Notes under the pieces: model-generated
What the model was told of the DNA's origin: nothing
Databases searched by the model: none
The model's input: only the letters and a program-made list of their open reading frames with translations
Part shown: positions 1 through 64,000 of the stretch, in pieces
Position numbering within the stretch: the first letter of the stretch is position 1
Layout: the number at the start of each line of letters is the position of its first letter
Origin: a bacterium
Lineage (GTDB): Bacteria; Armatimonadota; Fimbriimonadia; Fimbriimonadales; Fimbriimonadaceae
NCBI GenBank assembly: GCA_027483535.1
Contig: JAIXUN010000002.1
Coordinates: forward strand, 2,232,001-2,296,000
Direction of reading: 5' to 3'
DNA: 64,000 nucleotides
Translations under genes and position numbers: made by a program

Positions 1-85
1 TCTCCTGCAGAAGCTCGAGCTGAAGAAGTTCACCAAGGGCGCGAAAGAGATCATCGCTCCGTTGACCGTTGACTCGGGCGGCTAA
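1..85 (+). CDS. C-terminal tail of an unidentified protein (5' end outside window)
   Basis: The frame starting at base 2 is open from the window edge to a TAA at 83-85 and gives 27 residues ending in LTVDSGG. The tail is lysine-rich and then acidic/glycine-rich. It is too short to name a family. A strong hairpin follows 18 bases after the stop, as expected at the end of a transcription unit. Confidence 0.5.
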   Translation, partial: LLQKLELKKFTKGAKEIIAPLTVDSGG

Positions 86-528
86 TCCGCTTTAGAATTG
101 GCGGCCGACCCCGTTATGGGGTCGGCCTTCAGCTTGGTCAAATGCGCATAAAGGTGCGGAGGAGCGTCACCGACTTCACCACTTTTTAACCAATCTAACT
201 TTGCTTGAAGATATTTCTGGATAGTCTGTAACTCAGCAACCTTCTGTTCTATCTGCAACAGTTTCTCTCCGACTATCCTTTGCTTGAGTTCTTGGGTGAG
301 TTCGCCAGCCTGATGCGCTTGAAGCCCAACCTGAATTTCGGCGAGGGTAAATCCGAGTGCTCGACCAACTTGAATCCCTTCGGCAATCTCCAAATCGTCT
401 TTGGAATAGTAGCGATACCTGCTGGATTCATCGCGCTTCGGTTTAAGCAAGCCTTTCGACTCGTAAAACCGAATCGTATCGATAGACCATCCTGTAGTCG
501 CCGAAAACTCACCGATCTTCATCCGCAT
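82..528 (-). CDS. MerR family transcriptional regulator
   Basis: 148 aa. The N-terminus is a MerR winged helix: KIGEFSATTGWSIDTIRFYE (helix-turn-helix and first wing), then a basic wing rich in Arg/Tyr and LGFTLAEI. A long helix with heptad-like Leu/Gln follows (about residues 85-115), the usual antiparallel dimer coiled coil. No cysteine cluster is present, so metal sensing is not indicated; drug, stress or aldehyde sensing is possible. It is divergent from a short-chain dehydrogenase 43 bases away, the usual MerR target layout. The start could be codon 1 or the Met at 522, since neither has a clear Shine-Dalgarno. The 3' end overlaps the hairpin at 103-127. Confidence 0.88.
   Translation of the reverse strand: MRMKIGEFSATTGWSIDTIRFYESKGLLKPKRDESSRYRYYSKDDLEIAEGIQVGRALGFTLAEIQVGLQAHQAGELTQELKQRIVGEKLLQIEQKVAELQTIQKYLQAKLDWLKSGEVGDAPPHLYAHLTKLKADPITGSAANSKAD
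103..127. terminator. Perfect 10-bp hairpin, probable bidirectional terminator
   Basis: GGCCGACCCC at 103-112 pairs perfectly with GGGGTCGGCC at 118-127 around a 5-base loop. It sits between two convergent genes, and a short T run follows on the + strand. On the minus strand the hairpin lies inside the last codons of the MerR gene, so that gene would be coding through its own terminator. Confidence 0.65.
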
Positions 529-529
529 C

Positions 530-560
530 TTGACTCTAGAGTATAGTCCAGAGATTATGA
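530..560 (+). promoter_or_regulatory. Candidate MerR-type promoter with 19-bp spacer
   Basis: TTGACT at 530-535 and TTATGA at 555-560 are separated by 19 bp, the over-long spacer typical of MerR-activated promoters. The spacer contains the perfect palindrome ACTCTAGAGT (533-542, starting inside the -35) and an imperfect outer GACT/AGTC dyad (532-548). A start about 7 bases after the -10 would place +1 at the dehydrogenase start codon, giving a leaderless or nearly leaderless mRNA. This was read by eye only. Confidence 0.5.
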
Positions 561-570
561 TGCTGGATTG

Positions 571-1407
571 ATGAAGTCAATCCTAATCACCGGAACCAGT
601 TCCGGCATTGGTCGAGCAACCGCCCTAACTTTTGCTGAACATGGCTTTCGAGTTTTTGCAGGCGCTCGCAAGTCGGATCAGGCACCCGTCCATCCCAACA
701 TCGTTCCGATACTGCTAGACGTCACAGACCACCACTCCATTGAAGAGGCTTATCAGGAGATCTACCCTCGCACCAAGGGTCAGCTGCACGCGTTGGTAAA
801 CAATGCCGGTACCAACCTGAACGGAGCCTTCGAGTACACCTCACTTGAAGATGCAAAGGCACTTTTCGACCTGAACTACTGGGGACCGGTTCAGCTCTCA
901 ACTACATTCCTGCCGCTCATCCGTAACGCGACGAGTGCCAGTTGGAGCGGAAAGATTCTCACCATCGGCTCGATTGGCTCGGTGGCGGCCGTTCCCTGGA
1001 TGGCGCATTATCATGGAACGAAGTTTGGAATTCTCGGAACGATGGAAGCGCTCCGGCACGAGACACATTCTCTAGGGATCAAAGTTTCGGTTGTGCTGCC
1101 GGGTGGCGTAAAGACGAACTTCCAAGAGAAGACGGCGATTAGCTTGGATCGAGCCCGAAAAATGATGCCGACAGATGCCCCGCCATCCTACCGAAAAAGC
1201 TTCGATAAGTTTGCTCGAATCATTGAGGCCTCTAGCGAGCGTGGATCCGATCCAGAACTCATTGCACGTACGATTCTCAAGACGGTTAACTCCGAAAATC
1301 CCAGGTTCAAAGTTGTTGTGGGTGCTGATGCGCGCCTCATCCACGCGCTTAAGCGTTGCCTACCAGAATCCGCCTTTCTGGCGATCTACCGAAAGCTATT
1401 TGCCTAG
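571..1407 (+). CDS. Short-chain dehydrogenase/reductase (SDR)
   Basis: 278 aa, classical SDR. The nucleotide-binding TGTSSGIG is at residues 8-14, the structural NNAG motif near 79, the catalytic serine in TIGSIGS near 135, and the catalytic pair Y147-x3-K151 in YHGTK. It is an NAD(P)-dependent oxidoreductase acting in the cytoplasm on an unknown carbonyl or alcohol substrate. A TTG lies one codon upstream of the chosen ATG. The divergent MerR gene and the 19-bp-spacer promoter suggest induction by the MerR protein. Confidence 0.9.
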   Translation: MKSILITGTSSGIGRATALTFAEHGFRVFAGARKSDQAPVHPNIVPILLDVTDHHSIEEAYQEIYPRTKGQLHALVNNAGTNLNGAFEYTSLEDAKALFDLNYWGPVQLSTTFLPLIRNATSASWSGKILTIGSIGSVAAVPWMAHYHGTKFGILGTMEALRHETHSLGIKVSVVLPGGVKTNFQEKTAISLDRARKMMPTDAPPSYRKSFDKFARIIEASSERGSDPELIARTILKTVNSENPRFKVVVGADARLIHALKRCLPESAFLAIYRKLFA

Positions 1408-1480
1408 GATGATAACTGCTAGACACTCACGGGCTAACACGAGAGAGGTCCAACCCAAATGGGACCATCGCGGACAAAAT

Positions 1481-2338
1481 TCAGTTTTCGGTCATGTCGG
1501 TCTCGTTGGGTTCGCTGCGAGAGGAGGGGCTCCATAAACCTATCCACAAGACGGTGAGAACCACCAGTATAAAGCCCAGGAACGGAATCCAAAGCAGGGC
1601 AAAGACTTGGTCATTGAAAGCTTTGTACATCGAGATCATTGAGACAAGAATCCATACCGACATCGCGATGACCGTAGTTTTCATTCCGGGCAGGCTATTC
1701 TCGCTGTCTAGTTGCCCTTTAAATCTCAACTTGTCTTTGTTGTAAGTCCCCGTAGAACTAATTATTCGCCTTGCGCGATACCCATAGAAGCCTATTGCCG
1801 CAACCAATGGTCCGTAAGCAAAAGCGTACGCATATGGCAAGTCCTTGCCCGGCAAGAGGTTGAACAGCCATGCAAGGAAGAGATAGTACAGAGAATAGGC
1901 AAACGCGCAGCCGAAGAATGCCTGTACCTTTACCGCCATAGGAACTTCGCCTTCTGCGGACGACAACCTATTGCCCGACTGTTGCTTCAACGCAGCTTCA
2001 GAATCAACGGTCCCAGAATCGCTATCCGTGTGGCTAACCTGAAGAGGGGCGCCGGCGTTCCTCTTTCTGTCGCGCTCCAGAAAGTCGGTACCAAAAACAG
2101 CGGCGAAGACTGTCCCAGTACCACGAATCATGGACTGAACGAAATCACTCTCCAGGGAGGAAGACGCTGCGACTCCGATCAAAAACCTCAAGTACTGTGT
2201 GAGGAGGAAGGAGAGTGGGAGAATATAGAACAAGCCAAAGAGAAATCTCCTCCAGTGGAAGGGATCCTTCGCGACCGCGTGGTTGTCGGCGGGTGGGTTG
2301 TCCTTGTGCTGAGTAAGTTCCATGCCGACCTCCGACAC
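1481..2338 (-). CDS. Multi-pass membrane protein of unknown function
   Basis: 285 aa. The N-terminal part has a hydrophobic stretch (about residues 30-52), then a polar, Ser/Asp-rich linker (about 90-130). Four further hydrophobic segments follow (AFFGCAFAYSLYYLFLAWLF, YAYAFAYGPLVAAIGFYGY, VIAMSVWILVSMISMY and LLWIPFLGFILVVLTVLWIG). The C-terminal tail is acidic. I recognise no catalytic motif or family. An alternative start is the Met six codons later. Convergent with the upstream SDR and followed by no obvious operon partner. Confidence 0.7.
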   Translation of the reverse strand: MSEVGMELTQHKDNPPADNHAVAKDPFHWRRFLFGLFYILPLSFLLTQYLRFLIGVAASSSLESDFVQSMIRGTGTVFAAVFGTDFLERDRKRNAGAPLQVSHTDSDSGTVDSEAALKQQSGNRLSSAEGEVPMAVKVQAFFGCAFAYSLYYLFLAWLFNLLPGKDLPYAYAFAYGPLVAAIGFYGYRARRIISSTGTYNKDKLRFKGQLDSENSLPGMKTTVIAMSVWILVSMISMYKAFNDQVFALLWIPFLGFILVVLTVLWIGLWSPSSRSEPNETDMTEN

Positions 2339-2434
2339 CTACACTCTACACCGACCCACCAGTACTTTGGGGCAAGCCCGCCGATACAAAAGCATCTTCT
2401 TTGAAGATACAACCGATTGAAAACCTTTAGAAAC

Positions 2435-2460
2435 AAAAAAGCCGCCTCAACAGGGCGACT
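2435..2460 (-). terminator. Terminator downstream of tRNA-Asn
   Basis: On the minus strand GTCGCC pairs with GGCGGC (one G-T pair) around a 7-base loop and is followed by a run of six T. It starts about 15 bases past the tRNA 3' end. Confidence 0.65.
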
Positions 2461-2474
2461 TCTGAAAAAGGAGG

Positions 2475-2550
2475 TGGCTGCCGCAATAGGACTCGAACCT
2501 ATGACCCGCTGATTAACAGTCAGCTGCTCTACCGACTGAGCTATGCGGCA
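2475..2550 (-). tRNA. tRNA-Asn (GTT)
   Basis: 76 nt with an encoded CCA. The acceptor stem pairs TGCCGCA with TGCGGCA, the D arm contains AGCTCAGTCGGTAGAGC, and the anticodon loop is CTGTTAA with anticodon GTT. The T arm contains GGTTCGAGTCC. The discriminator base is G. All stems pair well, so it looks functional. Confidence 0.97.
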
Positions 2551-2653
2551 CCGTCGGACTCAGATAATACCTTCGGCACTCGCCGAGGTCAACCTTAGGG
2601 GTGAGAAAATGCTTCTCACCCCAATTTCACCGAACAACCCCAAAAGGGCGCGA

Positions 2654-3412
2654 CTACTTAACGGGCCACTTCTGAACACGAATGGTTTTGATCTCCATTC
2701 GCTTCACGGGCATGTCGTTCGTGTCGGTTGGCTCGGCGACAATCGCATCCGCGACCTCTTGACCCTTCACCACCTGACCAAACGCGGTGTATTCGCCATC
2801 CAGGCTCGGATACGCGTTCACCATGATGAAGAACTGGCAACCCGCCGAATTGGGGTCGCTGGATCGAGCCATAGAGACCACGCCCGGAACGTGCTTGATG
2901 TCGTTGAATTCGGCATCGATGCTATATCCCGGATCGCCCGTACCCGGCATTCCCTTCGCGCCCGGCTTGCTGTTCGGGCATCCGCCCTGAATCATGAAGC
3001 CCGGAATCACTCGGTGGAAGGCGGTGGTGTCGTAGAACTTCTTGCCCGCCAGCTTCTTAAAGTTCTCAACCGTCTTCGGAGCCTTATCGGCTCGGAACTT
3101 GAAGATGATGCGACCCTTGGTGGTCTCCAAAACCGCAACCTCTTCGCCGTCCTTAGGAGGATCGACCTTTTGAGCCGCCGAAGCGAGCTCGGGTGCAGGG
3201 GCGGAAGCTGTCGAACCCGACCCCGCCTCGGAAGCGTTCGTCTCCGAAGCATTGGTTTCCGGAGCGTTGGTCGCTGCCGAGTTCGAGTCGTAAACCTCGG
3301 CGATTCCCGAATTGGTCGCCACCGAAGAGTTCGCGTCAGAAGACGAACAGCCCACCATCACAAAGCCGAGTGCCAAGGCAGAAAGCGCCAAGGTTGAATT
3401 CTTAAAGTTCAT
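2654..3412 (-). CDS. Cyclophilin-type peptidyl-prolyl isomerase, lipoprotein
   Basis: About 252 aa. An N-terminal signal with lipobox VMVGC indicates lipidation and export. A Ser/Ala/Glu-rich linker (about residues 25-80) follows, then a cyclophilin domain with FHRVIPGFMIQGG, SMARSSDPNSAGCQFFI and FGQVVKGQEV, holding the catalytic Arg and the Phe/Met/Gln binding pocket. It should catalyse proline isomerisation in exported proteins at the envelope. The start at 3412 is chosen because AAGGAG lies 8 bases before it; the Met two codons upstream would sit only 2 bases from that site. A second cyclophilin follows immediately downstream. Confidence 0.93.
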   Translation of the reverse strand: MNFKNSTLALSALALGFVMVGCSSSDANSSVATNSGIAEVYDSNSAATNAPETNASETNASEAGSGSTASAPAPELASAAQKVDPPKDGEEVAVLETTKGRIIFKFRADKAPKTVENFKKLAGKKFYDTTAFHRVIPGFMIQGGCPNSKPGAKGMPGTGDPGYSIDAEFNDIKHVPGVVSMARSSDPNSAGCQFFIMVNAYPSLDGEYTAFGQVVKGQEVADAIVAEPTDTNDMPVKRMEIKTIRVQKWPVK

Positions 3413-3450
3413 CGCCATATCTCCTTCTATCTCAACAGACTCTGAATCCG

Positions 3451-3972
3451 TTACGCCTCAAGCGGCCAAGTGGTGATGGTCACACTTTCGATGTTCGCCG
3501 GATTGCTATCCAGCGGGCGATCGCCAGGACCGCGTTGCAGATTCACAATCGCGTCCGCCACTTCCAAGCCTTCAATCACGTACCCAAAAGCGCTGTACTG
3601 ACCATCCAGGCTCGGATACTTCTTCACCATGATGAAGAACTGCGATCCGGCCGAGTTTGGGCTGGCAGAGCGAGCCATAGAAAGAATGCCTCGGTCGTGG
3701 GGAGTGTCGTTGAACTCCGCGTTGATGCTGTAGCCCGGTCCGCCCGTTCCAGGCATTCCGTGAGCGCCCTCGCGAGTATTTGGGCAGCCGCCCTGAATCA
3801 TGAAGCCAGGGATGACTCGGTGGAACTGGAGGCCGTTGTAGAAGCCCTCGTTGCTCAGCTTCTTGAAGTTCTCCACGTGGCCAGGAGCCTTATCGGGCAG
3901 AAAGCCAAGAACAATTCGACCGTGGTTGGTTTGCATCACGGCGACTTCGTCGCCTGGTTGGGGCTGAAACAT
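3451..3972 (-). CDS. Cyclophilin-type peptidyl-prolyl isomerase, cytoplasmic
   Basis: 173 aa, a single cyclophilin domain with FHRVIPGFMIQGG, SMARSASPNSAGSQFFI and FGYVIEGLEV. No signal peptide or lipobox. It is clearly paralogous to the lipoprotein cyclophilin next to it. The gene upstream of the lipidated copy is therefore a cytoplasmic form, and the pair probably serves folding on both sides of the membrane. The spacing to the neighbour is 38 bases and both are on the same strand, so co-transcription is likely. Confidence 0.93.
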   Translation of the reverse strand: MFQPQPGDEVAVMQTNHGRIVLGFLPDKAPGHVENFKKLSNEGFYNGLQFHRVIPGFMIQGGCPNTREGAHGMPGTGGPGYSINAEFNDTPHDRGILSMARSASPNSAGSQFFIMVKKYPSLDGQYSAFGYVIEGLEVADAIVNLQRGPGDRPLDSNPANIESVTITTWPLEA

Positions 3973-4037
3973 ACCGCTCTAGTTTGGCAGGTTCTATCCC
4001 TTCCCTTCTTCCCTTGCCCGTCCGAACTCGCCGCTCG

Positions 4038-4817
4038 CTACGAGAAAAGCACAAGATCGAGGCCGACCTGGAACCCTTTCAACCCGTGAATCGACTTCAC
4101 CGCCAGCAAGATGCCCGCCTCAAAAGATCGACGGTCGAACGAATCGTGCCGAATGGTAAGGCCCTCCCCAATACCGCCGAAAACCACTTCTTGGTGGGCC
4201 AAAAATCCGGGGAGTCTCACCGAATGTACCGGGACGTCCTCAACCATTCCACCGCGAGCCCCTTCCGCTTTTAGGGTCACCGTTGGGGGAACCGTTCGCG
4301 CGGCGGTGCGAGCCTTGGCGATGCGCTGAGCCGTCACCATCGCGGTTCCGCTCGGGGCGTCGAGCTTGCGCTCATGGTGAGTCTCGATAATCTCCACATC
4401 GGGGAGCCACTCGGCGGCCATCTCCGCAAAGCGCATCATCAGCACCGCGCCGATGGCAAAGTTCGGCACCGACCACACCGGCACAGAATCGGAACTCAAC
4501 TTAGCCAAGGTCTCAAACGGAACCCCGGTGGAGCCCACCACCACCGGAATCCCGCGCTCGGTTGCCACCGCAACGTGCCCGGGGGCAGAAGCGGCACTGG
4601 TGAGTTCCAGCAGCACGTCTGGCTTGGTTCTATCCAACCCGGCGGCAAGATCGGTCGATACTTCGACTCCAAGAATCGTCTCCTCTCGCCTTCCAATGGC
4701 AAGAACAACCTCGGTCGAAGGGTCGGCGCTCAGGCATCGCAAAGCGGTTTGCCCCATTTTGCCCGCTGCACCCACCACAGCCACTTTTAGAGGTGTTTTC
4801 AATCCGCTTTCTGCCAT
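4038..4817 (-). CDS. dapB: 4-hydroxy-tetrahydrodipicolinate reductase
   Basis: About 259 aa. DapB reduces the DapA product in lysine and diaminopimelate synthesis in the cytoplasm. The N-terminal Rossmann motif VAVVGAAGKMGQ binds NAD(P)H. The substrate signature ETHHERKLDAPSGTA carries the catalytic His pair and Lys, and VPNFAIGAVL and SVRLPGFLAHQEVVFGG are also typical. Length fits the family. The frame can be extended six codons to a GTG at 4835, but ATG at 4817 gives the normal DapB N-terminus. Confidence 0.95.
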   Translation of the reverse strand: MAESGLKTPLKVAVVGAAGKMGQTALRCLSADPSTEVVLAIGRREETILGVEVSTDLAAGLDRTKPDVLLELTSAASAPGHVAVATERGIPVVVGSTGVPFETLAKLSSDSVPVWSVPNFAIGAVLMMRFAEMAAEWLPDVEIIETHHERKLDAPSGTAMVTAQRIAKARTAARTVPPTVTLKAEGARGGMVEDVPVHSVRLPGFLAHQEVVFGGIGEGLTIRHDSFDRRSFEAGILLAVKSIHGLKGFQVGLDLVLFS

Positions 4818-4911
4818 AGGTCGTAATCTACCCACCCGTATCCGGTTCTCTTAGAAATCGGATTGCGTTAAGGACAAGACACACCGGTTGGAATGGTCGT
4901 AAGATGACGCC

Positions 4912-6018
4912 ATGGCAGAACTTTCGCGTCGAGAAGTGTTAGCGGCGGGCGGAGCCGTCGCAGCGTCGGGTGTCGTCGCCGGATTAGGAATGGAGGCGTT
5001 CGCAAATCCCGCTCAAGAACCCTCCAAACCCGTTGGCTGGGCGATTCTTGGGTTGGGAGGATACGCCACCAATCAGATTTTGCCGAACATGAAGTTCTGC
5101 AAGAACAGCAAGCCCGTGGCGGTTATCTCGGGCTCGCCGGATAAGGCAAAGCGCATCGCCGCGCAATACGATATCCCGGAATCCAAAATTTACGACTACA
5201 AGAATCTGGAGGCGATCAAGAACGACCCGGACATCGAGGTGGTCTACGTCATCACGCCCCCCGGCACCCACCACGAATACACCATGCGCGCGCTTCGAGC
5301 AGGCAAACACGTTTGCTGCGAAAAGCCCATGACGGGCGACCTAAAGGAAGCCGAAGAGATGGTCGCCGAGGCGAAGAAGCTCGGCAAACGGCTGGGCGTG
5401 GGCTATCGATGCCACTTTGAGCCGCACAACCTAGAAGCAGTTCGCCTCTGCCGATCCGGAGCCCTTGGTACGCTCCGAACCATTCGGTCCGACCACGGCT
5501 TCACCATGGGCTGGGACACGGGCTGGCACCATCGAAGAGACATCGGTGGGTACGGCGCCATCAGCGAGATCGGCATTTACGCCATTCAAGCCTGTTGCTA
5601 CCTTGCGGGGGCAGACCCCATCGAGGTGTACGGCACTCGAGACAAACTTGCCGTTCCCCGGTTCAAAGAGGTGGAAGACGTGAACCACTTCAACCTCATC
5701 TTCCCCAACGGCATCCAAGGATTCTGTGCAACAGCCTATAGCTGGAACGCGAACAACTTTCGGGTCTACGGCGATCGGGGTCGTATAGATGCCGAACCTG
5801 CCACGGGGTACAGCGGACACAACTTCACCATCAACGGCAAGAAGATCGAGGTCCAAGCCGCCAACCAGTGGGCGCTTCAAATGGACCACTTTTCAGACTG
5901 CGTCCGAGATCCGAAGATGAAGTGCATCATCCCGGGCGAGATGGGTCTCCGTGACATTAGAATCATCGATGCCGTTCTCCGATCTGCAGAATCCGGCAAA
6001 CCGATCAAGCTGAAATAA
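4912..6018 (+). CDS. Gfo/Idh/MocA family oxidoreductase with Tat signal
   Basis: 368 aa. The N-terminus SRREVLAAGG followed by a hydrophobic stretch and an ANPA cleavage-like site is a twin-arginine signal, so the folded, cofactor-loaded enzyme is likely exported. A Rossmann fold follows (ILGLGGYA near residue 46), with the conserved CCEKPM motif near 138 carrying the Lys that contacts NADP and substrate. The C-terminal alpha/beta domain resembles glucose-fructose oxidoreductase. The substrate is probably a sugar or sugar derivative; the exact reaction cannot be given. Confidence 0.88.
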   Translation: MAELSRREVLAAGGAVAASGVVAGLGMEAFANPAQEPSKPVGWAILGLGGYATNQILPNMKFCKNSKPVAVISGSPDKAKRIAAQYDIPESKIYDYKNLEAIKNDPDIEVVYVITPPGTHHEYTMRALRAGKHVCCEKPMTGDLKEAEEMVAEAKKLGKRLGVGYRCHFEPHNLEAVRLCRSGALGTLRTIRSDHGFTMGWDTGWHHRRDIGGYGAISEIGIYAIQACCYLAGADPIEVYGTRDKLAVPRFKEVEDVNHFNLIFPNGIQGFCATAYSWNANNFRVYGDRGRIDAEPATGYSGHNFTINGKKIEVQAANQWALQMDHFSDCVRDPKMKCIIPGEMGLRDIRIIDAVLRSAESGKPIKLK

Positions 6019-6032
6019 CCGTCTAAAGGAGG

Positions 6033-6530
6033 ATGCACGGTCGAACTTGCCTCCTCCTTTCCCTGCCCCTCGCCCTCTTGGCGATGGCGAGCGCCCAGGC
6101 CAAGAAATCTTGGATCTTGGGTCTGCTCAATCAACCTAGAGCGGCGGTCGAGAAAACGCTCGGCAAGCCCACCAAGTTCGAAGGCGACAAAGACTATCTG
6201 GAGACAAGCTACGCCAGACAAGGCTTCAAGGGCGTGCAAGCCGTTTACGAGAAAGGCAAACTCGTACTCATAGAAATCGAGTTCACCACCGACCCCGGGT
6301 CTTGGCAAAAGGCGCTGCAGGGCGTTGGGTTTGATCCCACCGGAGCCGTGGTGAAGGATTCCACGCCGATCGATGGCGTGAAGCAGACCGCCCTCGGCAA
6401 GGTGAAAGCTCTGCCCAAAGGCTGGGAAACCACGTACTTCCCTGCCCAGAAGGCGACGATTGGTGGAAAAGAAAGCGTAATGAACGCCCGCGTCTCGTTC
6501 TTCCTCCCGCCCCCCGGCACTGCGGGATAG
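6033..6530 (+). CDS. Small secreted protein of unknown function
   Basis: 165 aa. A signal peptide (LLLSLPLALLAMASAQA) precedes a mature domain of about 140 residues with no recognised family. The opening of the mature domain (NQPRAAVEKTLGKPTKFEGD) resembles the start of small periplasmic domains that begin GxxxxxVxxxLGxP. The start is odd: AAAGGAGG at 6025-6032 abuts the ATG with no spacer. An in-frame stop at 6024-6026 rules out an upstream start, and later starts would remove the signal peptide. It lies 14 bases after the Gfo/Idh gene, so the two may be co-transcribed. Confidence 0.7.
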   Translation: MHGRTCLLLSLPLALLAMASAQAKKSWILGLLNQPRAAVEKTLGKPTKFEGDKDYLETSYARQGFKGVQAVYEKGKLVLIEIEFTTDPGSWQKALQGVGFDPTGAVVKDSTPIDGVKQTALGKVKALPKGWETTYFPAQKATIGGKESVMNARVSFFLPPPGTAG

Positions 6531-6663
6531 AGCACCCTACCGCCTCGTTATCATTTTATAGAGATCCGCCCGTTTTTTAAGTACCACATCGGATACTTTG
6601 CACTATGATAATCAGAGAGAGGTCGACGGAGTGGATGATCAACATCGCTCCCTCTGATTATCT

Positions 6664-7395
6664 ATGCCCTTGCATAATTACAAACTTCAGCCCTCTTGCG
6701 CGGCTGATACCGACGGTGGGACAACAACCTACTCCTACGACGGACGCGATATGCTCACGTCTCAAGTTCTGCCGACAGGCGAGATCTACACCTTGCAGTA
6801 CGACGCTGTCGGTAATCAAACCACAGTTACGTTTGGCAATGGATCGATACGATCCACGATTGATGCTCTAGGACAAGTGATAACCCTTACTGCGCTCACC
6901 GGCGCAACGATAATCTCCACAATCGTTGACACTTACGATAACGACGGTAGGAAGACTCGGCAATCGCGCGATGGCGTTGTCACAACGTACACGTACGACA
7001 ACGCGGACCGGCTTACGGGTCAGCAGGTCACTGGAGCAAGAGCCACCTTTGTTTACGACACCGTTGGAAACATGACGGTGAAGCATCACCAGGGTTCGCT
7101 TCCGCTCACCATGACCTACGATGCCGCTCAGCGGTTGACCACTCTCCAAGACGGACCGACCCGCGTGACCTTCAGCTACGACAACAACGGAAACACGACG
7201 GTTGAAAATAGGGGCGGCGTTTCTACAAATTACACTTACAATAGAAGGAACAGAGAGTCTGTGATTGTGAACTCAGACGGAACTCGTGAAACGATGACGT
7301 ACGACGGCGATGGTCTTCGCCGCCGAAAGCAAACCGCAAGCGGAGTGACCACCTACGTTTGGGATGGTGGCGACTACTTAGGAGAAGTGTTCTAA
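6664..7395 (+). pseudogene. 5'-truncated RHS/YD-repeat protein (cassette 1 shell remnant)
   Basis: 243 codons of YD-type repeats, with units such as TYSYDGRDMLTSQ, YTYDNADRLTGQQ, FVYDTVGNMTVK and FSYDNNGNTTVEN. No signal peptide or N-terminal domain is present; a full RHS shell has many hundreds of residues, so the front of the gene is missing. The frame ends in TYVWDGGDYLGEVF and a TAA (7393-7395) just before the RHS core would normally continue. The core is encoded in the -1 frame from an overlapping ATG. It is the longest remaining piece of RHS shell in the window and the best match to the shorter pieces at 10243 and 11905. Confidence 0.8.
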
Positions 7396-7397
7396 TG
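7380..7397 (+). promoter_or_regulatory. Shine-Dalgarno/stop-start overlap between RHS repeats and core
   Basis: AGGAG at 7380-7384, a 10-base spacer, then ATG at 7395 overlapping the TAA of the repeat ORF as TAATG. The same AGGAG-10-start unit recurs at 8644-8661, 10473-10490 and 12057-12074 (there TAGTG with a GTG start). It reads as a translational coupling or independent initiation site for the core-tip ORF. Confidence 0.7.
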
Positions 7398-8243
7398 CCT
7401 ATGTCTGTAGTGTATGCAACGGTGAACGGTCGCATGGTTCAAGAGAACCGAGGCGGAACCATCACCAAATACGTGGCTGATACTCTTGGGAGTGTTATCC
7501 AAACTAGGAACGCCGCTGGAGTGGAGACTTCCTCCACCACGTACTGGCCGTACGGTGAGGCGAGAACCAGCACAGGAACCAACCCCAGCCCTTGGGGCTT
7601 TGTTGGAACACTCGGATACTTCCGAGATGCTCTCACCAGGCTCTACATAAGGGCAAGATACTACATCGCAAGTATCGGCAGGTGGAACACCGTCGATCCG
7701 CTCTGGCCTGCTGTCCGCCCGTACATGTATGCCTCAAACAAGCCGGCCTCAGACACTGATCCTACTGGACTTCTTCCGGCAAACGTTATAGCCGCGCTCA
7801 TTGCAGGATTAACAAGTTGTGCAGCCTCTGCCATTGGGAGCGTAGTAACAGGATGGTTTTCCGGAGATAGTCCGCCGGTTGCAATATGTAAGGCAGCTAT
7901 CAAGTGCCTTGCAAACGGCCTAAGATCCGCGTTAACGGCTCTTTTCGGACCGTTGGCAGGCTGCCTATTGGGTATCTTATCGGCGTTAGCAGGGCTTGCA
8001 GCCGATAAGTTATGTCCCTGTATATCTAATCCGTGCTGCGACAAAAATCCGAACTGGTGTGATGCTGCAAAAGCGGTTGCGGACGCAGCGACCGCATGTC
8101 TTGGAGGTTTTGCAAATCAAGAATTCCGCGATGCACTTGGAGACTGGTTTGGTGGAGCCATAAACCAATTCATTAATACAGTCACGCGCGGTGCAGCTGG
8201 GAGAGCTTGTACTGGTGCCGTTGATCTCAAGAAATACTGGTGA
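7395..8243 (+). CDS. RHS core with hydrophobic Cys-rich tip (cassette 1)
   Basis: 282 aa. Residues 1-126 are an RHS-associated core: NGRMVQENRGG, YVADTLGSVIQ, YWPYGEARTS, RLYIRARYY, GRWNTVDPLWP and the cleavage-type motif DPTGL at about 122-126. The tip (about 127-282) is unlike the other tips. It begins with two long hydrophobic segments suited to membrane insertion and continues with a cysteine cluster (CPCISNPCCDKNPNWC); I count 11 Cys after DPTGL. A pore-forming or membrane-active toxin is a reasonable guess. Its start overlaps the stop of the upstream RHS repeat ORF (TAATG). Confidence 0.8.
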   Translation: MPMSVVYATVNGRMVQENRGGTITKYVADTLGSVIQTRNAAGVETSSTTYWPYGEARTSTGTNPSPWGFVGTLGYFRDALTRLYIRARYYIASIGRWNTVDPLWPAVRPYMYASNKPASDTDPTGLLPANVIAALIAGLTSCAASAIGSVVTGWFSGDSPPVAICKAAIKCLANGLRSALTALFGPLAGCLLGILSALAGLAADKLCPCISNPCCDKNPNWCDAAKAVADAATACLGGFANQEFRDALGDWFGGAINQFINTVTRGAAGRACTGAVDLKKYW

Positions 8244-8249
8244 GTTCAG

Positions 8250-8570
8250 ATGAAAATTGCAATTTCGGCAACACTTAACGCGCTGTTGGAGGCGGTTCTA
8301 GTGTGGATGTTAGCACGGCTCACTTATGGATCCTTCTGTAGAGGAGCGTTGTCGGATACTCCAATTTTAATAGTCTCGTTCGTTTGCACGATGATATTTG
8401 AGGTTGGCCTTAGAACCTTGCCAAAAAGTGCGGAGGCGAAGCCAGAATCTGTTAGGGTACTTGCAGTCTATGTGTTGACCTCTTTACTGGCCTTTTCTTA
8501 TGCAGTGATCGCATATGTTTACCCCGATTGGTTACATGAGTCAGCATCGGTGACAGTACGACTGCGGTAA
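8250..8570 (+). CDS. Small three-helix membrane protein, candidate immunity protein 1
   Basis: 106 aa with three hydrophobic segments (about residues 9-28, 43-62 and 70-92). No family recognised. It starts 6 bases after the stop of the cassette 1 tip and is the last gene before cassette 2. Its position matches that of the other small genes behind each RHS tip. A membrane immunity protein would suit a tip with membrane-inserting segments. The role is inferred from position only. Confidence 0.6.
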   Translation: MKIAISATLNALLEAVLVWMLARLTYGSFCRGALSDTPILIVSFVCTMIFEVGLRTLPKSAEAKPESVRVLAVYVLTSLLAFSYAVIAYVYPDWLHESASVTVRLR

Positions 8571-8658
8571 TCTTCCTAGCAGACTTTGCTGAAAAGCTCT
8601 TATCGAAACTTTTTCTAAGAATTCTATTTCTGTTAGCCTACTTAGGAGAAGACCTCTA

Positions 8659-9453
8659 ATGCCAATGTCCGTAGTGTATGCAACGGTGAACGGTCGCATG
8701 GTTCAAGAGAACCGTGGTGGAACAATCACCAAATACGTCGCCGATACCCTTGGGAGCGTGATCCAAACCAGGAACGCCTCTGGAATTCAGACTTCCTCCA
8801 CCACATACTGGCCGTACGGAGAAGTAAGAACCAGTTCCGGAACCAACCCCAGCCCTTGGGGATTCTGCGGGATCTGGGGCTATCTGACGGACGCCGCTAC
8901 CCGCCTATACGTGCGAGCGAGGAACTACCGTGCCGACCTGTCGAGGTGGAACACCCTGGACCCTCTCTGGCCGGATGAGAGCGCGTACGGCTACGTGAAC
9001 AACGGCCCCGTGGACCAGAACGATCCCAGCGGGAGGCAGTCAAGAAGGGGTTGTCCCCATCATGGCGGGGAGCCGGGTTGCGTGTTCAACGGTCCTCCAG
9101 GTAGCGAGTCCGATCCCGCCTACTGGCACTGCCAGACGCCGCTCTATGATAGGCCTCCTAGTTGTCTTGAGTGCCTCAACGACATTTACAAGCGGACTGG
9201 TAAGGCGTACAACGGAAAAAGAGGTTTCCCAAACGCCATGCGTCATTGCGTTGGAACGTGCTTGGCGAATCAGGAGTGTGGGCAGTTCTGCTCGTTCCTG
9301 GTGATCCTTCACGAGGTTCAGACGTGGTCCACGGACGACTCCCGAAGAGATCGACACAATAACGACGTGGTACATGGCATCGGACGCATTCGTCCCAAAG
9401 CCGACTGCCACAAGAAGTGTGGGCAGGCATACCGTGAAGGGCGGCTGCGTTGA
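8659..9453 (+). CDS. RHS core with NAxxH/DxHNN Cys-rich tip (cassette 2)
   Basis: 264 aa. The core (about residues 1-125) is nearly identical to cassette 1 up to GTNPSPWGF, then diverges moderately and ends in NDPSGR. The tip has 11 Cys and the motifs N192-A-x2-H-C, LHE, D231-R-H-N-N and CHKKCGQAYREGRL. Related motifs occur in cassettes 4 and 5. No RHS repeats precede it: homology to cassette 1 begins only about 9 bases before the AGGAG site (8644-8648), so this cassette is a true orphan that could only be translated from its own ATG. Overlaps the next gene as TTGA. Confidence 0.82.
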   Translation: MPMSVVYATVNGRMVQENRGGTITKYVADTLGSVIQTRNASGIQTSSTTYWPYGEVRTSSGTNPSPWGFCGIWGYLTDAATRLYVRARNYRADLSRWNTLDPLWPDESAYGYVNNGPVDQNDPSGRQSRRGCPHHGGEPGCVFNGPPGSESDPAYWHCQTPLYDRPPSCLECLNDIYKRTGKAYNGKRGFPNAMRHCVGTCLANQECGQFCSFLVILHEVQTWSTDDSRRDRHNNDVVHGIGRIRPKADCHKKCGQAYREGRLR

Positions 9454-9824
9454 CTAGACCTGGTGTGCCAGCGTTGAAGCGGGCAGGCGGGCTGATGCTG
9501 AGACTGGTTGGTGGCGCCATGCTGGGCGCGGGAACTTATTGTTTCATGGTGTACACTCGGCCCGTACTCATCGCCTCGGACGTTCGGGACTCTGTTATTC
9601 GCGTAGATGGCGAGCCCGTCCTACAGGGTACTGGTTCAATCCTTTTCTACCCCTGGCGCTGGGAGTACACCGTTGAGGTCAACACCCTCCGACAGGTCGT
9701 ACGAGGGAGGATCTATCCCTGGGAGCATGACTCTGACTCCGGTTCAGTCATTGTCGATAAGAGCGGCGTTTCCTTTAACTTGATTTGGCGTGCCACGAGC
9801 GGTGGAGGAACTACGGATCGTTGA
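9450..9824 (+). CDS. Single-pass membrane protein, candidate immunity protein 2
   Basis: 124 aa from a TTG that overlaps the tip stop codon (TTGA). One N-terminal hydrophobic segment (about residues 14-35) is followed by a beta-rich domain of roughly 85 residues (VRDSVIRVDGEPVLQGTG and on) that would lie outside the membrane. No family recognised; the beta-sandwich look recalls PEGA-like domains. Tight overlap with the cassette 2 tip argues for a toxin-immunity pair. An ATG at 9495 is an alternative start but would break into the hydrophobic segment. Confidence 0.6.
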   Translation: MTRPGVPALKRAGGLMLRLVGGAMLGAGTYCFMVYTRPVLIASDVRDSVIRVDGEPVLQGTGSILFYPWRWEYTVEVNTLRQVVRGRIYPWEHDSDSGSVIVDKSGVSFNLIWRATSGGGTTDR

Positions 9825-9844
9825 ACAACGCTGAGTCCAACTAG

Positions 9845-10252
9845 CTATCCATTCCACCCAAGTTCTCGTGCTCGCTTGTACCAGGCTTCGGCGCGGTTGG
9901 TGTCACCCCGGTTCTGTGCGAGTTGCGCCAGTAGGACCGCGCTTTGGGCATAGCCCCGCCGCTGAAGTAGGTCGAGGTGCGAGACCGCTTCCTCTGCTCG
10001 CCCAGAGTTGAGATGCCTCATCGCAAGAAGTCTTCGTGCCTCATCGTTGTCAGGATTACGCAGGGTCGCGTCTTGCCATTGGGGTAGAGGGTCAAGCCCC
10101 GCAGCGTCGCAGAGAGCGCCTACCATCCCCGGCCACATCCCGGTTTGCCCTTGGTGGGCGACTACCCATGCAAGGGCTTCCTCGTCTGCCGCTAGGTCGT
10201 TCTGCTCCAAGGCTGACGCGATGAGTGCGGTGGCCGCTTCATGACGGACCAA
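9845..10252 (-). pseudogene. TPR-like gene fragment, 5' end lost at cassette 3
   Basis: 135 codons, opposite in strand to all cassettes. Helical repeats such as NPDNDEARRLLAMRHLNSGR, HLDLLQRRGYAQSAVLLAQL and NRGDTNRAEAWYKRARELG fit tetratricopeptide/Sel1-like units. The frame opens with a TTG exactly where homology to the RHS repeats of cassette 3 begins (about 10243). The real N-terminus was therefore probably removed when the cassette arrived. Its GC content is higher than that of the tip genes, so it may be a piece of the older chromosome. Confidence 0.55.
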
Positions 10253-10488
10253 CCCGAGTCACGTTCAGCTACGACAACAAAGGGAACACGACGGTTGAAA
10301 ATAGGGGCGGCGTTTCTACAAATTACACTTACAATAGAAGGAACAGAGAGTCGATGATTGTGAACCCAGACGAATCTCGTGAGAGGATGACGTACGACGG
10401 CGACGGTCTACGCCGCCGCAAGCAAACCGCTAGCGGAGTGACCACCTACGTTTGGGATGGTGGCGACTACTTAGGAGAAGTGTTCTAA
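10243..10488 (+). pseudogene. RHS repeat fragment of cassette 3
   Basis: Open frame from GAC at 10243 to the TAA at 10486-10488. It is closely similar to the last 82 codons of the cassette 1 repeat ORF (from DGPTRVTFSYDN to YLGEVF). It has no start codon of its own within the homologous part. The TAA overlaps the ATG of the next ORF (TAATG), exactly as in cassette 1. The left boundary abuts the truncated TPR gene. Confidence 0.75.
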
Positions 10489-11336
10489 TGCCGATGTCTG
10501 TAGTGTATGCAACGGTGAACGGCCGCATGGTTCAAGAGAACCGAGGCGGAACCATCACCAGATACGTCGCCGATACTCTTGGGAGCGTGATCCAAACCAG
10601 AAACGCCTCGGGAGTTCAGACTTCCTCCACCACGTACTGGCCGTACGGTGAAGTAAGAACCAGCACAGGAACCAACCCCAGCCCATGGGGCTTTGTGGGA
10701 ACACTCGGCTACTTCCGAGATGCTCTCAGTAGGCTCTACATCAGAGCCAGATACTACATTGCGAGTATCGGCAGGTGGAACACCGTTGATCCGCTTTGGC
10801 CAGATGAAAGTGCCTATGGGTACGTCAAAAATATTCCAAGCGGCATGGTTGATCCAACGGGACTCAAGCCAGGCAAAGTCCCTAAGAGGCCTACATGGCC
10901 AAGCGGCGGCACAGGATGCTTGTCAGGTCCTCGCCAGCTAGAGCCTTGCGAGGAGATCCTTAACGGTTTAGTTCCTCGAGTTGCAAAACGGGTCGAAAAG
11001 TGTATTATCAATTGCGGTTTGTACGCGCCCGACTGCTGGGCTAAATGTCTTCAAAAAGTTGCCGATTCAAAGGACTGGCCGATATACGCTGAGTATCTTG
11101 CGTGTCTGTTTTCTTCAGGCCTTAACGGGAGCCCAGGAAACCCGTGCAGTGGTTCGGACACCGGGGTAACAGTATGGCGCCAAGAATGTTGCGACATGTG
11201 GTTTATGCAGTGCGTCTTGATAAAGTGTGGACCAGGTGCGAAAGATACATCCTGCTATAAATCCTGTTTAGATGGACATACGCAATGTTACTTAGACGCT
11301 GAAGTAGGCCGAGGAAGAAGAAGAGGACGACAATGA
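10488..11336 (+). CDS. RHS core with 15-Cys tip (cassette 3)
   Basis: 282 aa. The core (about 1-126) is nearly identical to cassette 1 and ends in VDPTGL. The tip has 15 Cys, many in spaced pairs (CIINCGLYAPDCWAKC, ECCDMWFMQC, CYKSCLDGHTQC), and ends in a basic GRGRRRGRQ tail. It lacks the NAxxH and DxHNN motifs of cassettes 2, 4 and 5. Many disulfides are likely if exported. Start is the ATG overlapping the repeat-fragment stop, with AGGAG at 10473-10477. The stop overlaps the next gene as ATGA. Confidence 0.8.
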   Translation: MPMSVVYATVNGRMVQENRGGTITRYVADTLGSVIQTRNASGVQTSSTTYWPYGEVRTSTGTNPSPWGFVGTLGYFRDALSRLYIRARYYIASIGRWNTVDPLWPDESAYGYVKNIPSGMVDPTGLKPGKVPKRPTWPSGGTGCLSGPRQLEPCEEILNGLVPRVAKRVEKCIINCGLYAPDCWAKCLQKVADSKDWPIYAEYLACLFSSGLNGSPGNPCSGSDTGVTVWRQECCDMWFMQCVLIKCGPGAKDTSCYKSCLDGHTQCYLDAEVGRGRRRGRQ

Positions 11337-11821
11337 TTAAATGGCTCATCTTATCAAGTATATTGAATCCGGCTCCAGTTCGGGCTGAAACTATTCCTCC
11401 GATCACAAATGGTTTCGCGGGCATAAAGATTAAAGTGCCAAGTGACTGGCTAACTCTGGAACGTAATCCGGGTGAACTCACTCTTGTTCTACCCAACAAA
11501 AGGTGGGTTGTTATAACGGCTCTATCAAAGGATTCTTCCAGTGGGCGAGAACTTGCTAATTCAAGAATCAAATCATTGACAAATTTTCGTTTAAAATTGC
11601 CTGAAACGGTGAAGGAATGGTCCGTCGGAAAAACTCGATATGCAACTACATGTTTTTCCTCGCGGAGTACTCGAAAAATTAGGCCAACTTCCATTTTAGA
11701 GTTCGACGTCTGGAATGACCGCATTCACGTTAACGGTCGCCTAAATCTCGCCTCGATCGCTGATGTATTGGTTGCGCAGGATTTAGAGTTGATTGCTCGA
11801 TCGGTACGTCTTCCTAATTAG
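11333..11821 (+). CDS. Secreted protein, candidate immunity protein 3
   Basis: 162 aa starting in a 4-base ATGA overlap with the cassette 3 tip. A short signal peptide (LILSSILNPAPVRA) precedes a mature domain beginning ETIPPITNGFAGIKIKVPSD. The mature part looks like a small alpha/beta fold (KIKVPSDWLTLER, ELTLVLPNKRWVVIT) reminiscent of the PsbP/DcrB type, a weak resemblance. No enzyme motif. Export plus direct overlap with a Cys-rich tip makes it a periplasmic immunity candidate. Confidence 0.6.
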   Translation: MIKWLILSSILNPAPVRAETIPPITNGFAGIKIKVPSDWLTLERNPGELTLVLPNKRWVVITALSKDSSSGRELANSRIKSLTNFRLKLPETVKEWSVGKTRYATTCFSSRSTRKIRPTSILEFDVWNDRIHVNGRLNLASIADVLVAQDLELIARSVRLPN

Positions 11822-11904
11822 GAAATGGAGGGAGGTCTGAATCGTCAGAGGACAGTAATATACCTTGACTATTTCCGCAACGCAGTTTAGATGCGTATAA
11901 TCCT

Positions 11905-12072
11905 ATGTTCTGGCCAAGAGTTAAGAGAAGGGAGTCGGTAATTGTGAACTCAGACGGAACTCGTGAGACGATGACGTACGACGGCGATGGCCTTCGCCGC
12001 AGAAAACAAACCGCTAGCGGAGTGACCACCTACGTTTGGGACGGTGGCGACTACTTAGGAGAGGTGTTCTAG
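11905..12072 (+). pseudogene. RHS repeat fragment of cassette 4
   Basis: A 55-codon open frame with an in-frame ATG at 11905. Homology to the cassette 1 repeats begins near RRESVIVNSDG and runs to YLGEVF. It ends with TAG at 12070-12072, where cassettes 1 and 3 have TAA. The TAG overlaps a GTG start (TAGTG), so one base change kept both the stop and a start codon. Upstream of the homologous part the sequence is unrelated. Confidence 0.65.
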
Positions 12073-12992
12073 TGCCGATGTCTGTAGTGTATGCAACGGT
12101 GAACGGTCGCATGGTTCAAGAGAACCGTGGTGGAACCATCACCAAATACGTCGCTGATACTCTTGGGAGTGTTATCCAAACCAGGAATGCCTTGGGAGTT
12201 CAGACTTCCTCCACCACATACTGGCCGTACGGAGAAGTAAGAACCAGCACAGGAAACAACCCTTCTCCCTGGGGCTTTGTGGGAACACTCGGCTATTTCC
12301 GAGATGCCCTCAACAGACTTTACATACGGGCCAGGTACTACATCGCGAATATCGGTAGGTGGAACACTGTTGATCCGCTGTGGCCAGGCGAGTCCGCATT
12401 TAACTACGGGCTCAATGAACCAGTTGTCTACCTAGACCCTAGCGGCCTACAGGTAATCCTTGGAGATCCTGGGACTTTAATAGACGGTTATAAGTGTTGT
12501 CTTGACCAGGCAAAACCCGCTCAGGATGCTGCAGCCAAGTTTTGTAAGCAGTATGGATTAGGACCTCCGGCGGATGGCACACTTTGCAATGCAGTTCAAC
12601 ACTGTATGTGGGCATGTTTGATCGCTAAGTCGTGTGGCACTTTTGGAGGACTTTCGGGTGCAGGATGGGCAAAAGAATGCACTGACCTTCACGAAAGGGA
12701 TGCTCCCTGGTTCTGGAAGACATGCCCAGGCTACCGTCAAATTCCAAAAGACAACAAACCACACCCCCCCACAAGCAAATGCAAGGATTTGTACAATAAT
12801 GCCATCGGGATTAATTGTGGAACTTCAAACGATTGTTACACATGTTGCGTTGCAAATGCTAAGCCAGGAGGCATCGAAGCAATACTTCCACCTGAGAAAC
12901 CTGGCAAGATGCCTCCGGGGTGGCGAAAGCCTCGTTCTGGATGTAAAACGAATCCCGGAAAGGTCATCATTCCCGCTACAGGTCGATATTAG
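12072..12992 (+). CDS. RHS core with NAxxH/DxYNN Cys-rich tip (cassette 4)
   Basis: 306 aa from the GTG in TAGTG; the next ATG is two codons later. The core resembles cassettes 1 and 3 and ends in LDPSGL. The tip has 15 Cys and the motifs N173-A-V-Q-H-C, LHERD, D239-L-Y-N-N-A and CYTCC, arranged as in the cassette 2 and 5 tips. A Pro/Lys-rich C-terminal extension follows. I read it as a divergent member of the same tip family. The next gene starts 1 base after the stop. Confidence 0.82.
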   Translation: MPMSVVYATVNGRMVQENRGGTITKYVADTLGSVIQTRNALGVQTSSTTYWPYGEVRTSTGNNPSPWGFVGTLGYFRDALNRLYIRARYYIANIGRWNTVDPLWPGESAFNYGLNEPVVYLDPSGLQVILGDPGTLIDGYKCCLDQAKPAQDAAAKFCKQYGLGPPADGTLCNAVQHCMWACLIAKSCGTFGGLSGAGWAKECTDLHERDAPWFWKTCPGYRQIPKDNKPHPPTSKCKDLYNNAIGINCGTSNDCYTCCVANAKPGGIEAILPPEKPGKMPPGWRKPRSGCKTNPGKVIIPATGRY

Positions 12993-12993
12993 A

Positions 12994-13302
12994 ATGGCCC
13001 ACCTTAAACGCATCTCCTTGCTTTTAGTATTTCTAGTTCTGAGTTTTGGAGGATGTAACACACATCCACAAGCTTTGGTTCATCTCTACTTTGATAAAGA
13101 CCTAAGTCTTGTGAGTGAGTCCTTCGTTTCAGGACCTGGTCTTGCGTCGATTTACTTATCGGAAGGTATTCACGTTATTCGCTTTAAGCGTAGGGGCGAA
13201 GTGGTGGGGTGCATACTTAATGTCGACAGTGGGGGTGAGGTTTATCTAACCATCGACATAGATGACCTAGCTCCAATTATTAGGGCTGAAGAATCAGAAT
13301 AG
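12994..13302 (+). CDS. Small lipoprotein, candidate immunity protein 4
   Basis: 102 aa. Signal peptide LLLVFLVLSFGGC with a lipobox-type cysteine, then about 80 residues of probable beta structure (ALVHLYFDKDLSLVSE, IHVIRFKRRGEVVG, GEVYLTIDIDD). It starts a single base after the cassette 4 stop. The beta pattern and length resemble candidate immunity protein 2. An immunity lipoprotein displayed in the periplasm would fit an extracytoplasmic toxin. The longer in-frame extension upstream lies inside the tip gene and is not needed. Confidence 0.62.
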   Translation: MAHLKRISLLLVFLVLSFGGCNTHPQALVHLYFDKDLSLVSESFVSGPGLASIYLSEGIHVIRFKRRGEVVGCILNVDSGGEVYLTIDIDDLAPIIRAEESE

Positions 13303-13455
13303 CTTTCTTCTGAACGAAGGTAGGAACAAGGGCGTATGCCGCGTTGAAGAAACGGAAGGTTTAAGAGAAGTGGTGTAAAAGTAACATTAAAGCCTTCGCC
13401 CACACGTTTTACACGATTACTCAATGTCGAAATTTCTAATGCGTTAAGACCACTT

Positions 13456-13711
13456 TTAAGCGCACTGGTCAGTTGAGAAAGTAAGACTGAGCATGGGAAC
13501 CGATCCTCCAGACGTTGCGTTCTCGGGATGACCAGTTCTTTGTTTCAGGCCGTCGCAGAGTTGTAGAAGTTCCTGTGTCCTGTTAGTCATCAGTCTGTCC
13601 TTGTAAGTTATGGGATTTAATCCACCCAGTGCCAGGTGAGGTCTATGTTTGTCGTAGTGGTCTTGGAATTCGGCTAGAACCGTCTGAAGTTCCGCTCCGC
13701 GTGCACACACC
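13456..13711 (-). pseudogene. Transposase C-terminal fragment
   Basis: The minus frame contains EFQDHYDKHRPHLALGGL followed by NPITYKDRL, the typical C-terminal end of IS3/IS481-type DDE transposases (Y-N-x-x-R-P-H-x-x-L-G-x-x-T-P). The catalytic DDE part is absent: the fragment is cut at about 13711, where the 367-bp repeat begins. No terminal inverted repeats could be identified. It marks past transposition next to cassette 4. Confidence 0.65.
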
Positions 13712-14078
13712 TCGAAGCTTCCCGATCGCCGCTCCAATGGAAGAGCAACGTTCTAGCGCCGATCTCGATTGCACTGGACGTCAATGCTCCCGATTCAGCG
13801 TAGGCCGATCTCGCGTTCGAAAACATCCGCGCTGCTTCACCGTCTAAGTAGGCTGGAATGCCGGAGCCTTCAAGGATCGACTTCATCTTCTGCCGGACAA
13901 CCCGGTGCACTTGCCCGGCGTCTCCGGAAAACCGAGGCGCACGTCCGCCACGGCGTCGGCGCAACGTGATCACTCTGCACCCCTCGTCCACCTGAAAGCC
14001 GTTTTTGTTCGCTTTTCCGCACAAAGGCTCACACTTTTGGGCGATACATCGTCCAATCTTTTCAAGTGCATGGTTGAC
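13712..14078. repeat. 367-bp direct repeat, copy A (carries a truncated gene start)
   Basis: Matches 17616-17982 base for base with no gaps and about 18 mismatches counted by eye (about 95% identity), same orientation. On the minus strand it encodes the N-terminal part of the protein whose full version is at 17329-17928. Here the frame runs into the transposase fragment right after HWSGDREAS and is broken. The copies bracket a 3.5-kb segment with the 400-aa gene, cassette 5 and its immunity candidate. Confidence 0.85.
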
Positions 14079-14097
14079 GGATATAGTCGTTGGAAGA

Positions 14098-15300
14098 ATG
14101 GAGAGCCAACCTTGCAAAGAAAAGCTCCAGGCGAACAATAAACTGCCACTGACAACCGATTACCTTTGCAGCCATCTCAGCCAGATTTCTAATGCGGAGA
14201 AAATGGAACTCATTCTCAGATCAATCATCTCAGCACTAGAAGAGATTCCGTGCTCAATTAGACCAGATTGGACCTTTGATGCAGTCGTCGTTGACGAGTA
14301 CGCAAACTTGATAAGAGGAGCTACACGAGTAGGGGACATCTCGATTGGTAGTGAAGCCTGGGCTGTCCCTGAAGACATCGGATACCTGTTTCAAGACATT
14401 AGCTCTGGAACAGCCTTAGTCGGACTAGTAGATGTTGTCATTGCTTATCCTCTCCTACAAGTATTGAGAGCGCTGACTCAAGACGTTGAGGAGGTTGATC
14501 CACATTTATCCAATTATGGAAACTCCTTAGCCCGCATCATTGGCAACGATATTGGCTCAAACGTCTTAGAGAGGTCAAATCCGACCGCCTTGTTCGAACA
14601 TCTACCACTCCTAACAGAGGGGAGTTTCGTTGCTTACGTTCTTTTGTCTCGACGCTCCCCGTACTGGATGCGAGATGCAGAAGCCTGGTTAGTGATTTCA
14701 AGATTTCTATCCCACTTGCTCTGTCTTCAGACTACTGGTATCAATGGTGACTTGAACCGGATAAAGCATGGCTGGTCACCGGTCCAATCCTTTAAGCTTA
14801 CTGAACTTGAAAGAATCACACCATTGAGGATTGCGGGCCTGATTAACCTGTTCCCAAGCTACACCTCACGATGGCGATACGATATTTTGCTCGCTTCAAG
14901 AAAAAACGCAAGGCGTTCTTGGAGTGCGTTTTTAAAGCGGGTGAGCCAAAATGACCCGGACCCGATGGTTCGCTGGGTTGCCTTTGATATTCTTTGTTCG
15001 TCGAAGGTCACGTGGATAAAGGATGTTCCTTGGTTAATAGAAAGCGTCGAGGACACTACACTTCCAACACTTTGGCGAAGGTCCGCTTTTATCGGTTTGA
15101 CAAGACTTGCGCATAAGACCAAGAATCAGACTCTCAAAGAAACCATTCTCAGCCGTCTAGAAATGGTAATGGAATCTGATGCGATGCACAACCCCACTGA
15201 GTTCTTCTATGGCATCGATCCACGATCTGACAAGTCAATAAAACAGATTCCGCCATACCCACGCTATCATGTTCACTATGATCCGGAGCTCTTCGGATAG
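14098..15300 (+). CDS. Helix-rich protein of unknown function between repeat copy A and cassette 5
   Basis: 400 aa from ATG 14098 (GGAAG just upstream). The frame is open further upstream but that part lies in the repeat. No signal peptide. The sequence is rich in Leu/Trp helices, and the C-terminal half (for example DPDPMVRWVAFDILCSSK and WRRSAFIGLTRLAH) resembles HEAT-like repeats. No enzyme motif found. It lies 40 bases before the cassette 5 start. It could be a cytoplasmic immunity protein left from a lost tip or an unrelated cargo gene. Confidence 0.6.
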   Translation: MESQPCKEKLQANNKLPLTTDYLCSHLSQISNAEKMELILRSIISALEEIPCSIRPDWTFDAVVVDEYANLIRGATRVGDISIGSEAWAVPEDIGYLFQDISSGTALVGLVDVVIAYPLLQVLRALTQDVEEVDPHLSNYGNSLARIIGNDIGSNVLERSNPTALFEHLPLLTEGSFVAYVLLSRRSPYWMRDAEAWLVISRFLSHLLCLQTTGINGDLNRIKHGWSPVQSFKLTELERITPLRIAGLINLFPSYTSRWRYDILLASRKNARRSWSAFLKRVSQNDPDPMVRWVAFDILCSSKVTWIKDVPWLIESVEDTTLPTLWRRSAFIGLTRLAHKTKNQTLKETILSRLEMVMESDAMHNPTEFFYGIDPRSDKSIKQIPPYPRYHVHYDPELFG

Positions 15301-15340
15301 AAGCTGTGATTTCGCAAATAACCTCCTTTCGATTCGAAAA

Positions 15341-16216
15341 ATGTTTAAGATGCATGTAACGAACTATGTTTCAGTAAACGGTCGAATGCTCTCTGAAGTC
15401 ACGGATGGTGTGATCCTAAACTACGTTCCAGATCCTCTTGGAAGCATCCACTCGGTGGTGGATCAGACGGCAACGGCGGTGAAGACCATGCGTTACAAAC
15501 CGTACGGAGAAGTGCTCTCTCGCTCTGGAAGCATCTCCGACAGGATGTATCAGTGGGTTGGACCGTATGGCTACAGAGCCACGTTCAACTATGCGAGCTC
15601 CCACTACGTCAGGGCACGGCATTATTCGCAGACGCCGGGAAGCTGGACGACGGTTGATCCAGTTTGGCCGAACCAAAATGGCTACTTGTATTGTGGATCA
15701 AATCCAGCAGGCAATCTAGACCCATCTGGTTATTGTCCGATTCGATGTAAACCGACTGAAGAATGCGTTTATGTTTCAGCACACAACTGCCCGGGTGAGC
15801 CGTATGGTGCAAGGCAGTGTAGACCAAGATCGAAAAGGGACTGTTTCGCCGGACACTTTAGTCATTGCATGTGTGATATAGGAGAGTTTGCAAATCGCTT
15901 GGTTCCGAATCCAACTCAAGCTGGCAGGCAGAATGCGATAGCGCACTACGTTACGGCGTGCATGATTACCGCTTTTTGTCCAAGTTCAGCATTTGACGAG
16001 TGGCAAAGTCGCGAGAGAAAACCAGAATGCATCATCACTCGTAACGCCTGTGATAGCGATAGGCATAACAACGAGATTGGTCGCCGAATTGGCGGGGGAT
16101 TTAAGCAGTGGGGTCCAAGGGGCCTGCAGCTTACTGGCGACGCCTGTGTCGCTGGTTGCACCAAAGCGTGGAATAATGGCCAACTCAAAGAAGATAACAC
16201 ATTTCGTTTGTTTTAA
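15341..16216 (+). CDS. Divergent RHS core with NAxxH/DxHNN Cys-rich tip (cassette 5)
   Basis: 291 aa from ATG 15341 (a second Met three codons on matches the other cassettes better). The core follows the same outline, but its residues differ widely from cassettes 1-4: VNGRMLSEV, YVPDPLGSIHSV, YKPYGEVLS, HYVRARHY, GSWTTVDPVWP and DPSGY. No RHS repeats or AGGAG-10 module precede it. The tip has 14 Cys and N198-A-I-A-H, D240-R-H-N-N and CVAGCTKAWNNGQL, as in cassettes 2 and 4. It is thus an older or independently acquired cassette of the same tip family. Confidence 0.8.
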   Translation: MFKMHVTNYVSVNGRMLSEVTDGVILNYVPDPLGSIHSVVDQTATAVKTMRYKPYGEVLSRSGSISDRMYQWVGPYGYRATFNYASSHYVRARHYSQTPGSWTTVDPVWPNQNGYLYCGSNPAGNLDPSGYCPIRCKPTEECVYVSAHNCPGEPYGARQCRPRSKRDCFAGHFSHCMCDIGEFANRLVPNPTQAGRQNAIAHYVTACMITAFCPSSAFDEWQSRERKPECIITRNACDSDRHNNEIGRRIGGGFKQWGPRGLQLTGDACVAGCTKAWNNGQLKEDNTFRLF

Positions 16217-16769
16217 TTTGTTAGCATGGAACCTATTTGGTTGTGAGCGAAAATTTCATCCACCCTATAACGAAGAATGGATGAACCGGTTCGAACAGCC
16301 GATGCCGATAGGACGGTATCAGGTTAGAGATGAGTTGGGCGTAGAGGATTTAGAAGTCGTAGATAACTTTACGATTCTCAAGCCAAAGACTCAGTACCTG
16401 TATGTCCGCAACCCTGCAGACAAATACCTCTGGGAGAAATATAGAGTCCTTAGCACGGAAATCAAACCAGCTGATGAAGACGATCCGGAGATTGTCAATC
16501 AGTCTTTGAGTGTCATCGCTGGCACAGAGACTCGAATAAACAGGAGGAACCTTAGAACAAAGCTTGCTGGGAGGACGATAGTTCAGCGGAGTTCCGATTA
16601 CGAACCAAGAGAAGTCGATATCCCGGCACAATCAGATTTCGTGGAAAACTTTAGTGGACAGCTTATCTTCGCCGATACCGATGCGACATTTATCAGATGG
16701 AGAATCTTCACTCTCCAAAACGGAAAGGTGATTGAAACGAGATCCGTTCTCCGGGAACACGGGATGTAG
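16176..16769 (+). CDS. Lipoprotein, candidate immunity protein 5
   Basis: 197 aa from ATG 16176, overlapping the cassette 5 stop by 41 bases in another frame. The N-terminus ITHFVCFNLLAWNLFGC carries a lipobox-like cysteine. The mature part is polar, with mixed alpha/beta character, and no family is recognised. Position right behind the tip and predicted lipidation match candidate 4. The frame is open far upstream inside the tip gene, so the start is set by the signal sequence. Confidence 0.58.
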   Translation: MANSKKITHFVCFNLLAWNLFGCERKFHPPYNEEWMNRFEQPMPIGRYQVRDELGVEDLEVVDNFTILKPKTQYLYVRNPADKYLWEKYRVLSTEIKPADEDDPEIVNQSLSVIAGTETRINRRNLRTKLAGRTIVQRSSDYEPREVDIPAQSDFVENFSGQLIFADTDATFIRWRIFTLQNGKVIETRSVLREHGM

Positions 16770-17328
16770 GGCAATCACGGATACACCTTTGTTGTTGTTT
16801 ACGCATCCTTGCTTCATCATCAAGCAATTAGGTTTAAGTGCTTTTAGCACCTAGGACCACGGGCGCCTAAGCAGATTCATTGAAATGATCGTTGAGTGCT
16901 TCCTGGTGTCATCCTTCTTTCCATAGGATCGATAAGAGCAATACGATGTACATAGAATACGTGTTGTCCTGTTACGTCAAGTGAGTATTGGTCAACGCAT
17001 GAGAGATTAAGCAGTGTTGTTTTCGGCCTTCCAGGATAGTGCGTCCGGCGCAAGTGACCAGGCCCCATTTTCTCACCATCCTAAACCTGTAGGATTTCCT
17101 CCGTTTTGTTTGTCTTGAGACTTTCCTTAAGGGTGCTCCTTTAGAACTTATGACTGATAGTCGGAACCGTGCGGATCGCCGTTATCTCTCGTAATCCCTG
17201 CAACCTCGGCAGGATTTCTCAGCTCTCTACTCCGAACAGGACCTCTCTTCAGTCTCAGAGCCTTGGCGTATCATAAAGGACGTTATGGTGCACCAGAAGC
17301 CGTTTCTACGTACGCTAAGGAATAGCGG
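16770..17328. other. 559-bp region without a convincing gene
   Basis: Only short open frames occur; the longest, 63 codons on the minus strand at 16877-17068, has no recognisable motif or ribosome site. The region lies between candidate immunity protein 5 and repeat copy B and may be decayed mobile DNA. I see no tRNA, strong hairpin or array in it. Confidence 0.5.
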
Positions 17329-17928
17329 TTACGACTCGTGGCATGCGATGATCGAGCGAGCGATATCGAGTGCTCCGTCGACATCTATCTGATTGCGCGC
17401 AAAACTCGTGTTGAGTAATTGCTCTGGAAGCACCCAGTCGTATTTATCGCGAGCCTTGTTCTTGATATTGGTTGCTAGTTCAACGTCGTTTGGAATCGGG
17501 TCTTTCAGAAGTTCCGAGAGCACTCGCGCAAGTTCTTGCAAGGTCGCCTCCAGGATCAACACTTCCGGATCAGGATCAACCGTCAGGCCCTTATGATCCA
17601 GCAGAAGGCGAAGGGTCGAAGCTTCCCGATCGCCGCTCCAATGGAAGAGCAACGTTCTAGCGCCCATCTCGATTGCACTGGACGTCAATGCTCCCGATTC
17701 AGCGTAGGCCGATCTCGCGTTCGAAGGCATCCGCACTACTTCACCGTCTAAGTAGGCTGGAATGTCGGACCCTTCAAGGATCGACTTCATCTTCTGCCGG
17801 ACAACCCGGTGCACTTGCCCGGCGTCTCCGGAAAACCGAGGCGCACGTCCACCACGGCTTCGGCGCAACGTGATCACTTTGCGATCGTCGTCCACCTGAA
17901 AGCCGTTTTTCTTCGATTTTCCGCACAA
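17329..17928 (-). CDS. Protein of unknown function, DUF4145-like (full-length copy)
   Basis: 199 aa from a TTG, although the homologous frame continues upstream through a possible C-x3-C-x3-C start region (KIGRCIAPKCEPLCGK). A basic stretch (ITLRRSRGGRAPRF) is followed by helices such as SAYAESGALTSSAIEMGART, which resemble DUF4145-type proteins; this is a weak match. The C-terminal half contains HKGLTVDPDPEVLILEATLQ and helices. A truncated copy is at 13712-14078. An association with restriction or defence genes is known for DUF4145 but cannot be shown here. Confidence 0.55.
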   Translation of the reverse strand: MCGKSKKNGFQVDDDRKVITLRRSRGGRAPRFSGDAGQVHRVVRQKMKSILEGSDIPAYLDGEVVRMPSNARSAYAESGALTSSAIEMGARTLLFHWSGDREASTLRLLLDHKGLTVDPDPEVLILEATLQELARVLSELLKDPIPNDVELATNIKNKARDKYDWVLPEQLLNTSFARNQIDVDGALDIARSIIACHES

Positions 17929-17982
17929 AGGCTCACACTTTGGGGCGATACATCGTCCAATCTTTACAAGTGCATGGTTGAC
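17616..17982. repeat. 367-bp direct repeat, copy B
   Basis: The partner of 13712-14078, at a constant offset of 3904 bases over the whole length. It covers the 5' part of the gene at 17329-17928 plus 54 bases upstream. Both boundaries are sharp. The 248 bases from here to the ABC exporter hold no gene I can see. Confidence 0.85.
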
Positions 17983-18230
17983 CCGCGGATCGGGTTTCTA
18001 TCGCCACCCCAAAATCGCCTCTGATAAAGCAGCGTCGCTTTTCAAACGGTCAGAGTTTTTTGCGCGTGGATTTTCCTCCGAAGCCGGAACTTCGGATCGT
18101 AGAAACCGAAGATCCACGTTGCCTTCATGCGCCATTCGTTGCGTGAATCAATGGTGTCTCGCCCCTGCACAGCGGCAGGATCGGAACCAAGGGCGCGCCA
18201 CGGGGTCGGACGGGAGGGTCCGGAAACGCT

Positions 18231-20510
18231 ATGTCAGATTTGAACGGGTCAGATACCAAGGGGTTGCCAGAAGAGTCGAAGCAACAGTTGCAACAGACTG
18301 CGGATGAGGATAGAACCATCCGAGTTGAAACCGACTTGGATCGGTACGGCCGCTTGGGCCACAGCCGCCTGGAAATCTATGACGGCACCGCTCGTACCTT
18401 CCAAAAAACACCGACGGGCGAGGAACTGATTGAAGAGCACCCCGTAGCCGAGCTCACCAATCCTCGACTGGAAGACCTTGTCGATGCAACCGCGCTCATT
18501 GCCGACCGCAATGGCGGCAGCGTCGAACTGATTCGAGCCACCAACCGCCAAAACCTGGCTCTTGCCAACGCCGAAAAGCGGCTGAAGGCGATGATCGATG
18601 GGAAACCCCTTCCCCCCATCGACGACACCAATCGGCTTTGCCCCAAGTGCGGCAGACCGCTTCCCAAGTACAACAACGTCTGCGAAGCGTGCGTGAGCCG
18701 CGGCAAAACCCTGCTCCGACTCTTCGAATACACGAAGCCGTATCGCGGTCGACTCATTTGGGGAACGCTCCTCAGCGTTGGCGGCATGGTGCTGGAACTC
18801 CTTCCGCCTTACCTGACCAAGATCCTTATCGATGAGACGCTTGAGAAGAAGGACACCCTGCCAATGGCAGAGGTGTACGCGCACTTTCTGCAGATCATCC
18901 TCATCCTTCTCGTCGCGCGATTCATCATCCTGGGCGTTCAAATCGCTCGCGGACGAAACGTGGCTTTCTTGGGTGCGCGAATCACCATCGCCATTCGGCA
19001 CAGCCTGTTCGAGAAGCTCCAACACCTCAGTCTGGGCTTCTACGATAAACGCAACGTCGGCTCGATCATGAGCCGAATGACCAACGACACGGGCGCCCTG
19101 TATGACGTTCTCGTCGACGGTATCCCGGTGGTGGTGAACCAAATGGTGTTGCTCATCGGCATCCCAACGGTTCTGCTGCTGATGAACTGGAAGATCGGCC
19201 TTTGGGCGCTGATCCCCATCCCCGTCGTCGCGCTTGCCGTCAACTACTTCCGCAAGAAGATGAACCGGGTCTGGAGCCGCGTTTGGCACCAATGGTCTCG
19301 GATGAGCTCTGCCCTCAGCGGCGTTCTGCAAGGAACGCGCGTGGTGAAGGCTTTCTACGGCGAAGATCGAGAGGTCAGCCGCTTCAACCGTCGCATCAGC
19401 GAGCTCAGCGAAGCGGGCTATGTGGCAGAAGCCGGATGGGCCACCTTCTTCCCGCTGGTGCTGTTCGCCATGGGAATGTCCACCATCTTGGTCTGGTTCG
19501 TGGGCGGTAGAGGCGTCTTGCAAGGAATCATGACCGTCGGCGAACTCGTGGCGTTCATCGCTTACGTCCAACGCCTGAACGATCCGTTGATGAACCTGCA
19601 ACGCTTGATCGACTGGTCCACGCGAGCGCTCACCGCAGCAGAACGCGTGTTTGAGATTCTCGATACTCCGATCGATATTAAGGACGCGGAAGATGCCGTG
19701 GCCATGCCGCAGGTGGAAGGCGGCATCAAGTTCAGCGATGTCCACTTTGGCTACGACAAGCTTCGAACCGTTCTGCACGGCGTGGACTTAGAGGTCAAAC
19801 CCGGCGAGATGATCGGTATCGTTGGCCACTCCGGAAGCGGAAAAACCACGCTGATCAACATGATCCTGCGCTTCTACGATCCCACCCAGGGCCATATCGA
19901 ACTGGACGGTGTCGATCTGCGCAAGATCAAGGTCGACGACTTCCGGCGACAGGTTGGCGTTGTTCTTCAAGAGAGCTACCTCTTCCCCGGAACGATCAAA
20001 GACAACATCGCATACGGTCGACCCGACGCGACCCTCCGCGAGGTCATGGAGGCGGCGAAGGCGGCGAACGCTCACGACTTCATCGTGAAGTTCCCCGACG
20101 GATACGACACCTACGTCGGCGAGCGCGGTCAACGACTATCGGGCGGAGAGCGCCAGCGCATTTCCATTGCTCGGGCCATTCTTCACAACCCGAAGGTTCT
20201 TATTCTCGACGAAGCAACCGCCAGCGTGGACACGGAAACCGAGCGGATGATTCAAGAGGCCATCGAGAACCTGGTCGAGGGTAGAACCGTTCTTGCCATC
20301 GCCCACCGACTCTCCACGTTGAAGAACGCGGATCGCCTGGTGGTCATGGATGAGGGCCGAGTGGCGGAGTTGGGCACTCACGAAGAACTTCTCGCGCTAG
20401 AAGACGGCATCTACGCCAAGCTGGTCCGCATGCAGTCGGAAGTCAGCAAGATGCAGCAGAACTTCCTTGGCGAAATGCCCGCCGAAGAAGAGCCCGTAAC
20501 CGCCACCTAA
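18231..20510 (+). CDS. ABC exporter with N-terminal zinc-ribbon extension
   Basis: 759 aa, a fused permease/ATPase of the MsbA/type IV exporter class. Residues 1-135 are a polar extension unusual for the family, and a zinc ribbon (CPKCGRPLPKYNNVCEAC, about 137-154) precedes the membrane domain. Six hydrophobic helices span about 165-460. The ATPase has Walker A GHSGSGKTT at about 532, signature LSGGERQR at about 636, Walker B VLILDEAT at about 660 and the H-loop AIAHRLST. It should homodimerise to export lipid or drug substrates. The start is set by ATG with GGGAGG 13 bases upstream. Confidence 0.93.
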   Translation: MSDLNGSDTKGLPEESKQQLQQTADEDRTIRVETDLDRYGRLGHSRLEIYDGTARTFQKTPTGEELIEEHPVAELTNPRLEDLVDATALIADRNGGSVELIRATNRQNLALANAEKRLKAMIDGKPLPPIDDTNRLCPKCGRPLPKYNNVCEACVSRGKTLLRLFEYTKPYRGRLIWGTLLSVGGMVLELLPPYLTKILIDETLEKKDTLPMAEVYAHFLQIILILLVARFIILGVQIARGRNVAFLGARITIAIRHSLFEKLQHLSLGFYDKRNVGSIMSRMTNDTGALYDVLVDGIPVVVNQMVLLIGIPTVLLLMNWKIGLWALIPIPVVALAVNYFRKKMNRVWSRVWHQWSRMSSALSGVLQGTRVVKAFYGEDREVSRFNRRISELSEAGYVAEAGWATFFPLVLFAMGMSTILVWFVGGRGVLQGIMTVGELVAFIAYVQRLNDPLMNLQRLIDWSTRALTAAERVFEILDTPIDIKDAEDAVAMPQVEGGIKFSDVHFGYDKLRTVLHGVDLEVKPGEMIGIVGHSGSGKTTLINMILRFYDPTQGHIELDGVDLRKIKVDDFRRQVGVVLQESYLFPGTIKDNIAYGRPDATLREVMEAAKAANAHDFIVKFPDGYDTYVGERGQRLSGGERQRISIARAILHNPKVLILDEATASVDTETERMIQEAIENLVEGRTVLAIAHRLSTLKNADRLVVMDEGRVAELGTHEELLALEDGIYAKLVRMQSEVSKMQQNFLGEMPAEEEPVTAT

Positions 20511-20534
20511 CTGCCTGGAGCCGAGCCGTTAACG

Positions 20535-20573
20535 CGGGGCTTTCGAGTAGAACTCGAAAGCCCCGTACTTTTT
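20535..20573 (+). terminator. Rho-independent terminator after the ABC exporter
   Basis: CGGGGCTTTCGAG at 20535-20547 pairs perfectly with CTCGAAAGCCCCG at 20553-20565 around TAGAA. A T-rich tract follows. Confidence 0.85.
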
Positions 20574-20734
20574 GGCGAACCTTTCACGCTCCCTGCGCGT
20601 CATACTGGTTGCACTCAGGCAAGTTTCGCCAGGAGTTTCTCATGCTTGCGCACGAACCACGACCGAACTACACGAATCGCTAAATTGCGATTTCGTTTCG
20701 TCGTTGTTCTCCTGACCTCACGCGCAAGAATTTT

Positions 20735-21961
20735 ATGAAAGTTCCAAAAGATCTGTTTGTTCGGATCACCAAGCCCGGCTGTGGCGATCCCACCTTTGCC
20801 CTCGTAGAGCATCTGCGAGAGGCGCAACCAAACTCGTACATCCTAGTCACCACCGACTCGGACTTTAACCTAGACGGTTACAGTGAGTCGGGCGGATGCG
20901 CCTCTGTGATCCGCACCGATGTGGATTACAAAGTCGATGCGACCTGGATCGACGGGCGTCTCAAGTTGCGTCCAACCCACGCGCTCATTCACGTGGATTG
21001 GCGAAACAACTCGTTGTTCGTCGCCCGGTTCGGCCTGGGTTACGACAGCGTCAACGTGATCGTCGCCGATACGGTCTCGATCGCAGAATCGTTCTTCATC
21101 GAGGTCTGTAAGTGGAACGCGAGCACGGATGATTCCGTGCTGGTGTTCAGCAACGGCTACTTCAGTCGAGACGACGAAATGAAGTCTCAGATCGAGTCGG
21201 CCTCGCTTGCCGATCTGACGCTGAACGAGGATCAACGTCGGCAACTGGATGTCGCCATTCTTCGATTCTTCGAAGATCGAGAGACGTTCAAGAAATACCG
21301 TCTTCCTTGGAAGCGCGGAGCGATCTTGTACGGACCTCCCGGCAACGGAAAGACCTTCACGCTGCGAGCCCTGCTTCGGTCTTTGAGAAAGCCGTCGCTG
21401 GTGGTGCGCTCGTTCGAAGCCGAAGACGATCCCGTTCCGCAAAACATTCGAACCGTGTTCAACAAGGCGCGAGAGATGGCACCGTGCGTGCTGATTCTAG
21501 AGGATTTGGACGCCCTTATCCCGAAGGATCATCTTTCCGTTCTTCTGAACGAAATCGACGGTTTGGCAGTGAACGAGGGAATCCTCACGCTGGCAACGAC
21601 GAACCATCTGGAAAAAATCGATCCCGCACTGGCGCATCGACCGAGCCGTTTCGACCGCAAGATCTTCTTCCCTAACCCGGATGAGACCGCACGGTTCGAG
21701 TACATGACTCGGCGCACTCAGTTCTGGGAGGAAGGTGTCCGTCCGAGTGAAGAGACGCTTCGAGAAGTGGTCGCGCTGACGACCGATTTTTCGATCGCGT
21801 TCTTGCAAGAGATGCTCTCTTCGTCGCTCATGGTCTTCCTCCGAGAAGGCGGAGAGATCGGCGAGACCATCTTGGCAGAGGTGAAGACATTGCGAGCGCA
21901 AATTCACGCTTCGCCAAATTCTGGGGAATCCGGACTCCCATCCGGTTCCTCCTTGCTCTAA
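20735..21961 (+). CDS. AAA+ ATPase, BCS1/CDC48-like
   Basis: 408 aa. The N-terminal region of about 170 residues is of unknown fold. An AAA module follows, with Walker A GPPGNGKT near 200, Walker B CVLILEDLDAL near 253, sensor-1 TLATTN near 287 and an arginine-finger-like HRPSRFDRK. The sequence around the ATPase resembles bacterial single-AAA proteins of the BCS1/Yta7-like kind. It should remodel proteins in an ATP-dependent manner; the substrate is unknown. It is monocistronic between two strong hairpins. Confidence 0.85.
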   Translation: MKVPKDLFVRITKPGCGDPTFALVEHLREAQPNSYILVTTDSDFNLDGYSESGGCASVIRTDVDYKVDATWIDGRLKLRPTHALIHVDWRNNSLFVARFGLGYDSVNVIVADTVSIAESFFIEVCKWNASTDDSVLVFSNGYFSRDDEMKSQIESASLADLTLNEDQRRQLDVAILRFFEDRETFKKYRLPWKRGAILYGPPGNGKTFTLRALLRSLRKPSLVVRSFEAEDDPVPQNIRTVFNKAREMAPCVLILEDLDALIPKDHLSVLLNEIDGLAVNEGILTLATTNHLEKIDPALAHRPSRFDRKIFFPNPDETARFEYMTRRTQFWEEGVRPSEETLREVVALTTDFSIAFLQEMLSSSLMVFLREGGEIGETILAEVKTLRAQIHASPNSGESGLPSGSSLL

Positions 21962-21990
21962 TCGGCTGAATTCTTTTCAGCCGATTAGAG
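21956..21990. terminator. Perfect 15-bp hairpin between convergent genes
   Basis: CTCTAATCGGCTGAA at 21956-21970 pairs with TTCAGCCGATTAGAG at 21976-21990 around TTCTT. It overlaps the end of the AAA gene and lies 16 bases from the stop of the convergent lipoprotein gene, so it probably ends both transcripts. Confidence 0.8.
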
Positions 21991-22006
21991 TGCGAGTCCG
22001 ACTGCT

Positions 22007-23548
22007 CTAGAATCGGAAGAAGGAGACAACCTCAAAGCCCTTCCACAGGGTGAAGTCTTCAAAGACCCGCAAGAGGTAGAAGTCGCCTGTTTGCTTGTCC
22101 ACGGCGAATCGGGTGGAAAGATCGAACTCATAGAAGAAGGCCTGAGTCGAGATGTCGTCCAGCAGGTCTCCCTCAGCCGTGTAGACAATCACGTGAGCGG
22201 TCGCTTTATCTGCCGCATCAGGGGTCGCCATCACGTACACATTCCCATCCACCGCATCGAGGTCTAGCACCTCTTCTGCAAACGCCGCTACGATGACCGT
22301 CTCGGTACCCGTTGAGTTTTGGACCCGAATATCGGTGCCGTTGTAGTAAACGTTGCCGAATCCGTCCACGCCAATACGGTTCGATTTGCTGTCCAGCGTG
22401 GCCGTCAAAATGGTGGAGGTTCCAGACGTTTCGTATCGCCGGATGCGCTTCACGCCCGCTTCATCGGCGAGCACGAACACCCGACCATCGTCGCCGAGAG
22501 CCATGTCTAGGACGGTTCCTTGTAGGTTGAATCGCTTTGCGAAACCGACGCCTCGATCAGCGCTCCAAAATTCCACGGTCGATCCGACCTGAACCGCAAC
22601 ACCTTGTCGTCCGTTGCTATTGATCGCAAGCGAAAGCGGGGTGGCTGTTCCAGAGAAGCTGAGCGTTGGAGGAGTCACCCAACTAGGAAACTCGCGTTCG
22701 GTGGTAGCCCAAACCTGCGTGTTCGTATTGGCCTGAGTTTGGAAGACGGACATGAGGTTTGCCGTCGAATCCCCAACGATGTCAACGGCGGTTCGGTCGT
22801 CAGAAGCGTCGGTCCCTCCGGCAGTCAGGAAGCTGTTGATTTGATAAATCGAGTTCAGCGACTCGTAGGCAATCGTTCCAACCGGATCACCGGATTCTGG
22901 CTCGGTGTAGGTTGCCGTAACAGAGCCCGTGACCTCTTCCAGAGCCTTCAGCCGGACTTGACCCCCCGGAAGAGAAACGACTTTCACTCCAGTGGGCGCG
23001 GTCCATTGCCACGTTGTGTCGTCCACAAGAACCTCAACGTTTGCGGCGTTGAAGGCCTTGGCACTAAAAACTTTGTTGTCGCCGACGAGAATGGTCGTGG
23101 ACGGCCCGCTTACGGTGACCGTAGCGACTTGAGAAAGCATCGTCACCGTAAACGAGGTGTTTTGACCCTGGACTATAGAAAGGGATGTCGTTCCAGAGGC
23201 TTGCACCGTTCCCGTGGCGTCTGCTTGGGGAAAAGCTTCAGCGGTGACGGTGTAGTCACCGATGTCCACCGGATCGAACACGATTGGAGTCGTGTTCGAA
23301 CCCGTGGCGGTAGGTCGATTTACGACCTGTGTATAGGTTTGATTCGCGTTAGAAAGGCGGAGCCGAACGGAGTTCGCGGCGAGCGGAATCAAACGACTCC
23401 GCTCTGGCCACACGAACCGAATTTCGGCTTTACCGCGAGAGATGGACGAAGAATTACCGGAGCCCAGGCGAGACCCTACCCAGCCTCCGCATCCTGCAAG
23501 CAGGAGCGTGACGCAAAGTGCGATCAGTAGCCGGACTCCGCTCTTCAT
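22007..23548 (-). CDS. Lipoprotein with Ig-like N-domain and beta-propeller-like C-half
   Basis: About 513 aa from the ATG at 23548; the longer frame upstream lies in the preceding gene. The signal LLIALCVTLLLAGC is a clear lipobox. The first half shares the pattern IRFVWPERSRLIPLAANSVR and a following beta domain with the next gene upstream, so the two are paralogous. The second half has repeated segments with VDGFGNVYY, VDGNVYVMATP and VDKQTGDFYLL, as in beta-propeller/NHL-type proteins. Surface-exposed, function unknown. Its start overlaps the upstream stop as ATGA. Confidence 0.78.
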   Translation of the reverse strand: MKSGVRLLIALCVTLLLAGCGGWVGSRLGSGNSSSISRGKAEIRFVWPERSRLIPLAANSVRLRLSNANQTYTQVVNRPTATGSNTTPIVFDPVDIGDYTVTAEAFPQADATGTVQASGTTSLSIVQGQNTSFTVTMLSQVATVTVSGPSTTILVGDNKVFSAKAFNAANVEVLVDDTTWQWTAPTGVKVVSLPGGQVRLKALEEVTGSVTATYTEPESGDPVGTIAYESLNSIYQINSFLTAGGTDASDDRTAVDIVGDSTANLMSVFQTQANTNTQVWATTEREFPSWVTPPTLSFSGTATPLSLAINSNGRQGVAVQVGSTVEFWSADRGVGFAKRFNLQGTVLDMALGDDGRVFVLADEAGVKRIRRYETSGTSTILTATLDSKSNRIGVDGFGNVYYNGTDIRVQNSTGTETVIVAAFAEEVLDLDAVDGNVYVMATPDAADKATAHVIVYTAEGDLLDDISTQAFFYEFDLSTRFAVDKQTGDFYLLRVFEDFTLWKGFEVVSFFRF

Positions 23549-24780
23549 TTCGGACTCCTCACTGTTCCGGAAGCGCCACCCGTTGCCGTGGTCACGCTCA
23601 CGCCGCACACTGCGGTCTTGGTGGTGTCCTGCACAGACCGAGCGGTGATGTTCACCGACCCTGTCGTTGCGGGCATTCGAACAGTTGCCGATGTTCCGTT
23701 GGAAGAGGTGATCGAGGCACCTCCGGTAACGGCCCACGTAACCGTGTTATCAAGCGATCCATTGGTTACCGTCGCCGTCACCGTGATCGACTGGTTCACT
23801 TGCCTACTTGCCGTAGTTGGGCTCACCGCCACCGAGATATTAGAGGTAACCGTTGCCGTTGCTGTGTTCGATTTCGAGGTGTCTTGAACGCTCGTTGCCT
23901 TCACCGTTACCGTGCCGGGATAGTTCGGCATCTTAACGCGAGCCGTGGTTCCCGTGGAGCTAACGATGGTGGCACCACCCGTGACCTCCCAGGTGACGTT
24001 CGGGTTGGTTCCGTTAACGACGGTTGCCGTGTAGTCGACGGTTGCACCCGGCACCGGAGTGGAGTTCAGAGGATCGAGCTGGACACCGATTTGGTCGTTG
24101 ACCGCTAGGTTCACCGTTCGCGATGGACCTGCTCCCGGCTCGATGTATTGGACGTTCACCGAAGTGTTTCCAAGGGCCGATGCAATCACGGATACCGTGC
24201 TGCCCGTAGCGGTGGAACCTCCCTGAACCGTCAAGTTCGAGCCAGCCGTCCATCGCAGTTGAGAAGGATCGACCAGAACAAGGTCGCCTGCAGCGTTCTT
24301 AGAACTGACCGTGAGCGAACTTGGGACGTTCACGGTCAGGTTCGTCGCACCGGAGACATCCAGTTGAGTCACCGTGGAGTCCATGGTGACCGTAAAGTCG
24401 GTCGTCTGTCCTTGAACAATGGTGATGGTCGTCGCACCCGTGGCCTGGGCAATTCCCGATCCATCCGAACCAGGAAATGCCGTTGCGGTAACGGTGTAAT
24501 CGCCTACAACCACGTTGCTGAACTGAATCTTTGATGTGTTGCTTCCAGAGGCAGCATCCCGCGTAACAAGCTGAGTGTAGTTGTTCTCTGCGTTGCTAAG
24601 CGTGATCCGAACCGCGTTAGCGGCAAGCGGAATCAAGCGGGTGCGCTCGGGCCAAACGATCGTGATTCGAGCGCTCGTGCCAGAGGCAACGTTGTTGGAG
24701 GAGCCTCCGCATCCAATGGCGGTGAAAAGTGTGCCGATGACGGCAAGCACCATAAACAGAAGAAGTTTCCAGTGTTTCAT
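23545..24780 (-). CDS. Lipoprotein with Ig-like (BACON/Big-type) repeats
   Basis: 411 aa. Signal and lipobox (LFTAIGC), then a conserved N-domain ITIVWPERTRLIPLAANAVR shared with the downstream gene. Two Ig-like repeats follow with the signature VTWEVTGGATI, VKMPNYPGTVTVKATSVQDT and VTWAVTGGASI, VRMPATTGSVNITARSVQDT. Such repeats usually form adhesin or surface stalk domains. Translationally coupled on both sides: 1-base overlap (TAATG) upstream and ATGA downstream. Confidence 0.8.
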   Translation of the reverse strand: MKHWKLLLFMVLAVIGTLFTAIGCGGSSNNVASGTSARITIVWPERTRLIPLAANAVRITLSNAENNYTQLVTRDAASGSNTSKIQFSNVVVGDYTVTATAFPGSDGSGIAQATGATTITIVQGQTTDFTVTMDSTVTQLDVSGATNLTVNVPSSLTVSSKNAAGDLVLVDPSQLRWTAGSNLTVQGGSTATGSTVSVIASALGNTSVNVQYIEPGAGPSRTVNLAVNDQIGVQLDPLNSTPVPGATVDYTATVVNGTNPNVTWEVTGGATIVSSTGTTARVKMPNYPGTVTVKATSVQDTSKSNTATATVTSNISVAVSPTTASRQVNQSITVTATVTNGSLDNTVTWAVTGGASITSSNGTSATVRMPATTGSVNITARSVQDTTKTAVCGVSVTTATGGASGTVRSPK

Positions 24781-25400
24781 TAGCGAATCGTCCCCACCGT
24801 GTTTCCAAAGCCCGACGCAACGGTGATGCTTCGGGACGTCGACTTCGAAGGGTCGTCGACGCTGGTTGCTTGAATCGACACCGTCCCGGGGGAAGACGGC
24901 ATCCGCACGGAGATCAAGTTCCCGTTGATAACTTCAACGGTGCCTCCGGTAACTGACCAAGTCACGCGATTGTCAGTCGCGTTTGTTACGCTCGCGGTGA
25001 GGTTCACAACATCGTTCACCTGCGCGGAAACGGTATTTGGGGTGAGGGAAACCGAGATCGGTGGAAGCACTTGAAGTGTTGCCGTCGCGGATTTTGATGG
25101 GTCAAGAATTGAGGTCGCACGAACCGTAACGGTTCCAACAGCCGTGCCTAAAACGGAAACCGAGCCCGACGTGCTAGTCACAATCGTGCCCGGTCCGGAG
25201 ATGCTCCACTGCACTCCTCCCTCGAAGCCAACAACGCTAAACGTCGCGGATCGAGCGGCGTTTCTCCTCAACGAAGCAGGCGAAACGGATTGAAGAGACG
25301 TGTTGCCTCCTCCACCAGATCCGCCGCCACCGCCGCCGCATGCGTAGGCTATCGCCAGAATCGCCGCGATTCCAACGTGCATTACCCGCACTTTTGCCAT
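24780..25400 (-). CDS. Lipoprotein with Ig-like repeats, first gene of operon
   Basis: 206 aa. N-terminus MHVGIAAILAIAYACGGGG has a lipobox-like AYAC followed by a glycine-rich spacer. Two repeats of the same Ig-like family (VQWSISGPGTIV, VTVRATSILDPSKS and VTWSVTGGTVEV, VSIQATSVDDPSKS). It heads a three-gene operon of overlapping reading frames that ends at 22007. The Met six codons into the frame is an equally good start. Confidence 0.75.
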   Translation of the reverse strand: MAKVRVMHVGIAAILAIAYACGGGGGGSGGGGNTSLQSVSPASLRRNAARSATFSVVGFEGGVQWSISGPGTIVTSTSGSVSVLGTAVGTVTVRATSILDPSKSATATLQVLPPISVSLTPNTVSAQVNDVVNLTASVTNATDNRVTWSVTGGTVEVINGNLISVRMPSSPGTVSIQATSVDDPSKSTSRSITVASGFGNTVGTIR

Positions 25401-25473
25401 CGGTATTAATAGTTGGCACTTGGTAGTTCAACTCTCAGGGAACGAAGAGTGAACGAGCGAACATTCCTGGAAT

Positions 25474-26760
25474 TTGCAAAAGCACCTTGGTGAGGTCCGG
25501 AAACTGGGTTCGCTCCCGCAGAGAAGGGTCGCCTGGAAACGGGGCTTGATGGGATCCATTGTGCGATTCGTTGTTGCATCGACCGGTTCGGCCGAGCCCG
25601 CAGGGCGGTCTCTGAGCCGGTGGGTTATCCTAAACCCGGTGTTGAGTATTCAAGCGGCTATAGCGCTATCGGGCACGTTGTCGGCGCTTCCCGCAGGCAT
25701 GGATGGTTCTCCGACCTCGGCGGCTGTGGTTTACGAACTCACGAAGAAGGCTTTCTTCGATTCAAAGGGGCAGGTTTTCCGGGAAACCTTTGTTCGAGAC
25801 AAACAGGACCAGTCGTCCGATCCCTGCTTCAATTGGACCGTCGGCGTCCTGCACTCCGCGCTCAATGCTCTTGCAGAATCCGACTCGGTGTGGCGGGACG
25901 AATTGAAGTCCTTCTTGCCATTCGCGGCGAGCTACTTCAACCCAAAGGGACCCGTCGCCGGGTTTGATGTTCTTCCCGGACCCTCTTTTCCGAACGACCG
26001 CTACTACGACGATAACGCCTGGGTAGCGATGGCCTATGCCGATTCTTATCGCCTTCTAGGGGAGGAGTCGCTCCTTCAAAATGCCAACCGCGCCCGGGAT
26101 TTCGCTTACAGCGGCTGGGATGAACAACTAGGCGGAGGAGTTTTTTGGAAAGAGCGAGAGAAGCAAACGAAGAACACCTGCTCGAACGGGCCAACCGCCG
26201 CGGCGATTCTGGCAATAGACGCCTTCAAGACCGACCCAGCGTGGCTAGCCAAGGCAGAGGCCATCTTCCGGTGGACGAACCGAACGTTGCAAGACCCGAA
26301 GGACAATCTGTTTTGGGACAACGTGGACCTCGGGGGACGAAAAGAGAAAACGAAGTGGTCTTACAACGCCGCCCTCATGCTTCGAACGGCGAAAGAGTTG
26401 TTCCGAACGAAACCGACTCCCGAGCTTGAGCAGTACATCGCCGATCTAGAAAAGGCGGCGGTTCAAAAATGGGTACGTGTCGATGGAACGATCGACGACG
26501 AGCTACAGTTCGCCCACTTGCTTTTAGAGAACCTCGAAGAGAGATCACTGGTGGCACGCTGCGGGTCGCTCGAAAGGGTGCGCGACAAGTTGCTGTCCGG
26601 ATCTGCAGGTGGGTACTTCGGAACGCGGTGGGGAGTCGCTCCGAAACCATCCGATCCCATCAAACTCATTCACCAGGCGTCTGCCATTCGAGCGCTTGCG
26701 ATTCTCGAAGCCAAGATCAACCGCCGCAATCAAAACCACAGTCATCAAAAACCGCTCTGA
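25474..26760 (+). CDS. Glycoside hydrolase family 76 protein (alpha-1,6-mannanase-like)
   Basis: 428 aa. The (alpha/alpha)6 barrel signature YYDDNAWVAMAY (the paired Asp near 179-180 are the catalytic residues in GH76), then GWDEQLGGGVFW and NGPTAAAILA, is typical. A repeat of helical hairpins fills the rest. The N-terminus up to about residue 70 is poorly conserved and not a clear signal peptide; a start further downstream is possible. GH76 enzymes cut alpha-1,6-mannan or related alpha-mannoside chains. Divergent from the Ig-like lipoprotein operon. Confidence 0.82.
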   Translation: MQKHLGEVRKLGSLPQRRVAWKRGLMGSIVRFVVASTGSAEPAGRSLSRWVILNPVLSIQAAIALSGTLSALPAGMDGSPTSAAVVYELTKKAFFDSKGQVFRETFVRDKQDQSSDPCFNWTVGVLHSALNALAESDSVWRDELKSFLPFAASYFNPKGPVAGFDVLPGPSFPNDRYYDDNAWVAMAYADSYRLLGEESLLQNANRARDFAYSGWDEQLGGGVFWKEREKQTKNTCSNGPTAAAILAIDAFKTDPAWLAKAEAIFRWTNRTLQDPKDNLFWDNVDLGGRKEKTKWSYNAALMLRTAKELFRTKPTPELEQYIADLEKAAVQKWVRVDGTIDDELQFAHLLLENLEERSLVARCGSLERVRDKLLSGSAGGYFGTRWGVAPKPSDPIKLIHQASAIRALAILEAKINRRNQNHSHQKPL

Positions 26761-26821
26761 ATGCGTTTGAACCCGAAAGGCGTCCCGGCGACAGTCCCTG
26801 CCGGGGGCATATACTCCAATC

Positions 26822-27211
26822 GTGAGATTCGTTGCCCTGCTCTTTGCGAGTCTTGGCCTGCTGGGTTTGTTGCTCGCTCAGTACGTAGACATGAGCTTTC
26901 GCAATTCGGCGACTCTCGTTCAGCTCATTGATCAGAATCAACGTCTCATCGGAAAGCCGATCCTCATAAAAACCCCGCCCGAGGCAAAGTTCACGAAAGG
27001 AAACGGTCCGAACGGCTCGAAGTTTTTGCCCGCCGACCAGCTTCAACCGGATCGAAGATACGTGATCATCGACGGGTTTCTCGGTGTCGCCCATGCCGCT
27101 AAGGTTGGGTGCATCGTGGTTTTCCTCCTGGGCATCCTTGGCTGGTGGTTTGAAACCAGGCTACAACGAAACCTGCGCCTAGCCATGATCCCCTACGAGG
27201 ACGCTCCCTAA
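26822..27211 (+). CDS. Small two-helix membrane protein
   Basis: 129 aa from a GTG. Hydrophobic segments at both ends (LFASLGLLGLLLAQYV and VGCIVVFLLGILGWWF) flank a polar loop of about 60 residues containing IGKPILIKTPP and DRRYVIIDGF. No family recognised. It follows GH76 by 61 bases on the same strand. Confidence 0.6.
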   Translation: MRFVALLFASLGLLGLLLAQYVDMSFRNSATLVQLIDQNQRLIGKPILIKTPPEAKFTKGNGPNGSKFLPADQLQPDRRYVIIDGFLGVAHAAKVGCIVVFLLGILGWWFETRLQRNLRLAMIPYEDAP

Positions 27212-27367
27212 TATCACGATCTAGAATAGGAGCAACACCCTAAAAAGGGCATTTAAAGATAAATGTTGAAGCGCTCAGCACGCGACGGGATCCGCCTGGC
27301 ACCGACCGTTTAAGGTTGTACCATTGCGTGTTTTTGCTAATTTTTCTCAACATTCTTCTAAATCTGT

Positions 27368-27396
27368 TTGGCAACGGTTGCATCTGTTCGTATAAT
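27368..27396 (+). promoter_or_regulatory. Promoter of the LacI-family gene
   Basis: TTGGCA at 27368-27373 and a perfect TATAAT at 27391-27396 with a 17-bp spacer. The start codon follows 23 bases after the -10. This is one of the best sigma-70-type promoters visible in the window. Confidence 0.65.
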
Positions 27397-27419
27397 CGGC
27401 TTTAGAGATTTACGGTTAA

Positions 27420-28463
27420 ATGTCACGCACGACCATCAAGGATGTTGCCGAAGCAGCGGGCGTCTCCGCAATGGCTGTATCGGCGGTGCTTAACGGAACC
27501 AAAGGAAACGTTAAGGTCAGTCCCGTAAAGGCGGAATTCATCCGCAAGGTTGCTCGTGAACTCAACTACCGTCCCAATCACCTCGCGAGATCTCTAAGAA
27601 GTCGCCAAACAAAAACGATCGCGCTCGTTTTTCAGCATCTCGATCGTTTTGGAGAGGATCGACCCTACTTTCCGCAGTTGTTCAACGGCGTCCTACCCGT
27701 TCTTTTTGAGTCTGGCTACACCATGGCTCTCTGTCCAAAACTAATCGAAGACGGCGACACCCGCTCCATCAGCGACGGGCGATTCGATGGCGTTTTGTGG
27801 TGCAGGCCCGACTTTGACGAGGCAAGTTTAGAAGCGATTCGATCCGCCACTATTCCGGTGGTAATGGTTCACGCACCCGCAGGATCGGTCCCAGGAGTAC
27901 CCGCATTCTGCGCCGACAACGATGCGGCGATGAAGTTGGCGGTGTCTCACCTGAAGGATCTTGGTCATGAAAACATCGCCTTTCTTGTTTCGACCATCGA
28001 TCATGCCACCGCCGAAGGAAAGGCTCGAAGAAAAGCGTTCGAATCCGCGTCGATCGACCTCGGGGTTGGATCGGAAGTCATGGTTTGGTCCAACGACGCC
28101 CTGGATGTGCGCGCTGAACTCCTTGAAGAGCGCGGGATCACGGGAGTGATCTGCTTCAGCGATACGCTCGCGGGGCAGTTGCTCGAAACCTGTCTCGACC
28201 AAGAAGTCGCCGTCCCAGCCGAACTATCGGTCGTAGGGTTTGACTCGTCTCCGTTCTGCGAGAGAACCCGCCCGAAGCTAACGTCCATCAGCCAGCCTGT
28301 TGAAGAGATGGTCGGAATGGCTACGAAACACCTTTTGAACCTGATCCGGGAATCCGGCGAGGAAACCTCACCCAAGCCCGGAATATCGTTCCTCTTTGAC
28401 TGTGGCCTCGATGTTAGAGAATCCACAGCCCTGTCGAAAACTCAACGCAGAGTTATCATATGA
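27420..28463 (+). CDS. LacI family transcriptional regulator
   Basis: 347 aa. N-terminal LacI helix-turn-helix ([22 protein letters not shown], about residues 5-26) with the hinge [15 protein letters not shown], then a periplasmic-binding-protein-like sensor domain with [11 protein letters not shown] and [11 protein letters not shown]. The ligand is probably a sugar. Xylan-degrading genes lie 1.5 kb downstream on the same strand, which suggests but does not prove that it controls them. The stop overlaps the start of the pseudopilin gene (ATGA), so the two are translationally coupled. Confidence 0.92.
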
Positions 28464-29272
28464 AACGCGCATTTACGCTCATTGAACTTCTCGTAGTCAT
28501 TGCGATCATTGCCATTTTGGCAGCGATCCTCTTCCCCGTCTTTGCTCAAGCAAAGGCAGCAGCTAAGAAAACGGCCGACCTCTCCAACCTCAAGCAGATT
28601 GGAACCGGCATCGTGATGTACGCCGCCGACAACGACGACTACTATCCGCGAAACATCTACGTGAACCCGCAATATGGAAACAACGGATTCACCTGGCGCG
28701 AAGCGGTTCAGCCGTACATCAAGTCGGGCGGACGATCCGACGGTGGATGGTCGAACAACCAACTCCTCTCGATTGGTGGTCTCTGGGCAAGCCCTTCGGA
28801 GCCGACGAACTCCAAGTACGGCTACTCCGCTTTTGTTTCGCTGATCCCGAACCAAGGCAACCCGTCGAAGTCTGTGACCGAACTCCCCCGACCCGCAGGT
28901 ACCGCCGTTATCACGACGGTAGGCATCAACCCAGACTGGGGTAACTCCTCGGCTGGATTCATCGAGTACCACTGGTGGTGGCATGGCGGAGCACAATGGC
29001 CGCCGCAATGGGAAGGTGCAAACTCCGGCGCAAAGTGGGATAACGACCTGAGCTGCAACTGGGGTGCACCGAACCCATCGTGCGCAATGCCGCGATACCG
29101 CTACACCCTGCAAGCCAACGTTGCATGGGCAGACGGCCACGCAAAGAACGTTCGAAAGGGTGCGCTCAACTGGTGCCGAGACATCTACACCGGTAGCTCG
29201 ATCGGTGGAGAAGACTGGTCCTGGATGTTCACTCCGGGCGGCGTTTGCGCGCAATGGGCAAACATCAACTAA
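28460..29272 (+). CDS. Type II secretion/pilus-like pseudopilin (DUF1559 type)
   Basis: 270 aa. N-terminal prepilin motif [18 protein letters not shown] after a short KRA leader; the residue before the cleavage site is Ala rather than the usual Gly. A globular domain rich in Trp and Gly follows. Near the C-terminus [14 protein letters not shown] matches the WADGHxK tail motif common in Planctomycete and Armatimonadota pseudopilins. Exported and inserted in the inner membrane by prepilin peptidase, role unknown. Its ATG overlaps the LacI stop. Confidence 0.9.
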
Positions 29273-29274
29273 GA

Positions 29275-29484
29275 ATGAAGCACGGCCTACTTATTCTCGC
29301 GCTCATGGGACTCACCCTTGTCGGTTGCTCCGGCGAAGACAAGGGGGAGGCCCCTCCTCCCCAAAAGCCGATGACGCAAGCTGAAATCGACGCCATGCCT
29401 CCGCAGGCACGAGCGGCGATGGAAAATGCGAAAAAGCAGGGAGAGGCAATGCAGAAATCGCGCGGAGTTAACGGACCACAATAA
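29275..29484 (+). CDS. Very small lipoprotein
   Basis: 69 aa from ATG 29275, 2 bases after the pseudopilin stop. LILALMGLTLVGCSG has a standard lipobox, and the mature 50 residues are Pro/Ala/Lys-rich and probably disordered (PMTQAEIDAMPPQARAAMEN). It shares a TAATG overlap with the next gene. Such small lipoproteins often accompany pseudopilins in this lineage. Confidence 0.65.
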   Translation: MKHGLLILALMGLTLVGCSGEDKGEAPPPQKPMTQAEIDAMPPQARAAMENAKKQGEAMQKSRGVNGPQ

Positions 29485-29921
29485 TGACAAAGAGACCCAT
29501 GCTTTTCGGCGGTCGCTCTGGGCTAGCATTGCTAGCCCTCGGGGCGACCGCGGGTCTCCTCTCGGCGGGTTGCGTTCAAGACGAGGCTCCTTACGAGCCG
29601 GCACCGCCAAAAATGATGGCTTTTGAAGGCGAAGTGAAGCCCGAACTGGTCGGCTATTGGGCGACCAAAGGCGACACGTCCACCATGGACCTGAAGTCTG
29701 ACGGCACCGCGGTCATGGTCAACAAGGCCATTGGGCGCGGGACCAGCGAAGTAGAAGGACGGTGGAAAACTCAAGCCGAAAAACTTCTCATCGAAACGAA
29801 AGGAACGGAAGGTCCCATTGTCGTTTCCTACGGATTTGTACTTACCGGTGACTCTCTGAAAATCACTCAGAAGACCGCCAAACTCGACGTTACCTATAAG
29901 CGCCAGAAGCCCAAGAAATAG
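29484..29921 (+). CDS. Lipoprotein with lipocalin-like beta domain
   Basis: 145 aa. Signal ALLALGATAGLLSAGC with lipobox, then one beta-rich domain with ELVGYWATKGDTSTMDLKSD, VEGRWKTQAEKLLIE and GDSLKITQK. The pattern GxWxxxxxxxxxxLxxDGT...GxWxxxxxxLxI resembles small lipocalin-like (DUF5004/YacF-type) domains. Start overlaps the previous stop (TAATG). It is the last gene before the xylan block. Confidence 0.7.
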   Translation: MTKRPMLFGGRSGLALLALGATAGLLSAGCVQDEAPYEPAPPKMMAFEGEVKPELVGYWATKGDTSTMDLKSDGTAVMVNKAIGRGTSEVEGRWKTQAEKLLIETKGTEGPIVVSYGFVLTGDSLKITQKTAKLDVTYKRQKPKK

Positions 29922-29998
29922 GCTTGTTTAAAGACGAGCCTTGGGCCGAGGACCTACCTTGGGGACAACCTCCCCATATGTTTTCGTGATTGAAATTT

Positions 29999-32146
29999 AT
30001 GAAAGATCGAACCTTTTTCAACGCCCACCATTCTCCAGCAGGTGCCTTCGCTACCTTTACCCTTGGCTCCAAAGGGGCGAAAGGCGGATTCGGTCTTGAG
30101 TTAAGCGGTCCCGCTAACGACAACATCTTCGTCGGGTTCGAATCAGCCGACCAGCCCGGGACCTTCGAAGCCCTCCCGTTCTACGGAGGCTCGGAATCTG
30201 CCGCGCGAGACTACGACGTGGAAGGTCACAGCGACCTCAGCCAAGCGGGCGCAATCGATCCCTTCGATGACAGCAAAGTCACCCGAAAAATGGGGCCGAG
30301 CATCGACACCTGGATCGCAGGTGACCTGACCCTCACCATCGGTTCTCCGGTCGGAGCGCTCCCCGAGCCGGCTGCCCCCTTCACCGCGAACGGGTTCGTC
30401 CACAACGACGCCTACCTGCCCGCCGTTTTCGGCGAACTGATCCTAGACAACCGGTCTGGGACATTCGATCGCCGAGCTTTCATTGGTTATCGAGGAACCG
30501 AACGATACGCGGGTATGCGGGTCCTGGACCCCGAAGTTGGACTCGTTGGAATTGCGCAAGGCCGCAACACCGGAATTGCGGTCGATGATCAAGACGCTTG
30601 GGCGGGCGTTGCCTGGCAGCCCGAGGTCATTCTTGATCCCACTCACAAGGAAAACCTTCCCTTCTATGTCGCCCACACCGGACTCATCGTAGTTCCGGTC
30701 AAGGCGGGTGAGCTGAAGCGCGTTCGCGTCGCCTTTGGCTTCTATCGTGAAGGCGTTGTTACCTCTGGAATCGAGGGGCGATACCTCTACACCGAACTCT
30801 ATAAGAACCTCGATGAGGTCCTGAAGCGTGGAATTTCCCTTTGCGATGAGCGGCTTCAGGCTGGAAAGGCTCTGGACGAATCGCTCAAGGGCCGCCTGAC
30901 TGACGACCGGTACTTCCAGTTGTCGCACGCCATCCGGTCTTACTACGGCAGCACCCAACTCCTGCTCGACCCGCAAAACCAACCGCTCTGGGTGGTGAAC
31001 GAAGGCGAGTATCGCATGATGAACACGTTCGACCTCACCGTCGACCAGCTGTTCTACGAATTGGCGCTTCACCCGTGGACCGTTCGCAACGTGTTGGACC
31101 TCTACGCCGACCGTTACAGCTACGACGATACGGTTCGGTTCCCGAATGATCCTAACGACTATCCGGGCGGTATCGCATTCGCTCACGACATGGGAGTTGG
31201 CAATGCGTTCAGCCTTCAAGGTCGTTCGGGATACGAACAAGCTGGACTCACGGGCTGCTTCAGCTTCATGTCTGCTGAGGAGCTCATGAACTGGGTTCTC
31301 TGCGCGGGGATCTACCTCAAGCACAGTGATGACAACGCCTGGGGCACGAGCCGAAAGGACGTTTTTGTCCGCGCACTCCGCAGCCTTCAAAACCGCGACC
31401 ACCACGATCCTTCGCAACGAAATGGACTCGTAGGATCGGATGGATGGCGATGTCGCGGCGGGGCGGAAATCACCACTTACGACAGCTTGGATGCCTCGCT
31501 GGGACAAGCTCGAAACAACCTTTACCTCGGCGTGAAGGGGTGGGCGACCTACCGAATTCTCGGCGACGCGCTGGTGACCCTAGGCGATGCCGAGGCCGCC
31601 GCCGAAGCCAACCATGCCGCCGATTTGGCAGCGAAAACAATTGTTCAATCGGCGAATGAAGTGGGGCTCTTGCCCGCTGTCATCGGCGAAGGTGTAGAGG
31701 CGCGGATCATCCCCGCCATCGAAGGCTTGGTGTATCCCATCCTCGCGGGACTCTCGCTGGATTCGGATGAACTGGTCAACGCGTTGAAGCGCCATCTCCA
31801 GATCGTCTTGGATACGGGCATCTGCAAGTTCAAGGATGGCGGCTGGCGACTCAGTTCGACCAGCCGAAACAGTTGGCTGAGCAAAATCTACCTTTGCCAG
31901 TACATCGCGGAGAAGATTCTTGGGATGGAGCCAGACGCTCAAGCCGATGCCGCTCACGTTGGATGGCTCCTCGATCCGGAGAACGTCTACTTTGCTTGGA
32001 GCGATCAGATGCTCGAAGGCAAAGCGGTCGGCAGTCGCTACTATCCGCGAGGGGTCACCGCCGCGCTGTGGCTTCTTCAGAACGGTACCGATCTGAACCA
32101 AATCACCGAAGCCCTTTCCGGTTCCAATTCCTTCGCAAAGGCATAG
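29999..32146 (+). CDS. Glycoside hydrolase family 52 beta-xylosidase
   Basis: 715 aa. The whole length aligns by memory with Geobacillus XynB2-type beta-xylosidase: NAHHSPAGAFATFTLGSKG at the start, WVVNEGEYRMMNTFDLTVDQ, GGAEITTYDSLDASLGQARN and SKIYLCQYIA. The nucleophile Glu335 (in VNEGEYR) and acid/base Asp495 (in TTYDSLD) fall at exactly the residue numbers reported for XynB2. No signal peptide, so it acts in the cytoplasm on imported xylo-oligosaccharides. ATG 29999 is chosen because MKDRTFFNAHHS matches the family N-terminus; a TTG lies three codons upstream. Confidence 0.95.
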   Translation: MKDRTFFNAHHSPAGAFATFTLGSKGAKGGFGLELSGPANDNIFVGFESADQPGTFEALPFYGGSESAARDYDVEGHSDLSQAGAIDPFDDSKVTRKMGPSIDTWIAGDLTLTIGSPVGALPEPAAPFTANGFVHNDAYLPAVFGELILDNRSGTFDRRAFIGYRGTERYAGMRVLDPEVGLVGIAQGRNTGIAVDDQDAWAGVAWQPEVILDPTHKENLPFYVAHTGLIVVPVKAGELKRVRVAFGFYREGVVTSGIEGRYLYTELYKNLDEVLKRGISLCDERLQAGKALDESLKGRLTDDRYFQLSHAIRSYYGSTQLLLDPQNQPLWVVNEGEYRMMNTFDLTVDQLFYELALHPWTVRNVLDLYADRYSYDDTVRFPNDPNDYPGGIAFAHDMGVGNAFSLQGRSGYEQAGLTGCFSFMSAEELMNWVLCAGIYLKHSDDNAWGTSRKDVFVRALRSLQNRDHHDPSQRNGLVGSDGWRCRGGAEITTYDSLDASLGQARNNLYLGVKGWATYRILGDALVTLGDAEAAAEANHAADLAAKTIVQSANEVGLLPAVIGEGVEARIIPAIEGLVYPILAGLSLDSDELVNALKRHLQIVLDTGICKFKDGGWRLSSTSRNSWLSKIYLCQYIAEKILGMEPDAQADAAHVGWLLDPENVYFAWSDQMLEGKAVGSRYYPRGVTAALWLLQNGTDLNQITEALSGSNSFAKA

Positions 32147-32157
32147 GAACCAGAATC

Positions 32158-34500
32158 ATGATCGGCTCACCTGAATCTCGATTTGCGTCGCCAGGCTACA
32201 GTGCCTGGCTTCGCTATGCTTCTGTGGACCCTTCGGCAGTTCCGAAGTCGTTCTTTGTCGCGCCCGGTAACGAGGCTGCTTCCGTTGAAATCGCATTTGC
32301 CCTCAACCGTTTGGCTGGGCGCCCCGCTCGCCGAGTGAACCTGGTGGACGCAGAACTCGTTGTCGGAACCAGGGCAGTTCTAGTCCAACCGGCATTGTTG
32401 AACCCCGATGCTTATGAGATCAGCATCGAACAGGGTAGGGTGACGATCTCTGGAGATTCACCCTCCGGCGTCCTTTACGGAGTTTTTGCTTACCTGCAGG
32501 ACCTGGCAAGAGGCGATGTTCAACCTCGGTTAGAGACGCCGTTCACCCATCGCCGGTATCTCAATCATTGGGACAACCCAGACGGCACCATTGAGCGCGG
32601 CTATGCCGGAAGGTCGATCTTCTTTGAAGGGATGGCGGTCACTGAGGATCTCGAGCGAGTCTCCGATTACGGCCGACTTCTGGCTTCCGTTGGAATCAAT
32701 GGATGCTGCCTCAACAACGTCAACGCCCACCCTTGGGTGATCTCGCCGGAGGCTCTCCCCGATGTTGCTCGGCTGGCTGATGCTCTGAGACCATTCTTTG
32801 TCCGATCTCTTCTTGCGGTTCGGTTCGATTCGCCAAAGATCGATGGGCTGGACACCTACGACCCCCTCAAACCCGAGGTTCAGGAGTGGTGGAACAAGCG
32901 CATCGCGCTCATCTACGAGCACATTCCTGACCTAGCCGGGATCGTCATTAAAGCGGACAGTGAGGGCGAAGCCGGACCCTCCGCCGCCGGACGAACTCAT
33001 GCCGACGCCGCCAACATGCTCGCCCGAGCATTGGCGCCTCATAACGGCACCGTTTTCTACCGGGGGTTTGTCTACGACCACAAGATGGACTGGCGAGATC
33101 GCAAACTCGATCGCGCTCGAGCCCAGCTAGACAACTTCCTCCCGCTTGACGGCAAATTCGAACCGAATGCGGTACTGCAGATCAAGAATGGTCCCATCGA
33201 CTTTCAGGTCCGCGAGCCGATTTCGCCTTCGTTCCTAAGACTGCCAAACACGCCAACCGCGTGCGAGGTGATGATCACCCAGGAATACCTGGGGCAGCAG
33301 CATCACACCGTTTATGAGGTGCCATGGTGGCAATCGCAGATCACCAACGAAGACGCCCTGACGAAGATCAAGGAAAGCGGATTTGTTGCGGTTTGCGGCG
33401 TTGGCAGGTCCGAGAACTGGCTCGCGAACGATCTTGCCCAGGCCAACCTGTACGGTTTTGGCAAGTTCGCTTGGAACCCTCGACTAGACTCAGCAAAAAC
33501 TGCCGAAGAGTGGGCGACCCTCACCTTTGGAGAGGCTTCGTCCAATGAAATCGCCAACATCCTGATGGAGACGTGGCCCACCTACGAGGACTACACGGGC
33601 AATCTCGGCATCGGGGGCCTCACCGATATCATTCACATCCACTACGGACCCTCGCCCATCTCCAGCGAGCACAACGGCTGGGGACAATGGCACCGCAGCG
33701 ATCGACACGGAACGGGAATGGATCGCACCACCGCCACCGGAACGGGCATGGCGGGCCAGTATCCAACCAACATTTACGAGTCACTCAAGACTTGCCCAGA
33801 AGAGCTACTGCTCTTCTTCCACCACGTGCCGTACTCGCATCGACTCAAGTCTGGCAAAACGGTGATCCAGCACATGTACGATTCCCACTATGCAGGAGCC
33901 GAAAGGGCCGCAAGTTGGGTTTCGCGCTGGGCAGCCCTAAGGCCCCTCCTTGATGAAGAGCGCTTCCAAGCGATGCTTCACCGGTTCGAATATCAGGCCG
34001 GGCACGCGGTTGTCTGGCGAGACGCCATTTGTCGATGGTTCTCTAACCTGTCCGAGATTACCGACGATCACGAACGGGTCTTCCGAGAGCCAAACCGGGT
34101 TCCGATAGAGACGGCCGTTGCTCAGGGGACAGGTTACGAACTCATCGCCGTGGAACCGTGGGAGGTCTCCCATTCAGGAAAGGCAGCGGTGCTCATTGGC
34201 GAAAAAGGGACGCTCCGGATTCTGCAGGTGAACCGAGAAGGGCTCCACAACATCCACGTGTGGCACTTCGATCCTGCTCCGGGAGGAGCTCGATACGAGC
34301 TTTGGATCGACCAGGTCATGGTCGACTCATGGTCGAACACCGGCCGCTTCCCAAGCTCAAAGCGAGACGCTCACACAAAAACACGACGAACGATTCCCCA
34401 AGTCTCGCTCAACGAGAAATCCTTCATCGAACTTCGGGCTCAAGGCACCTCCATGGACCGGGCCGCGATCGACTTTATCGAAATTGAACCGCTTCCCTAA
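32158..34500 (+). CDS. Glycoside hydrolase family 67 alpha-glucuronidase
   Basis: 780 aa from ATG 32158, with AGGAA 7 bases upstream; the longer open frame overlaps GH52 and is not used. [20 protein letters not shown] and [12 protein letters not shown] are family hallmarks. The acid Glu269 and the pair Asp348/Glu376 are all 16 residues below the Geobacillus numbering (285, 364, 392), so the spacing is intact. No signal peptide; cytoplasmic. It removes 4-O-methyl-glucuronic acid from xylo-oligosaccharides. It begins 11 bases after the GH52 stop, so the two are likely co-transcribed. Confidence 0.95.
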
Positions 34501-34528
34501 GACAAGAAACCGCTCAAAGAGGACAACA

Positions 34529-35815
34529 ATGACGTTCATCCCAATCCTTGCCACCTTCGCCCTAACCACGGGAACACCAGCTCAAATCGGCTCTAAGCGA
34601 CAAGGTTCATTTGCCGTTCCTCTAGAAGCCGCCGCGCCCCCTGGGCAAAGCGCGAAATCTTTCACAACGGGCAAGTATCGGAACCTCTTCCGCGAGATTG
34701 GCAAAACGGACACCCAAATTGTCCAGAAGCTACACACGGCGTGGAATCAGTTGTTCTATGGCAACGATTCCACGCAGCGGGTCTATTACCCAGTCGGGAC
34801 GGACATGGCCTACATCAAAGATATTGGCAACAACGATGTTCGTAGCGAGGGCATGTCTTACGGCATGATGATCGCGGTTCAGTACAACAAAAAGGCCGAG
34901 TTCGATCGGCTTTGGAAGTGGTCCAAAACGTACATGCAGCATCCATCCGGACCTTGGAAGGGCTACTTTGCGTGGCAATGCAAACCGGATGGCACCCAAA
35001 TGTCGAAGACTCCCGCCTCGGATGGCGAAGAGTATTTTGCGATGGCTCTCTTCTTCGCCCACGCAAGGTGGGGTAGCGGCAAAGGGATTTTCAATTATCG
35101 CGGAGAAGCTGATCAGATTCTGGACCAGATGGTGAACAAAGAGGCGATCAACGGCGGCGTAGTAGATGGCGCCACCAATATGTTCAACCACGCCGAAAAG
35201 CAGGTCGTTTTTGTTCCGTACGGAACGGCCGCAACCTTCACGGACGCCTCTTATCACTTACCCGCCTTCTATGAACTTTGGTCTCGATGGGCGGCTAAAG
35301 ATAAAGCCTTCTGGGCGGAGTGTGCCCGGTCCAGCCGAGCATATTTTAAGCGTCACTGCCACCCAACCACCGGACTTGCTTCCGACTATTCAACCTTCCA
35401 AGGAGTGCCAATGGGCGCGCCGTGGGATCCGAACAGCACCGCCTACGACTTCCAGCACGATGCCTTCCGCGTGGCAGGCAACATCGGTATGGACTACCAA
35501 TGGTTTGGGGTGGATTCGTGGCAAGTGGAGCAAAACAATCGCCTACTCGAGTTTTTCAATGCCCAAAAGCCGGACTACGTCAGTTTGTATACGGTCGCTG
35601 GTCAGCCTAAGGCGAACTACAAGTCCGGAGGCCTCATCGCCATGAATGCGGCTTCTGGCATTGGAACCACCACCCCGGTGACCTCGCGTTTTGTGAACGA
35701 GCTTTGGAACATGCCCATTCCTTCTGGCCAGTGGCGATACTACGATGGGATGCTGTACATGTTTGGACTACTGCACTCGTCGGGTCAGTACAAGATTTGG
35801 CAAATTCGTAAATAA
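34529..35815 (+). CDS. Glycoside hydrolase family 8, reducing-end exo-oligoxylanase-like
   Basis: 428 aa. A short signal-like N-terminus ([17 protein letters not shown]) suggests export, unlike its two neighbours. [38 protein letters not shown] and [10 protein letters not shown] match the Rex subgroup. General acid Glu107 (in RSEGMS) and a base candidate Asp311 (in QHDAFRV) are present. Rex enzymes release xylose from the reducing end of xylo-oligosaccharides; a xylanase activity is also possible in GH8. AGAGGA precedes the ATG and the gene starts 28 bases after GH67. Confidence 0.92.
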
Positions 35816-35887
35816 CCGCCACCGCACCAACACTGAACACGTAAGCTTTGAGAAAGTACTCGAATCTGTTCAGAGCGGCGGTATCGG

Positions 35888-37276
35888 ATGAAAAAAGCAG
35901 TCCTACTTTTAGCCTTGACCATAGCTTGCGCCATAATCGGCGCAACTGTCTACTATCAGACGATTGCCTATGAGCCGCTTCTGATTGATGATTTGAAAGT
36001 AGCTCCGGTAACTCTTGCCAAAGATATTGAAGAGGCAAAGGCATTAGGGCTTTTCCTAGACCCTTACGTTGAATACGATCTGAGTTGTCCGCCTTCTGCG
36101 AATTTTTTCTCTTTCGTGAAATCCTTGCCGGTTGAAGGATTGCCTCAGAAAAAGCTCTCTCGTTCAACGCACAAAGAGCTTGCCGACCAAAACAAGTGGG
36201 GCGAGATAGATCAAATACTTGAGTCTAGGAAGAAGCTCCTCAACCGCTTCAAAGGCGTCACTAAACTACGCCCGGGATTCCGCAGCAAAGACGCCTACGC
36301 GGCTCTTGACTTTCCACTTTCTGCAAAAGCCGGACTAGCCGTTTCGCTACTGCTTATTTCTGCCGAACGAGCGGCCCATCTCGGAAAACACAGTGAGGCG
36401 AGAGAGCTTTTGAAGCAAGCGATCACGTTCACAAACTTGATGGCAGATCAGCCTGCCGAGATAGACCTGGTTCTAGGAAGAATCGAGCAAGCACGAGTTT
36501 TGATGACCATCAACCGGATTGCTTACCGCCTGACCAACACTCCTGGCACAATCGCTCAATACGAAGCTCTCGTTAAGGATTGGTATCCAAAGTTTGACTA
36601 TGCAAGAATCATCCGCTTTGAGACTAACACAAACATAAGGTCCCTCCTCGCTGACACTCGCCACGGAATTTACTCAATTGCAAAAATATTCTGGAAGATG
36701 GATCGAGAGGTGGAAGACGAAAATGGAAACGAACCTCCTAAACTCACAAGAGAGGAAGAGAGATTTTTAGCGTATTTGACCGAACGTGCCGATCAGGAGA
36801 AAAAGCTTATGCCATACACTTTCGATAATGTTTCCAAAGAAAGGGCTGCCTGGGCAGTTGTTTTTTCGCAGGTGGTTGCGATTACAAAGGAAAAATTCAA
36901 AAGCGTTGAACACTTGGCGGATCACTCTCCCGGACATACCAAAGATCCCGTGAATCCTCCAACCAAACTATCAGAAGTAGTTACCTCTATTTTTCGAAGC
37001 CACGAATTTGCCCAATCTCAGGAAAGGTTCTACACGTGCAAAGCTCTCGTGCTAACGGCAATGAAGCTTTACAGAAATGCTCCGTCCGGAAACATTCCCA
37101 GTGATTTGAGTGGGTTCTCCACACCGCCGACTGATTTCTATCGCCAGCCCCTTCGCCTCCAACAATCACCGAAAGGCCTGATCCTCCTCTCTGTTGGGAG
37201 AGATGGAAAAGCCGATCGGCCGGGGCAACATGGAGACGATCTATTTCTACCGCTCACACCGCCTGTTTCAAAGTAG
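35888..37276 (+). CDS. Membrane-anchored protein of unknown function, paralog 1
   Basis: 462 aa with an N-terminal hydrophobic anchor or signal (VLLLALTIACAIIGATVYY). The body is helical and contains CPPSANFFSFV, VTKLRPGFRS, RIEQARVLMTINRIAYRL and KALVLTAMKLYRN. The C-terminus ILLSVGRDGKADRPGQHGDD is a calcium-binding-like GxDGxxD pattern seen at the tails of some pseudopilins. It is clearly paralogous to the next gene (about one third identical by eye). Base composition is AT-richer than its paralog. Confidence 0.65.
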   Translation: MKKAVLLLALTIACAIIGATVYYQTIAYEPLLIDDLKVAPVTLAKDIEEAKALGLFLDPYVEYDLSCPPSANFFSFVKSLPVEGLPQKKLSRSTHKELADQNKWGEIDQILESRKKLLNRFKGVTKLRPGFRSKDAYAALDFPLSAKAGLAVSLLLISAERAAHLGKHSEARELLKQAITFTNLMADQPAEIDLVLGRIEQARVLMTINRIAYRLTNTPGTIAQYEALVKDWYPKFDYARIIRFETNTNIRSLLADTRHGIYSIAKIFWKMDREVEDENGNEPPKLTREEERFLAYLTERADQEKKLMPYTFDNVSKERAAWAVVFSQVVAITKEKFKSVEHLADHSPGHTKDPVNPPTKLSEVVTSIFRSHEFAQSQERFYTCKALVLTAMKLYRNAPSGNIPSDLSGFSTPPTDFYRQPLRLQQSPKGLILLSVGRDGKADRPGQHGDDLFLPLTPPVSK

Positions 37277-37315
37277 CCGACGGTCTTGAAGATTCGACCG
37301 CTGTATCATCAGGAA

Positions 37316-38707
37316 ATGGCGAGACACCGGGCGAGGACGTTGGGGAGCGCTCTGCCACTAGCGCTCGCCATCTTGGTCGGTTGCCAGCCTCCCAAGGCAC
37401 CGTCACCACTCACCGACGATCTCAGGGCCACCCCTGGAGACTTTGAATCACTCGTCGCAACCGCCAAAAGGAAAGGATTTCTGAAAGCCCCGGCCACGGA
37501 GTACGACAACGCGTGCCCGCCCGATCAGAACTTTTTCTCCTTCATCGATAAGCTCAATGCAGCCCTTCCGGGCATGCCGGCCGGTGGTAGAGCGCAGCCG
37601 AGAAGAGCGCTCATCGAAGGTGACTGGGATCGCGTGGAACAATTCCTTGCCACGAATCAGTCGCTTCTCGCCAAGTTTGCGGAAGCTCCAAAACTCCGAC
37701 GGGGGTACCGTGCAGCAACTGCCGACCCGAACCTTGATTTTGGACGCACCGTTCGATCCAAAGGGGCACTCGAACTGCTCCTAGCGGCTGCCGAACTCGA
37801 CGCCTTTCGAGGAAAAGATCAGGCGGCGGTGGTTCGGTTGCGACAGGCGATCGCTTTCACCAACGCGTTGGCGAATCAACCCGCCCCCATTGACTACGTT
37901 TCCGGACGTGGCGCGCAGGTCACTGTACTGGTCAGCATGAACCGCATTGCAAGCCGGTTAAGAAGTTCGCCTAACAGGCTCGGTTCGTACGAGTCTTTGG
38001 TGCGCGATTGGAACCCCACAATCGACCGAGAACGCTTGATTCGTTTTGAGGTCAACTCATTCCTAAAGAAGCTGTTTGCCGAGACAGAGGACGGGGTTTA
38101 CGCGGCGGCCCTTGAGCGTTGGCGAATCCGTCGAAACGCCTCGTTGCCTTCCGGAGGAGATGGGAAACCGTACTCGCAACAAGAAGAGGACTTTGTCGAA
38201 CTGCTCACCAGAGAATCGATGAAGGAGAAGCAATCCCTCCCCTACTCGCCAGATCGTCTGAGAAAGGAAGACTCTGCCCTGGCGGTCGTGGTCGCAAAAA
38301 TCCTCCAAACAGGGTTGGATCGACTGAGCGAGGCGCAGTCTCCGAAAGCTGCCCAACCTGCCCCGTTCGGCTCGCCACCGCGAGATGAAAAACTCTCTGA
38401 CCTGTTTAGCGATCTCTTTTCGGGCACATCGCTAGATAGTCCCGAAGACCTCTTCTTCACTAACAAAGCCTTGGTCATCACCGCGATCGACCTTTACCGG
38501 AACCACCCAAAGTCTGGCTTTCCGAACGGCTTGCCATCGGGCAAGAGCGCGCCAAAAGATGGGTTAGGGCGCCCGATTGAGTTGGTGAAACTGCCCACCG
38601 GGCTCTCGCTGCGATCGGTCGGGCCAGATGGTCAGCCAGATCCGGTAGGTCGTCGTAACGACGACCGCGTCATCCGGCTCGACTACGACTTTAAGAAGAA
38701 GGGTTAA
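37316..38707 (+). CDS. Lipoprotein of unknown function, paralog 2
   Basis: 463 aa from ATG 37316; ten further codons are open upstream. Signal LPLALAILVGC is a lipobox. The same order of blocks as in paralog 1: CPPDQNFFSFIDKL, APKLRRGYRA, SMNRIASRLRSS, KALVITAIDLYRN, and the tail LRSVGPDGQPDPVGRRNDD. Together they look like an ancient tandem duplication that has diverged strongly. Its stop overlaps the convergent aminotransferase stop by 4 bases. Confidence 0.65.
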   Translation: MARHRARTLGSALPLALAILVGCQPPKAPSPLTDDLRATPGDFESLVATAKRKGFLKAPATEYDNACPPDQNFFSFIDKLNAALPGMPAGGRAQPRRALIEGDWDRVEQFLATNQSLLAKFAEAPKLRRGYRAATADPNLDFGRTVRSKGALELLLAAAELDAFRGKDQAAVVRLRQAIAFTNALANQPAPIDYVSGRGAQVTVLVSMNRIASRLRSSPNRLGSYESLVRDWNPTIDRERLIRFEVNSFLKKLFAETEDGVYAAALERWRIRRNASLPSGGDGKPYSQQEEDFVELLTRESMKEKQSLPYSPDRLRKEDSALAVVVAKILQTGLDRLSEAQSPKAAQPAPFGSPPRDEKLSDLFSDLFSGTSLDSPEDLFFTNKALVITAIDLYRNHPKSGFPNGLPSGKSAPKDGLGRPIELVKLPTGLSLRSVGPDGQPDPVGRRNDDRVIRLDYDFKKKG

Positions 38708-40056
38708 CCCGCTACCCGGCGTAAAGATCGCTCCAACTTCACCAAGAACAGATCGATCTCTTCTGCGGTCACCGAAAGATTCGGGCGAGTTCGGATCGAT
38801 CGGTTCCCTGCGCCGAGCAGCAACATCGACTCGTTTTGAAGCGCATCCTGAATCAGCGCCCGCTTCCGATCTCCGGAATCTAGCGAGAATCCTTGGTACA
38901 GACCGAGTCCGCGCACGTTGCCCATCATGTCGCCAAACTTTGCGGCGACCGTTTCAAGCCCTTCCGCCAGCCGTTGACCGTTAACGGCGGCCTTCTCGAC
39001 CAGCCCCTCTTGCTCCATGATCTCGAACTCGCGAGTCACGCGCACCATGTCGGCGAGAGTGCCTCCCCAAGTGGAGTCGAGCACGCCAACGTCTTCCAGC
39101 GGCTCGTACATCAGCACCGCACCGTTGCCCCACTTCTTGCCTGTGGCAACCGCCATCGGCGGATGCGGTAAATCAAAGTGATCGATCGCCCACATCTTGC
39201 CGGTAGCCCCAAGGCCGGTTTGAACCTCGTCGAATCCGAGCATCACGTCGTACTTGTTTGCCAGTCGAGAGAGCCCTTGGAAGAACTCAGGAAGAGCCAC
39301 TCGGTGACCACCCGCGCCTTGAATCGGCTCGACAATAATGCCGACAATCTCGTCCGACATATGCTCAAGTACCGACTCAAGCTGTTCTAGCGAACGCGTC
39401 TCGTTGGCAAGGTTTTGCTCGCGCGAGTTTCGGCTGTCGTAAGAGGGGAACGGCAGCTTGATGTTTCCACCCGAGGTCAGCCCGACGAAGTCTTTGGTCG
39501 CTACCGGATCCATCGTCTGCGTCACCTGCAGAGCGAACACGGTTCGACCGTGGAACGCCCGGTCGAAGTAAACAAACCGCCGATTTCCAGAAAGCCGACC
39601 CTTCTTCAGGCACTTCTGGTTGAACTTGGCGATGAGGTACTTGAGCATGTTCTCCACCGCTTCCGCGCCACTGTTCACCGCGTACACCTCTAGGGTGTCG
39701 GATCGCATGGAAAGGGGGGCGTTCTCGCGCAGCAGTCGGTAGTACGCCAAGCATTCGGGAGTGAGAAAGTCGGGGTTGGCGATCTTATTGTTCGCCGCCA
39801 CCACCAGTCGCCGAACGTAGTCGGCCTCGTACAACCCGGGGTGGTTGTGACCGATGAGTTTGGACCCGTAGTAGCCTGCCCAGTCGAAAATTTCTTGACC
39901 ATCGACGGTGACCAGGTACATCCCGTGCCCCTTTTCTAGATCAAGAGCGAAGGAGTAGGGCTCGGCGATCACGTACCGCCCCATCTCTTCCAGCATCGCC
40001 GCCGATTTGGGTCCCGGGAATGCGGTGGCCTGAGTGAGAGAGTCGGGGGTAGTCAC
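38704..40056 (-). CDS. Class III aminotransferase, L-lysine 6-transaminase-like
   Basis: 450 aa PLP enzyme. MYLVTVDGQEIFDWAGYYGS and HNHPG at the N-terminus, NSGAEAVENMLKYLIAKFNQ (cofactor phosphate site), FDRAFHGRTVFAL, GIIVEPIQGAGG, DEVQTGLGATGK and the Schiff-base Lys in ATGKKWGNGA. The overall order and motifs resemble lysine epsilon-aminotransferase, which makes aminoadipate semialdehyde. Substrate assignment within class III is uncertain. Monocistronic, cytoplasmic. Confidence 0.85.
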   Translation of the reverse strand: MTTPDSLTQATAFPGPKSAAMLEEMGRYVIAEPYSFALDLEKGHGMYLVTVDGQEIFDWAGYYGSKLIGHNHPGLYEADYVRRLVVAANNKIANPDFLTPECLAYYRLLRENAPLSMRSDTLEVYAVNSGAEAVENMLKYLIAKFNQKCLKKGRLSGNRRFVYFDRAFHGRTVFALQVTQTMDPVATKDFVGLTSGGNIKLPFPSYDSRNSREQNLANETRSLEQLESVLEHMSDEIVGIIVEPIQGAGGHRVALPEFFQGLSRLANKYDVMLGFDEVQTGLGATGKMWAIDHFDLPHPPMAVATGKKWGNGAVLMYEPLEDVGVLDSTWGGTLADMVRVTREFEIMEQEGLVEKAAVNGQRLAEGLETVAAKFGDMMGNVRGLGLYQGFSLDSGDRKRALIQDALQNESMLLLGAGNRSIRTRPNLSVTAEEIDLFLVKLERSLRRVAG

Positions 40057-40137
40057 TGAGAGATTATGACAGCCACCGCGAGTGTCAGTAAAATTTATTT
40101 TTTCAATTTTTTTTCAAACATGAAGTAAAAATTAAAT

Positions 40138-40143
40138 TATAAT
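40138..40143 (+). promoter_or_regulatory. -10 element before the gene at 40161
   Basis: TATAAT in a strongly AT-rich stretch (40088-40145) that stands out from the flanking GC-rich DNA. No good -35 is seen 17 bases upstream (only TTTTCA-like sequence), so an UP-element-assisted promoter is possible. Confidence 0.4.
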
Positions 40144-40160
40144 CGCATACTGTAAATGAG

Positions 40161-40520
40161 ATGAAAAATTTCAATACATTTCAAGAACTTCGTGATATCG
40201 TGATCCAGCCTGAGAATGGTGGGGTTGTGACAGTCAAAATGGAGCAACTCCGCAACGCTCATGGCGTGAAAAAATTGGGGGATCACGTCCGAAATAGGAT
40301 CGTGGGTGAACTAGACGGCGTGGGGCTTAAGGCATACCCTCGGGAGCTGCCCAATAATCAGAATGAGCTTGTGCGCATTTATCGAGCCGGGACCGCCATT
40401 GCTGAACTCATTGATGCTGTGATCAATCCAAGTCCAGAGCATGACCAGGAGCTCCGAGAACTTGTCGTAGGAGGGCACAAAGAAACGTTACAGCGAATTA
40501 AAGAACTTGTTTGTGACTAA
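40161..40520 (+). CDS. Small protein of unknown function
   Basis: 119 aa. No signal peptide. The central part (NELVRIYRAGTAIAELIDAV) and a helical C-terminus are the most regular parts. I do not recognise a family. It has an AT-rich promoter and ends 66 bases before the convergent nucleotidyltransferase gene. Codon use resembles an acquired gene more than its neighbours. Confidence 0.6.
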   Translation: MKNFNTFQELRDIVIQPENGGVVTVKMEQLRNAHGVKKLGDHVRNRIVGELDGVGLKAYPRELPNNQNELVRIYRAGTAIAELIDAVINPSPEHDQELRELVVGGHKETLQRIKELVCD

Positions 40521-40585
40521 GGCATCGTTCGAGCCCGTGCCGAGAAGGTTGGACCGGGCTCAGCGGCTTCTGCGTGCAAAAGATC

Positions 40586-40900
40586 CTATCCATGGACCAA
40601 CCGCCCCTCGACCTCAGCCCAGTACAGAGCCGACCCCGGAATTGACTTCGCTTCTTGAAACTCTTCCGGTGTGTATAGAAGCAAATCCACCGAGAAATCC
40701 CGAGACCGATCTAAAGACTTAAGGGCAACTGCTTGGCGTTCAACAAACGGAACGTCCATTTTCGTGATCACCAGAACGTCCCAGTCGCTATCAGCCTGGT
40801 GATCACCACGAGCACGCGAGCCGAACAGAATCATCCGTTCGATCTCAAAATGTTCTGAAATCGACCGTTTGATACTTTCCAGCACTTGCTCATCGCTCAT
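40586..40900 (-). CDS. Minimal nucleotidyltransferase (MNT/MntA-like)
   Basis: 104 aa. The motif GSRARGDHQADSDWDVLVI is the G-S-x(9-11)-D-x-D core of the pol-beta-like nucleotidyltransferases, and DFSVDLLLYTPEEF follows with the third Asp. Such proteins normally pair with a HEPN toxin, which they AMPylate. No HEPN gene lies on either side; the adjacent 119-aa gene is not one by motif. It may be an orphan antitoxin. Confidence 0.82.
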   Translation of the reverse strand: MSDEQVLESIKRSISEHFEIERMILFGSRARGDHQADSDWDVLVITKMDVPFVERQAVALKSLDRSRDFSVDLLLYTPEEFQEAKSIPGSALYWAEVEGRLVHG

Positions 40901-41001
40901 GAACTGCCTGCCCTTGGTCTTTGGACGCCTCCAACCTCATTATGGATTCCAACGAATGGCACCCAAGTGCCTGCAATCTATGTTAAGGAGTCCAAAACGA
41001 A

Positions 41002-41038
41002 AAAGCCCCCGAAGTTCGCGAAGAACCTCGGAGGCTTT
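41002..41038 (-). terminator. Terminator of the superoxide dismutase gene
   Basis: AAAGCCTCCGAGGTTC pairs with GAACTTCGGGGGCTTT (two mismatches) around TTCGC on the minus strand, ending in a T run. It lies 21 bases after the stop. Confidence 0.8.
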
Positions 41039-41058
41039 CCCTTTAAAAAGCAGGGACC

Positions 41059-41817
41059 TTACTTGCCGGTCGCTTTCTTCAATCGGGCGTTGACCGCATT
41101 CCAGTCGATGCAGTTCATGTACGCCTCGATATACTTGGCGCGAGCCGTCTTGAAGTCCAAGAAGTACGCGTGCTCGTAGACGTCCATGGCAAGCACGAGG
41201 GTGCTGTTCCATGCCGGATAGGTGTCTTGCGCGTCGCCGATGAACGAGAACACTCGCTCTTCGTCGTGATCGTAACCTAGGTAAACCCACCCGCGTGCGC
41301 CCATGCCAGAGGTCTTCCAATCGGCGACCCACTTGTCGAACGAACCGTACGCCTCGTTGATGAGGGTTGCGATGTCGCCCGTTGCAGGTCCGCCTTCTCC
41401 ACCAATGGTGTCGAAGTAGACGTTGTGGTTCTTATAGCCGCCGTAAGCGAAGGCGTAGTTCACCTTGAGCGCACGGATTTGGCTGTAGATCTGGTTGCCC
41501 TTGGCCGGGTCCATCTCCATTTCGGCCAGAGCCTTGCGAATCTCGTTGGTCTTGTTGGCATATCCTTGCCATAGGCCAAGGTGGGCCTTGTGCGTGTCTT
41601 CGCTGATTCCCTTGGACGCGGTCTTCAGGGCCTTCTTGATGTCTTCCTCGGTGGGTACGTAAACGAGTTTCGGTTCCATAGTCTTCCTTACGCCTTGCTG
41701 GGTGAGACTGATGTCTCCCAGACCGGTGAAAGCAGACAACTTCTCTAAAGCGGGCGCACCAGCGGCAGCCATACCGGCGAGCAGGGCGTCACGACGGCTC
41801 AAGATAAATTCATCCAT
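41059..41817 (-). CDS. Fe/Mn superoxide dismutase with Tat-like N-terminus
   Basis: About 252 aa from the Met at 41817; eleven more codons are open upstream. The N-terminus FILSRRDALLAGMAAAGAPA looks like a twin-arginine signal, rare for SOD. The SOD domain shows THKAHLGLW (first metal His), YGGYKNHNVYFDTI (second His), GWVYLGYDHD and AMDVYEHAYFLDF (Asp and His ligands). Dismutes superoxide, probably outside the cytoplasm. The first His motif departs from the usual H-x3-H-H-x2-Y pattern, so the metal type cannot be assigned. Confidence 0.88.
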   Translation of the reverse strand: MDEFILSRRDALLAGMAAAGAPALEKLSAFTGLGDISLTQQGVRKTMEPKLVYVPTEEDIKKALKTASKGISEDTHKAHLGLWQGYANKTNEIRKALAEMEMDPAKGNQIYSQIRALKVNYAFAYGGYKNHNVYFDTIGGEGGPATGDIATLINEAYGSFDKWVADWKTSGMGARGWVYLGYDHDEERVFSFIGDAQDTYPAWNSTLVLAMDVYEHAYFLDFKTARAKYIEAYMNCIDWNAVNARLKKATGK

Positions 41818-41933
41818 GTTTCTCCTGTCAGGATTTCTCAGTCCTTCCAAATAGAGTACCGATCTTTGTTGCGGAAGATCGGCGACGGGGTTACAGTTTC
41901 ATTAAGGGACGCCAAGACATCACAGAGATAAAA

Positions 41934-42383
41934 ATGAACGCCTATCTCAAAACCCTCGAACAAACACCCAAAACACTCTTCAACATCGTCGACCAAGTCA
42001 AACCAGACCGGTACAACGACATGGTCGACCCCGACCGATTCAACCTGACCGAAATGGTCGCTCACCTTGCCGATTTCGAGGACATCTTCTTAGACCGGTT
42101 GCGCCTGGCGTTCGAAGCACCCGGATCGGAGATCACTCCGATAGACCCCGATGCCCGGGCAACCGAAAAGCACTACGCCACCCGAGACGTCCACCACGAA
42201 CTCACCGTCTTCGACAACCGTCGGCGAGACCTGGTGGAGTTCATGAACACCCTTCAACCGGAAGACTGGAAGAAGAGTTTCAAGCACCCCGAACACGGTG
42301 AGGTGACCATAGAGGAGTACGCCAACCTCATCTTGGCGCACGATCTTTCTCACCTGGCCCACGCTGCCGCTTACATGCGGTAA
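41934..42383 (+). CDS. DinB-family protein, copy 1
   Basis: 149 aa, a four-helix DinB/YfiT-type protein. Metal His candidates are in MVAHLADFE, VHHELTVFDNRR and HDLSHLAHAA, the usual three-His layout. Members include thiol-dependent transferases and stress proteins; the substrate is unknown. It is a close paralog of the gene at 42539. Divergent from the SOD gene with 116 bases between. Confidence 0.85.
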   Translation: MNAYLKTLEQTPKTLFNIVDQVKPDRYNDMVDPDRFNLTEMVAHLADFEDIFLDRLRLAFEAPGSEITPIDPDARATEKHYATRDVHHELTVFDNRRRDLVEFMNTLQPEDWKKSFKHPEHGEVTIEEYANLILAHDLSHLAHAAAYMR

Positions 42384-42538
42384 CCAAGCTAATCAAGATC
42401 GAGTCCAAACCGCTCACCATCCGCGTCCCCCAAAACCCGAACCATAAAAACCGCAAACGAGAGTCCCTACTTTTCCGCTCACCCTTGGGCAGCCACCTCG
42501 CGAAAGGTCGAAACTCTCCAGCGGTACCCTAAAAAATC

Positions 42539-42991
42539 ATGCTCACCCAATACGCCCTTCAAATCCAGCACACGCCAGAAGCGCTCATTCGCATCATGGA
42601 CGCCATCCGTCCGGAGCACCATGACGACGAGATCGAACCGGGGCGATTCACCCTGAGAGAGGTCATCGCTCACCTAGCCGATTGGGAGCAAATCTGGTTA
42701 GACCGAATCACTCTAGCCGTCGAGTATCCCGGTTCGACTGTGGAAACTCACGACGAGGGCGATCGAGCCGCCGCCCACAACTATTCCAGCAAAGACGTTC
42801 ACCACGAGTTGGAAGTTTTCTCCAACCGCCGCCGCGACACGGTGACCTACCTGCTAGGCCTTGCCGTAGACGACTGGGACAACACCGTGAAGCACCCCGA
42901 GAACGGTGACATGTCGGTGATGGACATCGTCAACTACGTGATCGGTCACGACCTTTATCACTTGCACCAGGTAAGCCTCTACCTCAAGTAG
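42539..42991 (+). CDS. DinB-family protein, copy 2
   Basis: 150 aa, paralog of the preceding DinB gene with the same three His blocks: VIAHLADWE, VHHELEVFSNRR and HDLYHLHQVS. Lies 155 bases after copy 1 on the same strand, a local duplication that has diverged mostly outside the His blocks. Confidence 0.85.
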   Translation: MLTQYALQIQHTPEALIRIMDAIRPEHHDDEIEPGRFTLREVIAHLADWEQIWLDRITLAVEYPGSTVETHDEGDRAAAHNYSSKDVHHELEVFSNRRRDTVTYLLGLAVDDWDNTVKHPENGDMSVMDIVNYVIGHDLYHLHQVSLYLK

Positions 42992-43093
42992 AACGGTCGA
43001 CCCGGCACCTAGGCGCGGCGCTCATTCCGATTTTTCCTTCTCGCTAGAGACCGGAAAAACTGGACTGGTCGCCGCGCTTTGCTGTGTCAGATA

Positions 43094-43582
43094 ATGGGTA
43101 TTGAGCTTGAGAGCAAAATGGGAGAACTCCACAACACCGCCAAAGATGCGCTTGCGCCGCTGATCACCGCCATGTCCCTTGAACGGGCTTTTACGAGTTT
43201 GCTGCCTCACAACCCGATCTCGGAAAAGACCGCTCACGACGCCCTGGCAACCATTGAAGAACGGTTTGGGAGCAACTCCATTTGGCTGGCGCTTGGATAT
43301 TTGTACATCGACGACATCCACCGATCGCACCTGATTGTGCAGGATATGTCTAACGTTGAGGCCTCATACCTACACGGAATCATTCACCGCAGAGAGGGGG
43401 ACTTCCCAAATGCGAAGTACTGGTTCCACAAGTCGATCCACCTCCCGGAGGTCTTTGACCTTGACCCCTACAAGCTCACCGATGCGTACGAGAAGCGGGG
43501 TCGAGAGAACCCAGCCGACTTGATTGCACAAACCCGCGCCGAGTGGGTGAAGCTGGTGAATTACGTGAGCGATCACATTTGA
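43094..43582 (+). CDS. Conserved small protein of unknown function
   Basis: 162 aa from the Met at 43094; a TTG five codons upstream also fits. The block SYLHGIIHRREGDFPNAKYW is a conserved motif of a known uncharacterised family seen across bacteria. No signal or membrane segment. Ends 25 bases before the next gene, so co-transcription is likely. Confidence 0.65.
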   Translation: MGIELESKMGELHNTAKDALAPLITAMSLERAFTSLLPHNPISEKTAHDALATIEERFGSNSIWLALGYLYIDDIHRSHLIVQDMSNVEASYLHGIIHRREGDFPNAKYWFHKSIHLPEVFDLDPYKLTDAYEKRGRENPADLIAQTRAEWVKLVNYVSDHI

Positions 43583-43607
43583 AACGCTATTGTCCTAAGA
43601 TACAGGT

Positions 43608-44504
43608 ATGACCACCGCCTTGGCGCTTTTACTCGCTGCGCCCGTCACCAACGTCAACGCCTTCTACATGGGCCATTCGCTCATGAGCGACATTCCCGAC
43701 ATGGTGATGTCGCTGGCTAGAGCTAGCGGGCAGAACAAGTTCACGTTCAAAGACGAGAACATTCCCGGATCTCCGTTGCACTGGCACTGGACTCAGCAAA
43801 CCAAACGGGAAAACAAGTTCGAACCTCAGTTCCAGGGGTGGGCTTTCGACTGCATCACCTCAGCCACCACCGATTTCGTGCTCACCGATTCGGTGCCGCG
43901 TGGAGACGAGGGTTCGGTGCAGTCCACAATCGAGTTCATGGGGCGATTTCTGAAGTTCGCCCGGTCGAAAAACCCCAAGATTCGGGTCTGGTACTACGAA
44001 GGCTGGCACTGCATCAACACGGGCACACCCGCAGGCTGCGCTTACGATAAGTCTGCCCCTTCGCGCAACCTCACCTGGATCCCACGGCTGGATAGAGACC
44101 ATGCGATGTGGTCGGGCATTGTGAACAAGGTCAACGCGAACCATCCTGCCAAACCGGGCGAGGAAAAGGTCCGCCTCATCCCTACCGGAATAGCCCTCTC
44201 TCAGTTGGCGAAAGAGATCGACGCGGGCAAGATCGCGGGTTACACCAACCACAAGCAACTTTTTGACGACGACATTCACCTGAACTCAGCGGGCAAATAC
44301 TTCATTGGCTTGGTTCACTACGCTTGCCTGTTCGGCAAAACCCCTTTGGGTCTCCCGAGTAACGTCAAGAACCGCTGGGGCGGATCGGCCTGGGAGAAGA
44401 AATCTTGGGAGAAAACCGTCGCGCAAGAGCCCCTGCCGGCAGCGGTGAAGCGGATGCAGCAGATTGCTTGGGAGATATCGAGCACCGAACCGCTAGCGAA
44501 GTGA
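43608..44504 (+). CDS. SGNH/GDSL-like secreted protein
   Basis: 298 aa. A short signal (LALLLAAPVTNVNA) is followed by FYMGHSLMSDIPDM, a G-x-S-L block-I motif, and by DDDIHLNSAGKYFIG, the D-x2-H block-V motif. These give the catalytic Ser and the Asp/His pair of an SGNH hydrolase. Probable esterase acting on an acylated carbohydrate or lipid at the envelope; substrate unknown. Confidence 0.7.
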   Translation: MTTALALLLAAPVTNVNAFYMGHSLMSDIPDMVMSLARASGQNKFTFKDENIPGSPLHWHWTQQTKRENKFEPQFQGWAFDCITSATTDFVLTDSVPRGDEGSVQSTIEFMGRFLKFARSKNPKIRVWYYEGWHCINTGTPAGCAYDKSAPSRNLTWIPRLDRDHAMWSGIVNKVNANHPAKPGEEKVRLIPTGIALSQLAKEIDAGKIAGYTNHKQLFDDDIHLNSAGKYFIGLVHYACLFGKTPLGLPSNVKNRWGGSAWEKKSWEKTVAQEPLPAAVKRMQQIAWEISSTEPLAK

Positions 44505-44597
44505 AAGAGAGGCCGTTGAGGTGAATTTCGGTACGGTTTTCGCCGTCCCGTAAACTCACCACGATAAGAACCTGATATATCGGTCAATCTTTAGGGC

Positions 44598-45869
44598 GTG
44601 CAGTACGTCACCGCTCAAGAAGCCGTAAAGGTCATCGAATCCGGAAATCGGGTCTACATTCACGGAATGGCGGCCATGCCGCAGTCGCTGGTGGACGCCA
44701 TGACCGAGCGCGCCTCCGAGCTTCGTGACGTGGAGATCATTCACCTGCACACGGAGGGCGACACCTGCTACGCCCTTCCCAAGCATCGAGACTCGTTCTT
44801 CGTCAACAACGTCTTTGTCGGGGCGAATGTTCGGCACTGCATCGAGGAAGGCAACGGCGACTACATTCCCGTTTTCCTCAGCGAAGTTCCGGTTCTCTTC
44901 CGCCGGGGAGTGCTCCCTATCGATGTCGCGATGGTTCAGGTCTCCCCACCGGATAAGCACGGTTACGTCTCGCTGGGTGTCTCGATCGACGCCACCCTCG
45001 CTGCCGTCCAATCCGCCAAGATCGTGATCGCAGAGGTGAACCCGCACATGCCGCGCACTCATGGCGACGGAAACCTTCACGTTTCCGCCTTCGAGTACCT
45101 GGTAGAGGTCAACCGACCTCTGCACGAAGCAACACCTCACCCTCCCACCGACCTTGAGCTGCAAATCGGTCGAAAGGTCGCCGAACTCATCGAGGACCGC
45201 GCCACCCTTCAAATGGGTATCGGCGCCATTCCCAATGCCGTCCTTGCCTCGCTGGGCAACCACAAAGACCTGGGGATTCACACCGAGATGTTCAGCGATG
45301 GCGTGGTGGACCTGTTCGAGGCCGGGGTGATCACCAACGCCTACAAACCCATCCATCGCGGGCAAATTGTCGCTACATTCGTGAGCGGCTCCAAGCGGGT
45401 TTACGACTTCGTGGACGACAACCCCAAGGTGATCATGCGAGACGTGGCGTACGTGAACGACACCGCTCGGATTCGTCGCCACCCCAAGATGACCGCCATC
45501 AACAGCGCCATCGAGATGGACCTCACGGGTCAGGTTTGCGCGGATAGCATTGGCACCCGGTTGTTCAGCGGCGTCGGTGGTCAAATGGACTTCGTTCGCG
45601 GTGCTTCTTTGGCAGAGGACGGCAAGCCGATTTTCGCTTTCTCCTCTCGCACGCCTAAGGGTGTTTCCAAGATCGTATCGATGCTCAAGCCGGGCGCGGG
45701 AGTGGTCACCACTCGGTCGCACGTGCACTATGTGGTCACAGAGTACGGGGTCGCCGATCTATACGGCAAGAACCTTCGGCAGCGAGCGAGGGCGCTCATC
45801 GAGATCGCACATCCCGACGATCGTGCGATGCTGGAGCGAGAAGCGCGCGAACGTGGCCTGCACATCTGA
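44598..45869 (+). CDS. Acetyl-CoA hydrolase/transferase family protein
   Basis: 423 aa from a GTG. Family I CoA-transferase/hydrolase: PPDKHGYVSLGVSIDATLAA, MGIGAIPNAVLASL and GIHTEMFSDGVVDL, with Glu230 as the likely covalent-thioester glutamate, and VVTEYGVADLYGKNLRQRA near the end. Related to 4-hydroxybutyrate and succinate:acetate CoA-transferases. Transfers CoA between carboxylic acids in the cytoplasm; which acid is not shown. No clear Shine-Dalgarno. Confidence 0.9.
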   Translation: MQYVTAQEAVKVIESGNRVYIHGMAAMPQSLVDAMTERASELRDVEIIHLHTEGDTCYALPKHRDSFFVNNVFVGANVRHCIEEGNGDYIPVFLSEVPVLFRRGVLPIDVAMVQVSPPDKHGYVSLGVSIDATLAAVQSAKIVIAEVNPHMPRTHGDGNLHVSAFEYLVEVNRPLHEATPHPPTDLELQIGRKVAELIEDRATLQMGIGAIPNAVLASLGNHKDLGIHTEMFSDGVVDLFEAGVITNAYKPIHRGQIVATFVSGSKRVYDFVDDNPKVIMRDVAYVNDTARIRRHPKMTAINSAIEMDLTGQVCADSIGTRLFSGVGGQMDFVRGASLAEDGKPIFAFSSRTPKGVSKIVSMLKPGAGVVTTRSHVHYVVTEYGVADLYGKNLRQRARALIEIAHPDDRAMLEREARERGLHI

Positions 45870-45921
45870 TGTCCCTGAATACGTGGCTTCTTAACCGGGT
45901 CTACGGACGTATGATTCGATT

Positions 45922-46485
45922 GTGAGTCAAGAGTCGAAGATCGTTTCAGAGCCCGGTGATCTGCGCCCGGTGGACCTCGCGACCAACTTTGAGGCGTTGG
46001 TAGTGCAGCACAAAGATGCGGTCTATCGGCAACTCGTGCGCGTCTGCGGAAATCAGGACGACGCGGAGGATGCGCTCGTGGAGTCTTTGCTCGCGGCTTA
46101 CAAAGCCGCCGATCAGCTTCGGGATAAGGACGCTTTTCGTGGCTGGCTGGCATCCATCGGTCGGCGGGTGTGCATGAAGATTCGCAAGCAAGACCGTCTG
46201 GCGCCAATCATTCAGTTGGCCGAGTTAGATCAAGAACGACTCGCCTCGTCTCAACTCTCGCCCGAAGATTCAGCGATGCTCAGCGACACGCATCGCTGCG
46301 TCAAATCGGCGCTGGATCGTCTGGATCCCAAGTACGCCGAGGTGTATCAATTGGTCGACCTACAGGAATTCAAGCTGCAAGAAGCCGCCGATTCGCTAGG
46401 GATCACTTTGGAGGCGCTCAAGAGTCGACTGCACCGAGCCCGGGCGATGATGCGCGAGGCCTTGGACGTGGAGATGTGCTTCTAA
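45922..46485 (+). CDS. RNA polymerase sigma factor, ECF type
   Basis: 187 aa from a GTG. Region 2 (VYRQLVRVCGNQDDAEDAL, DKDAFRGWLASIGRRVCMK) and region 4 (LDPKYAEVYQLVDLQEFKLQ, SLGITLEALKSRLHRARAMM) are intact; no regions 1 or 3. Redirects RNA polymerase to a small stress or developmental regulon. No anti-sigma gene follows; the end overlaps the convergent toxin gene by 4 bases. Confidence 0.9.
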   Translation: MSQESKIVSEPGDLRPVDLATNFEALVVQHKDAVYRQLVRVCGNQDDAEDALVESLLAAYKAADQLRDKDAFRGWLASIGRRVCMKIRKQDRLAPIIQLAELDQERLASSQLSPEDSAMLSDTHRCVKSALDRLDPKYAEVYQLVDLQEFKLQEAADSLGITLEALKSRLHRARAMMREALDVEMCF

Positions 46486-46793
46486 CCGTTTTTTAGTTGA
46501 CCCGCCCAATCCTGACTTGTATGAAAGATATGGGCAATCTCGATCGTTTCACCGCTGATGGTGAACAGCACCACATGCCCGTTCGAACGGGGTCGCCACT
46601 GAATGAGCAAGTATCGAAAGGTGTCGTGACCTATCACCTTTCTTGAGAGGTCGGGGCTTTCAGCCAGACTGCCAATCGTTTGCTGAACGAACTGTAAATA
46701 GTCGTCAGCCTGCGAGACCCCAAAATTGGACGCTGTCCATTCCCAGATCTCATCCAGGTCCTGGAGTGCCGTCTTTGAATATCGGATTTCCAA
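46482..46793 (-). CDS. ParE/RelE superfamily toxin
   Basis: 103 aa. IRYSKTALQDLDEIWEWTA, FGVSQADDYLQFVQQTIGSL and VLFTISGETIEIAHIFH are the ParE fold. It likely poisons DNA gyrase, as ParE does; RelE-like mRNA cleavage is less likely as the basic catalytic cluster is absent. It follows its antitoxin gene by 2 bases, so the pair is one operon with the toxin second. Confidence 0.88.
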   Translation of the reverse strand: MEIRYSKTALQDLDEIWEWTASNFGVSQADDYLQFVQQTIGSLAESPDLSRKVIGHDTFRYLLIQWRPRSNGHVVLFTISGETIEIAHIFHTSQDWAGQLKNG

Positions 46794-46795
46794 GC

Positions 46796-47056
46796 CTAAG
46801 ACTCTCGGGATTTCCTTTTAAGCTCAAAGTGAGCGGCAACTTCGTCAACCGTGTGGTACTTCCCTTCGCCGATCTCCCGAATCCCGCGCTCCGCAATAGC
46901 GAGTCGTTCGGGAGTGAAGAGTTTCTGCACGCTGCTGTCGTCAACCACCAACTCATCGATGAGGCTTGGGTTCGACTCAAGTTCGGCCATGAGCGATTTG
47001 ATCTTCTCGCGGACCGCAGGTTGGACATCGTCAGAAAGGTGGAGTTCTAGTCGCAT
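46796..47056 (-). CDS. Antitoxin of the ParE-type pair
   Basis: 86 aa. The C-terminal part IREIGEGKYHTVDEVAAHFE is the typical toxin-binding tail of ParD/RHH-like or Phd-like antitoxins that ends with 'G-x-x-x-x-x-x-E-V'. The N-terminal half (LHLSDDVQPAVREKIKSLMA) should hold the dimerisation part, though it is not a clear ribbon-helix-helix. It is encoded first in the operon, as usual. Confidence 0.8.
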   Translation of the reverse strand: MRLELHLSDDVQPAVREKIKSLMAELESNPSLIDELVVDDSSVQKLFTPERLAIAERGIREIGEGKYHTVDEVAAHFELKRKSRES

Positions 47057-47106
47057 CGGGCTGTTTCTCCATTATCCGGCTAATTCTCGGAATCGCTTCC
47101 AAGAAA

Positions 47107-48399
47107 CTAGGACTTTGTAGGGTCGGGCGTCTGTGACCCCAGTTTCCGCGCCTTCGCGATAATCGGCAACGACGGCAACAGCATCATCGCCGCGATCTGA
47201 ATCGCCAGACCCGCCGACCGCACCTGCGCGATCGCCCCGACAATCGGACCACCCGCGATCTCCCCAATGCTATGCGCCTGACCCTTAAAGCTCAGCATGG
47301 TCGCCCGAACCTCCGGCGTGGCGTGCAGGTTCACCCAGGTGGAAGTGAGCGGCTCGATCGTCGCCCGAATCCCCCTACCGAACACGAACAGCAGCATCGC
47401 GGGCCAGAAGGCGGTGAGGAACGCGAACCCGAACACCGAGCCGATTAGCAACACCGTCAGCACCAACATGGCCGTGGCGATAGAGCGCGTGCTACTGGAA
47501 TCCACCTTCTTTCGCACGAACCAGGTCATGCCGATGGCGACCAGAGTCGCCGCCGTTCTGAGCACCGCCCACCAGGTATCGGAGTTCAGTGGACCGATGT
47601 TTGGCAGCCGATACATATCCAAAACGTGCTTGTTCCAAAGCCGATCAAACCCTTCCGCCGCGAACCCGTGCACCAGCGCCACCAGCAGCACCAGAGCCAG
47701 CACTTGAGTGGTACGAACGAGGGTCCACCCCTGTTTGAAGGTCGACCAGAACTGCCGCTCGCCGTTCGATTTATGGAAACCGAACTCGGTCATTCGCCAA
47801 AACGCCGTGCCGCCAAAGATGAGGAATCCGATTCCGGAGGCGATCAGCGCGTACCTCAGCGATCCCTGCGCCGCCAGCGCTCCCAGCCAGGGCCCCACTA
47901 AACGACCCGCGAACGCGGCCTGCTGTCCTCGAAGGATCACGCTTGAAGGGTCGACACTTGGGTCGGTATGAATCACTTCGTCCGTCGCCCAGGCGTCGTG
48001 CGCGCCGGATACAAAGGTGTCGCCGATCCCGATGAGCAGTTGAACCGCGATGACCACCGGAACCAGCGGTAACGCGCCTTCAATCAAGAAGGCAAGCCCC
48101 ATCACCACCCAGCCGATCACCACGCTCAATCGCCGACTGTAGAGGTCTGCCACCACGCCCGTCGGCACCTCGAAGGTCATGATCGCAATCTCATACAGGG
48201 TGCCCATGAACACGAGCATGAACTCCTGAAATCCGACCACCTTGATGTGGAAAGGGGTGTGCATGGTCCACGCCATGCTGAAAAACATCGCTTCTAGAAA
48301 GCGGTGCAATCGGTAGGTTTGCAGCGCGCTGCGCTTCGGCTTTTGGACCTTCGTGGGTGGGGTTTCAGGCGAGCCGGGGTCGGTGGAGTGACTCGCCAT
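47107..48399 (-). CDS. MFS transporter
   Basis: 430 aa with about 12 hydrophobic helices and a polar N-terminal stretch of about 27 residues. The loop 2-3 motif GVVADLYSRRLSVVIG (about residues 80-95) is MFS motif A. GRGIRATIEPLTSTWVN and GQAHSIGEIAGGPIVGA match motif C-like export patterns. Probable proton-driven exporter in the inner membrane, substrate unknown. Confidence 0.88.
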   Translation of the reverse strand: MASHSTDPGSPETPPTKVQKPKRSALQTYRLHRFLEAMFFSMAWTMHTPFHIKVVGFQEFMLVFMGTLYEIAIMTFEVPTGVVADLYSRRLSVVIGWVVMGLAFLIEGALPLVPVVIAVQLLIGIGDTFVSGAHDAWATDEVIHTDPSVDPSSVILRGQQAAFAGRLVGPWLGALAAQGSLRYALIASGIGFLIFGGTAFWRMTEFGFHKSNGERQFWSTFKQGWTLVRTTQVLALVLLVALVHGFAAEGFDRLWNKHVLDMYRLPNIGPLNSDTWWAVLRTAATLVAIGMTWFVRKKVDSSSTRSIATAMLVLTVLLIGSVFGFAFLTAFWPAMLLFVFGRGIRATIEPLTSTWVNLHATPEVRATMLSFKGQAHSIGEIAGGPIVGAIAQVRSAGLAIQIAAMMLLPSLPIIAKARKLGSQTPDPTKS

Positions 48400-48456
48400 G
48401 GAAATCGCAGATTACCGGGAGATTGATAAAAATCCGGCTATCCAAACCTCACTTCT

Positions 48457-50067
48457 TCACCGATCGCCATCGACGTGCAGCGTTTTCTCGTGAGTGTAGA
48501 AAGCAGTGCCCTTAGGCGCGCCCTTCATCTTGCGCACGTACTTGCGCAAAACGGCATCCACCGGAACGTAGCCGGAATGCTTCATCGGACTGTTCCGAAC
48601 CGCCATGATCGCGGCGAATTCCAAGGTCTCCTTTTGAACCTTCTCCGGCTTGCCCTGGGTAAGGATCACCACGTGCGCCGAGGTGTTGCCACGAACGTGT
48701 AGCCAGTAATCGTTCGGCCGAGAGACGCGCAAGAGCAGATAGTCGTTCGCCTCTGCGTTCTCGCCGACCAACACCGTGTAGCCACCTGGAGCCAAGAACT
48801 CCCGAATGCGATGCCCTTCATACGGCCGATCTTCCTTAAGAACCGTCGACTGCCGCGCGGCAAGACTTCTCCACTTTCGCGACTCGGCAAAGTTGGCCAC
48901 CGATTCCACTTCAGCTTCGGATTTAGCTTGCTCCAGCTTGTACAGCGTCCCTTGCAGGGCTTCTTTGTCCAGAGTCAGACGCTCGATTTGATCGCGAACG
49001 GTTCCGAGTCGAGACTTCGCCTTCTTGGCTTTGTCGAAGTACCGCTGAGCGTTCTCCTTGGCGTCTAGCTCGGGGTCGAAGACAATTCGAACCTCTTCGC
49101 CCTCCCAGTTGGGCAGCACAACCACAAATCGCCCGCCCGGTTCTTTCTGCAAAGCGTTCGGAGGCAAAGAATAGCCGTAGGCAAGCAAAAGATCGCCGTA
49201 CATTTGCCAAGTGGGGGCCTTTCCACCTGCCTCCAGCGACTGCCGTAAGTCTTCCAGAGCGACCTCTCGCGCCAGCAAAACCCGCTCTAGGTCCACCTGT
49301 AACGACCGTTTTTGCGCCTCTAGCCGCTGCTGAGGAACGCTGATGTCGAAGTACTGCTCCAGGGCAACCGAAATCGACTCTCGCGGAGTGAACTCGTAGC
49401 CCAGCGCGCTGAGGTTAACCGGGTACGCCCCAAAGCCGTACGAAACCCCAGGCGCCCACTTTTCGAACTCCTCGGTCACCTTCGATCGCATCGGGGTCTG
49501 GATCAGCTGACCCAAAAACGCAGGATCGTCGAACGTTGTCAGGTCTCCCTGGTCGCCCAAAACAGGAGGGCGCTCGTAAGTCCGGTTCGGCAAAATCGGG
49601 CGACTCGACTTTCCCGCCCCCACCCACTTCGCCGCGGAAACAATCTTGCGCTTTTCGTCCACCAGAATGAGGTTGGAGTGCTTCCCCATCAGCTCGGCGA
49701 TGAGCCGAAACGGACCCGGGAACTCGCTCTCTGGGTGACCTTCAAACTCCAGTTCCAGAACCCGATCGCAAGCCACCATGCGAATCCCGACCAGCGCAGA
49801 CTGCATCAATCGGGATCGCAACGCGGTGCAAAACACGGGGGGCTGATTCGGCACCGACGGCCGCTTCGTAACAAAGTGCACCCGATAAAAATCGGCATGA
49901 CAACTGAACAGCAGTTGCCCCACCCGACCCTGCCGATACAGCTCCAACACCACTGTATCGTCACTAGGCTGCCTAATTCCCTGCACCTTTCCGCCCGCAA
50001 ACGCCTCGACCTCACCGCAAACAGCGGCGAGAGTCAAAGCGTCGAACGGGATGCGTTTTAGTTTCAA
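48457..50067 (-). CDS. rqcH: RqcH/NFACT family ribosome quality-control protein
   Basis: 536 aa, the length of bacterial RqcH. The NFACT-N domain has GIRMVACDRVLELEF, with the Asp101-Arg102 'DR' pair needed for tRNA-Ala binding in RqcH, and ELMGKHSNLILVD. A coiled coil follows (about 265-400), then NFACT-R with NDYWLHVRGNTSAHVVI. It should bind stalled 50S subunits and recruit Ala-tRNA for C-terminal alanine tailing. Older names call it fibronectin-binding protein. Start set at the ATG next to LKRIPFDALTLAA. Confidence 0.92.
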   Translation of the reverse strand: MKLKRIPFDALTLAAVCGEVEAFAGGKVQGIRQPSDDTVVLELYRQGRVGQLLFSCHADFYRVHFVTKRPSVPNQPPVFCTALRSRLMQSALVGIRMVACDRVLELEFEGHPESEFPGPFRLIAELMGKHSNLILVDEKRKIVSAAKWVGAGKSSRPILPNRTYERPPVLGDQGDLTTFDDPAFLGQLIQTPMRSKVTEEFEKWAPGVSYGFGAYPVNLSALGYEFTPRESISVALEQYFDISVPQQRLEAQKRSLQVDLERVLLAREVALEDLRQSLEAGGKAPTWQMYGDLLLAYGYSLPPNALQKEPGGRFVVVLPNWEGEEVRIVFDPELDAKENAQRYFDKAKKAKSRLGTVRDQIERLTLDKEALQGTLYKLEQAKSEAEVESVANFAESRKWRSLAARQSTVLKEDRPYEGHRIREFLAPGGYTVLVGENAEANDYLLLRVSRPNDYWLHVRGNTSAHVVILTQGKPEKVQKETLEFAAIMAVRNSPMKHSGYVPVDAVLRKYVRKMKGAPKGTAFYTHEKTLHVDGDR

Positions 50068-50072
50068 GGGAG

Positions 50073-52655
50073 TTAGAAGAAGGTGATTCCGTGAACCTGG
50101 AAGCCCGCGTAAGCGTTCTCGGAAACCAGTCGAATGGACTTGAACGCCCGCTTGGGCAGGGTGATGCGAACCACCGAGAGTCCGTCTTTGCGCGGTCCAA
50201 AGAAGGTCGTGTTTTTGTCGTCCTTAGATCGTACATGCAAGCCGTACTTCAGAAGTTCTTTCACCACCGTACCGTCCGGCTGAACGATTTCGATGGCCGC
50301 GATCGGCTCCGTAAAGTCGCACCGAACGTTCGTGGAGACGGCAAAGGCGATCTCGTTCGCTCGACCCGTTGCCGGAATCTCGATCTCGGTCGGCCTTCGC
50401 AGCCCGGCTCGATCGATTCCTCGCAATGCCAGGGGCGATCCGCCTCGGAAACGAACTCCCCCCACCTCAAAGTCTTCGGTTCCTTGCATGGAATAGCCAC
50501 GCATCGGATTGAGCGGAGAAGGCTTGCCTGCGTACATCTTCGCGAACACCTCGTCGGCATTGTACGGAAGCTTTTCTAGCCGCTCTTGGCGGGCGCTCCA
50601 ACCGTAATCGGCGGCAAGAACCATCGCCGAGAACTGCTTCACTTCTCGAAGCATGTTCGCCTCCGAACTCTCGTACCCCGCCCAGGTGGTTTGCAGAACT
50701 CCCGCACCCTCCAGCTCGGCGGCAAGAAAGAATCCGCGCACGTTCTCGGGTCGGTACCAGGTGGAAGCTATCGGCTTCAGGTTGTCGTTCTTCCAAGTTT
50801 GAAGCGACTTGAGAAAGCCCTTGGGCTCCTGTTCGGCCTTGTAGTGCCAGTCGGCGATGTAAGCCCCCTTTGGAATGGCGGCTCGTCTCAGAGCGGCTTG
50901 CTCTTTGTCGTCGCCATGAGCCGCGTCGATCGCTTCACCGGGAGCCAAACCCTTGTCGCCCCAGATCATCATCTTCGATCGGTGCTTCTTGGAAATATCC
51001 CCCAAGATCGGCATCATCTGAACCCAAAGATCGGTGGTGAGTTTAGGATCATCGGGGAAGCCGCGCATGTCCACTTCGTCGCAGCCGAAGTGCAGCGTAT
51101 CGGGTTGCATGGTGGTCACAATCTCATCCCAAAGCTTGTGCAGCACCTCTTTGGTGCGCGACTTTCGGGGGTCGATGGTGTACGGAACCTCAGGGTTGAA
51201 CGCCAGGTCCAGATTCTTGCCATTGGCAAAGAACCATTCCATGTGTCCAAAACTCTGGATGAGCGGAATCGGCTCCACCGTCATGTCTCGGTACTGCTTC
51301 ACCAGTTGAACCAGATCCGATTTCTTCATCGTGATCGGCGTCTCCGTTCCGGCAATGGCGTCCCAGGTGGCGCGCTCGCATTGGAGCACCACTTTGTTCA
51401 GCATCAGCGGCCGAAGCACCCGACTCCAAAGCCGATTGTGAAACGCCTTGGCGGTTGGACCAATGAACAGGTGAACCCCTCGGAAGGTGGTTTTCGGCTC
51501 GTCTTCAATGATGCCGGTCGGCAGAAGTAGTCGGCCGTTGGACGCATACGCAAGGCTGCTCAGGCGATACATCGCGTTCATCAGCCCTTCTTCACCCTGA
51601 CCCAAAACCTCCACCTCGTCCTTCGCAATTCGGATTCGGTAGGAGCCTTCTTTCTTCTTCAGGTCCGCCATGCCTCCGCTGAACTTCACTCGACCCTTCT
51701 TGGGGTCGAAGCTCACGGGCATGAATCGCTCTTCCAGGCGATCTTTGAAAAGATCGAAGAACTTGGGTCGGCCCGCCGGGTAGTTCCATCCACCCGTGAT
51801 CTCGAAAGGCTCGTCCCAGTTCAGTTCGGCAGAGGAAGGTTTTGGAATCAGGATCGGCTTGGATTCGTCCGGCAGAACGGCCTGGCTCACCTGCTCAAAC
51901 TCCCGCGTCACTCGCTGAGCGTCGTCGCCTTGCGGCAGCCGGTTGGTGAACTTGTATGTCACCTTCAATTCGGCGGTCTTGCCCTTCGCAACGTCCAATC
52001 CGGTGGCGCCTTGCCAAAGAATGGGGTTGTCTTCCGCCCAGTCTTGATCGTAACCGCGAGCGTCAAACGTTCGAACGGGCGCGTTTGAGGTGACATCTAG
52101 GTCACCGATCAGGCTGCCAAACTGAATGCGCTTGGAATCGGGACCGATCATCCGCTCGGTGTCCCCTGCTTTGCCCTGCGGAGCCGTGGCAGAAAGGTTT
52201 GCGACCTGACCGTCCAAAACAATGGTGCCGTCTTGCCAAGGAGACATCCACAGCATTCCGGGCGTGACCTCTACCTTCGCGGGCTCGCCTCCATTCCAAC
52301 CGAACTTGTAATCCACCTGAAGGCTGTCTTCTTGCAGCGTGAACAGCGCCTCCCCTTCCACAAGCTTGTTCGAAGTGGTGAAGGTCATTCGAACGGTGTT
52401 CGGATTCACCTTGGTGATTTTTTGAGGATTCCACCGGGAGGAGTAATAGCCCTTGGTCCAACCTGGGGCGTAGTACTGAAACCACGATCCTCGGATGATG
52501 GGGACTCCGCCCATCCTCACCTGAAGTCCGCTTTGCGAATCCACGCGGAACTCCAAATTTGCGTTTTTCACGGTCTCCGATCCCTGCATCTTCATGGAGA
52601 CGCCGGTTCCGAGTAACCCGAATGCCGTTAGTCCGGCAACAGCAACAGAAAACAT
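50073..52655 (-). CDS. GH20-like beta-N-acetylhexosaminidase, secreted
   Basis: 860 aa. Signal peptide VAVAGLTAFGLLGTG. An N-terminal beta domain of about 280 residues is followed by a GH20b-like domain (YRIRIAKDEVEVLGQGEEGL) and the TIM barrel with FRGVHLFIGP, SFGHMEWFF and LHFGCDEVDMRGF, where the Asp-Glu pair is the GH20 polarising/acid pair. A C-terminal beta-sandwich ends the chain. Cuts terminal GlcNAc or related residues outside the cytoplasm. It is 5 bases from rqcH, but its stop precedes rqcH, so it is upstream in a shared transcript. Confidence 0.82.
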   Translation of the reverse strand: MFSVAVAGLTAFGLLGTGVSMKMQGSETVKNANLEFRVDSQSGLQVRMGGVPIIRGSWFQYYAPGWTKGYYSSRWNPQKITKVNPNTVRMTFTTSNKLVEGEALFTLQEDSLQVDYKFGWNGGEPAKVEVTPGMLWMSPWQDGTIVLDGQVANLSATAPQGKAGDTERMIGPDSKRIQFGSLIGDLDVTSNAPVRTFDARGYDQDWAEDNPILWQGATGLDVAKGKTAELKVTYKFTNRLPQGDDAQRVTREFEQVSQAVLPDESKPILIPKPSSAELNWDEPFEITGGWNYPAGRPKFFDLFKDRLEERFMPVSFDPKKGRVKFSGGMADLKKKEGSYRIRIAKDEVEVLGQGEEGLMNAMYRLSSLAYASNGRLLLPTGIIEDEPKTTFRGVHLFIGPTAKAFHNRLWSRVLRPLMLNKVVLQCERATWDAIAGTETPITMKKSDLVQLVKQYRDMTVEPIPLIQSFGHMEWFFANGKNLDLAFNPEVPYTIDPRKSRTKEVLHKLWDEIVTTMQPDTLHFGCDEVDMRGFPDDPKLTTDLWVQMMPILGDISKKHRSKMMIWGDKGLAPGEAIDAAHGDDKEQAALRRAAIPKGAYIADWHYKAEQEPKGFLKSLQTWKNDNLKPIASTWYRPENVRGFFLAAELEGAGVLQTTWAGYESSEANMLREVKQFSAMVLAADYGWSARQERLEKLPYNADEVFAKMYAGKPSPLNPMRGYSMQGTEDFEVGGVRFRGGSPLALRGIDRAGLRRPTEIEIPATGRANEIAFAVSTNVRCDFTEPIAAIEIVQPDGTVVKELLKYGLHVRSKDDKNTTFFGPRKDGLSVVRITLPKRAFKSIRLVSENAYAGFQVHGITFF

Positions 52656-52732
52656 AGTCTTAGTTATAGTCGTTCGGGAGGGTTGATCGCTTTGTTGAAC
52701 CCGCGATGATGGGGGTTTCTGGCGATTGACCT

Positions 52733-53020
52733 TTAGTCGAGTTCTGGCTTGGAGTTCTCGCTAGGTTCAGGCTTACCGCGTACGAGATAGTAAAGCCAAA
52801 GGAGAAGCGCGTAAGTATGGACTGCCGCGAGAGAGGCGGCGCATGGAAGCAGCAGGAACTTATCAACCCAGTTCCGAGGTGGGGCGATTCCCGAAACAAA
52901 CGTGTAACTGAAACACCAACCAACCACGGCGCCTATAAAAGACCGAACCTGCCACGGCCACTCGCCCAGAATGCCCCGCTTCTCCCGACTTTCCGTAACC
53001 GCTGCTCTCTCTTCGCTCAT
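52733..53020 (-). CDS. Small membrane protein, two helices
   Basis: 95 aa. Two hydrophobic stretches (VRSFIGAVVGWCFSYTF and FLLLPCAASLAAVHTYALLL) separated by a short loop. No recognised family. It is 12 bases downstream of the next small membrane gene, on the same strand, so the two are probably one operon. Confidence 0.5.
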   Translation of the reverse strand: MSEERAAVTESREKRGILGEWPWQVRSFIGAVVGWCFSYTFVSGIAPPRNWVDKFLLLPCAASLAAVHTYALLLWLYYLVRGKPEPSENSKPELD

Positions 53021-53032
53021 TTCATGAGAACC

Positions 53033-53317
53033 TCAGAGCCCAGCGGTCGTTCGGGAATGTTTGCGATCTCGGTAACGGCGAGCATGCTCGTAAAGCGAGA
53101 AGTAATGCCACCCCATGATGACCAGAATCAAGGGGAGCAACGCCCCAGCACAGACCTTCAACCACAAGGCGTATTCAGGCCATCCCGTCACCAGATTGAT
53201 GAGGGCAACATGACCCACGGCGATCTCAATCAGGGTTGTCAGGAAGTTTAATGGCTCTTCGCCAAAGGGAGATTCCTGAGCAATTTCCTGATTTTGCGTC
53301 AGCACTTGATCGGACAT
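53033..53317 (-). CDS. Small membrane protein, two helices
   Basis: 94 aa. Two hydrophobic segments (about residues 24-44 and 52-70) with an acidic N-terminus and a basic C-terminus (YEHARRYRDRKHSR). Paired with the gene downstream; no known function. Confidence 0.5.
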   Translation of the reverse strand: MSDQVLTQNQEIAQESPFGEEPLNFLTTLIEIAVGHVALINLVTGWPEYALWLKVCAGALLPLILVIMGWHYFSLYEHARRYRDRKHSRTTAGL

Positions 53318-53330
53318 TGTGACCCTAGAA

Positions 53331-54398
53331 CTACTCTACACCAGCATTACTAAAGCGATGCCATTTTTTGAGAGATCCCGGCTCGATAACCTCTCGAGCC
53401 ACCTGCCGACCGATACACGGAGCGAACTTAAACCCGTGACCCGAGCAAGGCGAAACCATCACCGTCCGAGAATCTTCTCTCCAAATCGCAAAGTCGTCAT
53501 TCGGAAGATTGGTGTAGAGGCACCCAACCGGCTCCAAGATCTGCGGATCGCGAACGCCAAACCGATCGCGAGCGAGCGACTGAATCTCTTCCAGCATCAA
53601 CGGATCGGGAGTTCGGTCCAAGGAATCTCTCTCACCCGCGTCCAACTCAATGCCCCCAAGGTGAATACCGATCTTGAAACCTGGCTCCAACCCCGATTCA
53701 GAAGGCGCGTTCGGAAAGCCGTAAGCCATGCGACCCTCGGCGTCGATCCAGGCGGGTCCGTCCCAAGTGCCTCTCACATAGGCGACTGTTTGTTTTTTCA
53801 CGGTTGCGGGCAACGACGCGAAATCGGTGATCCAAGCGCCGGTGGCGACCACGATCTGGTCGAACTCAAGCTGACAAAGGTGGCTGGGAGAAACTCCTTC
53901 TTGGACAAAGACGCCCCCGCTCTTTAAGAAGGATTGGGCGAGAAATGTGCGCACTCGATCCGCATGCACCCATCCTCCATCATTAGCGAACACCGCCTCT
54001 TCGCCGCTCGATAAATACAGGTTTTGGTATTGATTCCTACACTCTTCCGGAGAGAGAACCTGGTGGTGAACTTGAAGCAACCCAAGAGCTTCGCGGACTC
54101 CGACGATGTCGGCGTTGGTCGAGGCCCCAAAGTAAAGAAGCCCTGTTTCAAAAAGAAACTGTTGAGCGGCCTGGGCTTGCCACTCTCGCCACATCGGCAT
54201 GGCCTCGACCATGATCCCAGCATAGAACGGGTCGGGGTAACTGATCCGAACAATCCGCGACCTTCCATGCGAACTGCCGAAAACATGGTCCAGCGGAAAA
54301 CGATCAAACAGCGTCACCGCATCGGTTGGGGCATGCGACTGGACCGCGCAGGCGATCGAGAGCCCCATCACGCCGCCCCCGATCACCGCGATCTTCAT
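53331..54398 (-). CDS. FAD-dependent sarcosine-oxidase-type enzyme
   Basis: 355 aa. Dinucleotide-binding VIGGGVMGLSIACA at the N-terminus. SSHGRSRIVRISYPDPFY, VGCLYTNLPNDDF (Cys in the position of the FAD-linking Cys of monomeric sarcosine oxidase) and SPCSGHGFKFAP are the MSOX/N-methyltryptophan-oxidase signature. It should oxidise an N-methyl or secondary amine with release of H2O2. Cytoplasmic; substrate not known. Confidence 0.9.
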   Translation of the reverse strand: MKIAVIGGGVMGLSIACAVQSHAPTDAVTLFDRFPLDHVFGSSHGRSRIVRISYPDPFYAGIMVEAMPMWREWQAQAAQQFLFETGLLYFGASTNADIVGVREALGLLQVHHQVLSPEECRNQYQNLYLSSGEEAVFANDGGWVHADRVRTFLAQSFLKSGGVFVQEGVSPSHLCQLEFDQIVVATGAWITDFASLPATVKKQTVAYVRGTWDGPAWIDAEGRMAYGFPNAPSESGLEPGFKIGIHLGGIELDAGERDSLDRTPDPLMLEEIQSLARDRFGVRDPQILEPVGCLYTNLPNDDFAIWREDSRTVMVSPCSGHGFKFAPCIGRQVAREVIEPGSLKKWHRFSNAGVE

Positions 54399-54404
54399 CG
54401 ATCG

Positions 54405-55166
54405 TTATTTTAGGTCGGAACCGAACGATCCCAGCGGGGTGATGTTCGGATCTGGAGTATCGAGGTGGGAGACCGCCATTGCCGATGCGGAGGTGAACTT
54501 AGAGTGACCGTCCACGAAGCAGAGGTTGCGGGTGCCTTCAAATCGTCCCGGACCCGGTACCCAACCCGTCGAAGCTCCCGTCCGACCCCAAGGTCCGGTT
54601 TGACCAGACGGTCCAGCCTGGTGAGAGTTGATCCACTCCAGCAACATCACCTTCCGACTCGGAGTTTCCACCCCGCTGGTGGTGATGGTCACGCAAGTGG
54701 TAGGGCAAGGATCGTTCACGCGCAGGTCGTTGAGAGTTGCCGTTTGCAGGAACGACCAGGGCCGATACAAGGAGGAGACGTAAGCGTAAGAGGTGTCGTT
54801 AAAAGCACCTCGCGTACTGTCAGAAGGGCAATACAGCAACGCCGAACTGGAGTTTGAACTGGGATTAGTGTTCGAAATCCGTTGCTGAGCGAGCGCCAGG
54901 TAAGGCATGATCGGCCAGCGGAACCTGCGGCCAAACCAAAGACCCGACTCTCCCGTGTTGGGGAATCCGTCGTCGTTATCGGTTTGGTACATCAAGAAGG
55001 CGGTCGCGATCTGCTTGGTGTTGGAAAGGCATGCGGTTTTCTTTGCTGCTTCCTTTGCCTGAGCAAACACCGGGAAAAGAAGCGCAGCCAGAATCGCGAT
55101 GATGGCGATCACCACCAGCAATTCGATCAATGTAAATCCGTTGGAACGACGTAGAGCCTGACTCAA
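54405..55166 (-). CDS. Pseudopilin (prepilin-type, DUF1559-like)
   Basis: 253 aa. Leader RRSNG with the expected Gly before [18 protein letters not shown], so prepilin peptidase should cleave and methylate it. The globular part ends in [11 protein letters not shown], a variant of the W/F-x-DGH-x-K tail motif shared with the pseudopilin at 28460. Located 6 bases upstream of the oxidase gene on the same strand, so the two may be one transcript. Confidence 0.88.
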
Positions 55167-55366
55167 TTAAAAAACCTCAACCCTTAAAATCTGCTCCTCG
55201 CTCGATATTTCTACCAACCGAGAGCCATTTCTTCTACGGGCGTATCAAAACGCCATACTTCAAAGAACACCGTCGTTCTGGTTCAAGAATATCCGATGAG
55301 GGCCTCCTTGGGCGGCTTTGCTCCCCCGGAATTTGCCAGGGCGAGACGATTGAGTGGACCCGATGG

Positions 55367-55396
55367 TTGCAAAGTGCTGCGATTCTGGGGAATAAT
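55367..55396 (+). promoter_or_regulatory. Candidate promoter before the L33-L32 genes
   Basis: TTGCAA at 55367-55372 and AATAAT at 55391-55396 with an 18-bp spacer, 43 bases before the L33 start. Moderate match only. The rest of 55167-55439 contains no gene that I can see. Confidence 0.35.
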
Positions 55397-55439
55397 TAAC
55401 GTTCGCCGGGCATTATCGTGCGCGGCAACGAGGAGTCTC

Positions 55440-55610
55440 ATGGCCAAGAAGAAAGGCGAAATTCGCGAGATCATCCGCCTCGTTTGCACCGAGGACGGAA
55501 AGAGCTACTACACGACCACCAAGAACAAGCGCAACACGCCTGATCGTCTTGAGCTCATGAAGTTCAACTCAAACCTTCGCAAGTACACCCTTCACCGAGA
55601 GAAGAAGTAA
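55440..55610 (+). CDS. rpmG: 50S ribosomal protein L33
   Basis: 56 aa from ATG 55440, with GAGG/AGGAG just upstream; the longer open frame is not used. [20 protein letters not shown] and [20 protein letters not shown] match L33. Only one Cys remains, so it is the zinc-free (C-) form. Part of the large subunit. The L32 gene follows after 34 bases and both end before a strong terminator. Confidence 0.92.
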
Positions 55611-55644
55611 GGGTAGCGAACCACAGATTTAACGCGAGGAAGAC

Positions 55645-55833
55645 ATGCCAAACCCGAAACGACGTCACAGCCACCAGCGCACCGCGCTTCGACGAACGAA
55701 CTACACCACCGAACTCCCAGAGATCGTGTTGACCCGAAACGTCAACGGTGAGCCGTTCCGCTTGAACCACAACGCCAGCCCCGATGGATACTATAAGGGT
55801 CGACGGCTTCCTGGTTACAAAGACAAGAACTAG
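55645..55833 (+). CDS. rpmF: 50S ribosomal protein L32, cysteine-free form
   Basis: 62 aa. MPNPKRRHSHQRTALRRTNY at the N-terminus and GYYKGRRLPGYK at the C-terminus fit L32. All four zinc-ligand cysteines are missing and replaced by Asn/Leu/Asp (NVNGEPFRLNHNASPDGYY). Together with the C- L33, these two proteins need no zinc. In many bacteria L32 follows yceD; here it follows L33. Confidence 0.85.
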   Translation: MPNPKRRHSHQRTALRRTNYTTELPEIVLTRNVNGEPFRLNHNASPDGYYKGRRLPGYKDKN

Positions 55834-55874
55834 TTCCACTGCAAGAACTAAGCGAAGATACTCCTCGCGAGAAA

Positions 55875-55902
55875 CGACCCTAGCCACTCTCGGCTAGGGT
55901 CG
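55875..55902 (+). terminator. Rho-independent terminator after L33-L32
   Basis: CGACCCTAGCC at 55875-55885 pairs perfectly with GGCTAGGGTCG at 55892-55902 around six bases, then CTTTGTTTT. Confidence 0.9.
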
Positions 55903-55954
55903 CTTTGTTTTGTCCAACGTCTCGCCAGCACGGCTTCAGAGATAAACTCCAGGT

Positions 55955-56866
55955 ATGCGCGTTGGCCGAATTCCTCCGTTCCGATTTTCCAAGCCGAAGG
56001 GCCCGGGATTCGGCATCGCCAAGAATTACTACTTCAGCGTGCTGGGCACCTCGGCGGCGCTCCCTTCCATCGCCTCGATCATCCATCCCGATCCGAAAGA
56101 ATCGTACGGTCCCATGGGAACGGTCGCTCCGGTGGAAGGGTTTGGCGTACCGATGGTTCAGGGGAACGACAAGAGCCTCCTAGAACTGCCGATGCAAAGA
56201 GGACAGTTTGCGCTCTCCACCAAGAATCAGCAAACGGTCTTGCGGCTCATGGTGCTGCCCGCGTCCGAAGCCGGTTTTCGACCCGAGCCGCTTCTCCAAT
56301 CGCCGCTTGCGAGCGCTTTGGCGCCCGAAGTACTCAATCGAGTGCGCGCAACCCAATGGGTGATGCAACTCACGTTCGAATCGCACGACCCGGAGGTCTA
56401 CCCGGCGCTGGACTTCTTCCTGCAGCTCGCTCGCCGAATCTCCGACCTGTCCGAAGGAGTCGTGGCCGACCCCTTGGCGGTGCGATACCTCCTTCCAAAT
56501 CAGCTTCTACTACCCCTCCGCTACGACCCCAAAGTGGACTCGCGAGAGCACATCGGAACGCATGAAGCGGTGCTCAACGGGCAGTCGATTGTTTTCACCC
56601 GAGGGCTGGTCAAGTTTGCGATGCCCGAATACGCTCTCACCGGCATCACGGTCGATAAAGTCGCCACCGCTAAGGGCTATCTATTAGGACTCGCGCAGGG
56701 CAACCTGCTGGGCACGCTCGTGAAGTCGGGCGGGCACGTACCCGCTCCGGGAGGCTCGACCGTCCTCAAACTGGTCGAAGATCCATCCATTGCTACCATC
56801 TGGGAAGGGGCGCCAGGACTCCGTCTGCAGTCCACAACTGATAAAGTCGTCAACGATTTGCTCTAA
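55955..56866 (+). CDS. Protein of unknown function (ARM/SUKH-like neighbourhood, no motif)
   Basis: 303 aa. No signal peptide or membrane segment. The middle has LARRISDLSEGVVADPLAVR, a block that resembles the 'G-x-V-x-D-P' segment of some uncharacterised cytoplasmic families. The C-terminus contains KGYLLGLAQGNLLGTLVKSG. Function cannot be assigned. ATG 55955 is the first in-frame start after the terminator. Confidence 0.6.
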   Translation: MRVGRIPPFRFSKPKGPGFGIAKNYYFSVLGTSAALPSIASIIHPDPKESYGPMGTVAPVEGFGVPMVQGNDKSLLELPMQRGQFALSTKNQQTVLRLMVLPASEAGFRPEPLLQSPLASALAPEVLNRVRATQWVMQLTFESHDPEVYPALDFFLQLARRISDLSEGVVADPLAVRYLLPNQLLLPLRYDPKVDSREHIGTHEAVLNGQSIVFTRGLVKFAMPEYALTGITVDKVATAKGYLLGLAQGNLLGTLVKSGGHVPAPGGSTVLKLVEDPSIATIWEGAPGLRLQSTTDKVVNDLL

Positions 56867-56973
56867 CTTCCCTTCTTTTGTGTGGTCGGATACAGTCTCT
56901 CTCTTCAACCGGGTGGGATCATGGAGTTCGACGAACGCCTACTCGTACCTGAGCGTAGGCAAAGAGAGGAACC

Positions 56974-57576
56974 ATGAAAAATTCTGCTGCAATACTTATG
57001 CTCGCTGCTTCGCTGAGCCCGCTCGCTTTGGCCGCCGAAAAGACCTTTGTGGTCGGCAAGTCCGGAATGGACGCCCGACAGATCGTGGTCATCGAATCCG
57101 ACACGACCTTCGAGAACTTCACGGCTCGAACTGCCAAGATCTCCGGCAACCTCAAGTTTGACCCAGAGAAGAAGACGGGATCCGGAAAGATCATGGTCGA
57201 CCTCGCCAGCCTGGACACGGGTATCCCCACCCGAGACGAGCACATGCGCAGCCCGCAATGGTTGGACGTTGCTAAGTATCCGACCGCGACTTTCGAAATC
57301 ACGGGCGGCAAGTTCGTAAAGGGCGACGAGTACAACATCACCGGTAAGTTCACCCTTCACGGAGTGACGAAGAACATCAGCGTCAAGGCACGAGTCCGCT
57401 ACGCTCCGGAGAGCGCAAAGACCAAGTCCAACTACTTCCAGGGCGACGTTCTTCAGGTGCAAACCAAGTTCAACATCAAGCTCAGCGATTACGGCGTGAA
57501 GATCGCCCCGGTCGCGAAGGATAAGGTGAACGACGAGCTCACCGTTTCCTTCACCGCGTTCGGCGACAGCAAGTAA
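56974..57576 (+). CDS. YceI family lipid-binding protein
   Basis: 200 aa. Signal peptide LMLAASLSPLALAA, then a YceI barrel: DTGIPTRDEHMRSPQWLDV, KYPTATFEITG and ITGKFTLHGVTKNI are the family blocks. YceI domains hold isoprenoid-type lipids in a lipocalin-like pocket in the periplasm. Followed after 9 bases by a small membrane protein, so it is probably the first gene of a two-gene operon. Confidence 0.92.
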   Translation: MKNSAAILMLAASLSPLALAAEKTFVVGKSGMDARQIVVIESDTTFENFTARTAKISGNLKFDPEKKTGSGKIMVDLASLDTGIPTRDEHMRSPQWLDVAKYPTATFEITGGKFVKGDEYNITGKFTLHGVTKNISVKARVRYAPESAKTKSNYFQGDVLQVQTKFNIKLSDYGVKIAPVAKDKVNDELTVSFTAFGDSK

Positions 57577-57585
57577 GGAGCGTTC

Positions 57586-58017
57586 ATGAGCCCTGCAACT
57601 CTTCGAATCTTTGCCAAGGGCTCCTTGGTGATCGGCGCGGCCCTGTTGGTCGCGCTGGTCGCCACCTTCCCTTTGCGAGAGCAAGCAGCTTCGAAGGCGC
57701 AAAACATCCAGTTGGTCCAAAAGCAGGACGGATCGGACATTTTTGGCGAACCCGAGTACACCAAACTCGGGTCCCCACAAATGATCATCATCGAGGACCC
57801 GAAAGCTTTCTTGGATAAAGAAGAAGAGGGGGCAAAGTGGGTGGACGACGCCTACTTGAAGGCAAACAAAATCTATCCCGTCCAGCTAAAGAGCATCGAT
57901 GCGACGCTCACCATTGGACGGTATGCCTTTGCCTTCTTCGGCATCGACTTTCTGATCCTTGCGTGGATTTTGAATCGTGCCGCCGGTAAGCGCGGCGCTC
58001 AAACTGCTACGGCTTAG
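57586..58017 (+). CDS. Membrane protein of unknown function downstream of YceI
   Basis: 143 aa. Two hydrophobic helices (LVIGAALLVALVATFPL near the start, FAFFGIDFLILAWILN near the end) flank an external loop of about 70 residues, rich in acidic residues (FLDKEEEGAKWVDD). Likely forms a unit with YceI. No family recognised. Confidence 0.6.
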   Translation: MSPATLRIFAKGSLVIGAALLVALVATFPLREQAASKAQNIQLVQKQDGSDIFGEPEYTKLGSPQMIIIEDPKAFLDKEEEGAKWVDDAYLKANKIYPVQLKSIDATLTIGRYAFAFFGIDFLILAWILNRAAGKRGAQTATA

Positions 58018-58026
58018 TCAGGCTCG

Positions 58027-58896
58027 TTAGGGCTTCTTTGGCGATCTCTCTTGGAAAAACTTCCAAGAGAGATCGATGGCGTTGAACTTCGCCGATCCAG
58101 GATTGGTGGAGCCGGGCACATCGTGACCTCCCACCGGGTACGACACCATCACCACCTCGGTGATTCGGTTCCCCAGGATGAATCTTTTCTCCGAATACTG
58201 ATCGGTTTTTACGTCCACCGAAACCGAGGAGCACTGGTTGTGCTTCACCCAAAACTTTGCCGCCGTCAACGCGCCATCGCCTTTCAAGAGCGCTTCCGAC
58301 TGTTCGTCGTAAGCCACGACCTTATCGGTAGGCGAGTGAAGGATCAGCGCGCTCACGGGTTGCTTCGGCGCGGCGAGTTCTTGCCGAGCGGCTCCCTTTC
58401 CGATTCCAATGGTTCCCGCGACTGCCGAAAAAGCCCGGATCCGACCTTCCGTTGCGGCGGCGAATCGGTGAGCCATCATCGCCCCGTTGGAGTGACCAAA
58501 CAGAAAGATTCGATCCTTATCGATCTTGGTCTTGGATTCCACATCGTCGATCACCTTGGTCAGAAAGCCAACGTCATCGCTCTTCCGACCCGTGAGGTCG
58601 ATGAATCCCGCATTCCAGCCACTGCTGGTACCGCTCCCGTTGGGGATCGCGGCGACAAAACCGTGTTGCTCGGCCTTAGCCGAAATCCCTAGGTACCGCT
58701 CGAATGCCTGAGCCGAACTGGTGAATCCATGCAGAAAAACCACCAGTGGACGTCCCGCTTGGGGAGACTCGCCCGAGGGCTGCACAAGAATGTAGTTCCG
58801 ATTCAGCCCCCCATGCGGGAGAGGCACCGTGGTGCTGGTGGGGCGACCCGCTCCCAGCAGGAGAAGAGTCAGTACGGCAGAAGCGGCAATCGGCAT
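58027..58896 (-). CDS. Secreted PHB-depolymerase/LpqC-type esterase
   Basis: 289 aa. Signal-like N-terminus (ASAVLTLLLLGAGRP). Alpha/beta hydrolase of the LpqC/PhbDepolymerase group: PLVVFLHGFTSSAQAFERY (oxyanion hole), nucleophile Ser in FLFGHSNGAMMAHRF, Asp in ILHSPTDKVV, and His in GGHDVPGS. It acts on ester substrates, perhaps feruloyl or acetyl groups on xylan or polyesters. The last idea is an inference. Confidence 0.85.
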   Translation of the reverse strand: MPIAASAVLTLLLLGAGRPTSTTVPLPHGGLNRNYILVQPSGESPQAGRPLVVFLHGFTSSAQAFERYLGISAKAEQHGFVAAIPNGSGTSSGWNAGFIDLTGRKSDDVGFLTKVIDDVESKTKIDKDRIFLFGHSNGAMMAHRFAAATEGRIRAFSAVAGTIGIGKGAARQELAAPKQPVSALILHSPTDKVVAYDEQSEALLKGDGALTAAKFWVKHNQCSSVSVDVKTDQYSEKRFILGNRITEVVMVSYPVGGHDVPGSTNPGSAKFNAIDLSWKFFQERSPKKP

Positions 58897-58903
58897 GATA
58901 GAT

Positions 58904-58967
58904 CGTTAAAAGTCTAACGTTTAACGAACCCTTTTCTCTCTGTTTAACGCTCTCTTGATTGTTAAAC
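58904..58967. repeat. Cluster of GTTTAACG-type repeats upstream of katG
   Basis: GTTTAACG occurs at 58919-58926 and 58942-58949. Reversed forms occur at 58904-58910 (CGTTAAA) and 58961-58967 (GTTAAAC). Four copies lie within 64 bases in the region between the esterase and katG. They may be operators for a redox regulator or be chance; the copy spacing (23 and 19 bases) is near two helical turns. Confidence 0.4.
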
Positions 58968-59095
58968 GCCAACCTTTGCCCAGACCTGCGAATCTGGGCG
59001 AGTTGAGAGTCCTTCCTGTGACAAAATCTAGGGAAAGGACGCCTTCCACGGATCGGGCGATCGTATGCCGATCCATCCCGCCTTTTGCGCGTTGA

Positions 59096-61321
<2,226 letters not shown>

Positions 61322-61333
61322 GTTCGCCCGCAT

Positions 61334-61368
61334 AAAAGCCTCCGAGCGATTCTGCTCGGGGGCTTTTT
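61334..61368 (+). terminator. Terminator of katG
   Basis: AAAGCCTCCGAGC pairs with GCTCGGGGGCTTT (one mismatch) around GATTCT, ending in a run of T. Confidence 0.88.
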
Positions 61369-61386
61369 GTTTATCCTGTAGAACCG

Positions 61387-61956
61387 ATGTTGCGAATCAC
61401 CGCTTTTGGTGCCTTTGGGGAAGTCCTGAACAATCCCTCAATCGATCTTGCCAAGGCGATTGATCAGAATTCGACGGTTTTGGAAGTCGCTTACGAGGCG
61501 GTGGATGAGTGGATTCAAGGCCTCGACCCAACCGATCCGACGCCGATTTTGTCGCTCGGTGTGGCCGCCGGTAGGAAGCGGCTGAGCTATGAAGTGCTCG
61601 CCCATAATCAAGCCGGTTCGACTCCCGATGTGCGCAATGTCCGCAAGGCAGAACACGGGACGGTGGAGATTCTGGAGAGTGGGATACCCGTCCTTGGGGC
61701 TACATTCCTTTCGGCCGAGTTCCTGCCCCATTTCGGTCGCAAGGTCCCCGGGGCAAAACTGAGCTTCGACCCGGGCACCTATCTTTGCAACTACCTGCAT
61801 TACCGACAACTGCAACGGCTCCCGAACGCACGCGTCGGTTTTGTTCACGTGGTGCCCTTCGAGACGGTGCCAATGGAAGAGCAGCTTGCTCAGATAGAGC
61901 GGATCATTCGCCTGCATGGCGGCAAGGTGGTCGACAACTCGCTGAGAATCGACTGA
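61387..61956 (+). CDS. pcp: Pyroglutamyl-peptidase I-like
   Basis: 189 aa, shorter than typical Pcp (about 215). ITAFGAFGEVLNNPS is the start motif. Catalytic Glu69 (in LSYEVLAHN), Cys134 (in DPGTYLCNY) and His154 (in GFVHVVPFE) are present. It cleaves N-terminal pyroglutamate from peptides in the cytoplasm. The region between Glu69 and Cys134 is shorter than usual; the triad is kept. Confidence 0.88.
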   Translation: MLRITAFGAFGEVLNNPSIDLAKAIDQNSTVLEVAYEAVDEWIQGLDPTDPTPILSLGVAAGRKRLSYEVLAHNQAGSTPDVRNVRKAEHGTVEILESGIPVLGATFLSAEFLPHFGRKVPGAKLSFDPGTYLCNYLHYRQLQRLPNARVGFVHVVPFETVPMEEQLAQIERIIRLHGGKVVDNSLRID

Positions 61957-61959
61957 GCC

Positions 61960-62334
61960 TTAGACGCGGGCCAGAAGAGGCTGCTCGGCTTCATAGATCA
62001 GGTGCTCCAGAGCCATCTCTTCGTTCTCAGGCCACAGCTCGAACTCACCTTCATCGAAGAAACCGTGCGGACCGTAAATTTTTGATCCTCCACTGATGAG
62101 CGCACCATCCCACTTGCCTCGATAGATCACGAACAGGCTGGGGTAGCTCTTAGTGATGGCGACCTCGTTCGAGAACTGGTCGTAAGACCCGTCCATCTTA
62201 AAAACGCCGCTCGCGTCGGATCCCCCGCCGGAGATTTCTCCCTGAGCAAAGTGAAGCACGCAGGACATCGTCCCCTTGTATGGCGGTTGGAACCACTGTC
62301 CCTTCCACTTGCCAGATTTGTCTCTTAGATCCAT
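61960..62334 (-). CDS. Small protein of unknown function
   Basis: 124 aa, no signal or membrane segment. Beta-rich, with KWKGQWFQPPYKGTMSCVL, SGVFKMDGSYDQFSNEVAIT and YRGKWDGALISGG. The repeating G-x-W/F pattern suggests a small beta-barrel. I recognise no family. Its stop lies 3 bases from that of pcp. Confidence 0.6.
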   Translation of the reverse strand: MDLRDKSGKWKGQWFQPPYKGTMSCVLHFAQGEISGGGSDASGVFKMDGSYDQFSNEVAITKSYPSLFVIYRGKWDGALISGGSKIYGPHGFFDEGEFELWPENEEMALEHLIYEAEQPLLARV

Positions 62335-62470
62335 CTTCCCGTCACCTTTCCCTTATTCCGAATTCCGTTTGCCATTCGACGGGTTCACTTTCATTAAACG
62401 ATATCCGGGAACGAAAACGTCTCCTATCCCGGAAAACTCATGACATGAGCGGCGTAAGAAGTGGATAAAG

Positions 62471-63418
62471 TTATTCCCCTGCATTGACGCCGCACTGAGC
62501 CAAGTAGTCGTTGACTCGCTCAACGGCGTTGGGAAGTTCGCCGCGACAATCGGCCCCGCCTTCATACTCCACGAGGATAGGCGTCAGTTCTAATAGACAA
62601 CCCGACTCCTTCAACGCTTCCAAAGCGGGAAGAATAGGAACCCAGCCCGCCCCAACGGGACAGCCGTAGGCATACGATCCATCCGGCCGATCGTAACGAG
62701 GTCGGGTGGAGGTCTCCTCGGCCACGAGGATGTCGTACGGGACGGACTCTGACGAGAAGTCTTTCACGTGGATCAACTTCACGTGCGGAGCCAGGAGGCG
62801 CGCCGCCTCAACCGGATCATGCCCCGCAAGGGCGAAGTTTCCGATATCGAACGTGACGCCGAGCGCATCCGAACCCGTTTTGCGTTGAACCCGATCTAAG
62901 AGTTCCAGAAGGGGCTCGGGCGAGCCGTAACTTCGTCCGTGATTCTCCAGGCCGAGGGAGACCCCTTTGTCCGCGGCGTCTTCGACGGCTCGACAAAGCC
63001 CTTCAAACACTCGCTGATCGGCTTTCTCGGGGTTCGCCCAATCGTCGGGGAGGTCGCCTGCAAAGATGCGAACCACCGAACCTCCAAACTCCGAGGCTAG
63101 CCGGGTGCCTAAGTCGATCTTTGAAACCTCCACCTCCCAACGCATGGGATCGTTGAAGACGAAGTTGTTGGTCACCGCGACGGCGTCAATCGTGACCTTG
63201 GCGCGCAACAGAGATTCGGCGGCACCGGAAAGAGCGGTGTCCAGTTCGTCCTCCGTTGGAAGACGGTCGCGCACCGTTCCTACCGGATAAAGAAAGGCAT
63301 CGAGGATATCGATCGAAGAGGCACCCGCGTAACCCGCAAAGGTCGCAAAGCGGGAAAAGGGCATGTCACCCTGGCGCCAAAGGGGTAAGACGCTGTACCA
63401 GCAGATTCCTACCCCCAT
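62471..63418 (-). CDS. Sugar phosphate isomerase/epimerase (TIM barrel)
   Basis: 315 aa of the AP-endonuclease-2/xylose-isomerase-like TIM-barrel family. LENHGRSYG (first metal Glu), VTFDIGNFALAGHDP (Asp), KLIHVKDFSS (His-x-Lys-Asp) and a late ELTPIL (Glu) are the metal-binding blocks. Probably isomerises or epimerises a keto-sugar in the cytoplasm. Length fits the family, with a small insertion near 245-260 (RYDRPDGSYAYGCPVGAG). Confidence 0.85.
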   Translation of the reverse strand: MGVGICWYSVLPLWRQGDMPFSRFATFAGYAGASSIDILDAFLYPVGTVRDRLPTEDELDTALSGAAESLLRAKVTIDAVAVTNNFVFNDPMRWEVEVSKIDLGTRLASEFGGSVVRIFAGDLPDDWANPEKADQRVFEGLCRAVEDAADKGVSLGLENHGRSYGSPEPLLELLDRVQRKTGSDALGVTFDIGNFALAGHDPVEAARLLAPHVKLIHVKDFSSESVPYDILVAEETSTRPRYDRPDGSYAYGCPVGAGWVPILPALEALKESGCLLELTPILVEYEGGADCRGELPNAVERVNDYLAQCGVNAGE

Positions 63419-63428
63419 CGGCGTGCGA

Positions 63429-64000
63429 TTAGCGGACCCCGAGGGCGACCATCAGCGGCGACATCATGAAGGTGATGAGCAATCCACCGACGAGGCACGC
63501 CACAAAGGTTCCTTGAAGCAGGGGCCCAACCTTTGCCAGCTTCGCGCCCGCCACTTCGTCTTGAGCGTCTTGCTTGGCGTACATCGCAGAAAGGATCGGG
63601 AAGTAGTATCCGACGCTGATAACCGAGTTGATCGCGAGCGAAATCGCGAGCCAGGTCTGCTTCGCCGCGAGCGCATCGTTAAAGAGCAGGATCTTTCCGA
63701 AGAAGCCCGGAAGCGGCGGCAATCCGATAAGCGAAAGGATAAAGACCGAAAGGCAGAAAGCGGCGAACGGCTTTTGGCTCGCGAGCCCCAGCAGGTCCTC
63801 GACCGTGCTTCCTTCCTTGCCACCCTTCGCCAAAAGCGACAGGATGCCGAAGATTCCGCCCGTAATGACGGTGTAAGAAAGAACGTAGAAGCCGACCGAT
63901 TGCAAGCCAAGCTCGAAAACCTTGGCGTGGGCGATGATCCCGATCAGCACGTACCCAGCGTTGGCGATCGATGAGAACGCAAACAGTCGTTTCAGGTTCT
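63429..64000 (-). CDS. nuoN: NADH-quinone oxidoreductase subunit N, C-terminal part
   Basis: The last 190 codons; the 5' end is outside the window. RLFAFSSIANAGYVLIGI is the conserved segment of the proton-pumping antiporter-like subunits, and FILSLIGLPPLPGFFGKIL the typical broken-helix TM12 region of NuoN. Six or so hydrophobic helices follow the family pattern. Part of respiratory complex I in the membrane. The rest of the nuo operon should lie beyond 64000. Confidence 0.92.
   Translation of the reverse strand, partial: NLKRLFAFSSIANAGYVLIGIIAHAKVFELGLQSVGFYVLSYTVITGGIFGILSLLAKGGKEGSTVEDLLGLASQKPFAAFCLSVFILSLIGLPPLPGFFGKILLFNDALAAKQTWLAISLAINSVISVGYYFPILSAMYAKQDAQDEVAGAKLAKVGPLLQGTFVACLVGGLLITFMMSPLMVALGVR

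Follow-up and report, generated by a model that had tools for sequence, protein, structure and literature searches.

The window analysed here, a 64,000-nucleotide stretch (C1:2232001-2296000), lies inside a 2.46-Mb contig of a four-contig, 99% complete genome. In this window, a variable island separates dapB from an ABC transporter gene (Table 1). The island contains, in order, an oxidoreductase gene, a gene at 6033-6530 whose protein is found in one of 20 genomes of the genus (its own), Rhs cassettes 1-4 and a block flanked by two direct repeats, copies A and B.

Table 1. Features of the island and its borders in window coordinates.
Feature	Position	Strand	Description
dapB	4038-4835	-	
Variable island	4836-18230	.	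13.4 kb, between dapB and the ABC transporter gene
Oxidoreductase gene	4912-6018		
Transposase C-terminal end	13456-13711	-	IS481/IS3-like integrase core (rve_3, IS481 model), truncated at the joint with copy A
Repeat copy A	13712-14078	-	sngC remnant (SngC similarity from 13713 to around 13991-13997) and some 87 bp without recognisable SngC similarity; 3' end of gene missing
Helical orphan protein gene	14098-15300	+	400 aa; structure model all-helical
Cassette 5	15269-16216	+	Rhs core fragment (Rhs_assc_core 37.7 bits, cut-off 32.5) and C-terminal, toxin-type domain
Lipoprotein-like gene	16173-16769	+	Candidate immunity partner overlapping the cassette 5 end; LFGC resembles a lipobox by eye
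ORF over copy B	17329-17928	-	199 aa, TTG start; C-terminal remnant of a Shango SngC-type helicase (PADLOC SngC)
Repeat copy B	17616-17982	-	sngC remnant plus about 87 bp, joined on the left to the remaining 3' end of the gene; SngC match 17895-17347, 54-56% identity
ABC transporter gene	18231-20510	+	

In two genomes of the same genus, G002 and G003, dapB and the ABC transporter gene are separated by less than 1 kb; in G003, this interval contains small ORFs. dapB lies near the ABC gene in two of the stretches from 11 relatives, two of which are short (5.8 and 3.4 kb), and the ancestral dapB-ABC order is read from two genomes. The two same-genus genomes have no Rhs island here, which bears on the island and not on the arrival of cassette 5. 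Near dapB are two tandem genes (2654-3972) that we take to be peptidyl-prolyl-isomerase-like; G002 and G003 contain three stretches that resemble them.

The Rhs array (7144-12387) is itself repetitive. Cassettes 1, 3 and 4 have direct repeats of the Rhs core of 457-565 bp (89-92%), and cassette 2 (8659-9453) has Rhs-core direct repeats of 227-369 bp in common with the array (80-88%). Recombination within the array could delete or fuse cassettes. Cassette 4 (12036-12992) carries DUF6973 (E=1.5e-11).

The block between the repeats contains a helical gene, cassette 5 and a lipoprotein gene, as the earlier note had described. The model of the helical protein has a mean pLDDT of 48, and only residues 256-384 are mostly above 50. 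No homologue is found in 60 other relatives or in phages, and a pattern scan of genome_contigs returned 11 pattern matches and no confirmed homologue. One weak paralogue in the same genome (28% over 98 aa) lies near another Rhs remnant. At L055:5731-11885, small genes stand in a row on the strand of an Rhs remnant; one has a HEAT-like match (E=4e-4, below cut-off) and weak similarity to the helical protein. The helical gene also has a weak PADLOC match to the C-terminal part of the reverse transcriptase model RT_UG32 (E=2.7e-4). It is possibly an orphan immunity-type gene.

In cassette 5, a variable C-terminal domain comes after an Rhs-associated core, the arrangement of an orphan Rhs module. 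The C-terminal domain is matched in one of 291 genomes, its own. Beyond the core, cassettes 2 and 5 are weakly alike and have a common NA..H / DRHNN motif. The core matches a locus at C1:1815037 with 67% protein identity (82% in DNA across 285 bp), compared with 31-39% for cassettes 1-4. Its closest relative in the genome (67%) is in an Rhs cassette locus with small genes adjacent (L053:7439-10303). Cassette 5 matches no Pfam family and, in NCBIfam, the Rhs core only; the lipoprotein-like gene matches no Pfam or NCBIfam family. Six-frame reading of 16770-17328, between the lipoprotein gene and the ORF at copy B, identified nothing. A plasmid search with the block gave no match. The G+C content of the block is 46-49%, compared with approximately 58% over the ABC gene, and cassettes 3 and 4 are also AT-rich. 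Promoter and terminator scans returned about chance numbers of sites (5 vs 3.9 expected and 6 vs 5.4 expected). One promoter-like site (14059-14087), of a kind found at about chance number, straddles the right-hand end of copy A and immediately precedes the helical gene.

The repeat pair and its sngC content

Copies A and B align over 367 bp without gaps, in the same orientation and with 18 mismatches (95.1% identity; blastn E=2.6e-166 in a self-comparison of the window), and thus bear out the ungapped pair with about 95% identity that had been noted previously at these positions. The longest identical run is 80 bp (13867-13946), and five of the mismatches are packed within 9 bp. The similarity ends abruptly at both edges and falls to the random level; identity over the adjoining 60 bp is 20% on the left and 25% on the right, and random 60-mers of the window have a mean identity of 25%. 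Neither a third copy nor an intact donor is found in the genome. DNA searches returned the repeats themselves and Rhs-core matches only, and a protein search of the genome found the repeat-encoded sequence at these two places only.

The ORF over copy B is most similar to the C-terminus of SngC. About 183 of its codons match positions 537-718 of the 720-position PADLOC SngC profile (E=1.5e-36); the next-best model is BrxHI/HII (E=1.5e-7). The open frame at copy B is 199-222 codons long. Copy A matches residues 464-556 of a 653-aa form of SngC from G003 with 50.5% identity. Matching loci in other genomes (n=15) align to the copy-B ORF from its residue 10 or later. To judge from these alignments, the copy-B ORF is the 3' end of a longer sngC-type helicase gene and not a complete gene, because the matching C-terminus sits in long helicases elsewhere. 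The earlier note had read a gene that is complete at copy B and begins in copy A. Neither part of that reading holds; the profile match at copy B covers the SngC C-terminus only, and copy A contains C-terminal SngC sequence without the natural start of the gene. A glutamate-dehydrogenase-like Pfam match on both copies (E 0.18-0.19, under cut-off) was dropped as chance.

The rest of an SngC-type system is not found in the window. The 739-aa SngC of G003 matches from its residue 548 on only, at E values up to 1, and no N-terminal DEAD/DEAH helicase motor is found. A 247-aa piece of the G003 SngB-like protein finds no SngB in the window (E up to 1), and the convergent DUF2779 nuclease of G003 is likewise not found there.

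In copy B, the similarity to SngC begins at 17895; in copy A, it begins at 13991 with the 653-aa form as query and at 13997 with the 739-aa form. With a 12-sequence profile, the start lies one codon further out in both copies. Judged by these alignments, the start points in the two copies correspond within two codons. The repeat extends approximately 87 bp upstream of the SngC start, and this extension is common to both copies. It has no colinear SngC match in any frame; in another frame, 14 residues match an unrelated SngC region (E 0.015, single comparison), which is taken as chance. Mismatch density is similar in the SngC part (14/280) and the non-SngC part (4/87). The simplest reading is that a truncated, fused sngC remnant existed before copying, because the truncation point and the adjoining 87 bp or so are common to both copies. 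Alternatively, the extension may be strongly decayed SngC sequence and not a fusion, the stretch being too short for searches.

In the helicase frame, the differences between the copies comprise 16 nonsynonymous and 2 synonymous changes, with a neutral expectation of 73% nonsynonymous. As many or more nonsynonymous changes are expected with P=0.11 under neutrality and P=1.6e-4 for an omega of 0.3. Within the SngC part, there are 12 nonsynonymous and 2 synonymous changes (P=0.24 neutral, 0.029 for omega 0.5 and 0.0023 for omega 0.3). These P values are too sharp, as the clustered mismatches are not all independent. At the 14 sites comparable with two G003 genes, five changes are derived in copy A, four in copy B and five are undecided. 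The substitution pattern gives no sign of coding constraint between the copies, and changes appear to fall on both.

SngC-like genes in other genomes

SngC-like matches are found in 15 of 291 genomes of the phylum, including the genome studied here. G003 contains two 739-aa helicases, one with a PADLOC SngC match at E=9.4e-263 and the other, in its 653-aa form, at E=4.2e-230. An SngB-like gene (E ~2e-97) adjoins each of them and is cut by, or lies near, a contig end. By alignment rather than PADLOC scan, 12 of 13 further loci cover at least 551 of the 653 residues of the G003 helicase. At the remaining locus, L068, only 129 C-terminal residues align and no motor is found in the 1.5 kb upstream. 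This C-terminal part (L068:1501-1890) lies in a 258-codon frame and is another stand-alone piece, either a scar or a different fusion.

The two SngB-SngC loci of G003 (L083 and L084) are similar to one another, with 95% identity in SngC and 84% in a DUF2779 RecB-like nuclease whose gene is convergent with, and overlaps, its neighbour at each locus. Searches of the short flanks around 13 other SngC-like loci did not find this nuclease. L084 is near an Rhs gene and L083 is near recombinase-like genes (names read by eye).

The Shango anti-phage system is described, in the available text of PMC10250203, as a TerB-like protein, an ATPase and a helicase. The locus studied here resembles it in the SngC C-terminal match of the copy-B ORF, and in G003 SngB- and SngC-like genes are side by side. 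It differs in that only the 3' end of sngC remains, twice, while the motor and SngB are not found in the window.

Origin of the repeat pair

On its left side, copy A adjoins the end of a transposase gene. The transposase piece matches rve_3 at E=1.1e-5 (25.5 bits, just under the cut-off of 26.5) and positions 252-282 of the 284-position IS481 model at E=1.9e-4 (21 bits, far under the cut-off of 224). It is matched in 11 of 85 genomes of the family, including its own. The best other matches are 44-53% identical; several are in longer frames and most have a stop inside the matched stretch. The earlier note had the transposase fragment cutting the left edge of copy A. The fragment does abut copy A there, but the transposase is itself cut at the same joint. 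The joint (13711/13712) lies inside both genes, transposase and sngC, and so fits what a deletion leaves.

On balance, the repeats are best read as two copies of one decayed sngC scar, with the block duplicated and then partly deleted. The scar would have been truncated before it was copied. Illegitimate recombination would then have produced a tandem duplicate of a block of approximately 3.9 kb (14079-17982), comprising the helical gene, cassette 5, the lipoprotein gene and the scar. A deletion reaching from within an insertion sequence into the first scar would later have left only the last 367 bp of the first block. The scar would have no function of its own and would merely provide homology for loss of the block. 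Against duplication, the first block is not seen apart from the scar and has to be assumed lost, and copies 4 kb apart must diverge by 5% without collapsing. Against the scar reading, a stand-alone SngC C-terminal piece is also present at L068, one of 13 loci. Moreover, the same arrangement would result from insertion at a scar already present, which is nearly as good an account, if a less probable one. In this account, a resident sngC scar would have lain with the transposase fragment on one side and the ABC gene on the other. Homologous recombination would have brought in DNA carrying a related scar together with the helical gene and cassette 5, so that a scar flanks the block on either side. 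Such an insertion explains the two-copy arrangement in one step, and the divergence of the copies could be older than the event. The cassette 5 core, unlike those of cassettes 1-4 and closer to the locus at C1:1815037, is also in its favour, as is the lower G+C content of the block relative to the ABC gene, but the AT-rich cassettes 3 and 4 mean that composition does not single out the block. The donor, however, needs the same truncated scar and the same 87 bp with other flanks, and no such donor is found in plasmids or among the sequences matched across the 291 phylum genomes, where the comparison was of proteins and not of the 87 bp. The earlier note had offered tandem duplication or repeat-mediated insertion; this is the right class of event. 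A complete gene at copy B is not supported.

The other explanations are far less probable than either duplication with deletion or insertion. It is improbable that the pair is functional, whether as an expressed C-terminal SngC fragment or as repeats kept for switching cassette 5 out by deletion. The open frame at copy B, the presence of the C-terminal part alone at L068 of another genome and repeats long enough for recombination are consistent with a function, but the frame has only a TTG start, there is no motor and the copies show no sign of constraint. An assembly artefact is very improbable; repeats are common places of misassembly, but these two differ at 18 sites, have four distinct flanks and lie well within a 2.46-Mb contig. 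Least probable is a composite transposon, in which the repeats would be the ends of a mobile element that moved cassette 5. In its favour, the block does lie between direct repeats, one of which has a transposase fragment next to it. However, this fragment is outside one copy only, no Pfam recombinase is found among the three block proteins and there are no inverted repeats at the edges, the nearest pair (26 nt, 73%; 13669-13694 and 18085-18110) being outside both copies. Barring an unknown element, the composite transposon is rejected, as there are no flanking insertion-sequence copies and the repeat is sngC sequence.

Recombination between the copies and its meaning

Recombination between the copies is predicted to remove 3,904 bp, including the helical gene, cassette 5 and the lipoprotein gene. 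This deletion is mechanically plausible because of the length of the repeats and of their longest identical run. A literature search on repeats around orphan modules gave no match for the combined topic; two partial parallels are known. For the orphan rhs-CT/rhsI modules of Salmonella, the accessible part of PMC3967940 proposes locus duplication and recombination across a 522-bp, 95% identical region. The likeness, as far as that part goes, is that a larger Rhs fragment precedes an array in which a short Rhs fragment has a variable C-terminus and a small gene downstream. In Salmonella, rhs coding sequence forms the repeat, and recombination across it results in a toxin fusion; here, the repeat is the scar of an unrelated, putative defence gene and lies outside the Rhs cassette, and recombination would do no more than delete the cassette. 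In Vibrio, displacement of T6SS effectors leaves orphan immunity genes, according to the portion of PMC5361080 available. Those arrays are similar in that they are built stepwise and old partner genes are left behind, whereas the status of the helical gene as an orphan immunity gene is here only conjectural.

A broader reading, which is doubtful, is that scars of lost anti-phage genes act as homologous landing and exit sites for toxin-immunity cassettes in a shared island. Cassette 5 would then have come, and could leave, via the sngC scar and not the Rhs core. If true, cassettes would have an exchange route beside the known recombination through the Rhs core. The pair itself is an ordinary scar of rearrangement, of value chiefly for documenting island shuffling. 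The analysis corrects the gene content of the repeat from a complete gene to a decayed sngC remnant. The repeat pair records a duplication or an insertion in a competition-and-defence island, and shows that the Rhs island also once contained part of an anti-phage system, since decayed.
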